DNA from: Bdellovibrionales bacterium
GTDB lineage: Bacteria; Bdellovibrionota; Bdellovibrionia; Bdellovibrionales; UBA1609
Direction of reading: 5' to 3'
Assembly: GCA_027459485.1 (NCBI GenBank)
Contig: DAIDIG010000009.1
Location: forward strand, 1-64,000
Length of the DNA stretch: 64,000 nt
Shown piece after piece: positions 1 to 64,000 of the stretch. The stretch's first letter is position 1, and every line of letters begins with the position of its first letter. The position numbers and the translations under genes are program-made. The notes beneath the pieces are model-generated. The model ran no database searches and was not told where the DNA came from. It worked only from the letters and a program-made list of their open reading frames with translations.

Positions 1-591
1 GGCAATACTCAACTGATGTCTATGCAAATGTTTTTATCTAAGTACAATTCGTCTGGCGCGTTACAGTGGACTCGTCAGATGGGAACCTTCCCTCAAATTG
101 TCGAAGGTGAAAGCGTTGCGACGGCGCCGGACGACAGTGTGTATGTTGTCGGTAAAACCGCTCTCGGTTTTGACGGTCATTCATCCATCGGACTGGGAGA
201 TATGTTCATTGTGAAATTCGACAGTTTGGGAAACAAACAATGGAGCCAAGAGCTCGGCGCAGCCAATGCCTATACGTCGGCCGATTCTGCGGTGACTGAC
301 CAAAATGGTCGGCTGTATGTCGGTGGCATTACCACCGGTGGCATAAATGGCAATGTTCTTAACGGAAGCGAAGATGTGTTTGTGGCTCAGTACGATTCAG
401 CGGGCAACAATATTTGGGTCAGACAGGATGGAATTTATTCTGCGAGTACGGATGGCTTTGGTGTGGGGGTTGACTCGACTCAAGATGTCTTTGTTGTCGG
501 AAACACGAATGGAAACTTGAATGGTTCACCGCTCACCGGGATCAAGGATCTTTTCATATTGAAATACAACGCAATTGGCACGCGTCAGTAA
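1..591 (+). CDS. SBBP-repeat beta-propeller protein, 3' part
   Basis: The frame is open to the left edge, so the start lies outside the window; an internal ATG at 16 is not the real start. The protein shows repeated units of about 50-60 residues with a core such as DMFIVKFDSLGNKQWSQELG, followed by a stretch of the type DDSVYVVGKT. This is the seven-bladed-propeller-like SBBP repeat pattern common in exported proteins of Bdellovibrio-like bacteria. About three and a half repeats are visible. Its exact role is unknown; extracellular or outer-membrane binding is a guess. A separate SBBP lipoprotein lies at 40218-41720, but the repeats differ in sequence. Confidence 0.8.
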   Translation, partial: GNTQLMSMQMFLSKYNSSGALQWTRQMGTFPQIVEGESVATAPDDSVYVVGKTALGFDGHSSIGLGDMFIVKFDSLGNKQWSQELGAANAYTSADSAVTDQNGRLYVGGITTGGINGNVLNGSEDVFVAQYDSAGNNIWVRQDGIYSASTDGFGVGVDSTQDVFVVGNTNGNLNGSPLTGIKDLFILKYNAIGTRQ

Positions 592-901
592 AAAACTGGA
601 GGTCTTCACGGTTGATGGTGATAGCCGACGGCCGTAATTCAATCGACTCCTGGCTCGCCTCGACTATTGTCGTATAGTCTCGCGACCAGGCCTAAACACC
701 TAATTTCGCGCGCCTTTTTTGCCGATGACAAATAGATGATTAGTGTCCGCCCAATTTCAGACAAACGCGACGTCGGGGTTATTACCGAAAACAAAAATTC
801 GGATGGAGTCGTTTATGCTTTTGTGTTTCGCTTCATTTGTGCAATCTTTTTCGTTGTCGTAGTAACAATATAGTTGCGATGATTTTTTTGGTAAATGGCG
901 T
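592..901. other. gene-free stretch
   Basis: No convincing reading frame. It holds a degenerate copy of the tRNA-Thr 3' end (623-651) overlapping an imperfect stem-loop at 649-690: CCTGG pairs with CCAGG, then TCGC with GCGA, then GACTAT with ATAGTC around a six-base loop. A T-run lies at 714-720, too far from the stem for a standard intrinsic terminator, though the stem sits downstream of the SBBP gene. Nothing else is seen. Confidence 0.5.
623..651 (-). repeat. degenerate tRNA-Thr 3'-end copy (possible att scar)
   Basis: Bases 623-634 (AGCCGACGGCCG) match bases 2516-2527, the 3' acceptor/T-arm part of the tRNA-Thr gene, in the same orientation, and about half of the next 17 positions also match. 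Tyrosine integrases commonly duplicate tRNA 3' ends when elements insert, so this could be the far end of an old insertion covering the IS remnant and the MazG-like gene. The CCA end is not conserved here and no integrase gene is nearby, so chance remains possible. Confidence 0.4.
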
Positions 902-1270
902 GTGAATTCGGTGCTCGAAAGTAGCTCTGGCGCCCAAACCGATCCGGGCGAAGGTCAGTCATGGCACAACAGAATTTTAGCGATGTCAAAAAAGTCCATT
1001 CGATTTATTAAAGAGACTTGTAGCGATCCTAAATGTTTAGAAAAATTAGTTAGCTTGAGCGATTTTTTTGATAAGTACACCGGCAGCGCTCCGGAGGATT
1101 TTGGTATTAAAGATGCAGCGGCGGCGAAGTATAAGGCTTGTGAAATTGAATGTACAAAAGGTAATTTGGGCCCAGCGGCAGCGGGAAATTCACGACTCAT
1201 CTTGTTGTCAAAAGATAAATTGGGAATGACCTACTACGATGGTTTCTTTTTAGAATTGCAGAAAAACTGA
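902..1270 (+). CDS. hypothetical protein, 122 aa
   Basis: An unrecognised small protein read from a GTG at 902; an in-frame ATG at 983 is an alternative start and neither has a strong ribosome-binding site. It contains two paired cysteines (CSDPKC and CEIEC), spaced like a small disulfide or metal site, and no signal peptide or membrane segment. It sits just left of the IS3 remnant and may itself be a remnant of a longer gene, since the N-terminus is poorly defined. Function unknown. Confidence 0.45.
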   Translation: MNSVLESSSGAQTDPGEGQSWHNRILAMSKKSIRFIKETCSDPKCLEKLVSLSDFFDKYTGSAPEDFGIKDAAAAKYKACEIECTKGNLGPAAAGNSRLILLSKDKLGMTYYDGFFLELQKN

Positions 1271-1322
1271 GGCGGGTTAGTCATCATGGCCCGGAGTCGG
1301 TTGGCCAAAACTTTGGCGTGCA

Positions 1323-1928
1323 TGACCCTACCTGAAAATTTTGGGCCACTTGTAGCTTGAGCCTTACCGTGTAGTTCGTGTGCCATTTGAGAAGGCCAAA
1401 AGGCCAAACTAAATTTGGTCATTTGATTTTGTTCATGACTATATCGAGACCGAGCGACGATTAAAGTGTTTAACAATCGTTGACGACTGTTCAAAGCGAA
1501 GCCCTGGTTTGCTTGCCGATTATTCGATCACCTCGCGAGACATGATTAATTTCTTCGGGGATCTGCCAAAATTACCCCGAAGACTTCGGTGCGACAACGG
1601 ACCAGAAATGAGTTCGAGAGATTTTATGGACTGGGCAAGACGAAAAAATATTGAGATAGAATACATAGAGCCAGGTAAACCGATTCAGAATGCATACATT
1701 GAATCGTTTAATTCTCGATTCAGAGACGAATGCTTGAATGAAGAGATGTTTTTACATTTAGAGGACGCGAGAACGAAAATTGAGCGTTGGAGAAAGCTGT
1801 ACAACGAAGAACGACCACGCGGCTCTCTGGGAATGAAAACGCCACAGCAGTTTGAGGACGAGTTTAAGAATGAAATTTGACACTGGACGGCTCAAAATGA
1901 AAGCGGACGAAAAATCCAGGTAGGGTCA
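1323..1928 (+). mobile_element. internally deleted IS3-family element
   Basis: The sequence TGACCCTACCTG at 1323-1334 is repeated as an exact inverted copy at 1917-1928, giving TG...CA ends as usual for IS3-family elements. Only 606 bp lie between the outer ends, against roughly 1.2-1.5 kb for a complete element. The missing part is orfA and the front of orfB. No clear short direct repeat flanks the ends, so the target duplication is lost or diverged. Confidence 0.8.
1356..1880 (+). pseudogene. IS3-type transposase (OrfB) fragment with in-frame stop
   Basis: The frame encodes the rve integrase core of an IS3 OrfB transposase: an IWSFDFVHDYIE block, then CLTIVDDCS, RCDNGPE and NAYIESFNSRFRDECLN, ending KTPQQFEDEFKNEI. 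The D, D and E catalytic residues of the DDE triad are all visible. A TAA at 1410-1412 stands where related transposases have a glutamine codon (RPN-Q-IWSFDF), so a point mutation has split the frame; a second stop lies at 1353. The N-terminal HTH part and OrfA are missing. Without help in trans the element cannot transpose. Confidence 0.85.
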
Positions 1929-2054
1929 GACACGGTTAGATTCTCATTTGGTGATTTCAACAACGAGGATGAGATTGAATTTCTGTTAAAAAGCATTAAA
2001 GAGATAATCAGTACACGTAAAATGTATAAGTATGCCTGATTTAAGGGACAAAAT

Positions 2055-2342
2055 ATGCAAAAACTAGTTCGCGATAAGATCCCAGAGATCGCAAAGAACA
2101 GATCATTTAGGACAGCCAAACTTGAGGAGATGCCAGCACTAATTGCTGCAAAGCTTGTAGAAGAAGCATTGGAGTTTCAAGAATCTGGTAAACTTGAAGA
2201 ACTCGCGGACTTGTATGACGTCATGCTTGCAATTATCAAATTACGGGCTTGGTCGATTGAAGATGTTGTAGCCGCAAGTCAAAGGAAGGCACTCGAACGC
2301 GGCTCATTCGAAAAGAGAATCGTTTTGCTCGATATCCCGTAG
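2055..2342 (+). CDS. MazG-like nucleotide pyrophosphohydrolase, small
   Basis: The 95-residue protein begins with KLVRDKIPEI and continues with EEALEF and ELADLYDVMLAI, the helical metal-binding pattern of the small phosphoribosyl-ATP-pyrophosphohydrolase-like/MazG group (the COG4997 type). Such proteins cleave the alpha-beta bond of nucleoside triphosphates; the acidic residues in EE..EF and E..D would hold magnesium. It is a stand-alone gene; substrate and role (house-cleaning or regulation) cannot be told from sequence. It lies between the IS3 remnant and a set of palindromes, possibly in an old insertion next to tRNA-Thr. Confidence 0.8.
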   Translation: MQKLVRDKIPEIAKNRSFRTAKLEEMPALIAAKLVEEALEFQESGKLEELADLYDVMLAIIKLRAWSIEDVVAASQRKALERGSFEKRIVLLDIP

Positions 2343-2386
2343 CGGACCTTAATTTCGACTTTGTAACACTCTCCGTTCCACTTTTG

Positions 2387-2437
2387 GTTTCAGATTTGAA
2401 ACGGGTTTGTTTCAAGTTTGAAACGTCGCATGTTTCA
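2387..2437. repeat. array of GTTTCA-N4-TGAAAC palindromes
   Basis: Two 16-bp dyads, GTTTCA-N4-TGAAAC, lie at 2387-2402 and 2409-2424, starts 22 bp apart. A third GTTTCA half-site begins at 2432, 23 bp further on. Spacing by about two helical turns is typical of operators for cooperative DNA-binding dimers, but the site lies between the convergent ends of the MazG-like gene and tRNA-Thr. It could equally be a small stem-loop cluster (6-bp stem, four-base loop). A related GTTTCATTGAAAC lies near 28096. Confidence 0.6.
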
Positions 2438-2512
2438 AAATAAACTCTCACAGAGTTGTGCGTAGGTCGGAGCCAACTTCATGAAATCAAAAATGATTTG
2501 CGCGCGCGAAAC

Positions 2513-2588
<76 letters not shown>

Positions 2589-2754
2589 GCGCTGGAGCGC
2601 TCAATCTTGTAATAAGCTAAAGAACCAAAAATCTTGAAAAATATCAATGTTATTGTAGCGGGCGGTGCGTGTGGCGCCGCTGGCCGAATCCTGCGCAGAG
2701 CCCGCTCGCCGAGGACCAAGCCTCGGCACATGGGCGCGCCAGGTGCGGGGCCAA

Positions 2755-3123
2755 TCAGTGCCCGGCCCCTGCAAATGGCTCGAGGTAAATCTGTTCAACC
2801 ACAAGACTCGTGTCGTGTTGCGGGATGCCCTCGGCACAAACGGGCTTGCCGGCGGCTGTTGCGGTCATTTGATCCATAGATAGCAGCACATTGGATGTCG
2901 CCGGTACGAGGATGGTTTCACGGACGCCATCATCGATGAAAAAACGAAGCGACTCGTAGCGCGGGCAAATCTGATTAGGTGGGCAAACCGGCCGTACGGC
3001 GCGCGCACTCAATATCCCGCAAACAATGGTGCTAGCCGCGAGCGGTGAAGTCGGCGAAGACGTAGCCAAAGCCGCCGTATTCAGAGCGGAAAAACCAACA
3101 AGCAAAATGCCGATATATTTCAT
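2755..3123 (-). CDS. small secreted protein, hypothetical
   Basis: The start at 3123 is chosen because an AGGGGG ribosome-binding site lies six bases upstream; an in-frame ATG at 3129 directly abuts that site. The product of about 122 residues has a typical signal peptide (MKYIGILLVGFSALNTAALA) and then a cysteine-containing mature part with CPPNQICPRYES, suggesting disulfides in the periplasm or outside. No known domain is recognised. It is transcribed alone, with tRNA-Thr behind it on the same strand. Confidence 0.6.
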   Translation of the reverse strand: MKYIGILLVGFSALNTAALATSSPTSPLAASTIVCGILSARAVRPVCPPNQICPRYESLRFFIDDGVRETILVPATSNVLLSMDQMTATAAGKPVCAEGIPQHDTSLVVEQIYLEPFAGAGH

Positions 3124-3199
3124 GATCATCCCCCTAGCGTTGCACGACTCTTAGTCGGCTCGCCTTCGGGAGTCAACTTGAGACAAATTGCGGTGTCGG

Positions 3200-4117
3200 T
3201 TAGTTTACAGAAGTCTTTGGCGAGTTCAATCGCGCGAGCTTCGGCTGCGCTGAATTGGCACCATGGGTGATGAGAAACCAATCAAGAGCCAGCACTGAGG
3301 CGCGTACCGCCGCTTTCATCTGCTGCTGTTTAAATTGCGAATAAATGGCCTGCGCGTGAGGCACGGTGTACGTCACGCCGCCAACGGTGAATGTATCTTG
3401 CCCAAAATGATTGCCAAGTACGCCGTACTGGCCGAAATCGTTGTTCGTTGATTGTTGCCAAAACGCCGTGCCTGAAAGTATTTCTGGCTCACCGTTTCGA
3501 AGAATTTTCACATTGAGCGCGGCGACTTGAGAAAGCGTCTTTTTGGCGACGCTGACGAGTAGAGAATTCAGATCTGGCTCGACATGCGCTTTTTTCAATT
3601 CGTCACACGTGAGCCCCGACGAAATGTCGCCATTAAACGCGTACACTTCAAAGCCATCATGCAGCCAATGCTCGACCGGCACGACGTGGGCGGGCACGGT
3701 CATATCCTGCAGATGGTGTATTGCATGACCAAGATGCGCGTAGACCAAAAACCCGTCGAAATTGCCGGCGGCCCCGTCTTTGCGAAGTGCGCTTTCTAAA
3801 CGCGAAATTCGAACCGACGAATCGTATCGCCACATATTGAGATGCTTGAACGGATTAAAAAAATGCGAGTACAGAAAATCTTTGCGAAACAGGTTCGTGT
3901 CCTCGTCGAGATCCGATGCCCACAAAATGTACGATTGCGCATGATCGATGAGCCCCGGATAGCAGCGATTGATTTCAGCGACCGATTCGAGAGCAATTCG
4001 TTTGTGATCGTCGAGATGATAAGCCAAGGCCGACATCGGCCACCAAAGACCCGAAGCCAGTGCCAGCACCAAAAGAAGCGCAGGCTGAGTGATTTTGGAT
4101 GAGCGTTCCCCCGACAT
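3200..4117 (-). CDS. zinc-dependent phospholipase C / S1-P1 nuclease-like secreted protein
   Basis: The 305-residue protein has an N-terminal signal peptide ending near ALAYH, and many histidines follow. The key segment, about residues 130-157, reads LGHAIHHLQDMTVPAH and then EHWLHDGFE. This matches the G-x-x-x-H-x-x-x-D-x-x-x-P-x-H zinc-binding signature of the phospholipase C/P1-nuclease fold (His131, His135, Asp138, His144, Glu157). An early His34 (YHLDDHKRI) fits the N-terminal zinc ligand of the mature enzyme. It is probably exported and may cut phospholipids, useful for predation or nutrient capture, but the substrate is not proven. An AGGGG site lies directly against the chosen ATG. 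Confidence 0.65.
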   Translation of the reverse strand: MSGERSSKITQPALLLVLALASGLWWPMSALAYHLDDHKRIALESVAEINRCYPGLIDHAQSYILWASDLDEDTNLFRKDFLYSHFFNPFKHLNMWRYDSSVRISRLESALRKDGAAGNFDGFLVYAHLGHAIHHLQDMTVPAHVVPVEHWLHDGFEVYAFNGDISSGLTCDELKKAHVEPDLNSLLVSVAKKTLSQVAALNVKILRNGEPEILSGTAFWQQSTNNDFGQYGVLGNHFGQDTFTVGGVTYTVPHAQAIYSQFKQQQMKAAVRASVLALDWFLITHGANSAQPKLARLNSPKTSVN

Positions 4118-4225
4118 TCCCCTTACCCCAGGGCTACAAAACCAGAAAGCGGCGCCGATATCAAGCTGTTGGGACGGTGAGCAACAAGCTTGTCATCGAT
4201 TTAAACACTGTTCAAAATCCAACTC

Positions 4226-5194
4226 ATGAAAGCCATCGTCTCAACTGTTGAAAATGACCGGATTGTCAGTGAGCTGACCGAAATGAAGGAGCCGAGCCTC
4301 AAAGCCGGCGAAGTCAAAATCAAAGTCGAATACTCGAGTATCAACTACAAGGATGCGCTCGGCGTGACGGGTGTCGGCCGAATTTTTAAAAAATTCCCGA
4401 TCGTGGGTGGCATCGACGCGGCCGGAGTTGTCACGATGTCTCATTCGAAAAATTTTAAAGTCGGCGATCCGGTGCTCGTGACCGGATGCGGATTGGGCGA
4501 AACGCACGACGGTGGATATGAAGAATTTGTGGCCGAATCTGAAAACAATGTCGTGCCTCGTACGGGCTTGACCTCACGGCAAGCAATGACCTATGGGACC
4601 GCCGGCTTTACCGCGGCACTTGCGCTCGCGCGTATGCAGCAAAACGGCCAAACGCCCGATAAAGGCCCGATTCTTGTGACCGGCGCTTCGGGCGGAGTGG
4701 GCCAGTTTGCGATTCAACTGTTTTCACGTGCCGGCTTTGAAGTTCACGCGCTCACCGGCAAATCGGATTTGCGCGCGCGCCTCGAAAAGTTGGGGGCGAA
4801 AAAAATTTTTCTTTCGGATGAATTTCCGTTGAAATCGCGACCCCTCGAAGCTGTGCAATACGGGGGCGCCGTTGACAATTTAGGTGGCGAGACGCTGGCG
4901 TCCATCGTTGCGCGCGTTCAACTGTGGGGCAATGTCGCCTGTATCGGCCTGGCCGAGAGCACTGACCTTCATACGACCGTCATGCCGATGATTTTACGGG
5001 GCGTGAGTCTGCTCGGTATTTCGTCGAACAATTGCCCTTACGAATTGCGAGCGAAGTTATGGCAAAAACTCGCGACCCAGACCGAAGGCCTGGATGAATT
5101 TGTGAGCCAAGACGTTGGTCTTGACGACGTGCTCGCTGTTTCACAACAGATGCTTTCGCGTAAAACTCATGGTCGAGTTTTAGTAAAATTATGA
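4226..5194 (+). CDS. acuI: acrylyl-CoA reductase (NADPH), YhdH/AcuI family
   Basis: Medium-chain dehydrogenase/reductase of 322 residues, the usual length of the YhdH/AcuI family. It starts MKAIVSTVEND and contains YSSINYKDALG..G, the GIDAAGVV segment and the NADPH-binding loop LVTGASGGVGQFAIQLF. The C-terminal LLGISSNNCP...LW segment is characteristic. No zinc-binding cysteine set is present, as expected for this quinone-oxidoreductase-like group. The enzyme reduces acryloyl-CoA to propionyl-CoA, removing a toxic intermediate in the cytoplasm. It is a single gene transcribed away from the phospholipase-like gene. Confidence 0.9.
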   Translation: MKAIVSTVENDRIVSELTEMKEPSLKAGEVKIKVEYSSINYKDALGVTGVGRIFKKFPIVGGIDAAGVVTMSHSKNFKVGDPVLVTGCGLGETHDGGYEEFVAESENNVVPRTGLTSRQAMTYGTAGFTAALALARMQQNGQTPDKGPILVTGASGGVGQFAIQLFSRAGFEVHALTGKSDLRARLEKLGAKKIFLSDEFPLKSRPLEAVQYGGAVDNLGGETLASIVARVQLWGNVACIGLAESTDLHTTVMPMILRGVSLLGISSNNCPYELRAKLWQKLATQTEGLDEFVSQDVGLDDVLAVSQQMLSRKTHGRVLVKL

Positions 5195-5262
5195 GGAAGA
5201 AATAGACACGCGCGTGTCGCCGGCCAAACCATCCAGACTAAAGTTTTTGGCCTAAAGTTATA

Positions 5263-5331
5263 CCCCCAAAGGTCCGAACTGCTTTTATGACAAAAGTCGT
5301 ACGTGGGTTTGTACGACAGACGTCTGGGGGG
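5263..5331 (+). promoter_or_regulatory. structured leader covering the ribosome-binding site
   Basis: A perfect 7-bp stem GTCGTAC (5296-5302) / GTACGAC (5311-5317) with an eight-base loop lies just upstream of the lipoprotein gene. Further out, CCCCCA (5263-5268) can pair with TGGGGG (5325-5330), which is the ribosome-binding site itself. Pairing would hide it, so translation may be controlled by leader folding. This is inferred from base pairing only. Confidence 0.4.
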
Positions 5332-5335
5332 ATTT

Positions 5336-6355
5336 ATGAAGACTAAAGTAAGCGCGATGTTCGGGATCGTGGTGATGGCCGGGCTCGTGGGTTGCGGTGG
5401 CAACACATTCAAATCGATTTCGCCAACGGCGGAACAAGCGGTCACTCCGCCTGTGGTGGCGTCGTCCGTCCCCGCATGCATCGTCAATGATGCCGACTAT
5501 ATATTAAATGAGCAAATGGTCGACTTTGAAATCACCGATCAAAACAATGTCACATTTGGCATTAGTTTTCTGAGCGGTTTACTCAATGCGTTTGGCCTCA
5601 GTATCAATACAAAAAGCGGTCAAATGACCATGTATCTGCATATTGCAAGTTCGCTGACGCCGGCGACGTCGATTGCTGATTCGCAGGGGCAGGCGACAAT
5701 GAACAGCAACAATTTCAGCTTTAATTTAGGGATCTGGCAAATCGGCATAAACGACAGTTATTTCTACCAAACGCCGCTTAGCACGCTCACTGCCAACACG
5801 CTTAAAAACGGCCTCGGCAATTTGCGAAGCGCATTCAATGGTAAAAACCCGGGCTGGTCGAGTCGTGTGGTGTACGAGGATCAAGGTAAGGGACAATACG
5901 TCATCCCCGCCGGTCAGATTGCCGGCGTTCGGGTAAACGATGAATTCGCGTTTTACAACGAGAACTATGTTTGGCAGGGAGCACCGTGCGCGAGCCCGCT
6001 TGTCGCAGCTGTGCGAACGACAACTTTGCCGATCGCAACTGCAGTGGCTGTACAAGTGGATTCAAACTCGACTGTCTTACAAATTGAGTCACTAAACAGT
6101 GACGCATCGATCATGATGGGGGCCGAGGTTGTACCGTCGAATCTACCGCTTGCGGCGGGCGAAACATCGCGCACACTCGCCAGCTCTGTTAAGATCGGTA
6201 GTATTACGAGCGCGGATATCCCGGTTACTGGCGGGACGTCTGTAAGTCTTTCGACGTTTCTCAATGAGCAGACGCAAACATTTTTGAGCTCATACTCGTG
6301 GTATCCAGTTGGCAACCAGAGCCAAACGTCTACGCCAACTAATGGCGCAAATTGA
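5336..6355 (+). CDS. lipoprotein, hypothetical
   Basis: The start at 5336 follows a GGGGGGA ribosome-binding site by four bases and gives MKTKVSAMFG with lipobox LVGC (Cys20). The upstream GTG of the longer frame would spoil the signal peptide. The mature protein of about 320 residues is rich in Ser, Thr, Asn and Gln, with no membrane segment and no recognised domain. It is likely anchored in the outer membrane facing the periplasm or the outside. It is a single gene with a structured leader. Confidence 0.75.
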   Translation: MKTKVSAMFGIVVMAGLVGCGGNTFKSISPTAEQAVTPPVVASSVPACIVNDADYILNEQMVDFEITDQNNVTFGISFLSGLLNAFGLSINTKSGQMTMYLHIASSLTPATSIADSQGQATMNSNNFSFNLGIWQIGINDSYFYQTPLSTLTANTLKNGLGNLRSAFNGKNPGWSSRVVYEDQGKGQYVIPAGQIAGVRVNDEFAFYNENYVWQGAPCASPLVAAVRTTTLPIATAVAVQVDSNSTVLQIESLNSDASIMMGAEVVPSNLPLAAGETSRTLASSVKIGSITSADIPVTGGTSVSLSTFLNEQTQTFLSSYSWYPVGNQSQTSTPTNGAN

Positions 6356-6381
6356 AAAGTTGCATCGATTAGCTTAATAAT

Positions 6382-6407
6382 GGAGTTCTCAAGAAAAGGG
6401 GAACTCC
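6382..6407 (+). promoter_or_regulatory. hairpin enclosing the ribosome-binding site
   Basis: GGAGTTC (6382-6388) pairs perfectly with GAACTCC (6401-6407). The loop carries the purine-rich AAAAGG site and the ATG begins at 6408, immediately after the stem. Ribosome access is therefore likely to depend on this stem. A role in regulation (temperature, protein or coupling) is inferred. Confidence 0.5.
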
Positions 6408-7067
6408 ATGACTGACAAATCCATTGCCGAAAAAGAAATCATTCAAGCACTGAACTGGCGGTACGCAACGAAGGTATTCGATACCAGCAAGAAAATTGCT
6501 GAGAAGGACTGGAAAACGCTCGAAAATGCTCTGCAGCTGGCGCCGTCGTCATACGGTTTGCAACCCTGGCGTTTTATCGTCGTGCAAAATTCCGAACTTC
6601 GAAAAAAATTGCGTGCGGTCGCGTGGAACCAATCACAAATTACCGATGCGTCTCACCTCGTCGTGTTCGCGACTCGTGAAAAAATCGACGAAGCATTTGT
6701 CCAATCGTACATAGATAAAATCGCTGAGATTCGCGGAGTGCCGAAAGATTCTCTCGACGGTTTCAAAGGCGCCATGGTCGGCGATGTGGTGAACGGCCCG
6801 CGCGCAAGCAGCGCCAAAACATGGACGCAACGGCAAGCTTACATCGCCATCGGCTTTTTGCTTGAGACGGCCGCTCTCTTGCATATCGATGCGTGCCCGA
6901 TGGAAGGGTTCAGTGCCGCCGAATTTGACAAACTGCTAAAGCTTGAGGGGACCGGTTGGGGGAGCGTCGCTGTGGTGACACTCGGTTACCGTTCTGAAAA
7001 AGATCAACTTGCCAAGGCGAAAAAAGTACGATTTGAAAAGTCGCAAATTATTCAAGTGATTGATTAA
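6408..7067 (+). CDS. NAD(P)H-dependent nitroreductase family oxidoreductase
   Basis: The 219-residue protein has the nitroreductase fold pattern: N-terminal AL.WRYATKVFD with the FMN-phosphate-binding arginine, then LQLAPSSYGLQPWRFIVVQ, the WTQRQAYIAIGFLLETAA helix and the glycine-rich DACPMEGF and GTGWGSVAVVTLGYR segments. It matches the NfsB-type/dihydropteridine-reductase-like group in length and motif order. It would use FMN to reduce nitro-aromatics or quinones in the cytoplasm; the physiological substrate is unknown. A hairpin sits directly in front of the start codon. Confidence 0.88.
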   Translation: MTDKSIAEKEIIQALNWRYATKVFDTSKKIAEKDWKTLENALQLAPSSYGLQPWRFIVVQNSELRKKLRAVAWNQSQITDASHLVVFATREKIDEAFVQSYIDKIAEIRGVPKDSLDGFKGAMVGDVVNGPRASSAKTWTQRQAYIAIGFLLETAALLHIDACPMEGFSAAEFDKLLKLEGTGWGSVAVVTLGYRSEKDQLAKAKKVRFEKSQIIQVID

Positions 7068-7097
7068 TCAGCGACCCGTGCGTTCGTCGCGTGTTTG

Positions 7098-7835
7098 TTA
7101 CAATAAATGTTGGTCTAACCAGGCGAGCGTCTTCGGCCAAACTTCTTTAGCCGAAGGCGCGTGATAAGCGGGGCGGTCTTCGCAAAAAAACGCATGACCG
7201 GCATCGGAGTATACCCAAACTTCAAACTTTTTACTGAGCGCTTTCAAGCGTGCGGTGACGGCATCGCGATCTTCTTTCGGGATGCTTTGATCTTTTTCGC
7301 CATACACCAAAAGCAAAGGGCAGCGTAGATTGACGAAGTCTTCGACAATCGGAGTGAAGCCGATGTTGGGGCGCACGTGAACCATCCCGCCGCCGTAGTA
7401 CGATACCGCTGCTTTGAGCGGCAAATGGCAAGCGCTTAAGGCCGCGGCAAAGCCTCCCATGCAATAGCCGATTGCGCCGATACTTGAGCCGTCGACGAGC
7501 GGATGCTCGACCAGCAATTGATGCGCGGCTGTCGCATCGTCTAAAATTTGCGAGTTGGTCACCGTCGAAAGGGTCGGCATGACTTTCTTCAAATCGTCGT
7601 AGCTGATTTCAAAATGATCGCCGTGGCGATGAAACAATTCAGGTGCCGCGGCAATGTAACCTTGTTGTGCAAATCGCGCGCAGATGCGTTGGATATGGCC
7701 GTTTACTCCAAACGCTTCTTGAAAAACAAGGATGGCTTTGTGCGCCGCTTTTTGGCCTGAATCGGGTGCGGCGATGAAAACGGACATTGGGCCATCGCCG
7801 GTTTTAGCTGTGGCCCAGGTTTCTTGTATTTTCAT
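7098..7835 (-). CDS. dienelactone hydrolase family protein
   Basis: The start is set at the ATG at 7835 (MKIQETW), since upstream residues do not fit the family. The alpha/beta hydrolase shows nucleophile elbow GYCMGG (Cys125), an upstream FQEAFG with the conserved glutamate (Glu40), LLVYGEKDQSIP with the likely Asp, and SDAGHAFFCEDRPAY with the catalytic His. Cys-Asp-His with a helper Glu is the classic dienelactone hydrolase arrangement. Members open cyclic ester lactones of chloroaromatic breakdown, but many act on other esters; no pathway genes are nearby. The gene converges with the nitroreductase. Confidence 0.85.
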   Translation of the reverse strand: MKIQETWATAKTGDGPMSVFIAAPDSGQKAAHKAILVFQEAFGVNGHIQRICARFAQQGYIAAAPELFHRHGDHFEISYDDLKKVMPTLSTVTNSQILDDATAAHQLLVEHPLVDGSSIGAIGYCMGGFAAALSACHLPLKAAVSYYGGGMVHVRPNIGFTPIVEDFVNLRCPLLLVYGEKDQSIPKEDRDAVTARLKALSKKFEVWVYSDAGHAFFCEDRPAYHAPSAKEVWPKTLAWLDQHLL

Positions 7836-7961
7836 AATGCAGTATCCTAGGACCACGTCCCATAAAGTCAATTCGTCTATTGTCTTTTAAACTTACGTCG
7901 TTACTATATTGTAAATACACAAAATTTTAAGCTCGCAGTTTGAGCTTAGGAAGGACAATTT

Positions 7962-8447
7962 ATGAAGACATCAGTACGCTCACTTTTAGGAGCGCTTATT
8001 TGCATTTCGTTCGTGGGCGGTTTGGCGCTCGCCCAGGACAATGCGGCCACTCCGGCCAGCCCTAGCGCGGCGGGCAATGCTGCTCCCGCAAATTCTGCGA
8101 TGCCGTCGGATATGGCTAAAGACACCGCCGACATTCATCACGATCGCAAGGATATGAAAAAAGACGCCGAACAATTGAAAAGCGATATGAAAGCCGAGCA
8201 CGAAGCTATGAAAAATGTGATGGCGGCTAGAAAGCAGCTTCGCGCCGATGTGAAAAATCACGCTGGCGCCGCTCAGATTGCGTCTGACAAACAGAATCTC
8301 AAATCGGCTGTTCAAACTTTTAAACAGGCCAAACAACAAGTAAAGAAAGACCGCAAAGACCGTCGCCACGATCGCCGTGATATGCGCCGTGACCGTCGCG
8401 ATCGCCGTCATGACTGGCACCAAGCGCATCGTGAACATCACGGCTGA
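7962..8447 (+). CDS. secreted, highly charged coiled-coil protein
   Basis: A clear signal peptide (cut near LALAQDNA) is followed by an Ala/Pro linker, a helical coiled-coil-like region of Asp/Lys/Glu heptads, and a C-terminal tail of repeated arginine/aspartate/histidine units of the type DRRDRRHD. No enzyme motif is seen. Such periplasmic proteins are often stress or metal/acid-buffering proteins, but no family is recognised with certainty. A GGAAGGA-like ribosome-binding site precedes the start. The strong bias makes an antisense open frame, which is not a gene. Confidence 0.75.
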   Translation: MKTSVRSLLGALICISFVGGLALAQDNAATPASPSAAGNAAPANSAMPSDMAKDTADIHHDRKDMKKDAEQLKSDMKAEHEAMKNVMAARKQLRADVKNHAGAAQIASDKQNLKSAVQTFKQAKQQVKKDRKDRRHDRRDMRRDRRDRRHDWHQAHREHHG

Positions 8448-8474
8448 TAATACGCTTGGTACTTTGAATTCGAA

Positions 8475-9881
8475 TTATTCTTTAATTGGGCGCCCGGTGA
8501 ATTTCATTGTGGCGTCCACATCGCCGATTGTATTCGTAAAGTGGCATTGAAACGGTCGCGCTCGTTTATAAAAATAAAAATTCGAACACGAAATCGAAAT
8601 CATGCCTGAAGGCCCGTTCGATTCTTGATACGGCTGATTTTTATCGAGCGTGGCACTGAGGCCATCCCACTTCGCATCAGTAAAAGAAAAGTCAATATCG
8701 GGGTCGGCTTCTTCGAACCATGACACTTGAACCAACTTTTCTGATTGCGGGAACAAAAGATTGTAAATTTCTTCAGACCGGCTGCGCGCTTCGTAAATGG
8801 CGGTCAAGTACATCACATAATTACCCATAAACATTCCGCTGCGTGTGAACTTACCGACTCCGCGGTATGTGCGCCGTACCATCGCACGCGGATCTGAACT
8901 ATCCGGCGGCTCTTGTGCATTCGGCGAGTTCTCTAAATCGTCCATTCGCGCGGCAATGCCCGGGTTTGCATTGGTTTTGAGCTGGCACGCAATTGCTTTG
9001 GTGCCGTCTTTCTCGTTACATTTGAGCGTAATCGAATTGGGCTCCGTGTGGGTCGAGAAGATTTGTGCCACCGGCACCGTTACTGAAATTTTACCCGAGC
9101 GCAGGTCGAAGCCGGCGCCGTTAAATGCGAGTCGTGCACCATTGCCGTAATTGAGAGTCGCAGTGACAGGTTGTACCGGAATCAAGAGATCAAAAAATTC
9201 GTCGAGAGACGGCGCCGATGAGGCCGGTTTCGTTAGCACAAGAACGACGGGTTCGTCTACGCCCTCTGAAAAGCGAGTGACACCCGCATAAGATTGCTGG
9301 GTGGCAAGCCGCTCAGTTGACAAGCGCCGCCCGCGAAGCAATGTGGGGATATCCGAACCGTGTAGAGCTAAATCAAAACTCGCGCCGTAATTCGGAAAAC
9401 TCTTTGAATAAACGCTGCCTTGAAAATGTCCGTTGGAGATCGTGCCCGACATTTCAATGACATCGGTGGTTTGCACGGTACCGATTGTTCGTTGCAACGT
9501 GTAGTCGGCCACAAACGCACCGCCGAGGTCGGATTGAAATGAACCGCCTTGAAAAGTCATAATGGCGGTTGAATTTTGCGGGCCGGTATAAGTCAAAATG
9601 ACTTGTAGATCTGGCACAGCGGTCGGGTCCGATTGATCGTTTGGAGTCGACGAACTCGTGCTTGTTTTAACTTGCGCATCTAAGGCGCCTAACGTCGTGC
9701 CGTCCAACTTCGAAATCGCAAGCCCAGTGTATTCGCCATCGGCCTGTCGCATAAGCCCGAGACTGTGTTGCAATTGCTGCCGTTTGTAGTCATCGAGGTT
9801 GTAATCGTGACCGCAGCCAAGGACCCAAAATGCGCCAACCAAAGCCGTCAATAATAAGATCGTTTGATACGGTTTTGTCAT
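8475..9881 (-). CDS. lipoprotein, last gene of the gliding-type cluster
   Basis: A 468-residue lipoprotein with signal and lipobox VLGC (Cys23). The mature part is predicted mostly beta with many Ser/Thr and no recognised domain. It begins inside the stop of the 250-aa gene (four-base ATGA overlap), so the two are translated as a pair. Together with the TolC-like gene and the 250-aa gene it forms the tail of the minus-strand cluster. A role in envelope assembly or secretion through the TolC-type channel is possible but not shown by sequence. Confidence 0.7.
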   Translation of the reverse strand: MTKPYQTILLLTALVGAFWVLGCGHDYNLDDYKRQQLQHSLGLMRQADGEYTGLAISKLDGTTLGALDAQVKTSTSSSTPNDQSDPTAVPDLQVILTYTGPQNSTAIMTFQGGSFQSDLGGAFVADYTLQRTIGTVQTTDVIEMSGTISNGHFQGSVYSKSFPNYGASFDLALHGSDIPTLLRGRRLSTERLATQQSYAGVTRFSEGVDEPVVLVLTKPASSAPSLDEFFDLLIPVQPVTATLNYGNGARLAFNGAGFDLRSGKISVTVPVAQIFSTHTEPNSITLKCNEKDGTKAIACQLKTNANPGIAARMDDLENSPNAQEPPDSSDPRAMVRRTYRGVGKFTRSGMFMGNYVMYLTAIYEARSRSEEIYNLLFPQSEKLVQVSWFEEADPDIDFSFTDAKWDGLSATLDKNQPYQESNGPSGMISISCSNFYFYKRARPFQCHFTNTIGDVDATMKFTGRPIKE

Positions 9882-10630
9882 AGCTCAGACCTCACTCCCA
9901 AATAAGCCGCCGTTGCGGCTAAAGTTTTGTCGTTAAAAGCTTCGTCGTGCTCAACCCCGGTCTCGATCGACAGCGATTGAATGCCGAAGCTAGGTGTCGA
10001 TAATACTCTCAGTGAAATCCCGGCGGTGCCTTCGTAGAGAAACGGCGTTTTGCTGATACCGTCTGAAAAGGCCGACGTCGAAGCGGATTCCCAAGACGGC
10101 AATAGGGCTACGCTCGCGATCGGTCGAATATGATAGTAGTCGCGTTCTGTGCTGAGTTCGGCGCCAGCGCGAAGCGAATAAAAGTTGAGATGCTCCGTCA
10201 CCGACATGGAGCTTTGATTGAGCGAGAGCTCACCGCCGCGCTCAAGTTGTTCGTAGCTCACCCCGAATTTAGGGCGCAGACGAAAAGAGCCAATGCGCAT
10301 ACCGTCAGTTAAAAGATTGACCGAAATTTGCGGTACGCTTGCCGAATTATAATTTGTCGTATTTTGCAGATACGAAGGATTGGCGTAGCCGGTCGGCACC
10401 CAGTTCGCCGCATCGGTTTCGATAATATAATGATGAATCGGAACTAAATTGCCGTCGGCATGAAAAGTCAGGGTCGATTGGGGCACTTGCACGTTGATCA
10501 TCGAATCGCTGGCGTCAGTGGGTGTGGGTGACTCATATTTGCCCAGTGCCATTGAATCGATCTGTGATGTCGTGTAGGTCTTTGCTAGACCGGCCGTGCT
10601 CGCGAGTAGCAGGATCGCTACGTATTTCAT
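9878..10630 (-). CDS. exported beta-rich protein, hypothetical
   Basis: A 250-residue product with a signal peptide (MKYVAILLLASTAGLA, cut near AKTY). The later half alternates hydrophobic and polar residues (FRLRPKFGVSYEQ, HLNFYSLRAGAELS, GTAGISLRVLS) and ends in a short strand (YLGVRSEL), as outer-membrane beta-barrel strands do. It overlaps the TolC-like gene upstream and the lipoprotein gene downstream by four bases each. A small outer-membrane barrel is the best guess; the family is not recognised. Confidence 0.65.
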   Translation of the reverse strand: MKYVAILLLASTAGLAKTYTTSQIDSMALGKYESPTPTDASDSMINVQVPQSTLTFHADGNLVPIHHYIIETDAANWVPTGYANPSYLQNTTNYNSASVPQISVNLLTDGMRIGSFRLRPKFGVSYEQLERGGELSLNQSSMSVTEHLNFYSLRAGAELSTERDYYHIRPIASVALLPSWESASTSAFSDGISKTPFLYEGTAGISLRVLSTPSFGIQSLSIETGVEHDEAFNDKTLAATAAYLGVRSEL

Positions 10631-11970
10631 TTGTTCACCTCTTCAATAAGATCAATTAAATCCATTTCGGGTTGGCCGCACGCGATGTAATATTTCGAGA
10701 GCGCAACAAGATAATTGTATTTGTAAGTGTTCAATGCGGATTCTGCTTGCATATACGAACTCTGCACTTGCAAAAACTGTAGAATGTCGATCGTGGCATA
10801 ACGGTAATTGCGTTGAGCCTCTTGCGACGAGGCGCGACCGAGTTTCAGCGCGTCTTCTCCTGATAAAATCGAGTGCTCGGCAGATTCGAGTGTTTTGCGC
10901 GCCGACACTTGTTGAAACGTCATTTGATTTTCGGTGTTTTGGCGATCCATAGCCAGTTGGGCCTCTTGCGACGCATATTCTCGCATTTGGTAAAGCGTGG
11001 ACAGACCCGAGAACAATGGGACATTCAGTTGAACGCCGATATCCCAACCTTGCGCCTGTTGCGATAGCATATCCGATTTTTTAAACGAATAATTCGTCAG
11101 ATCTCCGGTGAACTGCAAATTGGGCAGGTTTTGCCCGAGCGTTACGTCCTTTTCGTATTCAATCTTACGTAAATTGAGCGAGTTCTCTTGCAGCTCGGGC
11201 AGTTCATAGTCGTGCTGTTTCAAGCGGGGTTGAATCATTTTATCGACGCTCGCAAGCGACGGCACTTTCAGAGAATCTCTCATTTTAAATTGGGTTAAAT
11301 CATGGGTGCCGAGAAGATTCGCGAGTTGCGCCACCGCCACTTCATATTGGCTGGTGGCGTCTGAAATTTGTGAGTCGAGCAAGGCGACTTGCGTTTTCGT
11401 TTGAAGCGCATCCAAGATTTGATTGCGGCCAATTCGGGCGCGGTGGGCCGTCATACTGAAAGATTTCTTCAAGACTTTAAATTCATCTTCAAGAATTTGT
11501 TTGTTTCTTTCGGTGACGACGACATTGAAATACGCGTCGATCAATTGATCGAGAAGGTCGCGGCGAGTGATTTCAACGTCGAGTTCGCTCAACTTTCTGT
11601 CGAGTTTAGCTGCCCGAATAGCCGAGACGCTGCCGAATGCGAACAGTGGTTGTGCTAAATTTAGATCGTCTTGGTATTTATTGTAGGGCTCACCGTTAAA
11701 AAGAGCGAACGGATAAACGAGCGGGTCTTTCGCGCGCCCTTCATTCACGGTCAGTTTCACCGACGGCATTAGCTGCGAAACGGTGAGCGGGGCATGTTCG
11801 CCCATCTCGTTAACGTGTTCTTGTTTCTCATTGAGCTCGGGGTTGAGCGCGAGCGCCTTTTCGGCGGCCGCCCTTAAAGTGAGAAGCGGCCCGGCGTCAT
11901 CCGCAAAACCCGCCGCCGAAAGTAAAAAAACGAAAAAAATAATGGCTGCATTGAAAGCAGTGAACGACAC
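10627..11970 (-). CDS. TolC-family outer-membrane channel protein
   Basis: The 447-residue protein has a signal peptide and then the repeated alpha-helical hairpin of TolC-type proteins: TLRAAAEKALALNPELNEKQ near the start, LPSLQFTGDLTNYSF-like and WDIGVQLNVPLFSGL strands, and a second helical half with LLVQ-type AL.Y. segments. A GTG at 11970 is the start. TolC trimers form tunnels across the outer membrane for export by inner-membrane pumps. Its neighbours are a barrel-like protein and a lipoprotein, not a pump, so it may serve the upstream gliding-type machine or an unlinked transporter. A hairpin lies in front of the start. Confidence 0.85.
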   Translation of the reverse strand: MSFTAFNAAIIFFVFLLSAAGFADDAGPLLTLRAAAEKALALNPELNEKQEHVNEMGEHAPLTVSQLMPSVKLTVNEGRAKDPLVYPFALFNGEPYNKYQDDLNLAQPLFAFGSVSAIRAAKLDRKLSELDVEITRRDLLDQLIDAYFNVVVTERNKQILEDEFKVLKKSFSMTAHRARIGRNQILDALQTKTQVALLDSQISDATSQYEVAVAQLANLLGTHDLTQFKMRDSLKVPSLASVDKMIQPRLKQHDYELPELQENSLNLRKIEYEKDVTLGQNLPNLQFTGDLTNYSFKKSDMLSQQAQGWDIGVQLNVPLFSGLSTLYQMREYASQEAQLAMDRQNTENQMTFQQVSARKTLESAEHSILSGEDALKLGRASSQEAQRNYRYATIDILQFLQVQSSYMQAESALNTYKYNYLVALSKYYIACGQPEMDLIDLIEEVNK

Positions 11971-11980
11971 GTATTTGCGC

Positions 11981-12018
11981 CCCCCGAACTTGGCTCCTTA
12001 TATGCCAAAAATCGGGGG
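11981..12018 (-). promoter_or_regulatory. hairpin between vWA lipoprotein and TolC-like genes
   Basis: CCCCCGA (11981-11987) pairs with TCGGGGG (12012-12018) and, inside it, TTGGC with GCCAA (11990-11994 / 12004-12008). In the minus-strand transcript the GGGGG arm nearest the TolC-like GTG is also its only plausible ribosome-binding site, so the stem may block translation or partly terminate transcription. No T-run follows, which argues against a plain terminator. Confidence 0.45.
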
Positions 12019-12066
12019 AGTGAGGCAAGGTATTATCGCCCAAATTCGGGTCGAATTGTTGCAAAA

Positions 12067-13362
12067 TCAAGGAGCCGAATAATCTTTGACCCGCCCTTCA
12101 AGAATCGCCTCGGGCGGTATGGCGCTGTATAGGACCTGGAGCTTGGCTCCCGGGACCATATCCAGCTGGAATTTCGGGTCTATTATTACCGACTTGCTCG
12201 CCGGGTCATATGTATAACCTACGACACCGGGCTTATTTTCCCAAGGTATCTCTTGATTACCATAATACACGCGCAAAGTTTTGCTTGGGTCCTCGCTGAT
12301 CACGGGTACGTCTTGCAGTGGTATCTTTTGGGTAATTGTCTGCTCGCGGATCGACTTGCCCCAATCGGCGAACTTTTTGCCGAAAGACATGTTGTACAAT
12401 GAAACAATATTCGACTCGCGCTGATGAGTGCGCGGATCAAAGGGCAAATGGTTGGCTAATTGTAGAAACTTCTCAATTTTGGTCGGCGGCCCGGCATCGT
12501 CGCGCGGGCACAAATGGCCGCTTGCGAGTTTGCATTTCGGCGGGACGATCGCGGCAAAACCCCACACTTTCGACGAATCTCCGCCGGCCGATTGCTTGAG
12601 TTCATCGAAAAGCACGCTCGAACTGACAGTCGAGTCGTCGTTCGCGTCGGTGACGAAAAACACGATTTTGTAGGCGTTGTCACCGCCGAAGCGATAGCCT
12701 TGGCGATTGGTTTCGATTTGGGCGAGCTCTTGAACGCCAGCCTGACCGGTGAACTCAAGAGGCTGATCTTGAGCGCCGCCCCAGACGGCGGCAACGGGCG
12801 AGAAGGTCTCTTCATAATTGGGGCCCCCTTGAGCCAAATGTTGAATGCCGATTTTCATTGTATTCTTCAATTCGGCTTGCCAATTCGAATCGGTCGACGA
12901 AATAAAATATTTGTTCGGTATCACTTGGTCGTTCGCGTCTTTGACTTTGTGAAATTGGCCGCAGCGGTAATAAGAATTCGGGCCGAATTTTTGATGAAAG
13001 TCCGCCGTCTGATAGGTCTTACTGTCGTAAACCGAAACCACCGCGAAGTGAAAATCGACCGGGTTATTGCGCGAAAATTCATTCACGAATTGGTCGATGT
13101 TGTCGTCGACGTCTTTGATGTGAACCGCCATACTATCCGAGTTGTCTTCGACAAAAAGAAATTCCACCTTCGGCGGTTCGACGGTTTTTAAACCCGCCGA
13201 TTGGTCGATTTGTGTCGGTGATTCTTGATGAAGCTGTACGGTCGGCGGCAGCGTCATGACCCACGAGTCTTGCGGATGCGAGCAAGCCGGCAAGGCGGCC
13301 AGCGCGATGGCTGCAGTTAAGATTGCGATCGGCAATTTCGTGATGGGTTTCGTCGGAGTCAT
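12067..13362 (-). CDS. von Willebrand A-like lipoprotein of the gliding-type operon
   Basis: Read from 13362, whose ATG overlaps the upstream stop by four bases, the 431-residue protein has a lipobox LPAC (Cys27). Then comes KVEFLFVEDNSDSM, whose D-x-S-x-S at Asp73-Ser77 is the metal-ion (MIDAS) site of vWA domains. A later helix-strand pattern (AYKIVFFVTDANDDSTVSSSVLFDELK) and a conserved cysteine pair (PPKCKLASGHLC) fit a vWA domain, which binds protein partners through a metal. As an outer-membrane lipoprotein it probably acts as an adhesive or assembly partner of the machine. It is the last of ten tightly packed genes. Confidence 0.75.
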   Translation of the reverse strand: MTPTKPITKLPIAILTAAIALAALPACSHPQDSWVMTLPPTVQLHQESPTQIDQSAGLKTVEPPKVEFLFVEDNSDSMAVHIKDVDDNIDQFVNEFSRNNPVDFHFAVVSVYDSKTYQTADFHQKFGPNSYYRCGQFHKVKDANDQVIPNKYFISSTDSNWQAELKNTMKIGIQHLAQGGPNYEETFSPVAAVWGGAQDQPLEFTGQAGVQELAQIETNRQGYRFGGDNAYKIVFFVTDANDDSTVSSSVLFDELKQSAGGDSSKVWGFAAIVPPKCKLASGHLCPRDDAGPPTKIEKFLQLANHLPFDPRTHQRESNIVSLYNMSFGKKFADWGKSIREQTITQKIPLQDVPVISEDPSKTLRVYYGNQEIPWENKPGVVGYTYDPASKSVIIDPKFQLDMVPGAKLQVLYSAIPPEAILEGRVKDYSAP

Positions 13363-14252
13363 TGTTTCGCTCCTCGCCGCGCTTGATTTTGCGCGAACAA
13401 ATGAGGTGCCGGGCACGTTTTCACTCGAGCCGCGTAGTGTCCGAGCTCGTCGCTCCACACTTCGGGGTTCGGCGAATTCGAGACTGGAAAGCGCAAGACA
13501 TCTTCACTGTGAGCAATGTGGCCGAGCGCGCGACCGTCAGCCGCCTTTTCGGCAAGCGACATGCGCTGAATCACGTCGGCTTCGATAATTTCGAGATCGT
13601 GTAAGGTCGTTTTGGCTTCTGCGATGTTACGTTTCGCGGCCAAATCGCCGGTCGCGGCCCGGGCGCGCCATTCGGGCATGCGCAATTTCATGTTGCGTTT
13701 AAATTCTTGGCTGACCGTGAAAACTCCCGCAAAGTCGCAAATTTTCAGGTGGGTGAGTGAGGCCACAAAGAATGTCAATGGATGCACGCGATCTTCAAAT
13801 TGCGGCGCCAGCGCCGTTTGCAATACACCGAGCGCTTCGGCGTATTTGCCCTGGCGAGCGGTGACCTCGCCTTTTTCTTCGATCGCGTCGATCCAAAGGC
13901 GCGAGTCTTTAGGGATCGCGTCATACTCTTTGATCGCTCCGTCAAGATCGTGAAGCTGAACGAGCAGGCGCGCTTTCGTCAGACGCCGCAAATTTTGCTC
14001 CGATACGCTCATGCTCGAGGTGTTCATCGCGTCCAATATACGAAGGGCGGCAATGGTCCGGTTTTGTACGCCGAGGCGAGCGGCGAGGCGAATCTGCTCG
14101 CGTACGTTCGTGTGTTTTGTTGACTGGTGTCGAATCGCCGAAGGCCCACCCGCACGCACGGTTGGAAGAGCGGACGCCTGAAAGCCGATCACGAGAAGAA
14201 AGGCTGAGCATCCGATAATAATGGCGAGAAGCGTCCAGTCGATTCGTTTCAT
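13359..14252 (-). CDS. TPR-like periplasmic protein of the gliding-type operon
   Basis: The ATG at 14252 overlaps the preceding stop by four bases and gives MKRIDWTLLAIIIGC..., with one N-terminal membrane/signal segment. The rest is helical with tetratricopeptide-like pairs (RLLVQLHDLDGAIKEYDAIPKDS, LWIDAIEEKGEVTARQGKYAEALGVLQ). Such TPR proteins connect motor and outer-membrane parts in gliding machines of Myxococcus (GltC/GltE-type). Exact homology is not certain. Its gene ends inside the start of the vWA lipoprotein. Confidence 0.7.
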   Translation of the reverse strand: MKRIDWTLLAIIIGCSAFLLVIGFQASALPTVRAGGPSAIRHQSTKHTNVREQIRLAARLGVQNRTIAALRILDAMNTSSMSVSEQNLRRLTKARLLVQLHDLDGAIKEYDAIPKDSRLWIDAIEEKGEVTARQGKYAEALGVLQTALAPQFEDRVHPLTFFVASLTHLKICDFAGVFTVSQEFKRNMKLRMPEWRARAATGDLAAKRNIAEAKTTLHDLEIIEADVIQRMSLAEKAADGRALGHIAHSEDVLRFPVSNSPNPEVWSDELGHYAARVKTCPAPHLFAQNQARRGAKQ

Positions 14253-14995
14253 AGCAGGAACCCCATCGTCGCGGTTGTGATGATGGCGTTTTCGGCGCGT
14301 GCCGATGGGCCGAACTGGCCGAGGACTTTGTCCTGGTAACCTTGGTAACGAACTTCGATACGCGAGGCAAAATGTTGCGACCACCAGAAACCGACACCAC
14401 CGCCCGCCGTCCAAGTGGGGGAGTTGTACGGTGAAAGCCCGTTGGCTTGCGTGGCCATTTGCCCGCCGCCGCCAAGAACGTAAACGTCAAATTGCGTGAC
14501 TCCCATATCGAACAAATTCAGCTTGCCGTAAAGCGGGTAGAAGCTGACGACACCCAAAGTCGTCTCGAGCGGATAGCTAACAGAAACAGCCGTGCCCGGG
14601 CCGCCCGATTGTGTCTGTGAACTGGCATTGTTAAATACGCGCTGACCTTCTGAAGTGAGCGAATTGAAAAAACTGAAGTAGCGAACGCCCACCGACCAAT
14701 GCGGATCAATATGAAGATCCGCATTGGCCCCGAGACCTTGACTGTCGACATATGAGTCGCCGCCGGCAAGTGCTCCGTAATCAACGCCGAGTTCGAATCG
14801 CCAATTACGATCGACCGTTCGGTTCTCGACGACCTCCATATGATCGTCGGGTTGAAGCTGTTCGGCGCGACGGGTGATCGACGGACTTCCGCCCAGTCCG
14901 TTCAGTTCATTGTCGAATTCGTCGGCGTGAGCGGCTTGTGCTAAGACTGAGAAGGCAGTGAGCGCCATCACGGCTATGAGTAGTGATCGTTTCAT
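14249..14995 (-). CDS. outer-membrane beta-barrel protein, myxobacteria/Bdellovibrio type
   Basis: From the ATG at 14995 (overlapping the lipoprotein stop) the product is about 248 residues with signal peptide MKRSLLIAVMALTAFSVLA. The mature part has amphipathic strands and ends in the aromatic/hydrophobic barrel signature ENAIITTATMGFLL. An RVEVRYQ-type penultimate strand (SRIEVRYQGY) occurs in the outer-membrane barrel domain described for Myxococcus and Bdellovibrio gliding-type clusters. It would form the outer-membrane pore or anchor of the machine. Confidence 0.75.
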   Translation of the reverse strand: MKRSLLIAVMALTAFSVLAQAAHADEFDNELNGLGGSPSITRRAEQLQPDDHMEVVENRTVDRNWRFELGVDYGALAGGDSYVDSQGLGANADLHIDPHWSVGVRYFSFFNSLTSEGQRVFNNASSQTQSGGPGTAVSVSYPLETTLGVVSFYPLYGKLNLFDMGVTQFDVYVLGGGGQMATQANGLSPYNSPTWTAGGGVGFWWSQHFASRIEVRYQGYQDKVLGQFGPSARAENAIITTATMGFLL

Positions 14996-16494
14996 GACTT
15001 CGCTCCTTTGCGCGGTCTTGCCCGCATGACACGTATGGGGCTTTTTATGTTCTTCGCCGCACATGAATTCGAACTGCCGTTAACATCGATCGGCAGAGTG
15101 ATTGTACCCGTCTGTGTCGAGCGACCGAGCGATGACAGTGCGGTCAGCACCAAATTTTTGTGGAGTGGGCCTTGCACGCATTTATTTGCGTCAACTTGTA
15201 GGCTGCAAAGCTGCAGACATTCTCCGGTGTGGCAATTTACGCTTTTCGTGAGATCGACGCCCGCGTCCTTACACTCGAGATTGATAGCAACTCCATTTTC
15301 TTCGAGCTTCATCTGATTGTTGCGCACCGTGATCGGTTGACCATCGAGTTTTGCAGATTGAATTTTCAGATTGCCGCGCCCGCCGCGCGTCCCGATCATA
15401 AACAGCGCCGGCATACCTGAACTGCCGGCCGTGACTTGCACGTGCGAGGTGCCATCGATAAATGTCGGTTGCCCCGCTCGCGTATTCAACGTGACATCAA
15501 TCGCGACAGTTGGGTCGGCCGACCATTCGTGGTTGTAATTGTTGATGGCTTCAAAACTCAAACGAGCTTCGGCGAATTTGATTTCGCCGGCGTTCAACTT
15601 CCAATTCCAATATCCGTTGGCGGCGAGTTTTTTGTACATGCGATCGGCGAACTCCTGCCCTGAAAACGTCGTACGATACTGAAAGCGCGTGTAGCCATTA
15701 GCGGCGGATTGAGTGCCGACAAGAACAGGTTGAGTCGTCTCAAGTGCACCGCCACAAAGAGGATATTCGTGGTCTTGGCTCAGATCGCAGACGCCGTTGA
15801 TTCTGTGCACTGATATATTGCTAGCTTGCCCAAACGATTTCGCGAGCACGCTGAAATTAATGGTGACGTCTTGGCCGGCATTTATTTTGACAGTCTGCGG
15901 GGTTACGTCTTGTACGATCGGCGTTGTCTCATCTTTCGTAAGGGTAATATCGAGCGGCGCCTCAATCGTTTGACCGGCGAGCGCGTTTTGCAGTTTCGCG
16001 GAATTGCTGCCGGTTAAAACGAATTGCACCGGCACCTGAAATGTTTTAACAGGTTTTTCGCCGGCCGCCAAAACGTAAGGGGGTGTCCACTGCAATTGCC
16101 ATTGCCACGGCACGCTCGTTGGTTTCAGTGTCGCTCCAAGAGAGCTCACATCATTGTTGTCGAGCACCAATTTGTAATTTGCATTCGTCTGTCGGATGGG
16201 CCCGGTTATTTCGATGTTGTAGACGCCCGGTTCACCTTGTACGAAGACCATTGTACCATCTGTAGTGAATTGAACGAGTGATGTAAGGGTCTTGTATGTT
16301 TTCGGCGTTGGCGCAACTGGAGTGGTGTAATTGTAAGACGGGACCACATGATCGAGCGCCGGATTCTTTTTCTCGGCACTGGCGAGCGGGTTTTTATGCC
16401 CGCACCCCAGGAGCATTACCAGCAGCAGAAAGGCACCAGATTGTTTTATCTGTCGCCAGCGCGTTAGACTGTCATAAGTTTTAATTCGTTCCAT
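14992..16494 (-). CDS. large lipoprotein of the gliding-type operon
   Basis: A 500-residue lipoprotein: basic N-terminus, hydrophobic segment and lipobox MLLGC (Cys31). The mature region is predicted beta-rich with Ig-like stretches (VYNIEITGPI, QWQLQWTPPYV) and several cysteines near the end (CKDAGVDLTKSVNC, CLQLCSLQVDANKC) that may form disulfides. Stop and next start overlap by four bases. No named family is recognised; position suggests an outer-membrane-linked structural part. Confidence 0.7.
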   Translation of the reverse strand: MERIKTYDSLTRWRQIKQSGAFLLLVMLLGCGHKNPLASAEKKNPALDHVVPSYNYTTPVAPTPKTYKTLTSLVQFTTDGTMVFVQGEPGVYNIEITGPIRQTNANYKLVLDNNDVSSLGATLKPTSVPWQWQLQWTPPYVLAAGEKPVKTFQVPVQFVLTGSNSAKLQNALAGQTIEAPLDITLTKDETTPIVQDVTPQTVKINAGQDVTINFSVLAKSFGQASNISVHRINGVCDLSQDHEYPLCGGALETTQPVLVGTQSAANGYTRFQYRTTFSGQEFADRMYKKLAANGYWNWKLNAGEIKFAEARLSFEAINNYNHEWSADPTVAIDVTLNTRAGQPTFIDGTSHVQVTAGSSGMPALFMIGTRGGRGNLKIQSAKLDGQPITVRNNQMKLEENGVAINLECKDAGVDLTKSVNCHTGECLQLCSLQVDANKCVQGPLHKNLVLTALSSLGRSTQTGTITLPIDVNGSSNSCAAKNIKSPIRVMRARPRKGAKS

Positions 16495-16506
16495 ACAAAA
16501 TCTCCT

Positions 16507-17766
16507 CTAACCTTGCGACAAACGCTTCAATACGAACGGGTACGTGACGCGTACACTGACGTTGCCAGTGGGGCGCGGAAACTTCCATCCACGCAATTTT
16601 TGTACAATGCAGCTTTCAACTCGCGGCGACCGAAGCGACGTATTCGCCACGCGCGCTGTGGTCACCCAACCGCGCGAGCCGATGACAAAATGAACCGCCA
16701 CGCGACCGGCGAGGCGCGGATGCGATTGCAACGCGGCCTCGTAGCAGTATGTGACTTGACCCAAATTTTGTTGGATCACGGCATTAATCTGATCGCGATC
16801 AAGGCCGCCTTCAACGAGTGAATCTTCTTCGACGGGTTCAAAATACGCCCCCGACGAGCCGGCCATGTGCATGCGGCCGTAACCGTAACCGGGCGCGCCG
16901 CCTCCGAGACCACCATGGCGATATCTGCCGCCGTATCCTTGAAGCGAACTGCCGTCTCCGATGCCAGTGGCGATAAGACCCTTGCCGAGCATGCCGCGCT
17001 CAAAGCCGCCGCGAAGTGCGTGCCCGCCGTAGCCGATGCCGGGGTTGTTGCTGTGCGAGTGAATGTTGAGACCACCCGAGCCGTGATACTGCGGGCCCAT
17101 ACCACCGACGACCCCCAGAGCGCCCGCGTAAGCGAGGCTTGTGCCAGCGCGACCGTAACGATGTCCGCGGCCGTAGCGAGAACCGGCATACAACGAATGG
17201 CGCAAACGCGAGCGGCGCATGCGACGAGAGGTGTAATGCTGCGGCAATTGGCGAACTCGCCGCCGGCTGATGTGATGTTCCGACACGTTGACAACCGGGG
17301 AGTGCGATTCAAAACGCCTCAAATCTTGTTGCGAAAAAACTTGAACGGTCACGGCCTTGGGAGCGTGATTGAAAAAACGAGCGCCGACCCAGGCGAGAAT
17401 GAAAATCAAACCGAGGGCCGCGAGATGAAACGCCGTCGAGTATTTCAAGAATAGAGGGAGCGGCTTGTCCTTGTCTTCGGTGACGGGCGCGTCTTCACGC
17501 ACCTCTTCGACGGATTCGACCTCCTTCAAATACATCGCGCGCGTCGACTTTGGCGCGCGAATTTCGTGGCGAGAGTTGCCGAGCTTCGATTTCTCAAACG
17601 TATCGATGATTTCAAACGGGATCTTCTGGTCTTCGAGAGATTTCGTATTCGCAACGAAATCAATTCGGCGCGCGCCCGGCAGCCACACCGCCGACAGCGG
17701 ACCACTCTGCCAATTCAAATAACGAATTGTGCAACCGTTTTCATCTTGAAGGACGTAATGGCTCAT
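16507..17766 (-). CDS. AgmX/PglI (GltJ)-type energy-transducing protein
   Basis: The 419-residue protein has a cytoplasmic N-terminal part, one membrane helix (about residues 104-131), a long Gly/Arg/His/Tyr-rich spacer (about 160-315) and a C-terminal domain beginning GLDRDQINAVIQQNLGQVTY and CYEAALQSHP. This C-terminal region with its conserved CYE is the AgmX/PglI C-terminal domain of Myxococcus gliding proteins, similar in role to TonB: it carries motor energy through the periplasm. The spacer would cross the cell wall. The CIVQKLRGWKFP stretch ends the domain. Genes on both sides are packed tightly with it. Confidence 0.88.
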   Translation of the reverse strand: MSHYVLQDENGCTIRYLNWQSGPLSAVWLPGARRIDFVANTKSLEDQKIPFEIIDTFEKSKLGNSRHEIRAPKSTRAMYLKEVESVEEVREDAPVTEDKDKPLPLFLKYSTAFHLAALGLIFILAWVGARFFNHAPKAVTVQVFSQQDLRRFESHSPVVNVSEHHISRRRVRQLPQHYTSRRMRRSRLRHSLYAGSRYGRGHRYGRAGTSLAYAGALGVVGGMGPQYHGSGGLNIHSHSNNPGIGYGGHALRGGFERGMLGKGLIATGIGDGSSLQGYGGRYRHGGLGGGAPGYGYGRMHMAGSSGAYFEPVEEDSLVEGGLDRDQINAVIQQNLGQVTYCYEAALQSHPRLAGRVAVHFVIGSRGWVTTARVANTSLRSPRVESCIVQKLRGWKFPRPTGNVSVRVTYPFVLKRLSQG

Positions 17767-18080
17767 CGCACTCCTCCACGCGTCGACTCGATGTCGGTCT
17801 CTTCTGCGAGGCGATTTTTGTAATTCGTGCGGTAATCGAGTAGATCGCCCAGCTTCTTGTCGTCTTCGACTGTCACTATGCTTTCATCCGGCGTTTCATA
17901 GCGGCCGTGCACTGTGACGGCGTTAAAATAAAAATTTGTACCGAGCGACGGCTTTGGAGTGTGATCGACGATGTGAGTCGTGGCCTGGTGCCGCCGGCGC
18001 AATTTGTGTTTGCGTTTATGCGTTCGCGCGAGCGCGCTCACTGAAGTTATTGTTAAAATAATCAGGATGAGGTTTTTCAT
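17763..18080 (-). CDS. small periplasmic protein, hypothetical
   Basis: A 105-residue protein with a signal peptide (MKNLILIILTITSVSALA) followed by a Lys/Arg/His-rich patch and an acidic C-terminal half. Its start overlaps the TPR gene stop by four bases and its stop overlaps the AgmX-type start, so it is translated with the machine. No motif is recognised; a connector role in the periplasm is inferred from position only. Confidence 0.65.
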   Translation of the reverse strand: MKNLILIILTITSVSALARTHKRKHKLRRRHQATTHIVDHTPKPSLGTNFYFNAVTVHGRYETPDESIVTVEDDKKLGDLLDYRTNYKNRLAEETDIESTRGGVR

Positions 18081-20989
18081 TCGACGGCTCCCGCGAACTT
18101 GTTTTGCGCCAGCCGTGCATCGAGAAACACCACCATTGAAGTGTCGCCCCGGCGAGACTCTAAACGTTTCAGTTCGACCACGCGGTTCAAATCGAATGGA
18201 TTTTGCCGAACAGCCGAGCGCGCCTCGGCGATTTGGGTGCGATTCGGGTTGGTTTCAGCTTGCGCGATCAAATAGACAATTCGCGATTTCTCGGATGTCG
18301 GCGCGAACGGCAAAACGGTTTTGAGATCGCGAACGACAAGACGGCGAGTGACGCCTAAATCCGATTGGGCAAGCGACGCAAGCGCATTCAGCGCGCGCCC
18401 GGAGCGCCAAATCGCGCTTAATTGACGGTCAATCGCGATCACATTGCTTTGATATTGAGCGACTTTTTTATTGAGAAGGCGCTGATACATCATGCGTTGT
18501 GCCCGTCGCAGATGTCGCGGTATCGGCGCACGACGAAGATCGTTGGCAAGCTGCGAGTACTCACGTGCGACGCGGTTCAAGTCGACCACTTCGAGTACGA
18601 AGTCGTGCCGTCGGGCAGCCGAATTCGCGAGCCGCTCTGTGCGGTGGATGAATCTCATTCTCGCGGGAGTAACGCGGTACCAATGCGCGCGCAATTGGCG
18701 ATCGAGCTTGCGATCATCTGCCAATTCTTGATAGCGCTTGAGCGCTTCATATTGCGAGCTGCGACGGATCGCTCGATCGGCCAGATATTTTTTCAAATTA
18801 TTGTTATCGGGCTGTCGAGCGAAGCACTCTAGAACGCTTGCTCCGTAAATCTCGGGAGTGTGCCGCAATTCGCGACGGTACTTCGCCAGCGTACGCCACG
18901 GTTGGTATGACTCGCGCACAATTTTAGCGCGGATCAAATTGCTTTGATGAATATTACGCGAGTGGGCAAGATACTGCCGGTAATAAAGTGCGGAATTGTG
19001 ACCGGACAATTCGGCGAGAAGTGCCAGTCGCAAGCGGCTTTCATCGGTCGGTCGCTGTAAGTGCGAAAGATCTCTCGCGACGCGAAATGCTTCGGTGAAG
19101 TTCATTTGCATTTCGTCGGCCCACAATTCGTTTTCAAGAGCAAAGCGACGGTCACGTTTCGTAAGTTTGTGCACACATTCGAGTGCAAGGCCGGCGGTCG
19201 CCACCGTTTGGACGTCATTGAGTTTTTTGGCAAGGATAATTTGATTTTTATAGACTCGTGTTTTTTCTTGAGCCGTTGCGTAAGTCAGCGGCGTCGACTT
19301 CAGTTGTTCAAGCGCGGCTTGGTATTTGCCAGTGGAGCCTTGTGCGACGGCTTGGTCCACATTCGCGCGCAGACTTAAGTGCGCAGCCTGCTCTTGCCAC
19401 GTGCGTTCAGAGGGGCTTGCCGCGCGCGCGACGGCAATCGATCGAAACTCATTCGATGCCTCCGCAAAGTTGCCGGCCTGATACTCGAGATACGCGATTT
19501 GATAGCGAACCTCGAGAACTTTCGGCCCATTAGGCAGAAGTGCGAGGTAATGATGATAGGCGGTCTCACGTGCCGAGGTGACATTTGACTGCTCCGCGCA
19601 TTCGATTTCGGCCAATAGTGAGCTTTCGAGAGTGCGACGCAAAACGGGGAGCTTCTTAGAATCGGTGTGTTTGTCTGCGATCGCGGCAGCGCTCTTGTCG
19701 GCGGCAAGGTGGTATTCGTTGGCTGCGACTGAATACTGTTTGAGTCGGCGGGCAATATGACCCGTCCACTCGATCATTTCGGCGTCATTGGCTCCGAAGC
19801 CGGCGGGCGCGCGGTTGCCGAATAAGCTCGTGTAGTCTTCAAGAGCCGCCAACAGAGCTGGAGTCGGGTGAAGTTTATTGCGCTTCAACCAAACGACGAC
19901 ATACTCGCGCGCTCGCGCCTTCAATACGTCACAGTTTTCGAGAGCGGCGCAGTTTTGCGAGCTGAAATTACGTAAAAATGTTTGATACATATGAAGTGAG
20001 TTTTCGACTCGGCCTTCATCCCAGATTGCCTGGGCTATGCGAATTTGCATTTCGAGTGAATCGGCGTCGTTGGCTTTGGCTTTTGAGGAGTAAATGTTCC
20101 AGACGAGGAGTGCGCCATCATGATTGCCGAGGCGGTCGGCTTCTTGACCAAGGTAAAACAGATTGGCATTGCGATCACTCGGCGGAGTCACCGACATGAG
20201 TTCGTCGATTGAGACCGGCGTGATTTTGCCGCGCGCGACAAAGGTCACAAGGTCGCGGGCCATATCATGACGAAACGAAACCGGTTCATTCGCGCCCATC
20301 GGCGAGCGCAAGACGCGGATCAGCCGATCTTTGGCTTCGACGTCACGACCGGCGTTAAATTCGCACCACGCCAAACGGTATTGTACAAGGTTTTTGTTGC
20401 GGAGCGGGTAACGAAGTGCGTGCTCGTAATCTCTCTGAGCTTTCGCAAATTCGGCTGCATCAAACGAGAGTTCTCCGCGGCCGGCATAGGCTTCACCGAT
20501 TAATTCGGCGCTTGAGGCCACCTGCTTGCGCTCTATAATTCGCGTGAACACTTGATTGGCCTTGTTGTGTTGGCCGAGTAGCGAATACAGATAAGCGGTT
20601 TGAGTTAAAAGTTCAGCCGATTGTTCAGGAGTCAACGCCTGATGGTTCAATTGAGTGAGCGCGAGGGCCTTTTGATAATCGGAGACCGCGATCTGCCGAT
20701 CGTCTTCGGCGCCATGACAACGTTTGCAATTCGTCTTGACGGCTTCGATGTCGCGCAGACGCGCGCGGTCCGAATGTAAATCGCCGAGACGAGCCAACAC
20801 CCGGGCTCGCGCGGCGTTGCCTTGCAAACCAGGAAGTGCGGTTTCAAGCCTCGAGATCACTGTGTCCATCGTGTTGAGATCGACTTGGCCTGAATCGGCT
20901 TTTGAAACAGACGAACCCGTCGACGCGGCCGTGAGCACGATCGCGAGAATGAGGCGTTGTTTTAAAAAGCGCAAAGCCCATCGATTCAT
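18077..20989 (-). CDS. large TPR protein with single CxxCH motif
   Basis: A 970-residue exported protein: signal peptide, then many tetratricopeptide-like helix pairs along the whole length (for example VSDYQKALALTQLNHQALTP and GEAYAGRGELSFDAAEFAKA). It is the largest protein of the operon and resembles the long TPR parts of gliding machines. Near the N-terminus a CKRCHG motif at residues 88-93 fits a c-type heme attachment site; only one is present. The start shares one base with the TolR stop. A scaffold linking the motor to outer-membrane parts is likely; a redox role is uncertain. Confidence 0.8.
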   Translation of the reverse strand: MNRWALRFLKQRLILAIVLTAASTGSSVSKADSGQVDLNTMDTVISRLETALPGLQGNAARARVLARLGDLHSDRARLRDIEAVKTNCKRCHGAEDDRQIAVSDYQKALALTQLNHQALTPEQSAELLTQTAYLYSLLGQHNKANQVFTRIIERKQVASSAELIGEAYAGRGELSFDAAEFAKAQRDYEHALRYPLRNKNLVQYRLAWCEFNAGRDVEAKDRLIRVLRSPMGANEPVSFRHDMARDLVTFVARGKITPVSIDELMSVTPPSDRNANLFYLGQEADRLGNHDGALLVWNIYSSKAKANDADSLEMQIRIAQAIWDEGRVENSLHMYQTFLRNFSSQNCAALENCDVLKARAREYVVVWLKRNKLHPTPALLAALEDYTSLFGNRAPAGFGANDAEMIEWTGHIARRLKQYSVAANEYHLAADKSAAAIADKHTDSKKLPVLRRTLESSLLAEIECAEQSNVTSARETAYHHYLALLPNGPKVLEVRYQIAYLEYQAGNFAEASNEFRSIAVARAASPSERTWQEQAAHLSLRANVDQAVAQGSTGKYQAALEQLKSTPLTYATAQEKTRVYKNQIILAKKLNDVQTVATAGLALECVHKLTKRDRRFALENELWADEMQMNFTEAFRVARDLSHLQRPTDESRLRLALLAELSGHNSALYYRQYLAHSRNIHQSNLIRAKIVRESYQPWRTLAKYRRELRHTPEIYGASVLECFARQPDNNNLKKYLADRAIRRSSQYEALKRYQELADDRKLDRQLRAHWYRVTPARMRFIHRTERLANSAARRHDFVLEVVDLNRVAREYSQLANDLRRAPIPRHLRRAQRMMYQRLLNKKVAQYQSNVIAIDRQLSAIWRSGRALNALASLAQSDLGVTRRLVVRDLKTVLPFAPTSEKSRIVYLIAQAETNPNRTQIAEARSAVRQNPFDLNRVVELKRLESRRGDTSMVVFLDARLAQNKFAGAVE

Positions 20990-21462
20990 CAGTGTTCATC
21001 CTCTTGCATCACTGCGAAGCGGACTTGTTTAAAGCCGGCCTGAAGCGCAGTTAAAACCGCGGGGTTGATATCCGAAAAGCGTGTATTCTTGTCGGCTTGA
21101 ACCACGACGAAATCGTGCGGATCTGACTGTTTTTCGTTACGTAAAGCATCGAATAACTGATTGACGGCAACCGTCGACGTTTTGCGACCCGACTTGATCG
21201 TGTAGCGACCGTTGTCGACCATGACGACCACGCCCTCTTCGAGATTCGTGCTGTGCATCGCCTGCGGCAGCGCCATGCGCTTTGGTATTTGCAATTCAGC
21301 GCCGCCGAACGATGAAGCGAGAAGCAGATAAACGAGAATCGTCGTGAAGCAATCCACAAGTGACGTAAGGGTGAGCGACGACTCAATCTTTTTTTTGTGC
21401 TTAGCGCCGAACCCGCTCATAGTGGGCGCGGCGTTTTTTAAGATTTGGCTCTCAGTGAGCAT
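20989..21462 (-). CDS. ExbD/TolR-type motor subunit
   Basis: A 157-residue protein with a short cytoplasmic start, one membrane helix holding the conserved aspartate (TSLVDCFTTILVYLLLASS) and a periplasmic domain ending in SDINPAVLTALQAGFKQVRFAVM. This is the TolR/ExbD pattern; the aspartate carries protons in the TolQ-TolR motor. It is the third gene of the operon, 17 bases after the first TolR-like gene. In Myxococcus the equivalent set (AglR-AglQ-AglS) drives gliding. Confidence 0.88.
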   Translation of the reverse strand: MLTESQILKNAAPTMSGFGAKHKKKIESSLTLTSLVDCFTTILVYLLLASSFGGAELQIPKRMALPQAMHSTNLEEGVVVMVDNGRYTIKSGRKTSTVAVNQLFDALRNEKQSDPHDFVVVQADKNTRFSDINPAVLTALQAGFKQVRFAVMQEDEH

Positions 21463-21479
21463 GATCGCTCCTCATTTCG

Positions 21480-21935
21480 TCAAAGCGGCGCAATGCCGAT
21501 TTGAGAAAAATTTTGTTTCTTCAAGTGATCCATCACCGTGACAATGCTGTCGTACGATGAATCGGGTGCAGGTAAAATCAGCGCGATACTTAAACCCGGC
21601 GCCACCGCCTTCAGAGCGTGAGCGTATGATTCGACCGCATACCAATTCGAGGCACCAATGCGCGTTTCGCGTAAGCGTGCGGGTAAGCGGTTGAGTGCAT
21701 TGACCTTGAGTTCCATCGAACCATCGTTTTCCATTTTTACCCATAATGAGGGCGGGTTTTTCACATTGGGCCCGGCGCCATCGGTACCGAAAGCTTGATT
21801 GAGATTAAACGTGCCCACTTTCATCCAAACCGATGTGATAAGCAAAAAGCTGATACACACGGCGAGAACCGAAATAAATGGCAGAAGGTTCAAATCAAAA
21901 TCGAGCGATTTGCGGCCGCGACGGTTCATGGTCAC
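21480..21935 (-). CDS. ExbD/TolR-type subunit lacking the helix aspartate
   Basis: A 151-residue ExbD/TolR-like protein with basic N-terminus (MNRRGRKSLDFDLNLLPFIS), one membrane helix and a periplasmic domain ending in DHLKKQNFSQIGIAPL. The position normally held by the proton-carrying aspartate (PLIDV) reads PFISV, so this copy probably cannot pass protons itself. It lies four bases after the TolQ gene. Two TolR-like partners with one TolQ is the known arrangement in Agl-type motors. Confidence 0.85.
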   Translation of the reverse strand: MTMNRRGRKSLDFDLNLLPFISVLAVCISFLLITSVWMKVGTFNLNQAFGTDGAGPNVKNPPSLWVKMENDGSMELKVNALNRLPARLRETRIGASNWYAVESYAHALKAVAPGLSIALILPAPDSSYDSIVTVMDHLKKQNFSQIGIAPL

Positions 21936-21939
21936 TCCC

Positions 21940-22638
21940 TTAGACGCTTTTTTGGGGGCGCGACGGTTTGGCCGGCACGCTTTGATAGTTAAACGTCAAC
22001 CAATTGAAAACGCGAAACGAAGCCTGATTGAGGTCGTCTTGCAAATGCTGCGTTCGGTTCATGAGCACCGCGTACATGACGAGAGCGGGAATCGCGACGA
22101 TCAACCCGTAGGCCGTCGCGTTCATTGCGAGCGCCACACCTTGAGTTAAATAAACAGACTTGTCGGCGGCGTTCATGTTCGAAATCGATGAAAACGCATG
22201 AATGAGACCGATGATCGTGCCGAGCAGCCCTAGCAGCGTGCCGACGTTACCCAGCATCGAAAGAAAGCCGGTGCGGCGTTCGAGTTTGGCGTTTTCGATG
22301 GCCAGAATTTCATCCATTTTGGCCTGCACTTCGTCGCGCGCGCCGAAATCCTGCGCGGCTTGAGCGCCGGCGCACGTGACGGCGGCGATGGGTTCGCTCG
22401 CGGCGAGCGCGCGAGACTTATGAAGGACGCGATCGAGGCGGCCTTTCTTGATGTCTTCTTCAAATTCGCGGGCGATCTTACTTTGGTTTTTGGAGCGCGC
22501 GACGAAAAGTGCAAAAACCCGCTCTGCAATGATGGCGAGCGAAAAAATTTGCGCCACCATGATCGCGAACATCCAGATTCCGCCCTGCTCGAAAGCCTTT
22601 GCCGCCATACCCAACATGCTCATACTATTTAAGTCCAT
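21940..22638 (-). CDS. TolQ/ExbB/MotA-type motor subunit, first gene of the gliding-type operon
   Basis: A 232-residue inner-membrane protein with three helices: an N-terminal one (GGIWMFAIMVAQIFSLAIIAE), and two near the C-terminus (MLGNVGTLLGLLGTIIGLIH and ALAMNATAYGLIVAIPALVM). This is the MotA/TolQ/ExbB proton-channel fold; the threonine in NATAYG and the GTIIG loop are the usual conserved spots. It heads an operon of ten genes in which most neighbours overlap by four bases. A GGAG site lies eight bases ahead of the start. Confidence 0.9.
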   Translation of the reverse strand: MDLNSMSMLGMAAKAFEQGGIWMFAIMVAQIFSLAIIAERVFALFVARSKNQSKIAREFEEDIKKGRLDRVLHKSRALAASEPIAAVTCAGAQAAQDFGARDEVQAKMDEILAIENAKLERRTGFLSMLGNVGTLLGLLGTIIGLIHAFSSISNMNAADKSVYLTQGVALAMNATAYGLIVAIPALVMYAVLMNRTQHLQDDLNQASFRVFNWLTFNYQSVPAKPSRPQKSV

Positions 22639-22642
22639 CTGA

Positions 22643-22966
22643 CTTTCTCCTTTGTCGGCGCCCTCTGCGGACGGCCGTTTTTTGTCAGTCGTTTGGAAGG
22701 AAGTACACGCCTCTCCAAAAAACTTTTTTCACCTACGCAGACGAAAACAAGGCAATCGTGATGCCAGCGTGCTTGGCGTATGTGTTTGTGATAGCGGGTT
22801 GAATTGCGAAATTGATTCAGAACACGTGACGAAAACCGGCATGAAATCGAGTTCGGTCGGTCTTAACCCCGGTAAAGTTTAACTGTGAGGGTCTTCCCGA
22901 TCTGGCGACGTATCGGTGGTGGTGACAAGCTAGGTGTCACCGTGTATCTTGAATCGTGATTTTCAT
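22643..22966. promoter_or_regulatory. intergenic region in front of the gliding-type operon and tRNA-Ala
   Basis: Gene-free. It should contain the operon promoter reading left and the tRNA-Ala promoter reading right. A perfect 7-bp dyad GGTGACA (22921-22927) / TGTCACC (22935-22941) lies 25 bases before the tRNA, but no consensus promoter can be fixed. An open frame running antisense through the tRNA is an artefact. Confidence 0.4.
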
Positions 22967-23042
22967 GGGCCCGTAGCTCAGCTGGGAGAGTGCCGCGTTC
23001 GCAATGCGGAGGTCAGGAGTTCGATCCTCCTCGGGTCCACCA
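22967..23042 (+). tRNA. tRNA-Ala (anticodon CGC)
   Basis: Acceptor GGGCCCG pairs with CGGGTCC (one G-T pair). The D-arm holds TAGCTCAGCTGGGAGAG, the anticodon stem CCGCG/TGCGG encloses TTCGCAA with anticodon CGC, and the T-arm is AGGAGTTCGATCCTCCT. Discriminator A and CCA are encoded. Length is 76 nt. The 3' end serves as the left attachment site of the island at 23043-39879. Confidence 0.95.
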
Positions 23043-24707
23043 GTTTTCTTTTGGAGTCGATTTCGCGAGCACATCAAATGGTTTTCGATAGTCAAATTGA
23101 ATAGTTCCATTTCGCAAAACATGGTTCGATGAAACAATTTGAACCAATTTGCGTTTTACGTCGGGCGTTGCGTTTTTATAAATGCGTTCAGTATGTTGCG
23201 CCAGTTCGATGAGAAGCACACCCTTTTCGATGTAATCGTACTTTTCGGTGCAGAAGCTTTCAATCTGGCTCTGAATTTGATCGCTCTCCTTTGTCCACTT
23301 GGCGTGCTGCGAACGCCAATGCACCTCGCTGATAGTTCCTAGCAGCTTGTCCTCGTATGCCTTGTCGATGTATCGCTCCAACATTTTGTGGCGATCTTGG
23401 AGTGCTGAGAGCTGCGTGCGATGAGTGCCGCTTTTTTCGGCGTGTTCTTTGCGTAGCACGTCTTGCATCCATGCGCACACTTCAGGTGTGAAACTGATCG
23501 GGCGAAATACAGCCTCAAACAACGCTTCGATTTCCACTTCGGTGTAATTCACGTGCCTGCCAATTTCTTTCATAAAACCAGTATCACGTTGTGAGCAATG
23601 CCCGTCAGACTTATTTCGTGAACAGTGGTAGTAATGGAATGTTCGCTCACTGCCGTCGACGAGGCTCTTACGTTTCTCTTCGGCGGTGACAGCACATCCG
23701 CACAGGGTTTCAGTTTCTTTGCCAGCCGAATCGAGAAGGCGACCGCCGCACCTCATCATTCCAATGTAGGGGCGACTACCTTGTGTTACCCGTCTGCGAT
23801 TTTTGCCATCCAGCACGTCCTGCGCTCGTTGCCATAGGTCGAAGCTAATCAGCGGGGGGTGCGCTTCTGGATTGCCACGAAAAAGCTGACCGTCGAAAAT
23901 AAAATCACCGTAATAAAATGGATTTCGTAACAGCTTGCCCAGCCTTTTTGCGCTAGGTCTTTTTTCAATCCACGAAAAATTGCTCTCTAACTGGCAGTGA
24001 ACTTGGGCAAGCGAAAAATAATCGGTAGCGATTAACTCAAATGCTTTTTTCATATAGCGGTCGGGACCGTCGGCTAAAACAAATACGCTTAAAGCATCTT
24101 CGCTTGCGCGATAATTTCTATAGCCAAAAGGCCCCTTGCCAGGGAATAAACCTCGCTCGATTCGCTTTGTCATACCATCCCAAACATTTCGACGATGATC
24201 TTTGATGTATTTTTCATTCAAGTTATTGAACAAGTCCCATTTGATCCAGTCTTCAAGAGGCGACATCGACGTGAGCCTTAAACCGTCACGCACGCAGTGT
24301 AGCGTGACACCTGATGACCTGACCAAAGCCTCCAATTCGCGAGCTGATTCGCGGTTTCTGTTCGAGCGCGACTGGTGGGAAAAGACAACGTGTTTGATTG
24401 GCTGAAGTGTGGATTGGCTTTGTGCCACAAAATTCATCATGTCGATAAAATTGCGACGCTTCTCGTGCTTTGAGGCTGTCTCAGCGACATCCCAAGGGTC
24501 ATGAGCAAGCACTAAACCTTCACGTTCGATGTACCGGCTGATTGTGTCGAGTTGAGCCTGGTCCGAATGATGAGCGTCGCCCTTTTGTTTTTTGCTACTC
24601 ACGCGACCCATTGCAACCGTCAAATTTGTTGCCGGTTTAAATTCTTGCTCAGCAAACTTTAGGCGCAGTGGCGATTGTGACAGATCATTGATTTGTTTGA
24701 ACATCAC
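23013..24707 (-). CDS. large serine recombinase (island integrase)
   Basis: A 564-residue large serine recombinase. The N-terminal catalytic domain has GRVSSKKQ with the nucleophilic serine at 37 and [15 protein letters not shown], the DR-L-S-R-N-like active-site loop. A recombinase domain follows ([36 protein letters not shown]), then a cysteine-rich zinc ribbon (MMRCGGRL...LCGC...YHC...HCSQ) and a coiled-coil-like tail. Such enzymes integrate and excise elements. The last ten codons (23013-23042) lie inside tRNA-Ala, so they come from the attachment site. Starts with GTG (24707) or ATG (24704). Confidence 0.9.
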
Positions 24708-25218
24708 CCCGTGACCCCTTGAGCTTTTGATTCTCCGTTAACAACAACGAAAAAAATTCTGTGAGATTGGTTTTGATCTCGCTGCGTTCTACGTCACTTA
24801 ACTGTCGACCGTAAAGCCTTACCCACAAACTAAAATCGGTCGAATCTGCATTTACGCGTGACGGTGTTGGTTCGATGATCCCTTCAGGTTCGTTCACCAC
24901 GTCTGCTCGTAGGCATGGTGGTTCGATGAACCGTTCAGGTCTATGTTCACCAACAATCGTATTTTTCGTTTTCCTCTGGCGTGCCAGGCGTGCATCACGC
25001 TTACAAGTTTTGCACTGACTTTCGTAACGGTCCTCGTGGGGCCTATAAAAAAAATCAGTGATCGGCTTGGTGGCCTTGCAACGCGAACAATGTTTATCGC
25101 CCGTCGGTTGCGCTGGCGACGGTTTTACATTTACCTGGTCGTCACACCGCGTATCACATAAAAAATCGGTTGAGTCAGCTACCGATGAGTCAGTTTTCAT
25201 GAAGTGAAGCGACGCCAT
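24685..25218 (-). CDS. small zinc-binding protein beside the recombinase
   Basis: A 177-residue protein with a compact zinc motif of two C-x-x-C pairs, HCSRCKATKPITDFFYRP and SQCKTCKRDARLARQ, known from small phage/HNH-linked zinc fingers. The tail is helical and ends overlapping the recombinase start by 23 bases, so the two are probably co-translated. It follows the primase-helicase by 13 bases. It may guide recombination direction or bind DNA; both are guesses. An AGGG site precedes the start. Confidence 0.65.
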   Translation of the reverse strand: MASLHFMKTDSSVADSTDFLCDTRCDDQVNVKPSPAQPTGDKHCSRCKATKPITDFFYRPHEDRYESQCKTCKRDARLARQRKTKNTIVGEHRPERFIEPPCLRADVVNEPEGIIEPTPSRVNADSTDFSLWVRLYGRQLSDVERSEIKTNLTEFFSLLLTENQKLKGSRGDVQTNQ

Positions 25219-25231
25219 GAATCCCTATGCC

Positions 25232-27424
25232 TCAATTCACCAATGGTCGTGTGTTGACATCGTTTACGTCGTTAAGCCCACTTGTTTCATTAACTAGCTC
25301 CGCCTCGCAATCACGGTATTCGCAGTTATCGGAGCTTTGAGCGTCAGAGTCTTGAGCTGGGGCGAAATGATCGAAAGTAGGGTTTAGATGGTCATCATGT
25401 TCACTTTGTTTCTCGTGGTTGCCTAACCCGTCGCTGTTCGCGATGGGGAGAATCCAAATCCATCCCTGAATGCCAGGTTTACCCTTTTCTCGAATTGGCC
25501 GAGATTTAATGCCTAGTTCTTTCATTGCCCTTCGTAGTGTTGTTTCGGCAATATTCTGAGCTTCGGCTTCTTTCTTGACTTCGGTTTGGTTCATTGGGCC
25601 GGTGGCGAGAATGGCCAATAAAAACTCCTTGGCTTCATTTAGGCGATCTGATGTACGCTCCGTCCTCTTTCCAATCAAAAGATCAAATTGTGTGAGCTTC
25701 GATTCGCCCGTCCATTCAAATTTTGCGGTGCCATCTGGGTTAGGTGAAATGCGAAAACCCAGAGTGGCGCCCTTTGAGGTAAGGTTCGACTTGCTGTGAA
25801 TAATAGCGCCATTGTTTGAATCGGACTTATCCTTGCCCACGAGCAAAATCGAACGTGAGGCACCAGGAATATCTATTGAACCAAGGATCCGATAAACAGC
25901 GTTATCAACCAGAGAATTCTTATTTAGATGACAAACAAGGACGATGGCACAATTGTATTTTCTAGCGAGATCTCCGAGCCGTCGTAGAGCCGGGCGTGTT
26001 TCGTTCGCTTGGCTCATGTCAAGTTTTGCCCCGAGAAAGCTTTGAAGAGGGTCAAACACTATTAAGGCGGGCTGATACTTTCGTAACTTTTCTTCGATTT
26101 TTACGAATCCTGGCTCGTCAAATTGAACGGGTTCATTGTAACAAAGCACATTTCTCTGATTTGCGCCCATCCACTTTAGTCGTTTCTTAATCGTATCTTC
26201 TACGCCGTCTTCTGCATTGCAAATTAGGACCCTTTTAGGCTCAATATTGTTCGCATTTGGAAGTCCAGGGCCTCCGCTTACGGCGGCAGAAATGGCGCAA
26301 GTGACGAAAGTTTTGCCTGAGTCTGGATCACCCACGATTAAGGTGATTTTTCCCTTGGCAATATATGGCGGCCACAGATACGTGATGTCTTCTTCTTTAA
26401 CATCATCAATGCAAATAACCTCTTCATCCGGCAATGTTGTTGGGTCGAGCGGCGCCGACGCCTGAACGGCCGACATGAAGTCACCGCCACCCATCAGTAA
26501 CTCATTGGCATCCTTCGGGCCGTCGTTTTTTCCCTGACGAGTTTTGACAATATAAGTTCGATCAAAGCCAAGCTTTTCGGCAAATTTCGTCGAAAATTCG
26601 CGACCTGTTTCATCGTCATCCATCCATAAGAAAATTTTTTTAAAGGGATCGAGAGTTGTAACAAGATCATCAGAAAGTGACCCTGCGCCATCTGGAAGAC
26701 TGATTGCTGGTATTCCCGTCTTTTGATTGACGCTCATTGCGTCTATTTCGCCTTCGGTAATGCAGATCTCTTGGGCGCCGTTTGGTACTGTTTGTAACCC
26801 AAACCAATACGAGCGCCCACCGCCCGGTTTTAAGCGAAAAGTTTTAAAGTCGATGGGCCGCAATTTTACGCGAACAGTTTTCTCTTCACGTTTGCCATTT
26901 TTTTCAAAGATCATAATTGCGGGAAAGGTCACGCAATCGTGATTAACCGTTTGGCCTTTCAGGGGATCGTCATCAGCTTCGTGTCTAAATTCCTCATTAG
27001 TCGCTCCAACGCTATATTTTTTAATCGTCTCATGGCTTAAACCGCGGCTTTTCAAATATTCGCGAACGCGCATATTAGATGATAATTGGTTTGGGTAATC
27101 TTTCGTAATTGGCGGTGGATCGTTAAATGCTTTTTTCTTTGAAGCTTTAGGTTTGTTATTGCAATCTGTCGCATCTCCAAATTTTCGAGTGAAATCAAAA
27201 AAGGAACCTTTGGCATTACATCTGTGGCAATTAAATGCTCCACTCATTCGATTAACATATAATTTCCATTGATTTTCAGCTTTGCTAGTGTCGCCTTGGC
27301 AAAACGGACATATTTTGACATTAATCTCGTTGCCGCTACTAGCAATTTTAATTTCACCACACGTGCGCCTCACATATGATTCGGTACCTTCCGTAGTTTT
27401 ATTGTAACCTTTAGTGGCTGTCAT
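25232..27424 (-). CDS. primase-helicase fusion protein
   Basis: A 730-residue protein. An N-terminal CHC2-like zinc finger (Cys39, Cys42, Cys66, Cys69) is followed by a TOPRIM domain (ICITEGEIDAM with Glu225; FLWMDDDETG with Asp269-271). A RecA-like helicase follows, with Walker A IVGDPDSGKTF (about 363-373) and Walker B LIVFDPLQ (Asp455). Near the C-terminus a winged-helix-like region occurs (NQTEVKKEAEAQNIAETTLR). This combination is a T7 gp4-like or RepA-like element replication enzyme: it makes primers and unwinds DNA. It suggests the island can replicate its own circle. Its start overlaps the 87-aa gene. Confidence 0.88.
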   Translation of the reverse strand: MTATKGYNKTTEGTESYVRRTCGEIKIASSGNEINVKICPFCQGDTSKAENQWKLYVNRMSGAFNCHRCNAKGSFFDFTRKFGDATDCNNKPKASKKKAFNDPPPITKDYPNQLSSNMRVREYLKSRGLSHETIKKYSVGATNEEFRHEADDDPLKGQTVNHDCVTFPAIMIFEKNGKREEKTVRVKLRPIDFKTFRLKPGGGRSYWFGLQTVPNGAQEICITEGEIDAMSVNQKTGIPAISLPDGAGSLSDDLVTTLDPFKKIFLWMDDDETGREFSTKFAEKLGFDRTYIVKTRQGKNDGPKDANELLMGGGDFMSAVQASAPLDPTTLPDEEVICIDDVKEEDITYLWPPYIAKGKITLIVGDPDSGKTFVTCAISAAVSGGPGLPNANNIEPKRVLICNAEDGVEDTIKKRLKWMGANQRNVLCYNEPVQFDEPGFVKIEEKLRKYQPALIVFDPLQSFLGAKLDMSQANETRPALRRLGDLARKYNCAIVLVCHLNKNSLVDNAVYRILGSIDIPGASRSILLVGKDKSDSNNGAIIHSKSNLTSKGATLGFRISPNPDGTAKFEWTGESKLTQFDLLIGKRTERTSDRLNEAKEFLLAILATGPMNQTEVKKEAEAQNIAETTLRRAMKELGIKSRPIREKGKPGIQGWIWILPIANSDGLGNHEKQSEHDDHLNPTFDHFAPAQDSDAQSSDNCEYRDCEAELVNETSGLNDVNDVNTRPLVN

Positions 27425-27674
27425 GGTTTAGGCCCCGCTCGAATTGTGTGAGCATGTGAACACGGAGCAGTTGAGCTACTTCATAGCGAAGGCCCGTTTC
27501 AAGCTTATTGTCGTCAAACCGCTTTGAGATTATGGTTAGCAGCCCAGGACGGAATAATTCTTTTAATTCCTGTTTAGAGCCCTCAATTACCAAGTACTCA
27601 CATCTTGAAATGGCTGATAGCAGATCATCTAATAGCTGGGCCAAATCTGGGTCATATTGTATCGAATCCCTCAT
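27411..27674 (-). CDS. hypothetical protein, 87 aa
   Basis: An all-helical 87-residue protein with an excellent GGAGGAG ribosome-binding site before its ATG. Its stop overlaps the primase-helicase start by 14 bases. It contains leucine-rich amphipathic stretches (LAQLLDDLLSAISRCEYLVI) and no known domain. Position suggests a small helper of the replication gene. Confidence 0.65.
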   Translation of the reverse strand: MRDSIQYDPDLAQLLDDLLSAISRCEYLVIEGSKQELKELFRPGLLTIISKRFDDNKLETGLRYEVAQLLRVHMLTQFERGLNHDSH

Positions 27675-27690
27675 TTTCTCCTCCTCACTT

Positions 27691-27927
27691 TTATTTTCGG
27701 CAAGCGCCGGTAGTTAATATGTTTGGTTCAATATTCGAACTGCAGAACTTAGTTAACCCGCCTTCGAAGCCCGATTGCCCAAATGAATCTAACGTAAGTT
27801 TTCGAATTGCTGGCCATTGCGGGTGATGACCAACGATGGTCTGTAATTGCTGGAGATAAAGGTTCTTGTAGAATTTGAGCAGGTGAAGGACCTGCGCGAC
27901 TTGTATTGAGTTATGACAATCGTTCAC
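27691..27927 (-). CDS. hypothetical protein, 78 aa
   Basis: The start is set at the GTG at 27927 because a perfect AGGAGG (27933-27938) lies five bases upstream. The protein has a helical first half (QVAQVLHLLKFYKNLYLQQLQ) and a glycine-rich end. No domain is recognised. It sits 16 bases ahead of the 87-aa gene and belongs to the leftward replication group. Confidence 0.6.
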   Translation of the reverse strand: MNDCHNSIQVAQVLHLLKFYKNLYLQQLQTIVGHHPQWPAIRKLTLDSFGQSGFEGGLTKFCSSNIEPNILTTGACRK

Positions 27928-28108
27928 ATCAGCCTCCTGAATAGAGGCTGGGCGAAATAGAAAACAGAACGTTGGGGATCCCACCCGCCCAGCCATTTGA
28001 TTGAGACTGGTTCTACCGTGCAATGTTTAGTGAGATCAAAAAGAGAAGCGGAGACTTTTAGATCAAAAAATCGCTGAAAATTAGGCTAATCCGTTTCATT
28101 GAAACGCC

Positions 28109-28834
28109 CTAACACATTTTGGGATTTTTTCCCTTGAGTTTGTCTCGCAAGCTGCGGTTCAACTCCTCATGTACCTTTCGATCTACTTTATCTCTCGAAG
28201 CGTTGTGAAAATCTTGTTTACATTTCGTTGAGTGAAATTTTTGATTTTTGCGAGTCTGCTCATAGGGTTCACCACATCCCTGACAGAACCATAGCTTACT
28301 GACATCGAGTCTCCCTAAACGGCGAACCAGAGCCAGCACCAGTAGCTTAAACAGAATGTCTGAGTCCGTATCTCCTTCAAAGCCGAGTGCATCCGATACC
28401 AGCCGATGTAAGAAATGTTCCCCAATTGCAAGTACCCTCGATGTTTCAAACAACTCAGAGTGCTTTTCGATTTTTCGTAGTATTTCTCGGTTCCCTTCGG
28501 AGTTCATATAAAGTTTAAGTTGATCTGTAACGAAGTCGAGAACGGGCATGTTTCGAGGTTCAGAGAGAATCGCCGTAAATTCGTCGGCTCGTTGCTGAAT
28601 GTCCGTCTCGTCTAAACACCACGAGGTGTCATTCACAATCTCATATAGTTCGGGCCACGCGATTTCAACGAGGTTATTAAAACGTGTATCATCCCAACCC
28701 GTACTGAATAGAACAATTCTGACTTTGGCGGTGTCGATGATGCTGAGAGCATTTCTTCTCTGCGCATTTTGCGCTCTCGCCATCGCAATACGGCGCTTGA
28801 GCAAAGGCTTTACATATTTCTTTTTTTTCTCCAT
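28109..28834 (-). CDS. protein with C-terminal CGNR-like zinc ribbon
   Basis: A 241-residue soluble protein. The N-terminal part is basic and the central part helical; the C-terminal segment WFCQGCGEPYEQTRKNQKF followed by STKCKQDFHN has four cysteines spaced as in small zinc ribbons (C-x-x-C ... C). A CGNR-type domain usually binds DNA in transcription regulators. A rough GTTTCATTGAAAC palindrome lies just downstream (28096). Its partners on the island are the replication genes; function unknown. Confidence 0.6.
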   Translation of the reverse strand: MEKKKKYVKPLLKRRIAMARAQNAQRRNALSIIDTAKVRIVLFSTGWDDTRFNNLVEIAWPELYEIVNDTSWCLDETDIQQRADEFTAILSEPRNMPVLDFVTDQLKLYMNSEGNREILRKIEKHSELFETSRVLAIGEHFLHRLVSDALGFEGDTDSDILFKLLVLALVRRLGRLDVSKLWFCQGCGEPYEQTRKNQKFHSTKCKQDFHNASRDKVDRKVHEELNRSLRDKLKGKNPKMC

Positions 28835-28927
28835 CCAGCCAACCCTCGTTTTTACAGGTGGCAGTTGTACCGCACGCCTGCCAATTCGCCAAGAGCTCGC
28901 GAGGATTTGAAAATGTCGATTATTTAA

Positions 28928-29131
28928 TTATTTAAGATCAGATTTTCGGAGCGAAGGCATACCAGCAATTACTAGGCGCCGAGCCAGCCCGCTCGCGTTT
29001 AACGGCATTCCCGCCTCATCTTTGAGTTTTGAAGCATGGGTTTCAAGCTGCGCATACAAATCAGGTGCAATGCGAAAGCTAATCACTCGCGTTTCAGTTT
29101 TCGGCGCCCGTTGGGGTGATTTTTTTGCCAT
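28928..29131 (-). CDS. ribbon-helix-helix DNA-binding protein
   Basis: A 67-residue protein with basic N-terminus then ETRVISFRIAPDLYAQLETHA and ...GLARRLVIAGM: a beta strand followed by two helices, the CopG/Arc ribbon-helix-helix pattern. It is transcribed away from the resolvase; the shared intergenic region holds three TGATAC repeats at nine-base steps, a usual kind of target for such dimers. It probably represses both directions, controlling the element. Confidence 0.75.
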   Translation of the reverse strand: MAKKSPQRAPKTETRVISFRIAPDLYAQLETHASKLKDEAGMPLNASGLARRLVIAGMPSLRKSDLK

Positions 29132-29167
29132 AAGCCTTTATCGGCTCAAATCAATTTAAAGTCAACT

Positions 29168-29224
29168 GTATCATTTGTATCAATAGTATCATAAGTTGAC
29201 ATAAGGCGTCAAGCCTGGTATCAT
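29168..29224. promoter_or_regulatory. operator repeats and resolvase promoter
   Basis: GTATCA (TGATAC on the other strand) occurs at 29168, 29177 and 29186, exactly nine bases apart, and once more at 29218-29223. A TTGACA (29196-29201), 17-base spacer and TATCAT (29219-29224) form a good sigma-70 promoter for the resolvase. The fourth repeat overlaps the -10 box. Transcription would begin around 29231-29232, at the resolvase ATG, so the message is probably leaderless. The regulator bound is inferred. Confidence 0.7.
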
Positions 29225-29231
29225 ATACTAT

Positions 29232-29963
29232 ATGAATAACGAGCCAATCAAATGCGTAGCGTATTCGAGGGTATCGACTTTGCTAGGCCAAAACCCCGAA
29301 CATCAATTGACCCATATTCGACGGTTTGCCGAGGCGCGCGGTTATGATTTGGTCGAGGAGTTTGTTGATCGCATATCCGGCGCTAAGGAGCGGCGAAAGG
29401 CACTGGACGCTTTAGTGCGAGATGCTCGCGCGGGGCGGTTTAAGGTACTCGTCGTATCGGGAATTGACCGCTTGGCCCGAGACACCCGCCATTTGTTGAA
29501 CCTAATTCATGAACTCGACGGCTATGGGGTGGCTCTTATCAGTTTGCGTGAGTCGATTGATTTCACGACAAGTATGGGCAAATGTACGCTTGCGATTTTA
29601 GGCGCTATCGCAACCCTGGAGCGCGAGCTATGCCGTGAACGCGTCCGCTCAGCCCTAGCTGCTAAAAAGCTGACCGCCGCTCATACCGGCTGGCGTTGCG
29701 GTCGGCCAGTGGCGGCTACCGGCGAAATAATCGAGCAAGTCATAAGCCTACATGAGCGCGGTTTATCGCATCGGGCGATTGAACAAGCATTAAACAAAAA
29801 AGTATCACGGACGACCGTCACGCGCATTTTACAAGGCCGGTACAAAAACCCTAAAAAATCCGAGCCACAACTTATTGAAATGATTGAACCCAAAATCGAC
29901 GATTTGAATGGTTCAAAAATGTTTGGTTTTGAACCGGCGAATAAGGCGGATAACAAACGATGA
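29232..29963 (+). CDS. small serine recombinase (resolvase/invertase)
   Basis: A 243-residue resolvase: catalytic YSRVST (Ser12), LVVSGIDRLARDTRHLL with the active-site arginines, the ERELCRERVRSAL helix E and a C-terminal helix-turn-helix (ISLHERGLSHRAIEQALNKK...RTTVTRILQ). It recombines DNA at short res-like sites, perhaps monomerising or inverting element DNA, and is distinct from the large integrase. The promoter overlaps repeats and the transcript is probably leaderless. Its stop overlaps a following small frame by four bases. Confidence 0.9.
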   Translation: MNNEPIKCVAYSRVSTLLGQNPEHQLTHIRRFAEARGYDLVEEFVDRISGAKERRKALDALVRDARAGRFKVLVVSGIDRLARDTRHLLNLIHELDGYGVALISLRESIDFTTSMGKCTLAILGAIATLERELCRERVRSALAAKKLTAAHTGWRCGRPVAATGEIIEQVISLHERGLSHRAIEQALNKKVSRTTVTRILQGRYKNPKKSEPQLIEMIEPKIDDLNGSKMFGFEPANKADNKR

Positions 29964-30070
29964 CAATATCCCTATCAATTCCAGGTTCCTGGAAAGCGTA
30001 CATTAAAACGGAAAAACGTTCCCAACTACCGCTGCGTGAGCGACAAAAATGCCATGCACGAAAAACGTAA
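29960..30070 (+). CDS. short coupled ORF, 36 codons
   Basis: The ATG overlaps the resolvase stop (ATGA) and the frame runs 36 codons, ending inside the next gene. It carries a basic C-terminal tail. It may be a small protein or only a coupling leader that passes ribosomes on to the Cro/CI-like gene. No homology is recognised. Confidence 0.3.
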   Translation: MTISLSIPGSWKAYIKTEKRSQLPLRERQKCHARKT

Positions 30071-30407
30071 ACGTCAAAAGGTTAGGTCGATTTTTGGTGA
30101 ACAGCTTGAACGCTTGGCCAGAGAACGCCATTTGACTCATAGGCAATTGGCCGAATGGGCTGGCGTTTCAACAAGCGTGATCGGCTCATGGCTCGGCGTT
30201 GGCGGTGCCATACCTGCTGACCTTATGCGCGTGAAACAACTCGCTGACCAGTTGCAAGTCGACTTTGCATGGCTCCTCATTGGCGAGCACTCCCAATCCG
30301 GAAATATAAGTTTGGCCGAATTGTTTGATGAAGTGCTCGACCCCAGCCTAAGCGGCCTGTTTCGCATTGAGTGCAAACGTTTAATTCCGAAAGGTTTAAA
30401 AAAATGA
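30054..30407 (+). CDS. Cro/CI-like (XRE) helix-turn-helix regulator 1
   Basis: A small helix-turn-helix protein: LERLARERHLTHRQLAEWAG and VSTSVIGSWLGVGG show the XRE pattern, followed by a C-terminal tail with SGLFRIECKRLIPKG. The start at 30054 (ATG) is preferred; a GTG 18 bases upstream is an alternative. Its tail matches that of the second XRE gene (30621-30983), so the two arose by duplication. It may control the operon or a host gene. Confidence 0.8.
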   Translation: MHEKRKRQKVRSIFGEQLERLARERHLTHRQLAEWAGVSTSVIGSWLGVGGAIPADLMRVKQLADQLQVDFAWLLIGEHSQSGNISLAELFDEVLDPSLSGLFRIECKRLIPKGLKK

Positions 30408-30583
30408 ACGCTCGCGCGGTCACAGTGCAAATCATCGCAATGCCAAGCCGAAAAGTTACGGCGGCGGGGCGCATGTACTGTGCCCGCGCCTTACGTATAA
30501 ACGTAATTGACCTCGCCAATGGTCGTTTGGAACTTGCTAAAAGATTACTTAAAAACGAATTCACATACGGGTTAATAGCATGA
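30404..30583 (+). CDS. hypothetical protein, 59 aa
   Basis: The ATG at 30404 overlaps the XRE stop (ATGA). The 59-residue basic protein has a helix-rich pattern (RALRINVIDLANGRLELAKRLLKNE). No motif is recognised. It is translated with the two regulators around it. Confidence 0.55.
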   Translation: MNARAVTVQIIAMPSRKVTAAGRMYCARALRINVIDLANGRLELAKRLLKNEFTYGLIA

Positions 30584-30699
30584 GCGTGAACAATGAGATT
30601 TTATCGTTGATAACTAAAATATGCCACGACGCAAACGAACCAAGGCGGTTGGCGCCTTTACAGAAAATTTTAACAAGATCTTACGCGAGCGCGGTTTGA
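30580..30699 (+). CDS. short coupled ORF, 39 codons
   Basis: The ATG overlaps the previous stop by four bases and the frame ends inside the second XRE gene. It repeats the pattern of the 36-codon frame before the first XRE gene, so a ribosome-coupling role is possible. It may not make a stable protein. Confidence 0.25.
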   Translation: MSVNNEILSLITKICHDANEPRRLAPLQKILTRSYASAV

Positions 30700-30983
30700 C
30701 AGTAAAACAGGCGGCAGAACTCATGCAATTGCCATACACAACGGTTGTCGGTTTCACGAATGGCGCGATGCCCAGTTCATACGAGTCAGTCTCTAAGTTT
30801 TGCACGGCGCTGTCGCTCGACTTCGAGTGGCTTTTAACCGGCAAAACGAAAAACTTTGATCCATCGCAAATTCCACTCGATCAAATTTTTCAAGAAGAGG
30901 CGACAAATTCGTTCTCAGGTATATTTAAAATCGAAGCAAAAAAGTTGATCCCTATTGGGCACAAAAAGAAAGGTCAACCATAA
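30621..30983 (+). CDS. Cro/CI-like (XRE) helix-turn-helix regulator 2
   Basis: A 120-residue protein with NKILRERGLTVKQAAELMQL and PYTTVVGFTNG as helix-turn-helix, and a C-terminal SGIFKIEAKKLIPIG that parallels the first regulator. It shares one base with the following nuclease-like gene (TAATG). The paired paralogues suggest two regulators with different target or timing. Confidence 0.8.
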   Translation: MPRRKRTKAVGAFTENFNKILRERGLTVKQAAELMQLPYTTVVGFTNGAMPSSYESVSKFCTALSLDFEWLLTGKTKNFDPSQIPLDQIFQEEATNSFSGIFKIEAKKLIPIGHKKKGQP

Positions 30984-31471
30984 TGCCAAACGCGCTACCT
31001 GACCGCATAATCGCGTCGATGAATCGTGAGAATCCTCTAGCTGAATGTCAAAACTGCGAGCGGGCGTTTCACATACAGCGCGCAAAACTTTTTTACGTCA
31101 GCGATATTGCTCCTGACACACGAAAACAAATCGACAGTTGGCGTCGTGAAATTGAATCAGGCCACAAAGAACTCCGTGAGCGACGTAAGCAAATGGCAAA
31201 GACGTCCACCGTCGGCGCTCAGTCTGTCAATCTCGGCTTTCTTTTTGAAGCCATCGCACCCGTGCTCCCGACATTTCCGTTTAACCCGCATGACTGCCGA
31301 GCGCTTGGCGACCCAATCGACTTAATTATATTTCACGGGTTAGCCGAACACGGGCGGGTGGATAACCTAATTTTTGCTGACGTGAAAACGGGGGCATCGC
31401 GTCTTTCAAACCGTCAGAAATCAGTTAGGGACGCAGTGAACAAGAACCGTATTGAATGGGGCATCTATTGA
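30983..31471 (+). CDS. Holliday-junction-resolvase-like PD-(D/E)XK protein
   Basis: A 162-residue protein with an N-terminal cysteine pair (CQNC), a basic helix and a C-terminal nuclease-type core: DPIDLIIFHGL with Asp113 and FADVKTGASRLSNRQKSVRD with Asp133 and Lys135. This follows the pattern of the small Holliday-junction-resolvase-related endonucleases. Acidic, acidic and lysine residues are all present, so activity is plausible. Its partner at 31456-31968 is a diverged copy. Confidence 0.75.
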   Translation: MPNALPDRIIASMNRENPLAECQNCERAFHIQRAKLFYVSDIAPDTRKQIDSWRREIESGHKELRERRKQMAKTSTVGAQSVNLGFLFEAIAPVLPTFPFNPHDCRALGDPIDLIIFHGLAEHGRVDNLIFADVKTGASRLSNRQKSVRDAVNKNRIEWGIY

Positions 31472-31968
31472 AAGTTGATTTTGCACAGGCACTCAGCGTC
31501 CAGCGCAACATTATCGGCATTTGTCCCATTTGCCAGACGTTTTTCCGTTTAAATGAGTGCCGATTTATATATAAACGTGGCCGTAAGGATTGGCTGGCTC
31601 GCATGTACGATCTTGAAAAACGGCTCGAAGAAACCGAAGTACGTCTCGAAGAGCGCGAGCGCGAAATACGTGAACAAGCACGTGAACAAGGGCGCGTTCA
31701 TGCCAGGCGGATTATTAAAAAAGCCGATCCGATTTTTGCAAGCTTAGGATTAAGCGTAAATGATGCCAAAGCAATATTTCATCCAATATCGTTTGTGGTT
31801 TTTGATGGACTTGATGACTACGACGATGTGGACAAACTTTATTTGTTAGATCGAAAACGCTCACGAGGTCGCACGCTTCAGAAAAGCATTGAGCGCTGCG
31901 TTTCAAAAAAACACTATGATTGGCGCACGTTTCGCGTAAGCGATGATGGCAAGGTGATAGAGGAATGA
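31456..31968 (+). CDS. diverged PD-(D/E)XK-like paralogue
   Basis: A 170-residue protein paralogous to the preceding gene: cysteines CPICQTFFRLNEC at the start, a long charged coiled coil (about 53-82), then HPISFVVFDGL and LYLLDRKRSRGRTLQKSIERC. The first acidic residue (Asp in DPID) is replaced by serine, while the D-x-K remains, so activity may be lost or altered. It overlaps the first copy by 16 bases. Confidence 0.7.
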   Translation: MGHLLKVDFAQALSVQRNIIGICPICQTFFRLNECRFIYKRGRKDWLARMYDLEKRLEETEVRLEEREREIREQAREQGRVHARRIIKKADPIFASLGLSVNDAKAIFHPISFVVFDGLDDYDDVDKLYLLDRKRSRGRTLQKSIERCVSKKHYDWRTFRVSDDGKVIEE

Positions 31969-32267
31969 AACGCGAACGTAAGAAAGTGCCACAGTTTGAG
32001 AGAACATTGGCAGACTGGAATTTATATCTAAGAGAAGGCGGTACAGTAATAAGGCAAACCATAACGAGACGACCACGGCTGAATAAAACGATTCAGTTCA
32101 GAACCACCGAGGCGATGGCCGACGAAATAAAGTGCGCTGCCGACAAACTTGGTTTAACAATATCGGATTACGTCCATCAAGCAGTGCAAGAGACACTTAG
32201 ACGGATGCCTACAAATGATTCAACATCTAAACGCAAGCAGAGAAATCAAAAGAGGGGGCGGAAATGA
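31965..32267 (+). CDS. ribbon-helix-helix-type protein
   Basis: A 100-residue basic protein. The middle KTIQFRTTEAMADEIKCAAD followed by KLGLTISDYVHQAVQETL is a beta-strand plus two helices, as in Arc/MetJ-type or relaxosome-accessory proteins. No relaxase is seen nearby. Its stop and start overlap both neighbours by four bases. Confidence 0.65.
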   Translation: MKRERKKVPQFERTLADWNLYLREGGTVIRQTITRRPRLNKTIQFRTTEAMADEIKCAADKLGLTISDYVHQAVQETLRRMPTNDSTSKRKQRNQKRGRK

Positions 32268-32692
32268 GAAGTTTGGCAATATTAGGATCGATGTTTTTCT
32301 TTTTCATCAGCGGGATTGCTTGGGCCTACGTACCTACAACTAAAGACTTCAAATTAGACAACCAAATTACGAGATGCTTGAAAATAACAATGAATGTCAA
32401 AACTATTCATGATGACCCAGATCTTCCGGCTTATCAGGCGTTGGTTCTGAATGTGAGACAGTTAACCTCTCACATCATGGATCGATGTTGCGAAGACGGA
32501 GTGCTGCCATGGTATCAGATTATTTCGGCAAAAGGAGAAGTTCTTCAATTCTTGCCATTGGAATATGCTCATAGCAAAGGGTTGGTTAAAGTCACAAACA
32601 TTGCACTTAACGATTATACCGCGAATAGTGAATTAAAAAGTGGCGGAGGTCGCCCCTATAAATTTGTTGTTAAATGCTCAATGGGTCCCTGA
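32264..32692 (+). CDS. exported hypothetical protein, 142 aa
   Basis: A signal peptide (MRSLAILGSMFFFFISGIAWA) precedes a cysteine-bearing mature part (CLKI, RCCEDG, KCSMGP). No recognised domain. It overlaps the RHH gene by four bases and is therefore in the operon. Being exported yet on a mobile element suggests an envelope-directed function such as exclusion or attack on competitors. Confidence 0.6.
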   Translation: MRSLAILGSMFFFFISGIAWAYVPTTKDFKLDNQITRCLKITMNVKTIHDDPDLPAYQALVLNVRQLTSHIMDRCCEDGVLPWYQIISAKGEVLQFLPLEYAHSKGLVKVTNIALNDYTANSELKSGGGRPYKFVVKCSMGP

Positions 32693-32718
32693 CGACGACA
32701 GGGCAAGAAGCTTACAGT

Positions 32719-33228
32719 ATGGACATCAAAGCACCTAAAGCTTCATTCCCAACTTGTGCCAGCCGTTGGCTCGTGGCATATCTCCTGCTGTTTTTCTCAT
32801 GCGTGGCGTTCGCCAAGAGTGCCAAACAAAATTCATTCCTGAAGAGCCTTCGAGCGTATTTGGCATCCCAGGCATCCAGTGACGGCGTCGGGGTCATTCT
32901 TGACGTGAAGCTTGAAGGTAAAATTCTAAGTGTGCACGTAGTATCACCAGATTTGCCGGTGAAATACTTTTTTTCGTTTTATAGCTATACCGTAATCGGG
33001 ACTGGCGACAGCCTGTTTGTCAATCATGACACCTGCAAATCTTTTTCTATATCGAAAATACGCCTCATAGGGATCGCCGCTGAAACGAAAAAGGGCATAG
33101 AAGCTGATACTGATTGCAAAACAGCGCACCGGATATACAAAATGAAAAGGGATGGCGTGAGTAGCGATAAGCTAACGAAAATGCTTTTAAAGAAAACACA
33201 TGCGTCGGTAATATGGAAAAGTTCCTAA
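32719..33228 (+). CDS. exported hypothetical protein, about 169 aa
   Basis: The start at 32719 (MDIKAPKASF) places a hydrophobic signal stretch (WLVAYLLLFFSCVAFAKS) close to the N-terminus; the frame is open from 32674, which is an alternative start. The mature part is beta-rich with a few cysteines. No motif is recognised. It overlaps the following PLD gene by 16 bases. Confidence 0.55.
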   Translation: MDIKAPKASFPTCASRWLVAYLLLFFSCVAFAKSAKQNSFLKSLRAYLASQASSDGVGVILDVKLEGKILSVHVVSPDLPVKYFFSFYSYTVIGTGDSLFVNHDTCKSFSISKIRLIGIAAETKKGIEADTDCKTAHRIYKMKRDGVSSDKLTKMLLKKTHASVIWKSS

Positions 33229-33752
33229 TTGTTCTATTATTTTGGAGTTGTCTTGGCAGTCCTGTAAGGGCTGCGCCTGAAACTGTCCCACTTCCCAAGA
33301 ACGGTGATACGTGTTTCTCCCCGGACCAACCGTGCGCTGAAAGGCTCACAAAATTTATAATGAGTGCCAAGAAGTCAATCGACATTGCGATCTACGACAT
33401 CACCCTCGACCAACTTGTGCATCAGCTCATATTACAATCAAAACGAGTACGCGTGCGAATCGTTGTTGACCGCAGGCAGGCGAAAGAGCGGTATTCTCTC
33501 GTGCCACTTCTTCTAAAGGCGGGTGTGAAAGTTCGCTACGGGCGTCAGCGAGGGATCATGCACAATAAGTTCACGATTGTTGACGATAAAATGGTCGAAA
33601 CCGGGAGCTTCAACTACACAAACGACGCATCGACCAGAAACCAAGAAAATCAAGTCTATCTGGCAAGACCTGGGACTGTCGAACGCTATAAAACGCGATT
33701 TGAAAGAATGTGGCGTGCGGCAACGCCGATTAAACAGTTTCGGGTTCGATGA
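33213..33752 (+). CDS. secreted PLD-superfamily (Nuc-like) endonuclease
   Basis: A 179-residue protein with signal peptide (MEKFLIVLLFWSCLGSPVRA) and one HKD motif: His117, Lys119 and Asp124 in MHNKFTIVDDKMVETGSFNYT. A single HKD domain of this size is typical of Nuc-type endonucleases that act as dimers. It would act in the periplasm or outside, degrading nucleic acids. It is the last gene of the rightward operon. Confidence 0.85.
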   Translation: MEKFLIVLLFWSCLGSPVRAAPETVPLPKNGDTCFSPDQPCAERLTKFIMSAKKSIDIAIYDITLDQLVHQLILQSKRVRVRIVVDRRQAKERYSLVPLLLKAGVKVRYGRQRGIMHNKFTIVDDKMVETGSFNYTNDASTRNQENQVYLARPGTVERYKTRFERMWRAATPIKQFRVR

Positions 33753-33797
33753 TGGTAAAGACCTCTTTTAAAGGGCCCACACCTGGTCGTTACCAAT

Positions 33798-34160
33798 CTA
33801 TTTTTGGCCACGGCATGCTGCAACGATCAGCCGAATGAGTTTCTGCGGCGACAGTGGTAACGCCTTGGCTGGCAGATCGCCTTTCAACACAGCATGGAGT
33901 TGTGACGCCGCTGTTGCCGCTACACTGAGTTTTTGCATCTCAATGGTCGCTTGCTCCGATATTTTGGGCAGAACCTCTGTAGCAGCACGTGCGCGTGCCT
34001 GCGACCAAGCCTGTTTTCGTTTCTCAATCCAGCCTTCGGTTGCACTCCACGATTCAAGTGTGCGCAACGCTGGCGACCAGTCTTCATCTGAAATTTGGCG
34101 CAATGATTTGCCTTCTAAAAATGCGGTGAAAGCTCGTTCTCTTTTGTGTGCCGCAATCAT
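33798..34160 (-). CDS. small helix-turn-helix protein, possibly terminase-small-like
   Basis: A 120-residue helical protein with HKRERAFTAFLEGKSLRQIS and DEDWSPALRTLESWSATEGWI, resembling the N-terminal helix-turn-helix of phage small terminase subunits. No large terminase is near. It could also be an ordinary regulator. Direction opposes the operon ahead of it. Confidence 0.5.
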   Translation of the reverse strand: MIAAHKRERAFTAFLEGKSLRQISDEDWSPALRTLESWSATEGWIEKRKQAWSQARARAATEVLPKISEQATIEMQKLSVAATAASQLHAVLKGDLPAKALPLSPQKLIRLIVAACRGQK

Positions 34161-34314
34161 GCATCAATTTTACGGGAGTTCTAGCATCCACTGCAAGCAC
34201 GGCCCGTGTGGTACAAACAGGCGTTATGCGCATACAGTTCTGTAGTACAAACATGCACTCAAATTTTGTTGTGGTACAGATTGAGTGTCGCCAATATGAC
34301 CGGCGTAAATGGCA

Positions 34315-34965
34315 TCATGGCGTTATCGTGTACTTGTACGTCTCTTCAAACAGGCGATCAAATCTAAGGATCTCCTCGCGAACTTCAGTCGGTGTCATTT
34401 TGCCAAGTTTTGCCAAATATTCTCGTTGAGATTTTGAAAGCCCATCATTTAGGGTCGAGGTCTGGCCAAGCACTCCACGATCAATCATGTTGTTCAACGT
34501 GTCGCCAACATTTTTGTGTGCGAATATCAATTTTGCCAACTCTTGACTGCGTGGCACAAAGGGCAGCTCGCGCGTTCCATCAAGCGACATTGCTTTGCCG
34601 GTTATTCGATACCGCCGTAGCAAAATCGAGTAGATGCGTATTTCTTCATCTAGTGATTTGAAAAGTTCAAGCTGCGATAAAAACTCAGCGAGCGTGGCTT
34701 CTTCTGGAATTAAATCGGATTGGTTGGCAAGGTAGTCAGCGCGGGCCTCACGCCATTGACCGGCTCCCATTTCGTTGAGTACATCGTCAAGCGCGATCTC
34801 ACCGGTTGCCTTGCCAGCGTCGTCAAGAAGCCCAGCCTCACGCATGAGGTTTCGTATATTGGGGAATGTGCCGACAGGCGCGTGGATGTAGCTGTCGCGT
34901 AAATCAGTAACCGATTGTTCAACTTCATTAAATAAATTTTCATCAGTCAAATTCAAGGGCTTCAT
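34315..34965 (-). CDS. hypothetical protein, 216 aa
   Basis: A soluble, helical, acidic protein with no signal or membrane segment. The C-terminal half (KSQREYLAKLGKMTPTEVRE) looks helical. No recognised domain. It is a single gene on the island between two convergent-looking intervals with short direct TGGTACA-like repeats. Confidence 0.55.
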   Translation of the reverse strand: MKPLNLTDENLFNEVEQSVTDLRDSYIHAPVGTFPNIRNLMREAGLLDDAGKATGEIALDDVLNEMGAGQWREARADYLANQSDLIPEEATLAEFLSQLELFKSLDEEIRIYSILLRRYRITGKAMSLDGTRELPFVPRSQELAKLIFAHKNVGDTLNNMIDRGVLGQTSTLNDGLSKSQREYLAKLGKMTPTEVREEILRFDRLFEETYKYTITP

Positions 34966-35046
34966 GCTTACAATTTTATTACGGGCAGACTTAAAAAATA
35001 AATTGGTATTTATAATTCGACCGGCAATTAATAGTAAAGGGTTGAC

Positions 35047-35835
35047 TTGATTGCTTCAACTAGGCGAACTCAAAATATGAGAATAATGAAATTTTGGGAA
35101 TCAGCAGACAATTTAGAGAAAATAAAGTTCGTCTTGAATTCGCTGGCAGTGGGTTCGGCTATCGTTGCTGCGGTCGTGGCAGCTAGATCGGCCATTGCCG
35201 GAGCCATCGCGGCGACCGTATCTGCGGTTGCGAGTGCTTGCGGTTTAATTGCAGGCCGTAGAATTGGAGCACTTCGCCCCGGAGCATCTTTGGCGCAACT
35301 AAATGCGCTCAGCGATCGAGTAGGTTCTTTTGGGGGTCATCTAACTATAGAGTTGTTTTGGTCTGTCGATAACGTAACGCCATTTGGTGAGTCCCCGTAC
35401 GGTGGCGGAAATGGACCCGAAGTAACGGTGGAGGGTCAAATTAAAGATGCTTGGGGTGAGCCTGGTACTGCACTGATGGTCCTAAACCGTACTAGCCCTT
35501 ATCAAATTCAATATTTGAACAAACAACACGAAGGGCGATTTAAGTGTGACCTAGAAGTGCTGGCAGGCCGGTATCCCTTAGGCAAGCAGGTGGACGATCT
35601 TAAGAAACTTAAATTTTTAAGAGTTCTCGTCCCACTTAAACAATATAATTGCAACTCAGAGCAATACTCAATATCAAAAATGATCGGAAAATTAACACTA
35701 ATTGTAAATGGAATCGAAATACATCGAGATTTTCAAAATTGTAAGCCAATAAAACCTAAACGTATTTATGAAAATTCGATAGTTTTATATATTGACCATT
35801 GTTTTTCACTTGTCGAATTATCGGAGCTTGGGTGA
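35047..35835 (+). CDS. membrane-anchored hypothetical protein, 262 aa
   Basis: A TTG at 35047 with AAAGGG five bases upstream is the preferred start; ATGs at 35077 and 35086 are alternatives. An Ala-rich hydrophobic region (about residues 28-70) forms one or two membrane helices. The remainder is a soluble domain of mixed strands. No family is recognised. It precedes the GIY-YIG gene. Confidence 0.55.
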   Translation: MIASTRRTQNMRIMKFWESADNLEKIKFVLNSLAVGSAIVAAVVAARSAIAGAIAATVSAVASACGLIAGRRIGALRPGASLAQLNALSDRVGSFGGHLTIELFWSVDNVTPFGESPYGGGNGPEVTVEGQIKDAWGEPGTALMVLNRTSPYQIQYLNKQHEGRFKCDLEVLAGRYPLGKQVDDLKKLKFLRVLVPLKQYNCNSEQYSISKMIGKLTLIVNGIEIHRDFQNCKPIKPKRIYENSIVLYIDHCFSLVELSELG

Positions 35836-35886
35836 ATGATCACCGCGATCACGAAGTAAATCAAACAAAAAACTGTAGAGGCATCG

Positions 35887-37104
35887 TTGGCGCGATTTAT
35901 CTGGACAGAAAAATTGTTGATTGAAGCTGCTGCGAAATATGAATCGAAAACTGAATTTAAATCAGCTCACCCATCTGGATATGCGGCAGCCCGGCGTATG
36001 GGATTATTGAATCTTGTTTGCGCGCACATGAAGGCTAAAATCAAGCCTCCTGGGTATTGGCAAAAAATAGAGAACTTAAAAAGTGAGGCACGCAAATATA
36101 GAACAAGGTCCGATTTTGCAATGCAGTCCCAAGGTGCATACACCATCGCTAAAAGATTGGGCGTGTTAGACGAAATATGTGGTCACATGTCGCTGCAAGG
36201 AAATCGGTACTTTAGGGCGATTTATGTTTTCGAGTTTGAAAACAATATGGCCTATGTTGGTTTGTCCTATAATGTTGAAAAGCGTAAGCAAGCACATCTC
36301 AACAGCAATGGACCAGTCGGGCGTACCGCCAAATATTACAATTTCGCTTTCAAACAATTAACGGAATACCTTCCAAGAAAAAAAGCCAGACATTTAGAAG
36401 GCGCTTTTTTAAAAACGTATTTGGATAACGGATGGCAGATTCTAAATACTGCTAAAACGGGTGGGCTTGGGTCAGGCGATAAAATCACCACCGAAGACAT
36501 CAAAGCAGAAATAGCAAAATATAAATATTTAAAAGACTTTGCTGCGAATAGCCCCAGCATCTATGCCACAGCGAAAAATAGAAGGTTGCATGGCTTGTTT
36601 TCGCATTTGAAAAGAGTGAAAACACCAGATGGTACTTATTCAAAAGCCTACTGCAGAAAATTGGCAAAAAAATGTGGTTCTAGGGCTGAGTTCAAAAAAG
36701 CATTTCCGTCAGCATACTCGATATGTGTCAAAAAAGGCTGGATGGGTTCAATCTGTAAACACATGAAAAGACCTCTGCCTCATAATTTTAAGTATAACTA
36801 TGATAGATGCGCTAGCGAAGCTGCGAAGTGCACTAATGCAACCCAATTTAAAATGAGATACCCTGGTTCATTTAATGCCGCCCATAAAAACGGCTGGTAC
36901 AAAAGAATCACTCGCCACTTTGCTCGATTGATCAAAACGCCAGCCGGTTGGAACTTCGACAAATGTCTGAAGAAAGCAAAGCGATTCAGTTCCAAGGCAA
37001 ACTTTAGGAAGAGTGAGTACAACGCGTACAAATATGCGTGCAGACATAAATTTTTGGATAAAATTGAGCGTCAATTAGGTTGGAGCAAGAGAAACGAAAA
37101 ATAA
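35887..37104 (+). CDS. GIY-YIG endonuclease with six helical repeats
   Basis: The 405-residue protein contains a GIY-YIG core: AIYVFEFENNMAYVGLSYN, followed by EKRKQAH with the conserved arginine and EGAFLKTYLDNGWQILN with the glutamate. Around it are six copies of a repeat of about 38-45 residues (two before, four after), each with pattern A.K...R.EF....P.AY..A...GW...ICKHM. Such repeats occur in phage-linked nucleases and are thought to bind DNA. TTG start with AGAGG five bases upstream. A homing or defence nuclease is plausible. Confidence 0.75.
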   Translation: MARFIWTEKLLIEAAAKYESKTEFKSAHPSGYAAARRMGLLNLVCAHMKAKIKPPGYWQKIENLKSEARKYRTRSDFAMQSQGAYTIAKRLGVLDEICGHMSLQGNRYFRAIYVFEFENNMAYVGLSYNVEKRKQAHLNSNGPVGRTAKYYNFAFKQLTEYLPRKKARHLEGAFLKTYLDNGWQILNTAKTGGLGSGDKITTEDIKAEIAKYKYLKDFAANSPSIYATAKNRRLHGLFSHLKRVKTPDGTYSKAYCRKLAKKCGSRAEFKKAFPSAYSICVKKGWMGSICKHMKRPLPHNFKYNYDRCASEAAKCTNATQFKMRYPGSFNAAHKNGWYKRITRHFARLIKTPAGWNFDKCLKKAKRFSSKANFRKSEYNAYKYACRHKFLDKIERQLGWSKRNEK

Positions 37105-37174
37105 TCTAGTGTTGAACTTGCTGTAAAAATCGAAGTCGCAACCAAATTTTCTTAGGCGATACAGTCTCCACAGC

Positions 37175-37702
37175 TCAAGAGCATCCATGAAAGGCATACA
37201 CGATCAAAAGTATACCTCCAACCACCACCGTAATTGAAAAAATGGCGCCTAGGCCCCTGGAAATAAAAATGCCACCAATGAATTTGAAAGTTTCCAGGAT
37301 GCCCAGTTCCTTTATAAACGATCGAAATGGGACCCGACCATAAAAATGGTAACTTTTTTTAGATGAGCGCCGAACCAAATAAACTCCCAGCGACACAAGT
37401 GGGATGTAGAGTGCGCAAATTGCATAGATCGACAACCCAAGCGTATAATCGGCATCTTTAAAAATTGGCACAAATCCAAACATTGTAAATCCACCGGTAT
37501 TTACCGTGAAGAGCTGCTTAGGACTTGTGCCAGGCTTTAAATTTTTTTGGACTAATTCCTGAAGCGCCCGAATCTTTGCAACTTTCTTATCATTCTTTGC
37601 CTTCGCGCGAAAATGTCGCGCCAACCGAAATCCACAATTCGGACATGTTGCCGCCTGGGTTGACAATGATTTCCGACATTCAGGACATTCCATTATTGCC
37701 AA
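37175..37702 (-). CDS. zinc-ribbon membrane protein
   Basis: The 175-residue protein opens with a zinc ribbon (CPECRKSLSTQAATCPNCG) and then has a basic linker and about three membrane helices (LGLSIYAICALYIPLVSLGVYL, GLGAIFSITVVVGGILLIVYAF). A TTG at 37702 with GAGGGG eight bases upstream is the likely start. Domain type is common in bacteria; role unknown. Confidence 0.65.
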   Translation of the reverse strand: MAIMECPECRKSLSTQAATCPNCGFRLARHFRAKAKNDKKVAKIRALQELVQKNLKPGTSPKQLFTVNTGGFTMFGFVPIFKDADYTLGLSIYAICALYIPLVSLGVYLVRRSSKKSYHFYGRVPFRSFIKELGILETFKFIGGIFISRGLGAIFSITVVVGGILLIVYAFHGCS

Positions 37703-38261
37703 GTCGATTTCCCCTCGTGTCGCTGCGGCATTTCACTTTTCGGCGTTTCGTATTAAAAACTTATGGCGGGGCTTGGTCATGCCAATAAAATTTGGTGATG
37801 ACGTTACACTTCGATATATTTCATATTTAGGTTGTTACGCAAGTGACAGTGTGACCGGCTAAAATTGTGACAGCATTTTGTGACGTTAGGACCTTAAGCT
37901 GGCTGCAAAAGTCGCTACCGACCAAAAACACGGTGCGCTTATTAGCGTCCCAAAACCTTCACACGGCATTTGTTGCCACAACTCAAACCGATTGGGTGTC
38001 CAGCTAGTCCGCGCTGTTTATACGGCGTTTATCGCGGTCGGCATTTGTGCAACAACGGGTACAGCCCGAATCGAATATTGAATCCACGCGATGCTGATTT
38101 TGTTTACCTGGTCATTGTTCCAATACAAGGAAATGTGACCACCTAAACATTATTTAAATATGCTACGCGCCGGAACTGAACTACGTCGCCGCTGCGCTCC
38201 TATATCGCTTGTAACTCCCAGTATGTATTGATAGCGTCAGTCGATACAAGTGAGGGGCTAT
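37703..38261. other. gene-free stretch in the island
   Basis: No plausible coding frame of more than about 40 codons with a ribosome-binding site. A GAGGGG site at its right end serves the gene at 38262. Nothing else was recognised. Confidence 0.5.
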
Positions 38262-38696
38262 ATGGGTGACTGGCGCGATGAGCTAAAGCAAAATTTGAAA
38301 TCTCCAGAAGAAAAGGCGAGCGAAGCCGAAGACAAGGATGCGCGGGAGGTTCAAAGAATTAAAGACACTATTGCTTCAGCTCATAAAGATATGGTGACAG
38401 CGCTAAACGAAGTACCTGATTTGATCGCTAAGCAAAGAGCCATCAACATCCCCACCGTGATGGTTAGCGGAAATAAAGTAACGGTTTCTTCAAGTAATAA
38501 ATCTCTGGGCGTTGATTTTGCACCCGACGGTATGAGTATCGTGATTTTTGAGGACGGCAAGCTTTCAGACGAAGTCATCTACAATCGGATGAAGAAATGC
38601 CTTGAATCGAAATCGAACAAACTTCAAGTCGAGAGTGCCGATGCGTTTATCGGCAAGAAGATAAACAGTTTGCTAAGCTCTAACAGTAGCGATTGA
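38262..38696 (+). CDS. hypothetical protein of the island cargo, 144 aa
   Basis: The ATG at 38262 follows GAGGGG by four bases. The protein has a charged helical first third (ELKQNLKSPEEKASEAEDKD) and a beta-rich centre (VMVSGNKVTVSSSNKSLGVDF). No motif is known. It is the first of three closely spaced genes that end near the right attachment site. Confidence 0.6.
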   Translation: MGDWRDELKQNLKSPEEKASEAEDKDAREVQRIKDTIASAHKDMVTALNEVPDLIAKQRAINIPTVMVSGNKVTVSSSNKSLGVDFAPDGMSIVIFEDGKLSDEVIYNRMKKCLESKSNKLQVESADAFIGKKINSLLSSNSSD

Positions 38697-38700
38697 CCTA

Positions 38701-39342
38701 ATGGAAAAAGAAAGACAAACCGAGATAAGATTAAAGTATCAGGAGACAATTAAATCGCTCGACGATCTTCTGATTTCAGTTTTGAAACATGTTGATACAC
38801 TCAAAAATTCGGACGCAGTCAAGTTTGGAAAGTATGGTATTGGTAGGCGTATAAACCGTATTCGCCAATGCCATAGGCGTTTCTATGCTACCTTTCAAAA
38901 AGAGTGTGAACAAATTGAGGTATCGGACGACGAACGTTTTGAGCAAACTGCGATGCTAAATCTTTGCCTTATCGACATTGCGGGAGGACTCGATAACCTC
39001 GCTCGAATGATTTTGCTGGAAAAGAAGGTATCGCTGCCAAATCTAAAAATTTCCCTGTCGAAAGATGAGACGTTGGATCACATGCCGAAAAAACTTGTCC
39101 AGAAAATAAATATATACACTGACTGGCTAGATTACCTCAAAGAGTTCCGAGATCCTTTGGCTCACAGAATTTCACCATACGTCCTGCCATACGTCGTGTA
39201 CACCGATGGTCGCAAAAGCTACGAATCTTTCTACACCCATGACTTCGAGGAGACGGGTTTAGTGCATTTTCATCCCCAGATGATAGTGGACGGAATGACC
39301 TTTCATGAACTCATCAAGGCTGGCATAGAAGGTACAGCGTGA
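38701..39342 (+). CDS. hypothetical protein of the island cargo, 213 aa
   Basis: A soluble helical protein with an N-terminal helix bundle and a central conserved-looking segment (FRDPLAHRISPYVLPYVVY). RDxxAHR-type patterns occur in HEPN-like helical proteins, but the fold is not certain. It starts four bases after the first gene and overlaps the third by four bases. Confidence 0.6.
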   Translation: MEKERQTEIRLKYQETIKSLDDLLISVLKHVDTLKNSDAVKFGKYGIGRRINRIRQCHRRFYATFQKECEQIEVSDDERFEQTAMLNLCLIDIAGGLDNLARMILLEKKVSLPNLKISLSKDETLDHMPKKLVQKINIYTDWLDYLKEFRDPLAHRISPYVLPYVVYTDGRKSYESFYTHDFEETGLVHFHPQMIVDGMTFHELIKAGIEGTA

Positions 39343-39725
39343 AATTTTATCGACCGATTGAATTTGAGATTCCTGACGAATGGTGGATCAAATCCGGCAT
39401 GTCGAACTTCAAACCAACCACAAGTTCTTATACCCCAACGACCAGCTCTCGGTGGCCGACCACGATCGCTCGCATCTCAGATATTCAACCTGTACGGCGC
39501 GCCTGTGGTTTTGGTGGATTTAAATTGGACAAAATGATGCCGGTGCTTGAAGCGCTTGTGAATGGCATACCAATACCACGGATTGAAGTTCACGAGTTGC
39601 CTGGGACTAATGATTTTCGGTACGGAATGCGGAATGGCTTTCATAGATTTCACGCCTCCGCCGCCGCTGGTTTTGAATACATTCCAATAGAAATCTTACC
39701 GTATTTTGACATCAGAAAAGGATAG
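39339..39725 (+). CDS. ParB/sulfiredoxin-like domain protein
   Basis: A 128-residue protein with GTG start overlapping the previous stop. The second half reads PVLEALVNGIPIPRIEVHEL then RNGFHRFHASAAAGFEYIPI, the pattern of ParB-like nuclease/ATPase folds (conserved G-x-HR). It may bind or cut nucleic acid or hydrolyse a nucleotide. It ends about 125 bases before the proposed right attachment site. Confidence 0.6.
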   Translation: MKFYRPIEFEIPDEWWIKSGMSNFKPTTSSYTPTTSSRWPTTIARISDIQPVRRACGFGGFKLDKMMPVLEALVNGIPIPRIEVHELPGTNDFRYGMRNGFHRFHASAAAGFEYIPIEILPYFDIRKG

Positions 39726-39850
39726 TTAGCCACGATGGTGAACAATGGTGAGCTTGTTCGCTGCACAATTGGCTGTTCACCAACGACGTTCATGCCACTT
39801 GCAAGTTAGCAATAATACTGACATTGTAATTTGGATTTTGTTGAAACCAT

Positions 39851-39879
39851 GTTCGATATTCCGATGCTAAGGTCCACCA
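39851..39879 (+). other. degenerate tRNA-Ala 3'-end copy (probable attR)
   Basis: GGTCCACCA at 39871-39879 repeats the last nine bases of tRNA-Ala (23034-23042) in the same orientation. Twenty bases before its start is GTTCGAT, the T-loop sequence that lies 15 bases before it in the tRNA, with CC also shared. The nine-base match alone could be chance; both blocks together support a decayed tRNA end. Confidence 0.5.
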
Positions 39880-39889
39880 TTTGTGGTAG

Positions 39890-40162
39890 ACAACAACTCG
39901 TTTATCAAAGATGTCCCACAGATGGCACTTGGAATGGCGGCTTTTTGCCAATGGCACAACAACCGGCTACAATTACACAAGTCCTCACCAAATTTTTTCC
40001 GGTTGGGTTCAATCAGTTTCAGCGGCACCATACGTATTCGCCGACGCCTGCGCCATCGTCTCTGGCAATCTAGAATGTTGGGGCAGCAACGCGAGCGGGC
40101 AGCTAGGTACCGACATGTGGAACGATTCGTATACCGCCGTTTACACCCAATCGCTTGAATAA
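39890..40162 (+). pseudogene. RCC1-repeat protein, 3' remnant
   Basis: Open frame after a TAG at 39887; it encodes one recognisable RCC1-type blade (ACAIVSGNLECWGSNASGQLG) and ends at TAA. No start with a ribosome-binding site is seen, and only one repeat remains. It begins right after the right attachment copy, so insertion of the island probably removed or separated the front of the gene. Confidence 0.6.
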
Positions 40163-40217
40163 TAAGCACAAAAAACCGATCACTGGATTATTGCCCGCTT
40201 TCGAAAATTTAATTTAT

Positions 40218-41720
40218 TTACATCTGATTCGTCGAAAGCCAATTCCCGTTGCTTGTATACTTCGAAATAAAATAATCTTGGGTGCCTTGCGATGAACCTG
40301 AACATGACGACGAAACTCCGTTGCACGATGCAAGATTGGCCGTTGTATCGCCAGCCAGATAGAGATTTGATGAATTAACGAATATTTGACCGCCTAAAGC
40401 CATGAGGCCGGTTTCTCCCAACTGCTTTGTCCAATCCCAAGTCCCGTCAGTTGCGTACTTTGAAATGAAGTAATCATAAACTCCTTGAGAACTACCGGAG
40501 CACGAGGCTGAAACTCCGTTGCATGAAACGAGATTAGCCGTAGTGTAACCCGTTACGTACACATCTGAAGACGCATCAACGGCTGTTCCAATTGCCGTGG
40601 TGGAGGTACCTGATTCGCCCAGTTGCTTTGTCCAGCCCCACGTGCCGCCGCTCGAATATTTTGAAACGAAATAGTCCCAGCTGCCTTGGGCGCTGCCCGC
40701 GCATGATGATGAAACTCCGTTGCACGATGCAAGATTGCCGGTCGAACGACCGGTCAAGTAGATATTCGAAGATGGATCAACAGAAACACTCTGCCCTTCT
40801 GTTGATTGACCGGCTTCACCCAGTTGCTTTGTCCAAACCCACGCACCGTTACTTGCGTATTTTGAAATATAATAATCTTCGGTACCCTGAGCGCCACCTG
40901 AACACGATGACGAAACTCCGTTGCACGATGCGAGATTGGCCGTTGTCGCACCCATGATGTAAGCATTCCCCGAAGAATCGACTGCGCCACTATAGCCGCC
41001 AGTCATCTTGCTTGTTTCACCCAATTGTTCGGTCCACTGCCACGTTCCATCGCTTGTATATTTTGAAATAAAATAATCTTCGCTGCCTTGGGAATTACCA
41101 GAACACAACGACGAAACTCCGTTGCACGAAACGAGATTCTTGTCAGTGGTGCCGAAAATATAAATATTTGAAGATGAATCAAGGGCCATGGAGCTGACGT
41201 TTGCGCCGCCACCAGCTAATTGCTGAGACCAAACCAAATTGCCATTGGGTGAGTATTTAGAAATAAAATATTCGCCACTTACGTTGGTCGAAATGATGCT
41301 GCTACTGCTCGCTCCCGCCACATAAATATTTGACGACTTGTCGACAGCAATAGCGTAAAGACCGCTTATCGTTCCGGCTCGGCCCAATTGTTGCGTCCAA
41401 ACGCGAGTTCCGCTGCCCGTGTATTTCGTAATAAAATAATCGGTAGTACCTTGGGAACCACTTGGGCACGACGATGCGCTACCGTAGCAAGGTAAGAAAT
41501 TGGCCGTCGTCTGCCCTGCTACATAAACATTATTTGAAGAATCAGCCACGAGTCCGAACACATAAGTCGTTGTATTATTGAGGGTCGCAAATGTTGAAGT
41601 TCCAGAAGGCGTCAGACCGCCGGAATTCCCCGACATCTTGCTGCATCCGCAAAGAAAGCCGCCAAGAAACAAAATTTTCGCACTCAAGATAAATGCATTT
41701 CGGAATGTTTTGAATTTCAT
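40218..41720 (-). CDS. SBBP-repeat beta-propeller lipoprotein
   Basis: The ATG at 41720 with GGGG upstream gives a signal peptide and lipobox LCGC (Cys26); a longer frame to 41765 is rejected. The mature protein has about seven repeats of 65-68 residues: DYFISKYTSDGTW.WTKQLGE and ...SSNIYVTG.TTANLASCNGVSS... Each repeat carries a C...C pair. Repeats are almost identical, giving DNA repeats of about 200 bases. It is likely a surface-exposed beta-propeller, perhaps involved in adhesion or binding; function unknown. Confidence 0.82.
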   Translation of the reverse strand: MKFKTFRNAFILSAKILFLGGFLCGCSKMSGNSGGLTPSGTSTFATLNNTTTYVFGLVADSSNNVYVAGQTTANFLPCYGSASSCPSGSQGTTDYFITKYTGSGTRVWTQQLGRAGTISGLYAIAVDKSSNIYVAGASSSSIISTNVSGEYFISKYSPNGNLVWSQQLAGGGANVSSMALDSSSNIYIFGTTDKNLVSCNGVSSLCSGNSQGSEDYFISKYTSDGTWQWTEQLGETSKMTGGYSGAVDSSGNAYIMGATTANLASCNGVSSSCSGGAQGTEDYYISKYASNGAWVWTKQLGEAGQSTEGQSVSVDPSSNIYLTGRSTGNLASCNGVSSSCAGSAQGSWDYFVSKYSSGGTWGWTKQLGESGTSTTAIGTAVDASSDVYVTGYTTANLVSCNGVSASCSGSSQGVYDYFISKYATDGTWDWTKQLGETGLMALGGQIFVNSSNLYLAGDTTANLASCNGVSSSCSGSSQGTQDYFISKYTSNGNWLSTNQM

Positions 41721-41904
41721 GTGAATAACCCCGCTTGGGTGAGATGAGACCACGGCAGTTGGCAACCGTCAATAGATCCTAGGCGAACCGTGCGAATTCT
41801 CGGATACTCGCAAACGTCCCGTTTTCATATAATTATTTTCGGCAAAATTTAAAAATATATAAGTGCTGATGATCACGGTAAATGAATGTCGGGGGCGCCA
41901 ACTG

Positions 41905-42609
41905 TTAAAAAATTCGAGCGGATAAGACCGCACCGTATTGAAGCCCCCACCCATCCGCGGTGACTCCGATCATTTTACCTTGAAAATCGAATAGACCGAC
42001 TTCCGGCATTGCCGAAACGCTGTCTGTTAGAGTGAATCTCGCTCCGACACTCCCGCCGAAGGACTGAACATTGTTATCATTTGATCCGCCAGGTCCGGAT
42101 GCGATGAGCGTGTCGACATAGCGGGCATTCAAATTAAGATCGAAATTTTTCGAGATCGAATGTGTCACCACGAGGTCGGCCCCTGGAGCCCATGCATCCT
42201 TCGTGTCGCCGGAAATTAAAAGGTTTGCGTAGCCGACTCCGCCAATGAGCCCCATCTGCCAAGACGATTTGGTCGGCAAGAGGCGTAGTTTAAAATCCAC
42301 TTCTGACCCAAGCGATGGACCAACGCTCGCATACGGCAACGGTACCGTGCAAAGTCGGTATCCGACGTCAAGCCCATCTGTTAACCCGTACCGAATCCCA
42401 GCGTGCGCCAGAAAAGGCGTGAAGCTTGCTTTCGGCGGGTTACCGACACTCGTGTATTGGCCGCCCGTCCCCCCGATAAAGCCGATGCCTTTTGGCGGCA
42501 GTGTCGAAGCCGTCTGAAAATTCAAGAGCCAAAATGCTTGGGCGCGCGGAATAAATACGCAAATCGTCAGCGATATAAACAAAATATAGTTAAATAAACC
42601 GATTTTCAT
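41905..42609 (-). CDS. outer-membrane beta-barrel-like protein
   Basis: A 234-residue exported protein (signal MKIGLFNYILFISLTICVF...QA) rich in Gly and alternating strands (AHAGIRYGLTDGLDVGYRLC, WGLQYGAVLSARIF). The terminal phenylalanine is typical for barrel insertion. No named family. It is a single gene facing the following secreted-protein gene. Confidence 0.65.
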   Translation of the reverse strand: MKIGLFNYILFISLTICVFIPRAQAFWLLNFQTASTLPPKGIGFIGGTGGQYTSVGNPPKASFTPFLAHAGIRYGLTDGLDVGYRLCTVPLPYASVGPSLGSEVDFKLRLLPTKSSWQMGLIGGVGYANLLISGDTKDAWAPGADLVVTHSISKNFDLNLNARYVDTLIASGPGGSNDNNVQSFGGSVGARFTLTDSVSAMPEVGLFDFQGKMIGVTADGWGLQYGAVLSARIF

Positions 42610-42861
42610 ATTTGCCTAGTTTGGGTTCCCCCGCCTGCCGTTGGCAAGGCAAGTTCGGTGCAGCATAACTCCAAATGCCTTACAAGGACACCGAAATGAT
42701 CGGCCAATTGCCTTGTACAAAGCAACTTTGGCGCCATTGTTCGATTGCTTGGGTATTTCGTGCCCAAGTGGTTTAGTCGGGGCTGCGCGAATTCGTGGCG
42801 GAGTTAAGACGCTGGCACGCCGGTTGCTATGGCTACGCTCAGAGTATGCAGGAGTCGCTAT

Positions 42862-43266
42862 ATGAAATTCTGGATGACCGTAATCGGCACGGCAATTATA
42901 TCAATTACATCGATCGCTCATAGTCAAACGACCATCCAGCCGAAGGGCTATGGTAGCGTTACAGGACTTGTCCTATTTGCAGGGTACCCGAAACAGGGGA
43001 TCGACTTTCAAATTTATTCGATTCGCTCAGGTGTTCGTTCTGCTGTCGCCGTCACAAACGCCAATGGCGTTTTGCATTTTAATAAAATTCCGGCGGGGAG
43101 CTACTTAATGTACTTTTGGCTTCGCAGTAGGCCAAGTTACTACCTGTCGACCTACATTACCGTGAAAAATAACGCCGTAACGGTGCTCCCAACGATTAAT
43201 ATCGCGAGTGACTTCAGCGTCTTTACAACCATAGGTGACCCAAAACCGTTTTTCGATTTCAACTGA
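42862..43266 (+). CDS. secreted protein with carboxypeptidase-regulatory-like domain
   Basis: The ATG at 42862 gives signal peptide MKFWMTVIGTAIISITSIAHS. The 134-residue mature part follows GSVTGLVLFAGYPKQGIDFQIY and VTNANGVLHFNKIPAGSYLMYF, the pattern of a CarboxypepD_reg-like/Cna-B-like beta-sandwich, which often mediates adhesion or structural contact on the surface. It is 116 bases ahead of the prepilin-like gene. Confidence 0.7.
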   Translation: MKFWMTVIGTAIISITSIAHSQTTIQPKGYGSVTGLVLFAGYPKQGIDFQIYSIRSGVRSAVAVTNANGVLHFNKIPAGSYLMYFWLRSRPSYYLSTYITVKNNAVTVLPTINIASDFSVFTTIGDPKPFFDFN

Positions 43267-43381
43267 GTCCGTAGTATTCTGAACGTGAAGGCAGGCGCAC
43301 AAAATGCAAAGTGGCTCAAATCGAGACGGCCCTGGTCTATAGTCCGGCCTGTAAAATGCCGATAAGTAGCAAGGTGGAACA

Positions 43382-44608
43382 ATGAAAGCCTTTGCGAAAG
43401 TATGCGGCTTCAGTCTCATTGAATTGTTGGTCACTCTCGCCGTGATGTCGATCGGTATGGTGGTCATGGCCGGCTACATGTCTTACGTGACGAATCAACA
43501 GCGGATACTCATGCAAAATGCCGAGGCCATAAGTGTCGATAACAATTTGACGAACCTTATGGTGACGGGCAGTCAGCACTGTTCAGGAAATATCAAGTTA
43601 GCCAAGATTAGTTTTAAATCCGGTTCTCCTCCGAAAACACCGATTAATCTAGCCTGCCAGCCTCCGCCTCTCGGCCCCGGCGGGTGCCCGTTGCAAGATC
43701 TTTTTTATTTCGATTCAAAGGGCAAAGTACTCGCGCCCGACATAATCACGGGGCCGCAGACCGATGGCAGTGGCCTTAACATCAGTACCATTCAGCTTGA
43801 GAATGTTTTGGGTCCTCCCGGTGGGCCCTACTCAGCCGATGTTGTCATTAGCTATGGTGGTACATCCCCGCCGGGTGCGTTTAAGGTCAGAGGCGTTTCG
43901 TTCGGCGCTTCGACGTCCGGCGGCTCCGACCTGTTGGATTCATGTCTGCAAGCGCAGAGCACCTGTGCGACGGGATTTACGCTGGTGAGCGGTACCGGCA
44001 CGTCACCAGGAGAATCGCTCTGTATCAGCACCAAGGCGCAGGGGCCGGCCACATTCGGAGCAGGTATCGCAGCTTGTGCATCCGGCGGCACCATGTCACA
44101 CCTTTGTAGCCCTGCTGAATGGGAAGAAGCATGCAATTGGGATCCAGGCCCCGGCAGTACTTTCGCGATCGGCACTCAGACAAACTCGAGTACCTGCTTT
44201 TGCACGACTAAAACAAAACCTTGTGGGGGTGCTGGCGGTGGAGGTGGTAAATTCGGGGGCGGCTTCGGTGGTGGAACTTGCACAGTTACGACCTGTGTGG
44301 ATAGCTCCGGCGCAACATGCACTCCCACTTATTCGAAGGTGGTGACATCGGCCAATGACGGCGGACCGATACTTCATTTAGGTGAAGAGGTGAGCGGATC
44401 CGGCGACGGCAACAGTGGCACAAGTGAGTTCGTCGATGAATTGGTCGAGGTATATGACGGCAGCAATTGGAAAGCTGGCCCGGTACTGATCGGCGGCAAC
44501 GCTGTAGACACGAGCCAAAAGCACGCGTGTGACTCATTTAAAGACTGGTGGAACGATACCAATGTCAACGGCGGTTCGTTTGGCTACCGCTGCTGCTATC
44601 GCCCGTGA
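43382..44608 (+). CDS. type IV prepilin-like protein, large
   Basis: The N-terminus KVCGFSLIELLVTLAVMSIG is a prepilin cleavage site (G/FSLIE) followed by a hydrophobic helix. The 408-residue protein is much larger than a major pilin; it has many cysteines and a Gly-rich linker near residues 280-300 (GGAGGGGGKFGGGFGGG). A C-terminal CYRP end is preceded by several aromatic and charged blocks. It could be a minor pilin or adhesin presented by a type IV pilus or type II system. No pilus-assembly genes are nearby. Confidence 0.75.
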   Translation: MKAFAKVCGFSLIELLVTLAVMSIGMVVMAGYMSYVTNQQRILMQNAEAISVDNNLTNLMVTGSQHCSGNIKLAKISFKSGSPPKTPINLACQPPPLGPGGCPLQDLFYFDSKGKVLAPDIITGPQTDGSGLNISTIQLENVLGPPGGPYSADVVISYGGTSPPGAFKVRGVSFGASTSGGSDLLDSCLQAQSTCATGFTLVSGTGTSPGESLCISTKAQGPATFGAGIAACASGGTMSHLCSPAEWEEACNWDPGPGSTFAIGTQTNSSTCFCTTKTKPCGGAGGGGGKFGGGFGGGTCTVTTCVDSSGATCTPTYSKVVTSANDGGPILHLGEEVSGSGDGNSGTSEFVDELVEVYDGSNWKAGPVLIGGNAVDTSQKHACDSFKDWWNDTNVNGGSFGYRCCYRP

Positions 44609-45327
44609 ACGAGCGACTGAATCAGTAGCGCGAGACCGATCAGAGCAAGACCGATATTGAGAAAACGAGTAAAAGCACGATAATTCAGGCGTGTGTGAAT
44701 AAACTGGCCCGTGACGATGCCAAAGGCAATGGCCGGCAATGACCATAACGTGAGATGAAGCATGGAGGGCGTCAAAAGATGCGCGACGCCGTAACCGATC
44801 ACTCCCATGAGACTCGCCGGCAAAAAATAACTTTGCAGTGTCGCTCTGAATTCACGTGGGTCCCAACCTCTGAGCGAGCCGTAAATCGCGAGCGGCGGGC
44901 CGTTCATACCGTATGCGCCGCCGAAGACTCCCGCAAAAAAACCGAAAAACCAGGCGAAGCGATCGTCGCGTAGAGATCGTGTTTTTCGAGCGGTGAGAAA
45001 AAATAGTGAGTACGCTAAGATGATAAACCCCAACAGACCCTTCACAATCGACTCCGGCGCAAACTTTAAAAGAAGAAGACCGAGCGGGATGCCGAATAAT
45101 GTCGAAACGATCAGTCGCTTCGCACTTTTGAACTGAATATGGCGCCAGTCTCTGCAAACGATGAAACTTGATACGAGAATCGACGCGACAACGGCGATTG
45201 GGGCCGCTATGCGGACGGGGATGATAAGCGACAAAATCGGCACGGCGATGAGCGCTTCACCGAACCCAAGCGCCGAGCGCACGGCGGTGGCGACAAACAT
45301 AACTGCAATAATTTGCAATACGATCAT
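44596..45327 (-). CDS. TauE/SafE-family sulfite/organosulfur exporter
   Basis: Read from the ATG at 45327 (AGGTGGG site close by), the product of about 243 residues has around seven to eight membrane helices. The pattern ALGFGEALIAVPILSLI at the front and AGVFGGAYGMNGPPLAIYG in the middle are hallmarks of the TauE/SafE (DUF81) exporters. They move small sulfur or organic anions across the inner membrane. It converges with the prepilin-like gene, overlapping by 13 bases. Confidence 0.85.
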   Translation of the reverse strand: MIVLQIIAVMFVATAVRSALGFGEALIAVPILSLIIPVRIAAPIAVVASILVSSFIVCRDWRHIQFKSAKRLIVSTLFGIPLGLLLLKFAPESIVKGLLGFIILAYSLFFLTARKTRSLRDDRFAWFFGFFAGVFGGAYGMNGPPLAIYGSLRGWDPREFRATLQSYFLPASLMGVIGYGVAHLLTPSMLHLTLWSLPAIAFGIVTGQFIHTRLNYRAFTRFLNIGLALIGLALLIQSLVHGR

Positions 45328-45501
45328 TTGGGCCCACCTATAAGGTTGCTTCAACCAATGTCGTGTGCGCAAACGCGCTTGCAATAAATTATAACCAGCG
45401 GCCAGGATCAAAGGCATCGAGAATGACAAAAATAAAATAATTGCCCGAGTTGCATATTTGAAAGCGCACCTGTAGGATTGGGCCCAGTGAAACTTCTCAA
45501 G

Positions 45502-45867
45502 ATGAGCATCAAAGCAAAATTCAGGTTGAGCACGAGCGCAGTGGTTTTACTGATTCTTTTAACCCGAATCTTTGCGGCTTCGCTTTCAAATCAGAATATA
45601 AAATCGGCATCGACGTTGCGTGGTCCGCAACTTGCGCAAGCCGCCGATTTTGCAAATCCCATTGGGCCAGTGAGTATGCCGCAAGCGGTTCATTTTCATA
45701 AGACGTCTTCGCGGCATTCGGGTAGCCGCTCGATCCGGCACTTCGTCGGTCTAATACTGGCGGCCAAATTCACCCCTCGATTTATTCATCGGTTTTCACC
45801 GGCGGGAGCCTTCATGTATCCACCCGGGCCCGACCTGGATGCTGTACCAAAGCCCCCGAACTGCTGA
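45502..45867 (+). CDS. exported basic protein, hypothetical
   Basis: From the ATG at 45502 (MSIKAKFRLSTSAVVLLILLTRIFA) a signal peptide precedes a Pro/His/Arg-rich mature part of about 95 residues with C-terminal FMYPPGPDLDAVPKPPNC. No domain is recognised. A longer frame to 45478 starts with TTG and is less likely. It is upstream of the efflux operon. Confidence 0.5.
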   Translation: MSIKAKFRLSTSAVVLLILLTRIFAASLSNQNIKSASTLRGPQLAQAADFANPIGPVSMPQAVHFHKTSSRHSGSRSIRHFVGLILAAKFTPRFIHRFSPAGAFMYPPGPDLDAVPKPPNC

Positions 45868-46017
45868 GATAAAGGCGGGACTCAAGGCCAAGTCATGACG
45901 AAACTGTAGTGAAAAACTGGTTTCGAATTGACTGGTGACCAATGTAAAATACGCGTATGGAATAACTCGTCGATCGAATGAAAGGTATTGCTCGCAAAGA
46001 AGGCCCAACACTCCAAT

Positions 46018-47466
46018 ATGAGATCGCAACTTGTACTTTCACTTATATTAGCAATTTCGCCGACTGCGGTTTTGGCCCAATCGCCAAGCATTCCATCCGC
46101 AACGGTTATTAAACACGCGAAAAAGAAAAAATCGAAAAGTTCGGTCATATGGAATGTCGCCGCCCCCACTTTGACCGAAGAAGAAAAAGCCCGCGTGACT
46201 ATGGAAGACCAAGAGCCGGTGGTGGCGAAAGCCAAATATACTTGGACGCTCTCGGACGTCATCCGGATCGCCGACCAAAACAATCCGGATTTAAACGCGG
46301 CCCGCGCTAATTACAGAGCGGCTTCGAAGCGTGTGATCGAAGCGTTAAGCGGGTATTTGCCGCAAGTGGATGTTTCGGGCAATTTTGAGCAGACGACTTT
46401 GCCGACTCCGAGTGCCGGATCGGTCAATAACCTCGGCACCAGTTTGCCGTATACGGGCGTTATGGGTTCGGTGCGCCAGACGGTGTTCGATTTCGGCAAA
46501 GTGCTCGATCAAATTCTCGCCAACCGCGACTATCGAAAATCCGCCAATCAAGAGCGGGCTTCGATCAAATTGGATGTTAATTTGGCGGTTGAGAAGGCGT
46601 TTTTCAACGTGGCTTTGACCCAGAAATTGGTCGAAGTGGCGAAAACCGGCGTCTTGCAATTTGACGAAGTTCAACGGCGAATGGTGGTTCTCGTCAAAAC
46701 CGGCACACGTCCGAGCTTTGACTTGAGCCAGGCGAATTTAGAACTCGCGAAATCGCGTTTGGCGTTGATCAGTGCGCGCAATTCTCGAGACGTAGCGAAA
46801 GTCGCGCTTATTACGCTAATGGGTGTGCCGAATGATACTTCGTTTGCCATCAAAGAAAATCCACCGACGGTATTTAAACATGACCCGAAGAAATTGGACC
46901 TCTCGAAACTCACAGCCGAAGCTTTTGACAGCCGGCCCGAATTAAAAAGTAATCAATTCGCGGTGGCCGCGGCTGAAAAGTTGCACTCCCGAGCCATTAA
47001 AGATTTTCTGCCAACAGTAGATGCCGAAGCCTGGTACGGCAGGTTCATGCAGAACTATCCTTCACCCATCGCCAACTCGTGGGGTGCGGGTCTGACTTTG
47101 ACATGGAACATTTTTAACGGCTTCGACACGACCGCTCATATCGGCGAAATGTACGCGCGGATGAATGAGCAACAAGCGCAATTAGACAAAGAGCGCGACG
47201 CCATTTCGGCGGAAGTAGCCAATAGTTTGCTCGAGTTTCAACGAAGCGACATCAATATGATCGTCGCCAAGCAAAGTCTCGACTTCGCGAAAATCAATTC
47301 ACAATTGGCGCAAAAGCGCTATGACGCGAACGTTGCCACATTTTTAGAATTGCTCGTTGCCGACACGTCGCTCCTCAGCGCTCAGGCCGAGGACGTGAAG
47401 GCCCGCTATCAGAGAGAAATAGCTTTGGCTTCGTTACAGCGCGCGGTGAATGGGCCCCTTGAATGA
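46018..47466 (+). CDS. TolC-family outer-membrane channel of the RND pump
   Basis: The ATG at 46018 (a TTG at 45988 is possible) gives a signal peptide (MRSQLVLSLILAISPTAVLA). The 482-residue protein shows TolC hairpins: LSDVIRIADQNNPDLNAARA..., GYLPQVDVSGNFEQTTLP, WGAGLTLTWNIFNGF and LLEFQRSDINMIVAKQSLDF. It forms the outer-membrane exit of the efflux pump. The stop overlaps the adaptor start by four bases, so it is translated with the two genes behind it. Confidence 0.9.
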   Translation: MRSQLVLSLILAISPTAVLAQSPSIPSATVIKHAKKKKSKSSVIWNVAAPTLTEEEKARVTMEDQEPVVAKAKYTWTLSDVIRIADQNNPDLNAARANYRAASKRVIEALSGYLPQVDVSGNFEQTTLPTPSAGSVNNLGTSLPYTGVMGSVRQTVFDFGKVLDQILANRDYRKSANQERASIKLDVNLAVEKAFFNVALTQKLVEVAKTGVLQFDEVQRRMVVLVKTGTRPSFDLSQANLELAKSRLALISARNSRDVAKVALITLMGVPNDTSFAIKENPPTVFKHDPKKLDLSKLTAEAFDSRPELKSNQFAVAAAEKLHSRAIKDFLPTVDAEAWYGRFMQNYPSPIANSWGAGLTLTWNIFNGFDTTAHIGEMYARMNEQQAQLDKERDAISAEVANSLLEFQRSDINMIVAKQSLDFAKINSQLAQKRYDANVATFLELLVADTSLLSAQAEDVKARYQREIALASLQRAVNGPLE

Positions 47467-48626
47467 CAGACTTAAACCGAGGTGATTATTTGGAAAACGG
47501 CAAATCGCACGGACACTCGCATCCGCATCGCTCCCACTGGTTGCAGGACGTAAAAAAAGTTGTCTTTTCAAGAAACGGACTCATCGGCTTGGGCATTATC
47601 GCCGGATTAATCGCTATGCGAATCGGCGTGAATCTTTTAACTGAGAAACACAAAATAAAGTACGTCCCATCGGTTGGCGTGATTCAGCCGGTCGTACGCT
47701 CGATCGATTCAACGATGACATTGCCGGCAAATATCGAGGCGATCGAAGAGGCCAGTATTTTTTCGCACGTCACCGGCTATTTAAAAAAGATTTATGTGGA
47801 TGAAGGCGACAAAGTCAAAAAGAACGAACTATTGGCCACCATCGATGCGCCTGACATCGTCGATCAGTACAACAACACGAAAGCTGAGTACCAGTACCAG
47901 AAGGTGACTCGTGATCGTTATCAGCAACTTGTTCAGCAGCAAGTGATTTCGCAGCAGGAGTTCGACACGGTCGACGCCAAATACAATGAAGCAAAAGCTT
48001 TATACGAAGCCGCCGCGGCCAACCTTGCCTATACCTATATTCGTGCTCCGTTTGCCGGTAATATCGCTCGACGATATAAATACCCGGGTGATTTGATCAC
48101 GGTCGGTAAAGGGCAACAGCATCCGATATTCTTAGAGGTCAACGAAGGGACGTTGCGTATTTCGATCAACGTGCCGCAAACAAATGTCGCGGCGGTCAGT
48201 TTGGGCGAAACGGTTGACATTCGTGTCGATGCGTTCCCGAACGAGGTGTTTAAGGGTGAAATTTCGCGCATCGATGACCAGTTAGACCCGACAACCAAAA
48301 CGCAGCGGGTGTTGGTGGATATTAAAAATACCGACAATTTGCACGCCGGCATGTTCGCGAATGTGATTTTGGATTTTGCCCACAAGGATAATGCGCTCAC
48401 GTTACCCCAAGACGTGATCGAGACCGAAGGCGACAAAAGCTATGTATTTTTGCTCGTCGATAATACGGCCAAGAAAACACCGATCAAGACAGGAATAAAA
48501 GACGGCACTGTCGTCGAAATTACAGATGGCTTGAAGGCAACGGATCAGGTCATTTCGTCTCAAAGCGCCCAGTTAGTGGATGGCATGAAGGTAAGACCCG
48601 TTCAATCAACACCACATCAGGGGTAA
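47463..48626 (+). CDS. RND efflux periplasmic adaptor (membrane fusion protein)
   Basis: A 387-residue adaptor with one N-terminal membrane helix, preceded by a His-rich segment (KSHGHSHPHRSH) in the cytoplasmic leader. The barrel-sandwich lipoyl motifs (ASIFSHVTGYLKKIYVDEGD...VKKNELLATIDAPD), a helical hairpin, and a beta-barrel region (YTYIRAPFAGNIARRYKYPGD, LFLEV-like) are in normal order. It bridges the RND pump and the TolC channel in the periplasm. Confidence 0.9.
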   Translation: MTDLNRGDYLENGKSHGHSHPHRSHWLQDVKKVVFSRNGLIGLGIIAGLIAMRIGVNLLTEKHKIKYVPSVGVIQPVVRSIDSTMTLPANIEAIEEASIFSHVTGYLKKIYVDEGDKVKKNELLATIDAPDIVDQYNNTKAEYQYQKVTRDRYQQLVQQQVISQQEFDTVDAKYNEAKALYEAAAANLAYTYIRAPFAGNIARRYKYPGDLITVGKGQQHPIFLEVNEGTLRISINVPQTNVAAVSLGETVDIRVDAFPNEVFKGEISRIDDQLDPTTKTQRVLVDIKNTDNLHAGMFANVILDFAHKDNALTLPQDVIETEGDKSYVFLLVDNTAKKTPIKTGIKDGTVVEITDGLKATDQVISSQSAQLVDGMKVRPVQSTPHQG

Positions 48627-48632
48627 ACGAAC

Positions 48633-51600
48633 TTGGTACAGTCGGCCTTAAAAAATCCGTACACAATTATCGTCTCGTTTTTGATGGTTTTTGTGATCGG
48701 GTTGTTTGCGCTCATGAAGATGCCACTCGATATTTTGCCTGTCTTTCGGTTGCCCGCCGTGATGGTCGTCACGACTTACACCGGTATGCCGCCCGATATG
48801 ATGGAGATGGACATCACCAACCGCCTCGAGCGTTGGTTGGCGCAAGCCTCGGGGCTCGATCACATTGAATCGCGCTCGCTGCCGCAAGTGAGTATTGTGA
48901 ATTTATTTTTTCAGCCGGGCGTCGACCCGAACAATGCGCTCACTCAGGTCAGCAGCCTTGTTTCGTCTGACTTGCACTATTTGCCGCCCGGCACGCTCCC
49001 GCCAATCGTGATGGCGTACGACCCGACCGCCAACTTGCCTGTCGGCCTTGTAACAGTCCACACCGATCACGCCACCCAGGCGAAAATGTGGGACGAATCG
49101 AACTTTATCATTCGCCCGGCTTTCAACTCGGTACCGGGTGCCGTCGCGCCGGTTGTTTTCGGCGGTAAGATTCGCCAGGTGATGGTCTATCTCAATCGAG
49201 AAAAATTACTGGGCCACAACATCGCCCCGCTCGATGTGGTGAATACGCTGAAAACCGGTAACGCGATGATCCCGACCGGTGACGCCAAAATTGGCAACTT
49301 CGACTACATGATCACGAGTAACGGGATGGTGCCGAGTGTTGATGCGTTTAACGACATCCCGATTACAGTCGACAATACCGGTGCGCCGATTTTTATCAAA
49401 GACGTCGGTGAAGCGAAAGACTCATCGGCGGTGCAAACTGAAGCCGTGCAGGTAAATGGCGTATTGCAAACCTACGTGCCCATTTTTCGCGGTGTCGGCA
49501 GTAACACGCTCAACGTCGTGGCGGGTATAAAAGCCGAGATCCCAAAAGTTTTGAATTCCTTGCCAGATGGGACGAAGCTTCGCTTCTTATTTGACCAATC
49601 GGTCAACGTACGTGACGCGGTATTTGATGTGATTCGAGAGCTTGTCGTGGGCGTTTTGTTGGCCTCGATCGTCATCTTTTTCTTTCTCGGCAATCTGACA
49701 CCGACATTTATTGCGAGTGTGGCGATCCCGCTTTCTGTCATCGGGTGTATGGCGGGGCTTTACTTTATGGGTGAATCTCTGAACTTGATGACTCTCGGCG
49801 GTCTGGCCCTGGTGACGGGGCCTCTGATCGACATGGCGGTCGTGATCTTAGAAAACATCGAACGTCATTTGGAGTTAGGTAAGCTGCCGAAAGACGCAGC
49901 ACTTGATGGTACGTCCGAAGTGACGTTACCGGTTTTGGTGTCGGCGCTCGCGTTAATCATTGTGTTTTTTCCGGTCGTTTTTTTCGAGGGCCTTGGCAAA
50001 GACTTGTTTTCGCCGATGGCTTTGTCTGTGGCCATTGCCGTTATCATTTCATTTTTCTGTGCGACCACATTGGTGCCGCTTGCCGCTTCGAAGTTTTTTA
50101 AGCCGCACGAAAAAGGCCACGGCGACGAAGCTCGACATGAAGATGAGAAGCGCCAATGGGTGGCCATTCGCATGTTTAATAAATATTACGGAATATTGCG
50201 CGATAAGTACGTCTCGGTGCTAGACGCGGCCATCGGCAAGCCTCACGTTTTTGTCGCGGTGGTCGTTATGGTGATCGTTGTGTCGCTGGGGCTTGTGCCT
50301 ATGCTCGGTTCCGAGTTTTTCCCGGTTGCCGATCACGGTCAATTTTTCATTCGAGTTCGCGGTGTCGTGGGCACACGAATCGAAAAAACGGTCGAAATGG
50401 TCGCCAAAGTATCGACGGCTATTCGACAAGACTTACCGAAAAATTCCGTCGACGTGATTTTGGCTAACTCAGGCGTGTTGCCCAGTTGGGCGGCCGCTTA
50501 TACGCCGAACTCGGCCACTCACGAAGCTTTACTCGAAGTGGAAATGAAAGAAGGTCATTCGGCGCGAAATGCGATCAACACTCTGAGGCAGAAATTAGCC
50601 CCCGCATTCCCCGCCGTTCGTTTTGCATACACGATGATCGACCCGGTTTCGTCGGCGCTGAACTACGGCGCGCTATCACCGATTGACCTGCGCGTTGTCG
50701 GCCCCGATTACGATCAAAGTTCAAAAATCGCCGGCAATATTTTAAACCAAATGAATTCAGTTCGTGGCATAACAGACTCATTTATCGAGCAAGAACTCAA
50801 TTATCCGTCTATGCATATTGATGTGAACCGCGTGAAATCAGCGTACTTGGGCCTCACAGCCGATAAGGTGATCAAAAACGTGATTACAGCTCTCGGCTCG
50901 AGCGTGCTGTTCTCGCCAAACTTTTGGGACGACCCGGTTTCAGGCAACAACTATTACGTGGGCGCCATTTACCCCGATAACGAAATTACCCGCGAGGTCA
51001 TCGCGAATATTCCGATCACCCCGCAAAAAACAATCTTAGGTAAATCGCAGCCGACGCTTTTGCGAAACATCGCGACGATTACTCCTGAAATTATACCCAC
51101 GCAGTTCACGCATATTCGATTACAACGCGTGATGGATGTGAAAGCGAATGTGACGGGGCGTGATATCGGCTCGGTGGCTTCTGACATCGATAAAATCGTG
51201 AGCCATGTGAAAATGCCCAAAGCCTACACGGTTGAGTGGGGCGGCGCGATCGCGGCGATGCGCGCGTCATTCGGTAACATGGGCGGCGGTATGGCGCTTT
51301 CTCTCGTGCTTATTTTTCTTTTGATGGTGGCGCAGCTGAAGTCGTTTATCGATCCGCTTCTGATTTTGGCTACAATCCCCGCCGGTTTTACCGGTGTTTT
51401 TTGGATGCTGTTTTTAACCAATACCACGCTGAATATTCAGTCGATGATGGGTATGATCATGCTCATTGGTATTATCGTCGCGAACTGCGTAATTTTGACG
51501 GATTTCGCGAACCAACGTCTGGCGAGTGGCTTAACTCCGTTGATGGCGATGCGCGAGGCGGGTTTGACTCGTTTACGCCCAATTCTTATGACGGCAATTT

Positions 51601-51782
51601 CAACCGTCATGGCATTGTTGCCGTCGTCGTTATCTGGCGCGAATGCTCCGCTAGCTCGCGCAGTGATCGGTGGGTTACTCACGGGTACGTTTCTCACGTT
51701 GACGTTTTTGCCGGCCTTGTATGTGCTAGTCAAAAGCCGTCATGAGTTACCCGGTGCTACGCCGACGAACCCGGTGAGCTAA
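48633..51782 (+). CDS. RND-family efflux permease
   Basis: A 1049-residue inner-membrane transporter with twelve helices in two halves, each followed by a large periplasmic loop. The N-terminus (LKNPYTIIVSFLMVFVIGLFALMKMPLDILP) and the TGPLIDMAVVILENIERHLE helix are typical; usual second aspartate of the D-D pair reads Met. It uses proton flow to push drugs or other molecules out with the adaptor and TolC-type gene. The start is a TTG six bases after the adaptor stop. Confidence 0.9.
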   Translation: MVQSALKNPYTIIVSFLMVFVIGLFALMKMPLDILPVFRLPAVMVVTTYTGMPPDMMEMDITNRLERWLAQASGLDHIESRSLPQVSIVNLFFQPGVDPNNALTQVSSLVSSDLHYLPPGTLPPIVMAYDPTANLPVGLVTVHTDHATQAKMWDESNFIIRPAFNSVPGAVAPVVFGGKIRQVMVYLNREKLLGHNIAPLDVVNTLKTGNAMIPTGDAKIGNFDYMITSNGMVPSVDAFNDIPITVDNTGAPIFIKDVGEAKDSSAVQTEAVQVNGVLQTYVPIFRGVGSNTLNVVAGIKAEIPKVLNSLPDGTKLRFLFDQSVNVRDAVFDVIRELVVGVLLASIVIFFFLGNLTPTFIASVAIPLSVIGCMAGLYFMGESLNLMTLGGLALVTGPLIDMAVVILENIERHLELGKLPKDAALDGTSEVTLPVLVSALALIIVFFPVVFFEGLGKDLFSPMALSVAIAVIISFFCATTLVPLAASKFFKPHEKGHGDEARHEDEKRQWVAIRMFNKYYGILRDKYVSVLDAAIGKPHVFVAVVVMVIVVSLGLVPMLGSEFFPVADHGQFFIRVRGVVGTRIEKTVEMVAKVSTAIRQDLPKNSVDVILANSGVLPSWAAAYTPNSATHEALLEVEMKEGHSARNAINTLRQKLAPAFPAVRFAYTMIDPVSSALNYGALSPIDLRVVGPDYDQSSKIAGNILNQMNSVRGITDSFIEQELNYPSMHIDVNRVKSAYLGLTADKVIKNVITALGSSVLFSPNFWDDPVSGNNYYVGAIYPDNEITREVIANIPITPQKTILGKSQPTLLRNIATITPEIIPTQFTHIRLQRVMDVKANVTGRDIGSVASDIDKIVSHVKMPKAYTVEWGGAIAAMRASFGNMGGGMALSLVLIFLLMVAQLKSFIDPLLILATIPAGFTGVFWMLFLTNTTLNIQSMMGMIMLIGIIVANCVILTDFANQRLASGLTPLMAMREAGLTRLRPILMTAISTVMALLPSSLSGANAPLARAVIGGLLTGTFLTLTFLPALYVLVKSRHELPGATPTNPVS

Positions 51783-51804
51783 CGGCCATTCGATCTGACG
51801 TGAA

Positions 51805-52452
51805 TCACATTTTTTCAAGCTCAGTTAGAAAACGCTGCCAACGTTTGTCGTTATCTTGCAGTTCATTGAAAACCGAATTGCCTTGAGCGCTTCGCACTTG
51901 ATCCATCCAGAAAAAGTAGGCGAACGAGATCGGGCCGAGAAAATTGAAGAAGTGACCGTAGATCGCCTTAAAGCTGCCCTGATACCAACCTATGGCAGTC
52001 GCAATCAATGCGATTATGATTGTAATAGTGGTCATGTGCTTGCCGGCGTAAATGGGGCCGGTCGCCTGTTGCTCTTGTATCGCCGTCTGAAAAAGCTGAA
52101 GCCTTCTGAACTGCTCGTCTCCGAACATTCCCATTTTATATATTTCAGTAATTAAAAAGTAGAGTGCGGACTGTGCGGTGATCGATTTTCCGCCCTTCGC
52201 GTTTGCGTGGTTCAGCACGTCCGCGAGCTGTTGGCTTTGGGTCTTAGCATCGACAAAGGGGTCGAAGAAGTAATGAAGAAAGCGCTGGCCCAAATCGCTG
52301 TGCGAGATCGCGATGGTCGCCTCGCGATGGCGCGGGGATTCGAATTTGTAAGCCGATATTTGGCGACTAAACGTCGGGACACCCATCTGCGTCTGCGGGG
52401 CAGCCATCGAATTCAGTGCAATCACTACGGGTAATAGGCTTTTTGCATTCAT
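51805..52452 (-). CDS. exported membrane-anchored protein, hypothetical
   Basis: From the ATG at 52452 the 215-residue protein has a short signal-like start (MNAKSLLPVVIALNSMAAPQ), and a later pair of hydrophobic segments (HMTTITIIIALIATAIGWYQ, IYGHFFNFLGPISFAYFFWM). The region between is helical. No family is recognised. It converges on the efflux operon, 22 bases from its end. Confidence 0.6.
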   Translation of the reverse strand: MNAKSLLPVVIALNSMAAPQTQMGVPTFSRQISAYKFESPRHREATIAISHSDLGQRFLHYFFDPFVDAKTQSQQLADVLNHANAKGGKSITAQSALYFLITEIYKMGMFGDEQFRRLQLFQTAIQEQQATGPIYAGKHMTTITIIIALIATAIGWYQGSFKAIYGHFFNFLGPISFAYFFWMDQVRSAQGNSVFNELQDNDKRWQRFLTELEKM

Positions 52453-52745
52453 AGAAATAGGATCGAGCAACGATCATGCCGCTTGACGGCCTATTTCGAT
52501 AAATTTGCAAAATCAGGAGATCAGGCGATCACTTCGGGGCGTAGGAGTTTTTTACGCTCCAGCAATCGGTGATCGGGCGTTCAATTTGGCCGGCGCATTG
52601 ATAGGGGGTGGGGACGATTTGGTTCTTTGCCGGTAATAAGACGGTCGTAACGTCCGGATTACAACCAGTTCCTTTAACTTAAGGCGATTCAGATCTTCGA
52701 TGGCACATGGTTTGCTAGATAATCCCGAAAAACTGGAGGCATAAA

Positions 52746-53642
52746 ATGTTGTACAGATCGGCATTGCAAGCTCAATTGTGTGCGCTAACGATCGGGTTGG
52801 CCCTTGGCACGTCGGTATTCGCCGCCACCCCGGTTGGCCGCATCGAGTGTAGCAGCATTCGACCGTCTGTTCGCTCATCTCAACAGTTAATAGTTGTGCT
52901 GACTAAAAATTGGAAATCAGTGAATGCGACAATTTTCGCTTATGAGCGAAATTTTTACGGGCAGTGGGTGCCGATTGCCGAGAATATAGACGGGCGGGTC
53001 GGGACGAACGGTCTCGGTTGGGGGCAGGGGATACAGCGCGTGAGCGGCGATACGGACGTCAACTTTAGAAAGTCCGCATTTCGATTTGAAGGGGACAATA
53101 AAGCTCCGGCCGGAGTATTTACGCTTGGGCCTACATTTGGTATTTACCCGTCGATTCGAACTGAAGAACAGAAAAAAGGCAATACGTTTATTCCTGTGCA
53201 AGACGGTTTGAACTGCCCAGACGATTATCGGTCACCCGGATACAATCAGTTTGTCACTCTCGCGGGTGAGCCACGAATTCCGGGCCTTAAAGTTTTAACT
53301 CCGTCGCAGATAATCGATTCTGAAAATATGATCGAAATGGTCGACCCTCAGAACCCGCACTACGGTTACAAAGGGTGGCTACCGTATCAACTGGGCGTAT
53401 TTGTTAACAATAACACGGGGGCGGTGAAGGCAGACCCTGCGACCCATACACCCTACGGCTCATGTATCTTTTTGCATGTTATGCAGCCCGATGGTAAAGG
53501 TACGGCCGGTTGCACGTCGATGCGGCTCGTAGATCTCAAGCAGCTGGTGAAGTGGCGCGATGATAAGAAGCATCCACTCCTCATCCAACTGCCTGTCGAT
53601 CAATGGAACGACATTCGTAATCGGTGCGGTGATTTGCCTTAA
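52746..53642 (+). CDS. L,D-transpeptidase-like (YkuD-related) secreted protein
   Basis: A signal peptide (cut near VFAATP) precedes about 270 residues. The motif SCIFLHVMQPDGKGTAGCTS, with His244 and Cys256, follows the H-x(n)-(S/T)-x-GC pattern of YkuD-type L,D-transpeptidases in the COG3786-like group, and LTKNWKSVNATIFAYER resembles their N-terminal region. The enzyme would form or remodel peptidoglycan cross-links in the periplasm, useful for wall changes in predators. It is followed by a small secreted protein on the same strand. Confidence 0.78.
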   Translation: MLYRSALQAQLCALTIGLALGTSVFAATPVGRIECSSIRPSVRSSQQLIVVLTKNWKSVNATIFAYERNFYGQWVPIAENIDGRVGTNGLGWGQGIQRVSGDTDVNFRKSAFRFEGDNKAPAGVFTLGPTFGIYPSIRTEEQKKGNTFIPVQDGLNCPDDYRSPGYNQFVTLAGEPRIPGLKVLTPSQIIDSENMIEMVDPQNPHYGYKGWLPYQLGVFVNNNTGAVKADPATHTPYGSCIFLHVMQPDGKGTAGCTSMRLVDLKQLVKWRDDKKHPLLIQLPVDQWNDIRNRCGDLP

Positions 53643-53661
53643 TTGTAAATCGAGGGAAACG

Positions 53662-54036
53662 ATGAAAGCATTTCTAATGCTCGGCCTGTGTTTAAGTGTT
53701 GTTGTACCTGCAATGGCTGCGACTGCCAAATTTTCAAAACTGGAATGCTCGGGCACTGACGGGCAAGCCATGTTCATTTCAGGGCTGGGTTCGAATCGCC
53801 TCGAAATCAAAGGCTCGTATTATATGGGTAATTTGACTGTGAAGCGCGCCACCGACGGCGACTGTAAAGGGCGAAAGTCATTTTGCGCTGAAATCGGCGG
53901 GTGGATGCTTAACATTCCGCAGCGGTTGGCTAATGGTGAACAGCGCTCCGGTTATGTTTGGGAAAATGGCGACGCCGATGACCGGCCGGAAAATAATCGG
54001 TTAGGCGATCGCTACCGGTGCATTGCCGTTCGTTAG
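53662..54036 (+). CDS. small secreted protein, hypothetical
   Basis: The ATG at 53662, after GAGGGAAAC, gives a signal peptide (MKAFLMLGLCLSVVVPAMAA) and a mature part of about 100 residues with five cysteines. No domain is recognised. It begins 20 bases after the transpeptidase-like gene and overlaps the end of lon by four bases. Confidence 0.7.
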   Translation: MKAFLMLGLCLSVVVPAMAATAKFSKLECSGTDGQAMFISGLGSNRLEIKGSYYMGNLTVKRATDGDCKGRKSFCAEIGGWMLNIPQRLANGEQRSGYVWENGDADDRPENNRLGDRYRCIAVR

Positions 54037-56378
54037 TGCGTCTTCGCTATTTGTGTGTCTGTGCGATAATCGGCGGGCCGATCATCCTCTAGGGCGGCTT
54101 GAATTCCAGCTCGGACGTCTTCGACAAATATGAATTTCATTTCATTGCGAGCCACGGCCGGCAACTCAACTAAATCTTTTGCATTGGCTTTCGGCAAGAT
54201 CACTCGATATATACCGGCTCGTCGCGCGGCCAATACTTTTTCTTTGATGCCGCCAACGGGTAACACCAGGCCGCTCAATGTAATTTCTCCGGTCATCGCG
54301 GTATCTTTTCGCATTGGGCGATGGGTGTAAAGCGAAGCAATCGCCGTGGCAATTGCAAGACCGGCAGATGGCCCGTCTTTGGGTATTGCGCCCGCTGGCA
54401 CGTGCACATGAATTCCCGATTTGCTGGGGATTTCAAGATTGCCCACTTCGCCGGACGCGACGAAACTCAGGGCCGCTTGTATTGATTCGCGCATGACTTC
54501 GCCGAGTTGACCCGTCATTGTCAGTCCTTCGCGATTGTTTACGACCTTTGTTTCAATATAAAGAACATCACCTCCGGCTTCGGTCCAAGCAAGACCAGTT
54601 GCGACCCCTGGCCGGGCCTGTTTGCGGGCGCGTTCCTGAAAAAATTTTTCAGGGCCGAGGTAAGTTGCGAGCTGTTCAGCTTTGACTTCGGGAGTCTCTG
54701 TTTGGCCTTGCGCAACCGCCGTGGCGATTTTGCGACAAATGCGGCCAAGAGAGCGATCGAGATCCCGCACTCCCGCTTCACGGGTATAATTACGTATGAT
54801 GGATTGTATCGCGCCGTCACGAATAGTTGCGGACTTCAAACCGGCATTTTCAATTTGGCGCGGTAAAAGATAGCGCTTCGCAATTTCCAATTTTTCTTCT
54901 TCGGTGTAGCCCGAGAGGCGCAGAATCTCCATGCGATCGAGGAGCGGGCCCGGAATTGTTTCGAGAGTGTTGGCAGTCGTGATGAAAAAGACCTTTGACA
55001 AATTAAAATCGAGATCCAAATAATTATCGCGAAACGAGACGTTTTGAACGGGGTCAAGAATCTCCATCAGCGCGGCGGCTGGGTCTCCGCGAAAATCGCG
55101 ACCGAGCTTATCAATTTCGTCAAGCATCAGTACGGGGTTGTTCACCTTCGCGCGCCGGATGCCTTGAATAATTCGTCCTGGCATTGCGCCGATGTAAGTG
55201 CGCCGGTGTCCGCGCAGTTCGGCTTCATCGTGCAATCCACCGAGACTGATGCGTTCGAAAACCCGCCCGAGAGCGCGCGCGATCGATTGCCCGAGTGAAG
55301 TCTTGCCTGTACCGGGCGGGCCGACTAAACACAAAATTGGTGACTTGGCTTTCGGGTTCAATTTCATGACAGCCAAATGCTCGATGATACGATCTTTGAT
55401 GTCTTTGAGATTGAAGTGATCGGTATCTAGAACCTGGCGTGCGAGGGTGAGATCCAGTATGTCGTTGGTTGATTTGTTCCACGGCAACTCCAAAATTAAA
55501 TCGATGTACGAGCGGACGACTTGAAACTCAGGCGACGCCGCCTGCAGCTGCGACAAGCGGTTGAGCTCGCGCTCGAATTCGGGTAGCACGTGGGTCGGAA
55601 GTTCGGCTTGTTTCGCTCGTATTCGCAACGCTTCGACATCGGTGTCTTGACCGCCTTCGCCGAGTTCTTCTTGAATGGCGCGCAGTTGCTGACGAAGCAT
55701 GTATTGACGTTGATCTTTGGTCATTTCGTTTGTCGCTCGAGACGCGATTTTTTTTCGCAAATCGAGAACCTGCTGCTCGTGACGCAAATACGAAGTCGTG
55801 AGTTTGAGGACCTCTGCGGCTGAAGTGGCCTCAAGAATTTTTTGTTCTTTCTCGAAGCTGAGTCCGAACAATGTCGCGAGCAAATAGGCTTTGCCAGCGG
55901 GGTTGCTGACGTTGGCCACGATGTCGGGCATTGAAATTTGAGCGTCGGGTTGAGACAACATCTGGATATTTGTCGCGATTTCAAGCAAATTCCCCTCAAG
56001 CGCTTCGATTTGCAAGGGATCGTCCGCCTGAAGCGGTAACGGCCGGTACGTGGCATGAAAGTATTCGTCTTCAAGCTTTAAATCGAGTAGTTCGACGCGC
56101 TCGATGCCGTTCACGAGTATTGTGACGGATGACGACGAGCGCATGATTTTCTTAATTGTGGAGCGCGTGCCGATTTTAAAAATATTGTCAAACGAGACTT
56201 CATCGTCTTCGGGGCGCAACTGCGTGACGGAGATAATCGATTTGTCTTCGCGCTCGAGCGCCCGGTCGATCGCCGTCAGTGAAATCTTTCGCGCCGCCGA
56301 AATCGGAAAGAACAGCTGCGGAAAAACGACGGTATTCTTAAGCGGTAAAACCGGCAAAGTCCTCTTGGAGTTTATCAT
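54033..56378 (-). CDS. lon: ATP-dependent Lon protease
   Basis: A 781-residue Lon: N-terminal LON domain (LPVLPLKNTVVFPQ), coiled-coil, AAA+ module with Walker A GPPGTGKTS (353-361) and Walker B VLMLDEIDK, and the serine-lysine protease site PKDGPSAG (Ser671) with GGIKEKVLAARRAG (Lys714). The spacing between Ser and Lys equals that of E. coli Lon. It degrades damaged and regulatory proteins in the cytoplasm. Its start overlaps the histidine-kinase stop by four bases, so the two form an operon. Confidence 0.97.
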   Translation of the reverse strand: MINSKRTLPVLPLKNTVVFPQLFFPISAARKISLTAIDRALEREDKSIISVTQLRPEDDEVSFDNIFKIGTRSTIKKIMRSSSSVTILVNGIERVELLDLKLEDEYFHATYRPLPLQADDPLQIEALEGNLLEIATNIQMLSQPDAQISMPDIVANVSNPAGKAYLLATLFGLSFEKEQKILEATSAAEVLKLTTSYLRHEQQVLDLRKKIASRATNEMTKDQRQYMLRQQLRAIQEELGEGGQDTDVEALRIRAKQAELPTHVLPEFERELNRLSQLQAASPEFQVVRSYIDLILELPWNKSTNDILDLTLARQVLDTDHFNLKDIKDRIIEHLAVMKLNPKAKSPILCLVGPPGTGKTSLGQSIARALGRVFERISLGGLHDEAELRGHRRTYIGAMPGRIIQGIRRAKVNNPVLMLDEIDKLGRDFRGDPAAALMEILDPVQNVSFRDNYLDLDFNLSKVFFITTANTLETIPGPLLDRMEILRLSGYTEEEKLEIAKRYLLPRQIENAGLKSATIRDGAIQSIIRNYTREAGVRDLDRSLGRICRKIATAVAQGQTETPEVKAEQLATYLGPEKFFQERARKQARPGVATGLAWTEAGGDVLYIETKVVNNREGLTMTGQLGEVMRESIQAALSFVASGEVGNLEIPSKSGIHVHVPAGAIPKDGPSAGLAIATAIASLYTHRPMRKDTAMTGEITLSGLVLPVGGIKEKVLAARRAGIYRVILPKANAKDLVELPAVARNEMKFIFVEDVRAGIQAALEDDRPADYRTDTQIAKTH

Positions 56379-58378
56379 TGCGCCTTTAAATCACCCGGTG
56401 ATTTACGCAAAACCTCTAAAACGTTCTCGACCAGAAGTTTCGGCTGAACCGGTTTTATAAGATGACGCTGATAGCCCGATTTATAAGCCCGCTCCTTTTC
56501 TCCGGGTCCTGTGCGCGCCGTGAGAGCAATGGCCGGTCGATGTTTATGCGCGCCCTTCTTTTCTTCGATGATTCGAGTTTGCTCCATGAACAGAAAACCA
56601 TCCATGATTGGCATATTGATATCCGATATAATAAACTGAATGTTGTTTTTAGAAACAAGGTCGAGCGCTTCGGCTCCGTTATTGGCGGTCACTACATCAG
56701 CCCCCGCATTTTTGAGCACAATTCGAATCAGTTCGACAGCATCGGGGCTATCATCGACCACGAGTACATTCAGGCCTGTGAGCGGCAAAATTGAGCAATC
56801 GGTCGCTCTGCCTGGTTCAACCGCTCGAATCGGAATTTGCACTGTAAACGTTGCGCCTTTGCCTAATCCAGCGCTGCTGGCTTTGATTGAACCGCCGTGC
56901 GCTTCGACAAGGTCTTTAGAAATCTTAAGGCCGAGTCCCAATCCGCCCTTTTGCCCAGAGGGGCTTTCTGCCTGCCAGAGCCGATCGAATAAATGCGGCA
57001 AATCGCGCGGGTCTATTCCATGACCCGTGTCAGAGACTTGAAAAATGAAACTGCCTTCGCTACGGCTACTTCGAATCGTAACCTGCCCCTTTTGATTCGT
57101 CCACTTCACGGCATTTGAAAGTAGGTTCCATAAGATTTGCTGTAAGCGAACGGCATCGCAGACGACTGTCTTTTCGTCGGTCGCTATGTCCTTCAGAATC
57201 GCAATATCTTTCGATCGCGCGGCGAACTCCACGGCTTTGATCGCGTTGTCTACGATGTCTTCAACGCTGTGGGTATTCACCGAAAGTGAAAATTTACCGG
57301 TCAGAATTCGCGACATATCGAGCAGATCTTCAACCAAGTGCAACTGTACTTTAGCATTTCTTTTAATCACCTCGATAGCCGTTTGATGTTCTTGGCTACC
57401 GGCAGGGAACTTGTCGATAATGTCGCTATACCCGAGAATTATATTCAGCGGCGTCCGCAGCTCGTGCGAGAGATTCGAAATAAACTCATCCTTTGCCTTA
57501 TTCATATTCACAAGCTGGCGGTTACTTTCGCGCAATTCTTCGGTCGTCTTTTTTAACTGCGCGTCTATTAAGCGAACTTCAGCTAAATCCCGCACTACGG
57601 ATGAACACCCCACAACCTGTCCGCTCAAGTTTCGAATTGGTGAAATGGTTTCGGATACATGAACTTCGGCGCCATCCTTTCGCAGTCGAATAGTTTCAAA
57701 AGGGGCGACGGTAACGCCCGCGGCAACTTGATCCAGGACGGACCTTTCTTCGCTGTGTCTTTCTATTGGCACAACCGCATAAATCGAACGGCCAACCATT
57801 TCGTCTGATGTAAATTGCAGAATTTTTTCTGCGCCTTTGTTCCATGTTAAAATTGTGCCGTCGAGGGATTTCGACAGAATCGCGTCTTGCGACGAATTTA
57901 CGATCGCTGCAAGGCGCTCTGAATCTCGCACGCGCTCGGCAATTCGGCTTTCTAAACTAGCTTTCATGGCACTAAGTTCTTTATTTTTATCGTCGAGCTG
58001 TTTGTAGCTGGGGAGTTTTACGGCGAGCGGGATCGTCGGCCACAAAACAATCGCCGTCAGGACGGAAGCCGCTGCGGTAATAGCTTTGATCACACCTTCA
58101 AGTGCGTAGTTCGGAATCCAAATTGTGTAAATCGCCGCCAAATGGGTCAGCCCGCATCCGAGGATGAAAATTCCAAAAAGAATAAAGATGCTTCTATATT
58201 TAATATCCCGCCGCGTTCTCACGAAATAAAGCAGTGCGATCGGGATCGAGAAATAAGCCAGGGCAATCAAGCCGTCAGAAATGACGTGCAACCAAAGAAT
58301 ATTCGGTTGCCATAAAAAGCAATGCCCGTGCGGCAGAAAATGTGCATCGCTGAAAAATTTAAAAATCGAAGCCGTCAT
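56375..58378 (-). CDS. ethylene-receptor-like hybrid histidine kinase
   Basis: A 667-residue sensor. The first 115 residues have three or more membrane helices with ISDGLIALAYFSIPIALLYF and LGCGLTHL, matching the ethylene-binding domain of plant ETR1. Asp35, Tyr42, Pro46, Cys75 and His79 stand exactly ten positions after ETR1 Asp25, Tyr32, Pro36, Cys65 and His69; the Cys/His pair binds copper. Next are a PAS domain, HisKA (SHELRTP, His305), HATPase (NLLSNAVKW, GLGLGL) and a receiver with Asp586. It probably senses ethylene or a related small ligand and signals through phosphotransfer. It is translated with lon. Confidence 0.88.
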   Translation of the reverse strand: MTASIFKFFSDAHFLPHGHCFLWQPNILWLHVISDGLIALAYFSIPIALLYFVRTRRDIKYRSIFILFGIFILGCGLTHLAAIYTIWIPNYALEGVIKAITAAASVLTAIVLWPTIPLAVKLPSYKQLDDKNKELSAMKASLESRIAERVRDSERLAAIVNSSQDAILSKSLDGTILTWNKGAEKILQFTSDEMVGRSIYAVVPIERHSEERSVLDQVAAGVTVAPFETIRLRKDGAEVHVSETISPIRNLSGQVVGCSSVVRDLAEVRLIDAQLKKTTEELRESNRQLVNMNKAKDEFISNLSHELRTPLNIILGYSDIIDKFPAGSQEHQTAIEVIKRNAKVQLHLVEDLLDMSRILTGKFSLSVNTHSVEDIVDNAIKAVEFAARSKDIAILKDIATDEKTVVCDAVRLQQILWNLLSNAVKWTNQKGQVTIRSSRSEGSFIFQVSDTGHGIDPRDLPHLFDRLWQAESPSGQKGGLGLGLKISKDLVEAHGGSIKASSAGLGKGATFTVQIPIRAVEPGRATDCSILPLTGLNVLVVDDSPDAVELIRIVLKNAGADVVTANNGAEALDLVSKNNIQFIISDINMPIMDGFLFMEQTRIIEEKKGAHKHRPAIALTARTGPGEKERAYKSGYQRHLIKPVQPKLLVENVLEVLRKSPGDLKAQ

Positions 58379-58447
58379 TAGCGCGGAATACTAGCAAATT
58401 CGGAATTGCTTTTACTCTAGGGTCAAGAAATCAATACGGGAGACAAA

Positions 58448-58930
58448 TCAATGTCTTGTCTCGCGCTCGTGTTGTTGGCGAATGTCCGGTAAGTTCGTCA
58501 AATCAGTAATTGCTCGAATTAAAATATTCAGAAGATGATTGGCATTAATAATGCTGACAAGATCGCCGCTCGAGTTGACGATGGGTAATCGGCTGATACC
58601 GTGAGCTTTCATCTTTGCGATCAACTGAAATATATCGTCGGCTTCGGATGCCGCGTCGATTGGTTTCGACATAATATCGCCAACTAAAATCTTATCTATC
58701 GGCACATCTTGCGCGCACGTTTCAATTGTAATGTCGCGATCGGTCAGCATGCCGACCGGTTTAGCAATTCCATTTTGGCGATCGATGACAACCACATCGC
58801 CGACATGGTTTTCACGCATGAGTTTCGCAGCGTCGTTCACTGTGGCCATCGCATCTACGCAGACGACTTTTGAAGGGCTCCAATAAGCGCTCTTATATTG
58901 ATTTTTTAATGATCGATGTGCAGGTTCCAT
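58448..58930 (-). CDS. CBS-domain protein
   Basis: A 160-residue protein of two CBS units: CVDAMATVNDAAKLMRENHV...PVGMLTDRDI and DIMSKPIDAASEADDIF...ISRLPIVNSSGDLVSIINANHL. Paired CBS domains bind adenine nucleotides or SAM and work as energy or ligand sensors. No partner domain is attached. It stands alone, next to the histidine kinase. Confidence 0.85.
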   Translation of the reverse strand: MEPAHRSLKNQYKSAYWSPSKVVCVDAMATVNDAAKLMRENHVGDVVVIDRQNGIAKPVGMLTDRDITIETCAQDVPIDKILVGDIMSKPIDAASEADDIFQLIAKMKAHGISRLPIVNSSGDLVSIINANHLLNILIRAITDLTNLPDIRQQHERETRH

Positions 58931-58972
58931 GCATCACCTCCATTTGAGAAATGAAGCAAGAAGCGTTCCAAA

Positions 58973-59692
58973 TTATTGCAGATAGGTGCGGCAAGCAGCT
59001 ACTTTATAATGCGCTTTATGTGGTGAAACCGATTCGTGATGGTGCGATTCGCGAAGCATATTTTCGAGCCTTTTTGACAGGTCGATCTGCCAAGTTGGCG
59101 CGTGTGCCCAATCAGCCAGGTGGCAAGCCCCAATGTATTCGCCGGTCTCTTCGACTTTGAGCTCGTCTCTACGAAATAAGCAGGTGATTGTCCAATCGAC
59201 GATTCGCTCGAGTTCATCCATCTGTTTGCGAATTCTTTCGACTTTATCTTTGTGCATAACGACTCTCAGATGACCATAGAAAAAGGCATTTTTAACTAAT
59301 GTTTCGATTCGATTCAATTCACTGCGTGCGTGTATGCCAGAGGCTCCGGCTTCGCCGAGAGCGTCCATATTGACGCCGTGATAACGAGCTAAAATGGTCG
59401 CGATATCCTCTTTGCCTTGATACCCGTACTTGCGCAATTCTGACAGGGTCATGACTTTCGGTATGTCGTGATACGTGGCATATTCCTCAACCAATTCGAG
59501 CGTTAGATCCGGAAAACGACCGCGGGCCATTAAATAAGTTTCAGGTAACTCTCGTTGCATATCACGGATATGTCGGCGACTGGCCATTCGAAATTGACTG
59601 CTCGTCACCCCGAAACTTCTCGAGCCAAAGCCAATCGTGGCGAGTGTGGCGAAAATCATTAAAGAGCCAAGGGCGACTTTTTGAAATCGCAT
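58973..59692 (-). CDS. exported protein, hypothetical, 239 aa
   Basis: An N-terminal hydrophobic stretch (VALGSLMIFATLATIGFGSRS) resembles a signal peptide or anchor. The remainder is helical and charged, with a His-rich tail (RESHHHESVSPHKAHYKV). No domain is known. It lies between a CBS protein and the glucoamylase-like gene on the same strand. Confidence 0.6.
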   Translation of the reverse strand: MRFQKVALGSLMIFATLATIGFGSRSFGVTSSQFRMASRRHIRDMQRELPETYLMARGRFPDLTLELVEEYATYHDIPKVMTLSELRKYGYQGKEDIATILARYHGVNMDALGEAGASGIHARSELNRIETLVKNAFFYGHLRVVMHKDKVERIRKQMDELERIVDWTITCLFRRDELKVEETGEYIGACHLADWAHAPTWQIDLSKRLENMLRESHHHESVSPHKAHYKVAACRTYLQ

Positions 59693-59799
59693 GTGGGGAT
59701 CTTATCACTTGTGAAGAGATTGTGAAAAAAAATTTGTAAAGCGCCGCAAATAGTAACCGCTGACTAAAGCTTTGACGCTTTATTCTAAAAGTTTTGAAA

Positions 59800-61584
59800 T
59801 TAGAGCACTTCGCTCCACGACGGGCTGACTGCGAATGCGGCGTTAATTAAACCGACGTGAGAATAAGCTTGCGGAAAATTTCCCAGCTGAGTGGGGGCAG
59901 CCGGTAAAAAATGCTCGGAAAAAAGCCCCACATGATTAGCACCGCCGACGGCATCTTGAAGTATCGCGCGTGCTTCTTCACGATACCCCAACCGTGCAAG
60001 ACCCTGCGCAATCCAGAATGAACAAATGACGAATGCTGAAGCCGGTTTGCCGAAATCATCCTGTCTCAGATAACGGTAGAAAAAAGATGATTGCGGCCGC
60101 TTTGTATCAATTGCCAGATGCTTTTGGATATCGCGAATAGTTTCAAGGCACAGTTTTTCATTCGGAAATCTCAAGACCGAAGCCAGCGCTAAAGCCGCGT
60201 CGTAGTTGGAGTCGGCGGGACCATTTCGAATCGAGGCGTCTATTTTTGCCTTTTCTACAGCGGTCTCTGCGCGGTCACGTGCGCGAGTAAAATCAAGCGG
60301 AAAATCTTTCAGGTACCCTCGATGTTGAATTCGCACTGCGCGTTCAAGCCCGGCCCATGACATGAGATTTGTAAAAGTATGTTCTTGCCAACCGTTGCGG
60401 ACTTCCCACAACCCGGCGTCAGCAGCGGAGATCGATCGCTCGCACAGTCGAGCGAGATTGGCGAGAAGGTCTTCATGAGTTTTATCGCGTAAGTGTATGA
60501 AGCGCTCGTCTAAATAAATCGGCGCCAACGTCAAAACCAATTCACCGTAAACGTCGTTTTGAATATGATCCGCTGCTTGGTTGTTTGTGCGCACGGGCGC
60601 GTGCCCGTTATGGCCAATCCAGTTTACGTGCGTTGTCTCAGGTAGAGGCAAATCTTGGCTGAGTGTGTAGACCGGCGCCAGCCTTTCGTGCGATTGCTCA
60701 TGTTTTTGGGCTATGCCGAGAAGAAATTTTAAAAAGCCTTCCATCTCTTCGAAGTGGCCGAGATTGTGAAAGGCGGATAGCACGAAGTATGCATCGCGCA
60801 ACCAACAATAGCGGTAGTCCCAGTTTCGTGGTGCACCGGCTTCTTCAGGCAAACTCGTCGTGAGCGCTGCAAGTATCGCTCCGGTATCTTCATAACAATG
60901 AAGCTTCAGCGCCAACGCCGATCGAATAGTTTCGCGCTGAAATAAACTGGGGATCGAGCAGTGCTTCACCCAGGTTCGCCAGTAATCTTCAGTTCGCGCA
61001 AGAAATCGTTCGCTGATACGCGCGACATCTTCTTCAACCGCTGAGCTCCATGTTAAAACAAAATGCAGCTTTTCTTTAAGCGGGAACGAAGTCTCTTCGC
61101 ACAAATAGGTCAATGGCATGTTGGTCGTTAATCGAAGTGTATCGTTTCGGCATTCAAAACTCAGATGGCTGTTGCCGCGGATGGGCTTCGCCTGTTCTTT
61201 ACTCCACCCTGAAACCGGCCGGCAGCTCACTTGAATAGTCGGTGAGCCCGACAAGGGCTCGACGATACGGCAAATCATCATAGGCCGATACGTTCGCTCA
61301 TGCTGGATGAAGCGCGGGCAGAAATCGATGATGCGAAATGAATCGTGATCAGAAGTCGAAATGTCGGTTATCAAAACATTAGTGTTTTCTAAATAGTATT
61401 GCCGGCTTGAGATGTTTTCGTTGGCTTCAGTGGCATGTATCGAAAAACGACCGCCCTCGGGGTCGAGCAGGCGGCCGAATACTGGGTCGCTATCCGGCCT
61501 CGGCAAACATAGCCAATCGATGGATCCGGCTATTGAAACCAAAGCCGAAATTTGACAGTTGCCAATCAAGCCGTACGGATACAT
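59800..61584 (-). CDS. glycoside hydrolase family 15 protein
   Basis: A 594-residue GH15 protein: N-terminal domain starting YGLIGNCQISALVSIAGSIDWLCLPRPDSDP, then the alpha/alpha barrel with RNWDYRYCWLRDAYFVLSAF, NDVYGELVLTL, GLWEVRNGWQEH (catalytic Glu) and GLFSEHFLPAAPTQLGNFPQ (second Glu). This layout is that of bacterial trehalase-/glucoamylase-like enzymes that cleave alpha-linked glucose chains. It lacks a signal peptide, so it acts in the cytoplasm on trehalose, glycogen or similar. Single gene. Confidence 0.9.
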   Translation of the reverse strand: MYPYGLIGNCQISALVSIAGSIDWLCLPRPDSDPVFGRLLDPEGGRFSIHATEANENISSRQYYLENTNVLITDISTSDHDSFRIIDFCPRFIQHERTYRPMMICRIVEPLSGSPTIQVSCRPVSGWSKEQAKPIRGNSHLSFECRNDTLRLTTNMPLTYLCEETSFPLKEKLHFVLTWSSAVEEDVARISERFLARTEDYWRTWVKHCSIPSLFQRETIRSALALKLHCYEDTGAILAALTTSLPEEAGAPRNWDYRYCWLRDAYFVLSAFHNLGHFEEMEGFLKFLLGIAQKHEQSHERLAPVYTLSQDLPLPETTHVNWIGHNGHAPVRTNNQAADHIQNDVYGELVLTLAPIYLDERFIHLRDKTHEDLLANLARLCERSISAADAGLWEVRNGWQEHTFTNLMSWAGLERAVRIQHRGYLKDFPLDFTRARDRAETAVEKAKIDASIRNGPADSNYDAALALASVLRFPNEKLCLETIRDIQKHLAIDTKRPQSSFFYRYLRQDDFGKPASAFVICSFWIAQGLARLGYREEARAILQDAVGGANHVGLFSEHFLPAAPTQLGNFPQAYSHVGLINAAFAVSPSWSEVL

Positions 61585-61728
61585 CTAGTCTCCATACTAA
61601 CTTTTTCTCAAAATAATTCGAACTGAAAAATAGACAATCTTCGTCATGTTTTTTCTAATAACTACACGCCCAGCGCTTTTCGCTTGCGAGCGAAACGTGA
61701 AGGCATTACGGTCACGCTTCAAATTTTT

Positions 61729-63045
61729 ATGAATAAAATGAAATATCGACCATTCGTCGCGTTTGTCTGTGCATTCTCGATAGTATTTCAAGTTTCGGCC
61801 GCGGCTATCCCGCGCGAAAACACCCCATCATCGGTTGAAGAAAGTGCGCGTCAACTTCAGAGCGAGTTGACTGAAACGCTTGGGCGGCAAGGTACGCAAT
61901 CGCTGATGCTTTTTTTGCGTCAGAAAGCTGAAAGTGGAATGGCCCTTGCGTCTTTACGTCACTATTTTTTTGATCAGAATCACGGGCAGCCTGTTATCAT
62001 TAACGAGGCGATCCCCGAAAAGGCGCAGCCAATGATTCGATTTGTAAATACTCAACTGCGGCTTTCGGGTGTAGATTTCATTCAGTTTCGCGGTGTGATT
62101 GACAGAACTTTAAAGCTCAACGAACCCCTGCCGAGCCAAGCGCGGCTTTATCGTAAATGGGTGAAATTTCGGACGTTGACCTTTCCGTTATTGGGAGCTG
62201 CATCCGGCATTTTTCAGGCCGGTGTTGTCCAACTTTCGAACTCGGTAGCCAAGACGGCATCGGCGGTCGCGCAAGCGCTCGCGGTTTTCGGTCTTGAAGT
62301 GAACTTTTCGGTTTTTAGTAAAAAATGGAACATATTGTGGAGTGATGAGCATCCGATGATTCCCTACCGCGTGAGTCTACCAGCGCGGGACGCTTCGTGC
62401 GTGGCCCGATTGCTTGGACGACTTCTCGATGCTACTCGCGGAGTTACGCGCGCTGATATGTGGAATTTTTTGGTTAATGTTGCTTACACGGGCGTTCTGA
62501 TCAGCTTAAGCAACGCGGCCCTTGGGCATTTCGGCATTTCACACCCCGGTGCTTTTGCGTCGGTCGGCAAATCACTAGTTATTGGGTCATCAGGATTTTT
62601 GGCCTTTGGGCTGTCGCAAGTGGCACTCGGCAAAGCATTCGCGCGGGGTGAACTTTCGGAGCTCTTGCGTTTTCAACTTGAAACTCTGATCGTGGGTTGG
62701 GGCGCCTTCTGGCGAAACGTCGGGTCAGCTCCTCATATGGGAGTCGTCGGTACTGTCATGCTCTATTCATTAGCTTTGATTGTAACGGCGCCGCTGTTAG
62801 CGAAGACGTTTTTGGCGGGCCGGTACGCACAAAAGACGGCGCGACTTTTCGCAGTGAATGATGAAACCGCTCGATCAGGCGAGAGCCCGTGCTCTGAACT
62901 GTTAAAAATGAAAAATCAAGATTGGCTCGGAGATTTTTACGGATTAGCCCCGTTTTCAAAACAAAAACAAGTCGGGTTATTTCTCAAGCAGACGCTTCAA
63001 AACGTGAAATCCACATTTGCTGGGCAAAAATTCGGATTGCAATAA
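61729..63045 (+). CDS. exported/membrane hypothetical protein
   Basis: From the ATG at 61729 a signal-type helix (MKYRPFVAFVCAFSIVFQVSAAA) is followed by a soluble helical part and then about four membrane segments (NFLVNVAYTGVLISLSNAAL, GKSLVIGSSGFLAFGLSQVA, GVVGTVMLYSLALIVTAPLL). No family is recognised. Its end overlaps the end of the NuoL-like gene by 62 bases in the opposite direction. Confidence 0.6.
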   Translation: MNKMKYRPFVAFVCAFSIVFQVSAAAIPRENTPSSVEESARQLQSELTETLGRQGTQSLMLFLRQKAESGMALASLRHYFFDQNHGQPVIINEAIPEKAQPMIRFVNTQLRLSGVDFIQFRGVIDRTLKLNEPLPSQARLYRKWVKFRTLTFPLLGAASGIFQAGVVQLSNSVAKTASAVAQALAVFGLEVNFSVFSKKWNILWSDEHPMIPYRVSLPARDASCVARLLGRLLDATRGVTRADMWNFLVNVAYTGVLISLSNAALGHFGISHPGAFASVGKSLVIGSSGFLAFGLSQVALGKAFARGELSELLRFQLETLIVGWGAFWRNVGSAPHMGVVGTVMLYSLALIVTAPLLAKTFLAGRYAQKTARLFAVNDETARSGESPCSELLKMKNQDWLGDFYGLAPFSKQKQVGLFLKQTLQNVKSTFAGQKFGLQ

Positions 63046-64000
63046 AACCATTGAGTGCAAAAATGCATGATAGCAAAAATGCGTAGGTCGAGTGAATTTG
63101 AAATGCTCGCCTCAACAGCATATCCTCGCCAAAAAATGTCGGTAAAAGCGAGAAGCCGGATAAACCTAAGACGCCGATCAGCCCCAATGAGGTGGCAATA
63201 CGCAAAGACGAGATTTTGCCATTGAGCCCGAGAATTGCGAGAATTGAAACTACACCAATTGTGATTGCATAAAATAGGGCCGGAGTGTGGGTGTGAGTGC
63301 GGGTGCCCACCCAAACCGAAAGTGAAATCAGTAGCGCTGAGATGAACAGCCAAGCAATCGATCGTCCTGAGCGCTTTATCGACTCGAGAGACAAAACAGA
63401 TGAGAGGCCGGCAAGACCAATGACAATATAAGCGCTCGCGATGGCATGGCCCGCTTGGGCGAAACTGATGGCGATCGCAATTAAGACGGCGGCACTTACA
63501 ATAAAATTCAATTTTTTGGCGGGCAGTCGTTCTGTCAATTTACGAAGCGGTCGCCAAAACAAAAAGCGAAGCCCATCTTCGAGATAGCCCTCTGAAATGG
63601 AAAAAACAAACAAAGTTGACCGGCCTTCACGGGTGAGAAGCCTTTGAAAAAGGGAGTGTTCTTCAGAAGTGGTCGTTTGGCCGGAGGCCGTTTGACGACG
63701 CAAAAGATAAGCGACGGCAGATGGAGATACGAGCAACTGATAGCAGCGAAAAAGTGCGTTGCTTATCATGTGAATGAGGGCGAGCGTCTGCAAGCCGGCC
63801 GCGATTTCGACAAAAATGATGCCAACCTGAGCGGCCGAGGCATATCCGACTTGCCCTTTAATTGTGTGCTGGGTACGACTGAAAAGTGAGCAAAGAATAG
63901 CCGTTGTGATACCGACAAGGCCGATAGCCAAGTGAACCGCCAAACTGCCGCTCCAAATTGCGTATGTCTTCAAAAGAAGATATGCGCCGGCGTTGACGGA
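62984..64000 (-). CDS. NuoL/DabB-like proton-channel subunit, partial
   Basis: The frame is open to the right edge, so the N-terminus is outside. The visible part has about nine membrane helices with VNAGAYLLLKTYAIWS, TIKGQVGYASAAQVGIIFVEI and LQTLALIHMISNALFRCYQLL, matching the antiporter-like core of NuoL and of DabB-type inorganic-carbon transport subunits. Two lysines and two histidines needed for proton transfer are in the region. A complex I or a Dab-type transporter would be told apart by the neighbouring gene, which is not in the window. Confidence 0.8.
   Translation of the reverse strand, partial: SVNAGAYLLLKTYAIWSGSLAVHLAIGLVGITTAILCSLFSRTQHTIKGQVGYASAAQVGIIFVEIAAGLQTLALIHMISNALFRCYQLLVSPSAVAYLLRRQTASGQTTTSEEHSLFQRLLTREGRSTLFVFSISEGYLEDGLRFLFWRPLRKLTERLPAKKLNFIVSAAVLIAIAISFAQAGHAIASAYIVIGLAGLSSVLSLESIKRSGRSIAWLFISALLISLSVWVGTRTHTHTPALFYAITIGVVSILAILGLNGKISSLRIATSLGLIGVLGLSGFSLLPTFFGEDMLLRRAFQIHSTYAFLLSCIFALNGFIAIRIFAQQMWISRFEASA

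What the first reader, a model, noticed from the sequence alone, without database searches (positions are those of the whole stretch)
29232..33752. Compact eight-to-ten gene operon of paired regulator and nuclease copies
After the resolvase come two related XRE proteins, two related PD-(D/E)XK-like proteins, an RHH protein, two exported proteins and an exported PLD nuclease, most with stop/start overlaps. Duplicated pairs with exported nucleases in one operon are not a familiar phage or ICE module. It could be a defence, exclusion or DNA-processing system.
Basis: partly seen in the sequence, partly recalled or inferred. Interest (0 to 1): 0.66.

Follow-up and report, generated by a model that had tools for sequence, protein, structure and literature searches.

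The report
Mobile-element operon with exported nuclease
A tightly packed ten-gene operon on a piece of mobile DNA in a Bdellovibrio-like bacterium joins two related regulators, two related internal nucleases and a nuclease shipped out of the cell, and it proves to be one example of a widespread, apparently undescribed habit of this bacterial phylum of placing one kind of small regulator directly in front of exported proteins.

Summary
At 29232-33752 lie resolvase, XRE1, a 59-aa ORF, XRE2, Endo1, Endo2, RHH, two exported proteins and an exported PLD nuclease; 6-7 of 9 junctions overlap. The XREs are 38% identical; both Endo proteins are Pfam Endonuc_Holl, but Endo2 has lost two catalytic residues. 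The operon sits on an integrative element (serine integrase against tRNA-Ala, Toprim-AAA primase). The exact gene set was found nowhere else, and exp1/exp2 have no convincing relatives. But a regularity emerges across Bdellovibrionota. This XRE family often follows the same resolvase (10 of 20 loci), and the gene directly downstream is predicted exported in 53 of 78 loci (background 105/608), repeated in 26 of 39 (72/332); the upstream neighbour in 8 of 67. Exported DNases of three unrelated folds occur as cargo: SNase (9 loci), Endonuclease I (1), PLD (window). Best reading: an XRE-controlled cargo operon whose effector end is an exported DNase, acting as a barrier to foreign DNA. The coupling is shown; regulation and barrier function are inferred. 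Against transformation blocking: no ComEC found in the genome. Rivals: nucleic-acid scavenging or predation, mobilisation (no relaxase found), element maintenance.

The parts
22967..23042 (+). tRNA-Ala(CGC), attachment site of the element (left boundary)
   Evidence: ARAGORN; sister genome G332 is collinear up to the tRNA 3' end (window 23047) and then diverges
23013..24707 (-). large serine integrase abutting tRNA-Ala
   Evidence: PF07508 1.5e-6 and PF00239 2.3e-6
25232..27424 (-). Toprim-AAA primase/helicase of the element
   Evidence: PF13481, PF13155; phrog_239 1.2e-48
28928..29131 (-). small RHH-like protein (67 aa), divergent from the resolvase
   Evidence: no Pfam match; read by eye as RHH; a small divergent gene stands at this place in many related loci
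29160..29231 (.). intergenic TATCA repeats at 29169, 29178, 29187 (9-bp period) and 29219: candidate operator of the divergent pair
29232..29963 (+). small serine resolvase, RVSTLLGQ subfamily
   Evidence: PF00239 6e-39; 44-60% identical relatives in Bdellovibrionota
30036..30407 (+). XRE1 regulator, with the C-terminal tail of this family
30404..30583 (+). 59-aa ORF between the XREs (s59)
   Evidence: codon score 0.11, higher than the other five frames; no Pfam match
30621..30983 (+). XRE2 regulator
30983..31471 (+). Endo1: PD-(D/E)XK nuclease, PF10107, CxxC at the N-terminus, no TM helix, catalytic residues kept
31456..31968 (+). Endo2: paralogue with E->K and D->S at catalytic positions, probably inactive
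31965..32267 (+). RHH protein, weakly NikA/MbpA-like
   Evidence: PF21983 2.7e-5, below cut-off; NF041418 0.0012, below cut-off
32264..32692 (+). exp1, predicted exported, no convincing relative
32674..33228 (+). exp2, predicted exported (start may be 32719), no convincing relative
33213..33752 (+). exported PLD-family nuclease with HKD motif
   Evidence: PF13091 8e-25; Nuc 1byr 2.6e-15, NucT 6ehi 3.9e-9; signal peptide by rule

Best explanation
This is the cargo operon of an integrative mobile element. A divergent RHH / resolvase unit is followed by XRE regulators that most likely repress their own operon; the operon ends in an exported PLD DNase with two orphan exported proteins, and inside the cell there is a PD-(D/E)XK nuclease (Endo1) with a catalytically dead partner (Endo2) and an RHH DNA-binding protein. 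It belongs to a phylum-wide class in which this XRE family stands in front of exported proteins or lipoproteins. The exported DNase probably destroys DNA in the periplasm or at the cell surface (phage, plasmid or competitor DNA), while Endo1/Endo2, perhaps as a heterodimer with one active site, act on DNA in the cytoplasm. Shown: gene content, mobile context, paralogy, active-site states, the XRE-exported coupling. Inferred: co-transcription, repression by XRE, export, enzymatic activity, barrier function.
For: Gene directly downstream of this XRE family predicted exported in 53 of 78 loci (2 of 80 had no such gene) against 105 of 608 other ORFs, p 6e-23; second sample 26 of 39 (1 of 40 had none) against 72 of 332, p 2e-9; same-strand upstream neighbour only 8 of 67. 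Exported SNase in the first two genes after the XRE in 9 loci (Pfam), Endonuclease_1 in L027, PLD here: three unrelated folds. XRE within 0.7 kb downstream of the resolvase in 10 of 20 loci. Resolvase-XRE-DUF4268 (weak PD-(D/E)XK matches) in L304 and L309. Defence-model matches within about 4.3 kb of the unit in 7 loci: type I restriction L028 and L034, methyltransferases L025 and L133, dGTPase L029, PDC-S49 L035, SpbK-like TIR L037. A survey of PD-(D/E)XK proteins already speculated that COG4741 members might guard the cell against uptake of foreign DNA (PMC1189080, passages).
Against: No ComEC (PF03772) in this 99.8% complete genome, so blocking natural transformation here is unlikely. In the window the first gene after XRE2 is Endo1, not an exported gene; the exported genes are the 4th to 6th after it. 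Most XRE cargo has no recognisable domain, and only 11 of 133 loci carry a recognised exported DNase. The signal-peptide test is a home-made rule. Loci are related, so p values overstate. The 7 defence matches were hand-picked (8 proteins scanned), without a background rate. No padloc match for the window operon beyond generic PLD hits and one weak hit at 0.0085 for Endo1. B. bacteriovorus nucleases with export signals have been studied in predation and biofilms instead (PMC3593177, PMC7925074, passages).
Confidence: 0.42

Rival explanations
1. Predation or nutrition cargo: the XRE cassettes switch on secreted enzymes, nucleases among them, to digest prey or environmental nucleic acid, and the element carries them as a benefit to its host.
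For: The phylum contains predators; B. bacteriovorus has putative DNases with export signals, two of them induced on contact with prey (PMC3593177, PMC7925074, passages); cargo is mainly secreted proteins and lipoproteins; the nine SNases keep well-conserved aligned blocks round the active site.
Against: Deleting two exported nucleases of B. bacteriovorus did not visibly change prey DNA loss. Endo1/Endo2 carry no export signal by my rule. Whether this host is a predator is unknown.
Confidence: 0.24
2. Mobilisation operon: NikA-like RHH, PD-(D/E)XK and a plasmid-type PLD process the element for transfer by a T4SS in trans.
For: RHH weakly NikA/MbpA-like; relatives of the PLD are common on plasmids (at least 5000 records; 4200 of the 5000 counted typed conjugative), in L263 overlapping mobC; two VirB4-like hits elsewhere in the genome.
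Against: No relaxase seen among the element proteins scanned with Pfam and none of PF03432 in the genome; other relaxase families were not searched genome-wide; the RHH scores are below the curated cut-offs.
Confidence: 0.15
3. Element maintenance module: resolvase, XREs, RHH and Endo1/Endo2 resolve dimers or junctions and control excision and replication; the exported genes are passengers.
For: Resolvase, primase and integrase on the same element; PF10107 is described as related to archaeal Holliday-junction resolvases.
Against: Downstream genes differ between resolvase-XRE loci, as cargo does; PF10107 was found in only 2 of 290 phylum genomes, this one included.
Confidence: 0.14

Closest known systems
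Element-borne DNases that block transformation (V. cholerae ICE; C. jejuni CJIE1; the names IdeA and Dns are recalled)
   Same: DNase encoded on an integrated element; the class is cited in PMC11472951 (passages)
   Different: PLD rather than an Endonuclease I type (their type is recalled); host lacks a detectable ComEC; XRE-led operon with internal nucleases
Plasmid PLD nuclease Nuc (1byr) / NucT (6ehi)
   Same: single PLD domain; E 2.6e-15 and 3.9e-9
   Different: not beside conjugation genes; last gene of an XRE-led operon
COG4741 / Pfam PF10107 Endonuc_Holl
   Same: Endo1 keeps E, ID and DVK
   Different: CxxC N-terminus instead of a membrane helix; paired with a probably inactive copy
XRE-exported protein cassettes of Bdellovibrionota (found here)
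   Same: same XRE family with C-terminal tail, exported cargo, sometimes SNase or Endonuclease I
   Different: window has tandem XREs and three intracellular genes before the exported ones

Membership tests
Integrative mobile element | integrase at an attachment site | tested here: met
   serine integrase abuts tRNA-Ala; synteny with a sister genome ends at the tRNA 3' end; right end not defined
Integrative conjugative / mobilisable element | relaxase or T4SS in the element | tested here: not met
   no such Pfam match among the element proteins scanned; PF03432 absent from the genome; smaller ORFs not scanned, other relaxase families not searched genome-wide
Phage satellite | primase plus packaging genes | tested here: inconclusive
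   primase present; terminase-small-like ORF only at 0.0034, below cut-off
PLD nuclease (Nuc/NucT) | HKD motif and secretion signal | tested here: met
   PF13091 8e-25, alignment to PLD structures through the HxK and GS region, signal by rule
PF10107 / COG4741 endonuclease (Endo1) | E-(V/I)D-(E/D)VK motif | tested here: met
   E, PID, DVK kept
PF10107 / COG4741 endonuclease (Endo2 as an active enzyme) | same motif | tested here: not met
   E->K, PID->PIS, DVK->DRK
PF10107 / COG4741 endonuclease | N-terminal membrane helix described for COG4741 | tested here: not met
   absent from Endo1 and Endo2 (description from PMC1189080)
Transformation-blocking element DNase | competent host (ComEC) | tested here: not met
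   PF03772 not found; control rings in 10 of 14 genomes
Transformation-blocking element DNase | measured block of DNA uptake | not testable with these tools
   needs an experiment
DISARM / Dpd (PLD component) | PLD over the curated cut-off | tested here: not met
   DrmC 27.7 against 133, DpdK 24.4 against 100 bits; partner genes not seen in the operon
XRE-exported cassette family | XRE with family tail directly before an exported gene | tested here: inconclusive
   XRE1/XRE2 are family members; the exported genes come after three intracellular ones

The most novel reading that the evidence does not exclude
Bdellovibrionota carry a phylum-wide, undescribed class of cassettes in which one lineage of small XRE regulators with a conserved C-terminal tail directly controls exported proteins, and mobile elements have fitted these with interchangeable DNases (PLD, SNase, Endonuclease I) as an extracytoplasmic barrier against foreign DNA; in this operon it is backed by a cytoplasmic nuclease made of one active and one dead PD-(D/E)XK subunit, giving two layers.
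Probability: 0.2. Interest if true: 0.75.

Novelty: new variant of a known kind. Interest (0 to 1): 0.52.

Why it matters
If the coupling is regulatory, one lineage of repressors governs a large, mostly unstudied set of secreted proteins and lipoproteins in a phylum known for predators, and mobile elements exploit the arrangement to deploy exported nucleases. It gives concrete, cheap predictions: delete one XRE, look for one secreted protein; express one exported DNase, look for a barrier to DNA.

Tried and rejected
Homologues of Endo1 in viral contigs: 3 pattern matches, none a relative; phages 6 and plasmids 5 records, none covering 80% of the query. Resolvase relatives in viral contigs: 71 loci; none of the 71 carried a match to any other window gene tested. 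XRE2 in plasmids: none. exp1/exp2: three weak hits at 0.002-0.007 among 290 genomes, rejected; AlphaFold models at pLDDT 41 and 44 were too poor to search with. Outgroup check: in 9 genomes reached through loci (mostly Bacilli/Tenericutes), 8 had XRE matches but at 46 bits or less and over the HTH part, not the whole tail; a small, unplanned sample. Transformation blocking was considered first and weakened by the missing ComEC. Right end of the element not found: the sister genome showed no matching right flank. Sampling of XRE loci: order down to about 1.5e-20; left out were hits already held and three at contig ends (G046:C3, G115:C1, G151:C34), and one own-genome hit (G000:C5) was taken early; 120 loci fetched out of a longer list.

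Papers: searches did not show the XRE-exported coupling in their listings; only passages of four papers were read. The TIGR02147 idea (Bdellovibrio/Fibrobacter HTH paralogues beside secreted proteins) is recalled only; no paper listed held that term.
Full report
WHAT IS THERE. Between 29232 and 33752 on the + strand lie resolvase, XRE1, a 59-aa ORF, XRE2, Endo1, Endo2, an RHH protein, exp1, exp2 and a PLD nuclease. Six or seven of the nine junctions overlap. XRE1 and XRE2 are 38% identical. Endo1 and Endo2 both match Pfam PF10107 (8e-27, 1.3e-9) and each other over 70 residues. Aligned with four relatives, Endo1 keeps the acidic residue before the core, PID and DVK; Endo2 has K, PIS and DRK, so it has probably lost catalysis. 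Both have a CxxC motif near the start in place of the membrane helix described for COG4741 (PMC1189080, passages). The PLD has the HKD motif and matches plasmid Nuc (1byr, 2.6e-15) and NucT (6ehi, 3.9e-9). exp1, exp2 and PLD pass my signal-peptide rule.

WHERE IT SITS. A large serine integrase abuts tRNA-Ala; a sister genome of the same genus is collinear with the window until the tRNA 3' end and then departs. The element also has a Toprim-AAA primase/helicase and lower G+C than its left flank. No relaxase or T4SS gene was seen among the element proteins scanned, and PF03432 is absent from the genome, though two VirB4-like frames lie on other contigs. A small gene divergent from the resolvase, with TATCA repeats of 9-bp period between them, recalls an autoregulated RHH promoter (inference).

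IS THE SET FOUND ELSEWHERE? The whole set, no. PF10107 occurs in 2 of 290 phylum genomes, this one included, and the other is in unrelated surroundings. exp1 and exp2 have no convincing relative in 290 genomes or in the fetched loci. Viral contigs gave nothing beyond resolvases.

THE PATTERN BEHIND IT. I fetched 18 loci round resolvase relatives (18 of the 28 other genomes matched) and took two more from genome contigs. In 10 of these 20, an XRE of one family lies within 0.7 kb downstream on the same strand; in two more (L037, L041) it lies upstream; in 8 none was found. Of these 12 XREs, the next gene was predicted exported in 9, against 33 of 184 ORFs in the same loci. A profile of this XRE family matched 149 of 368 phylum genomes at 1e-12. 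I then fetched 80 further loci, chosen by XRE score and not by their neighbours: the first downstream gene was exported in 53 of 78 (2 of 80 had none), against 105 of 608 other ORFs. A second set of 40 gave 26 of 39 against 72 of 332. The same-strand upstream neighbour was exported in 8 of 67. So the coupling is strong, directional and reproducible, with the caveats of a home-made signal-peptide rule and related loci (for example L202 and L204 share a near-identical gene, and L198 repeats L133).

NUCLEASES AS CARGO. Among the 91 first downstream genes, Pfam recognised few families; SNase (5 members) tied with response-regulator receivers (5) as the commonest. Counting the first two genes, nine loci carry an exported SNase with conserved blocks round the active site, L027 carries an exported Endonuclease_1 and the window a PLD. 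The second set of 40 gave no further match to any of these nucleases, so recognised exported DNases stand in 11 of 133 loci (12 resolvase-linked, 80, 40 and the window). In L304 and L309 the XRE beside a resolvase is followed by a DUF4268 protein with weak PD-(D/E)XK matches. In seven resolvase-linked loci, hand-picked candidates near the unit match defence models (7 of 8 scanned), and L133 has a terminase nearby.

HOW IT PROBABLY WORKS. The order suggests XRE repressors placed at the head of their own operon, with cargo behind. In this copy the cargo has a cytoplasmic layer (Endo1 with a dead partner, an RHH DNA-binding protein) and an extracytoplasmic layer (PLD and two orphans). A barrier to foreign DNA fits element-borne DNases reported to prevent transformation (PMC11472951, passages) and an old speculation about COG4741. 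But ComEC was not found here, so the DNA in question would be phage, conjugative or competitor DNA, or the enzyme may serve scavenging, as may be so for exported Bdellovibrio nucleases. Function remains inferred.

VERDICT. As an operon it is a new arrangement of known families; the wider interest lies in the XRE-exported coupling, for which the seven paper searches listed no description.

Noticed in passing
window 35887-37104: GIY-YIG protein (PF01541 5.9e-6) in which a motif of about 40 residues seems to recur along the chain on both sides of the catalytic domain.
   Followed up: no
window 33798-34160 (-): 120-aa ORF weakly like a terminase small subunit (Sf6_terminase 0.0034, phrog_2414 0.009); HTH proteins of this general look lie near other resolvase loci.
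   Followed up: partly
window 39339-39725: Last ORF of the low-G+C stretch reads by eye like a ParB/sulfiredoxin-type fold; no Pfam match.
   Followed up: no
window 40218-41765 (-): Predicted lipoprotein made of beta-propeller SBBP repeats just outside the low-G+C stretch (PF06739 4.1e-46).
   Followed up: no
L202, L204, L233, L239, L244, L286, L314: In a minority of loci the same XRE family is followed by what reads as a response-regulator receiver instead of an exported protein.
   Followed up: partly
L036 8641-9354, L037 7380-8018, L194, L221: Similar lipoproteins recur behind the XRE; two first downstream genes show weak CsgG similarity.
   Followed up: no
L133 4493-6380: Terminase large subunit beside a tyrosine integrase and a resolvase-XRE-exported unit: perhaps a prophage or satellite.
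   Followed up: partly
G000:C5:113072-113380 (L209): A third family XRE in the same genome, followed by only a 55-aa ORF.
   Followed up: no

Follow-up and report, generated by a model that had tools for sequence, protein, structure and literature searches.

The window, the whole 64,000-nucleotide stretch of DNA that was analysed, carries on its minus strand a gene for an ethylene-receptor-like hybrid histidine kinase of 667 amino acids (56375..58378), assigned from Pfam matches and a full-length homologue. The open reading frame runs from 58378 to 56375, and the coordinates given in the initial annotation are correct. Pfam detects, in order from the N-terminus, an ETR1_N domain (residues 27-122; 58013..58300), a PAS domain (154-264), a HisKA domain (295-359; 57302..57496), a HATPase_c domain (408-517), and a C-terminal Response_reg receiver (538-653; 56420..56767). 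The phosphoacceptor His305 within the SHELRTPL motif of HisKA, the phosphoacceptor Asp586 of the receiver, and both the N box and the G box are intact, consistent with the PAS-HisKA-HATPase-receiver hybrid kinase that had been proposed.

The TGA stop codon of the kinase and the ATG start codon of a lon gene (54033..56378, minus strand) share the four bases ATGA at 56375..56378, as the initial annotation had claimed. The 781-residue Lon has an intact Ser671/Lys712 catalytic dyad and intact Walker motifs (A at 353, B region at 414); the overlapping gene is a real lon with its catalytic residues in place. An ATGA junction typically signals translational coupling, and an AAAGG-type ribosome site stands ahead of the lon ATG; receptor and lon are thus probably co-translated. 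The overlap likewise hints at a single mRNA for both genes. A scan for promoters and terminators returned sites no more frequent than expected by chance.

Three further genes lie upstream on the same strand. A CBS-pair protein of 160 amino acids (58448..58930) is encoded 69 nt upstream of the kinase, and an uncharacterised 239-residue protein with no Pfam family and scattered weak homologues (58973..59692) lies a further 42 nt upstream; from Pfam and the spacing, both are possible operon members. A gap of 107 nt then separates the latter gene from one for a GH15 glycosidase (59800..61584; Pfam). The GH15 gene of a same-genus genome, 79% identical, is followed on a short contig of 5.6 kb by a metallo-beta-lactamase-like gene, and this different 3' neighbour fits a block of genes specific to the lineage of the window genome. 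A conserved island including the CBS and GH15 genes was considered and rejected, as in four relatives the GH15 orthologue is flanked by different genes.

The ETR1_N domain and its distribution

The initial annotation had described the N-terminus as an ethylene-receptor-like sensor domain and had proposed a profile search as a check. The search matches ETR1_N (PF25487) at 129.2 bits (E 7e-38) against a cut-off of 27. When aligned to Arabidopsis ETR1, residues D35, Y42, I45, P46, I72, C75, and H79 of the kinase correspond to D25, Y32, I35, P36, I62, C65, and H69 at a constant offset of +10. Alanine scanning cited in PMC11819568 identified these seven positions as required for ETR1 to bind ethylene. 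Five kinds of residue with this shift had been named at the outset, and the alignment extends the claim to the complete set. The combined match of domain and residues lies far beyond chance, and ethylene binding by the N-terminal domain of the kinase is likely.

Structure prediction with AlphaFold2 from 60 sequences (mean pLDDT 86) places three membrane helices at residues 25-55, 62-87, and 91-120, and hydropathy also points to three such helices. D35 falls within predicted helix 1 and both C75 and H79 within predicted helix 2, a placement that agrees with the Cu(I) site of ETR1 formed by Asp25, Cys65, and His69 (PMC12643061). A fold search of the PDB with the predicted domain gave a best match of E 0.49; a solved structure of the fold was not found, and the fold comparison therefore counts neither for nor against the assignment. 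The genome encodes a CopA-type copper ATPase, which lends little weight to a copper site because such ATPases are near-universal, with one in each of 14 control genomes (14/14). The alignment also reveals a PHGHC motif before helix 1 (residues 16-20; 58319..58333, minus strand) that is conserved in bacterial ETR1_N domains and absent from Arabidopsis ETR1.

The ETR1_N domain is widespread, and bacterial ethylene receptors are already known; the receptor alone is nothing new for bacteria. In a single scan covering 84,980 species of bacteria and archaea, 497 loci were confirmed, and the best 80 of these come from Pseudomonadota, Myxococcota, Bdellovibrionota, Verrucomicrobiota, Cyanobacteriota, Bacteroidota, Acidobacteriota, and others. 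Within the Bdellovibrionota, 46 of 291 genomes harbor a match. The domain is present in 12 of 60 relatives of the window genome, which itself has one copy, and was detected in none of five same-genus genomes, three of which are just 76-78% complete. A literature search for Bdellovibrio and an ethylene receptor returned nothing relevant.

All seven residues are kept in 89 of 116 aligned domains (36 fetched by profile, the rest by sequence pattern), so that the full set is what is normally seen in this established bacterial family, and the window kinase has it intact. Of the 36 profile-fetched domains of the phylum, 19 keep all seven and 17 are changed at one residue at least, which suggests that ligands may vary within the Bdellovibrionota; one subclade has Ser/Thr in place of the Pro36 equivalent. 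The rows from this phylum are scattered over the ETR1_N domain tree, in which support is low, and such scatter together with the patchy distribution is expected of repeated transfer and loss. The rows nearest to the window domain are alphaproteobacterial, with a support of 83 that is too weak to name a donor.

The third lon gene and its pairing with the receptor

The lon gene of the window had been described initially as encoding the main protease, a description that does not hold. Although the window Lon matches TIGR00763 over its full length at 857 bits (equivalog cut-off 608), it is one of three full-length copies in the genome. The other two, on contigs C6 and C10, lie one behind clpP-clpX (L047) and one behind dnaJ...dksA (L046), and both arrangements recur in the same-genus genome G004 (L052, L051); the gene names around these copies were assigned by eye from translations. 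The window copy shows neither the clpP-clpX nor the dksA synteny of the housekeeping genes and is not placed with the copies of order relatives. The window gene is an accessory lon.

The window Lon shares 46% and 43% identity with the two remaining Lons of its genome. Its closest relatives are found in Acidobacteriota and Eremiobacterota (54-61% identical) and in two distant members of the same phylum (50-54%). In a maximum-likelihood tree built from 55 Lons, the window Lon groups with these relatives in a clade apart from the housekeeping copies (support 100/100). In the same tree a same-order relative groups at 100/100 with a metagenome-assembled genome labelled Bdellovibrionaceae, in agreement with the Bdellovibrio-type genome that had been recognised at first. 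The simplest reading is that the window lon is apparently a horizontally acquired accessory copy. A plasmid origin was considered and set aside, as the best plasmid matches are just 45-47% identical.

The genes upstream of the related lons, read by eye from translations, often encode Hsp20 (L138, L166, L169) or ClpB (L163, L173), which places this Lon clade in stress operons elsewhere; no sensor kinase was seen upstream in ∼13 such contexts. A literature search for Lon and Hsp20 stress islands found no paper. Viewed from the side of the receptor, no Lon was found in the flanks of the 80 nearest ETR1_N loci, 61 of which have at least 2.5 kb downstream, or in the ∼1.5 kb flanks of the 36 profile-fetched loci of the phylum. 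The window locus is itself one of these 36, yet the stored flank ends before its lon; the 36 therefore constitute a weak test and the 61 a strong one. A conserved receptor-lon operon is rejected, as the pairing was not found in the flanks, of varying length, of ∼115 other ETR1_N loci, beside the closest full-length kinase homologue, or in the ∼13 related lon contexts. Since the linkage is conserved nowhere among the loci sampled, it may carry no function. Both the ETR1_N gene and the window-type lon were not detected in the five same-genus genomes, which makes a recent gain plausible, and the pair probably arose within this lineage by the joining of two genes that are each patchily distributed.

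Interpretation and comparison with known receptors

Taken as a whole, the locus is explained with reasonable confidence as a bacterial ethylene-receptor-type hybrid sensor kinase joined to an apparently acquired accessory Lon, the two being probably co-translated. The sequence itself establishes the domain, its residues, the overlap, the presence of two other lons, and the patchy distribution, whereas copper, ethylene, the sign of the response, the phosphorelay, and the coupling are inferred; the initial annotation had likewise presented ethylene sensing and the tie to protein turnover as inference. The three-helix N-terminal domain would most likely lie in the inner membrane, hold Cu(I) through D35, C75, and H79, and bind ethylene or another small alkene. 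Under the proposed model for the receptors AzoEtr1 of Azospirillum brasilense and SynEtr1 of Synechocystis, the ligand lowers autophosphorylation (PMC11819568); by analogy, ligand binding may reduce autophosphorylation of His305. Less phosphate would then pass from His305 to Asp586 of the kinase's own receiver, and from there to an HPt protein and a downstream regulator. A gammaproteobacterial homologue (L063) carries an extra fused Hpt, which supports a phosphorelay for the window kinase. A link between an ethylene signal and the window Lon is possible.

The pairing of receptor and lon may be a positional accident in which lon landed behind the kinase and is transcribed from its own promoter, the overlap having no regulatory meaning. 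Such an accident fits a linkage seen in one genome only between two patchy genes. However, with an ATGA overlap any promoter and leader of lon itself would have to lie within the kinase coding sequence, and the coupling-type junction with its ribosome site also speaks against it; an accident is credible but somewhat doubtful. Alternatively, the receptor and the accessory Lon may form a functional module in which ethylene sets the level of Lon or its choice of substrates, for instance during a change of proteome with habitat or life stage. The genes are joined by the overlap, the pair was plausibly gained recently, the GH15 gene of the same-genus genome has other genes behind it, and the related lons sit behind chaperone genes. 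Nevertheless, the pair occurs in no second genome, whether among the other ETR1_N loci with their varying flanks or the related lons, and the nearest full-length kinase homologue lies among response regulators without a lon, so that a functional module is unlikely. That this would be a recently assembled ethylene-to-proteolysis module, with the receptor setting a dedicated Lon output by translational coupling and signalling, is decidedly improbable, and no ethylene-receptor/Lon arrangement of this kind was found in the literature or genomes searched. Control of Lon activity by the receptor is put forward as a hypothesis of low probability.

The ligand is subject to a separate alternative, in which the same Cu(I) site serves to sense another alkene, carbon monoxide, or copper itself. 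The site residues fix the metal chemistry and not the ligand, the conserved PHGHC motif is an addition relative to plant ETR1, the Ser/Thr subclade suggests that the ligand has drifted within the phylum, and SynEtr1 senses light as well (PMC11819568). In contrast, none of the seven residues is changed in the window domain, P46 included, as in the ethylene binders that have been tested, and a different ligand is improbable.

The preferred reading, a known type of receptor joined to an apparently acquired Lon, can be compared with several known systems. The nearest full-length homologue seen, 42% identical over 660 amino acids, is in the same-family genome G027 (L045:8303-10282; also L009). It shares the domain order and all seven residues of the window kinase but lies among response-regulator genes with no lon adjoining. 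A Nostoc homologue, 36% identical, also has the domain order of the window kinase. The accessory Lons of Acidobacteriota and Eremiobacterota (for example L153, L141, and L143) belong to the same clade as the window Lon; their genes adjoin Hsp20, ClpB, or unrelated genes, whereas the window lon adjoins a sensor kinase. Among the loci searched, an accessory lon as the overlapping neighbour of a receptor of known family is new.

Arabidopsis ETR1, like the window kinase, has all seven residues and is a hybrid kinase with a C-terminal receiver. The two are ∼35% identical in the ethylene-binding domain, and ETR1 has a GAF domain where the window kinase has PAS and lacks the PHGHC motif. Plant ethylene receptors signal mostly without kinase output. 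SynEtr1 (slr1212), by comparison, carries ETR1_N on a histidine kinase and signals via phosphotransfer; it binds ethylene according to work cited in PMC11819568. It is also a light sensor that acts on slr1213 and csiR1 (PMC11819568), and the window kinase has no such neighbours. Residues 1-130 of AzoEtr1 bind ethylene directly, and AzoEtr1 (PMC11819568) resembles the window kinase in an ethylene-binding domain of three helices that carries the same seven residues, the PAS and histidine kinase domains that follow, and a stop codon overlapped by the next gene. It lacks a receiver, and the overlapping gene encodes its response regulator (PMC11819568), whereas the window kinase has a fused receiver and is overlapped by the gene for a Lon. 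Intact ethylene-receptor domains thus extend to the Bdellovibrio order, in which plants are no obvious partner, and an active receptor would make ethylene sensing by bacteria of this kind testable. In contrast with the two characterised bacterial ethylene receptors, a co-translated accessory Lon would provide a concrete hypothesis for the output.

Stand-alone ETR1_N proteins and separate kinases

Proteins consisting of a free-standing ethylene-binding (ETR1_N) domain, identified by Pfam, are encoded at five loci from other genomes. These proteins are 120-150 aa long, keep all seven binding residues (7/7 in each), and are each followed by a separate histidine kinase gene at a spacing of -53 to +5 nt. 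The pairs lie at L050 (8124-8525 (-), kinase 6684-8123 (-)), L048 (5055-5477 (+), kinase 5452-6840 (+)), L049 (4644-5009 (+), kinase 4930-7527 (+)), L183 (kinase 1848-2906 (+)), and L182 (kinase from 795 onward (+)). Four of the five stand-alone proteins form a single starred clade in the ETR1_N domain tree. This arrangement resembles an ethylene receptor divided between two proteins, and it could be more novel than the receptor-lon pair of the window.

Other features of the window and its relatives

Reading by eye revealed what appears to be an integrated element at window 23013-39725: GC is lower there, and the stretch holds resolvase/recombinase-like ORFs along with numerous small ORFs of unknown function. 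Consecutive genes at 45988-51782 encode an outer membrane efflux protein, a CusB/HlyD-type fusion protein, and an RND transporter. At three loci of order relatives (L205, L206, L207), HAD-type phosphatase genes that look like trehalose phosphatases adjoin the GH15 orthologues; by the same reading, the window GH15 has different neighbors and no adjoining HAD-type phosphatase.

Variation in the ethylene-binding domain

A PHGHC motif, at 58319-58333 in the window, precedes helix 1 of ETR1_N in most bacterial loci, is exact in 28 of the 36 profile-fetched domains, and is absent from Arabidopsis ETR1; it may form a second site for metal or help to load copper. In the alignment, the ETR1_N-type domains of L012 and L013 lack both this motif and the copper-site Cys, and L013 also lacks the copper-site His; these domains belong to the same family but probably do not bind copper. 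Eleven Bdellovibrionota loci (L007, L185-L193, and L195) align Ser/Thr with ETR1 Pro36 and form a supported subclade in the domain tree (SH-aLRT 97). Such domains may recognize a different ligand; the tomato Never-ripe receptor is altered at the same proline.
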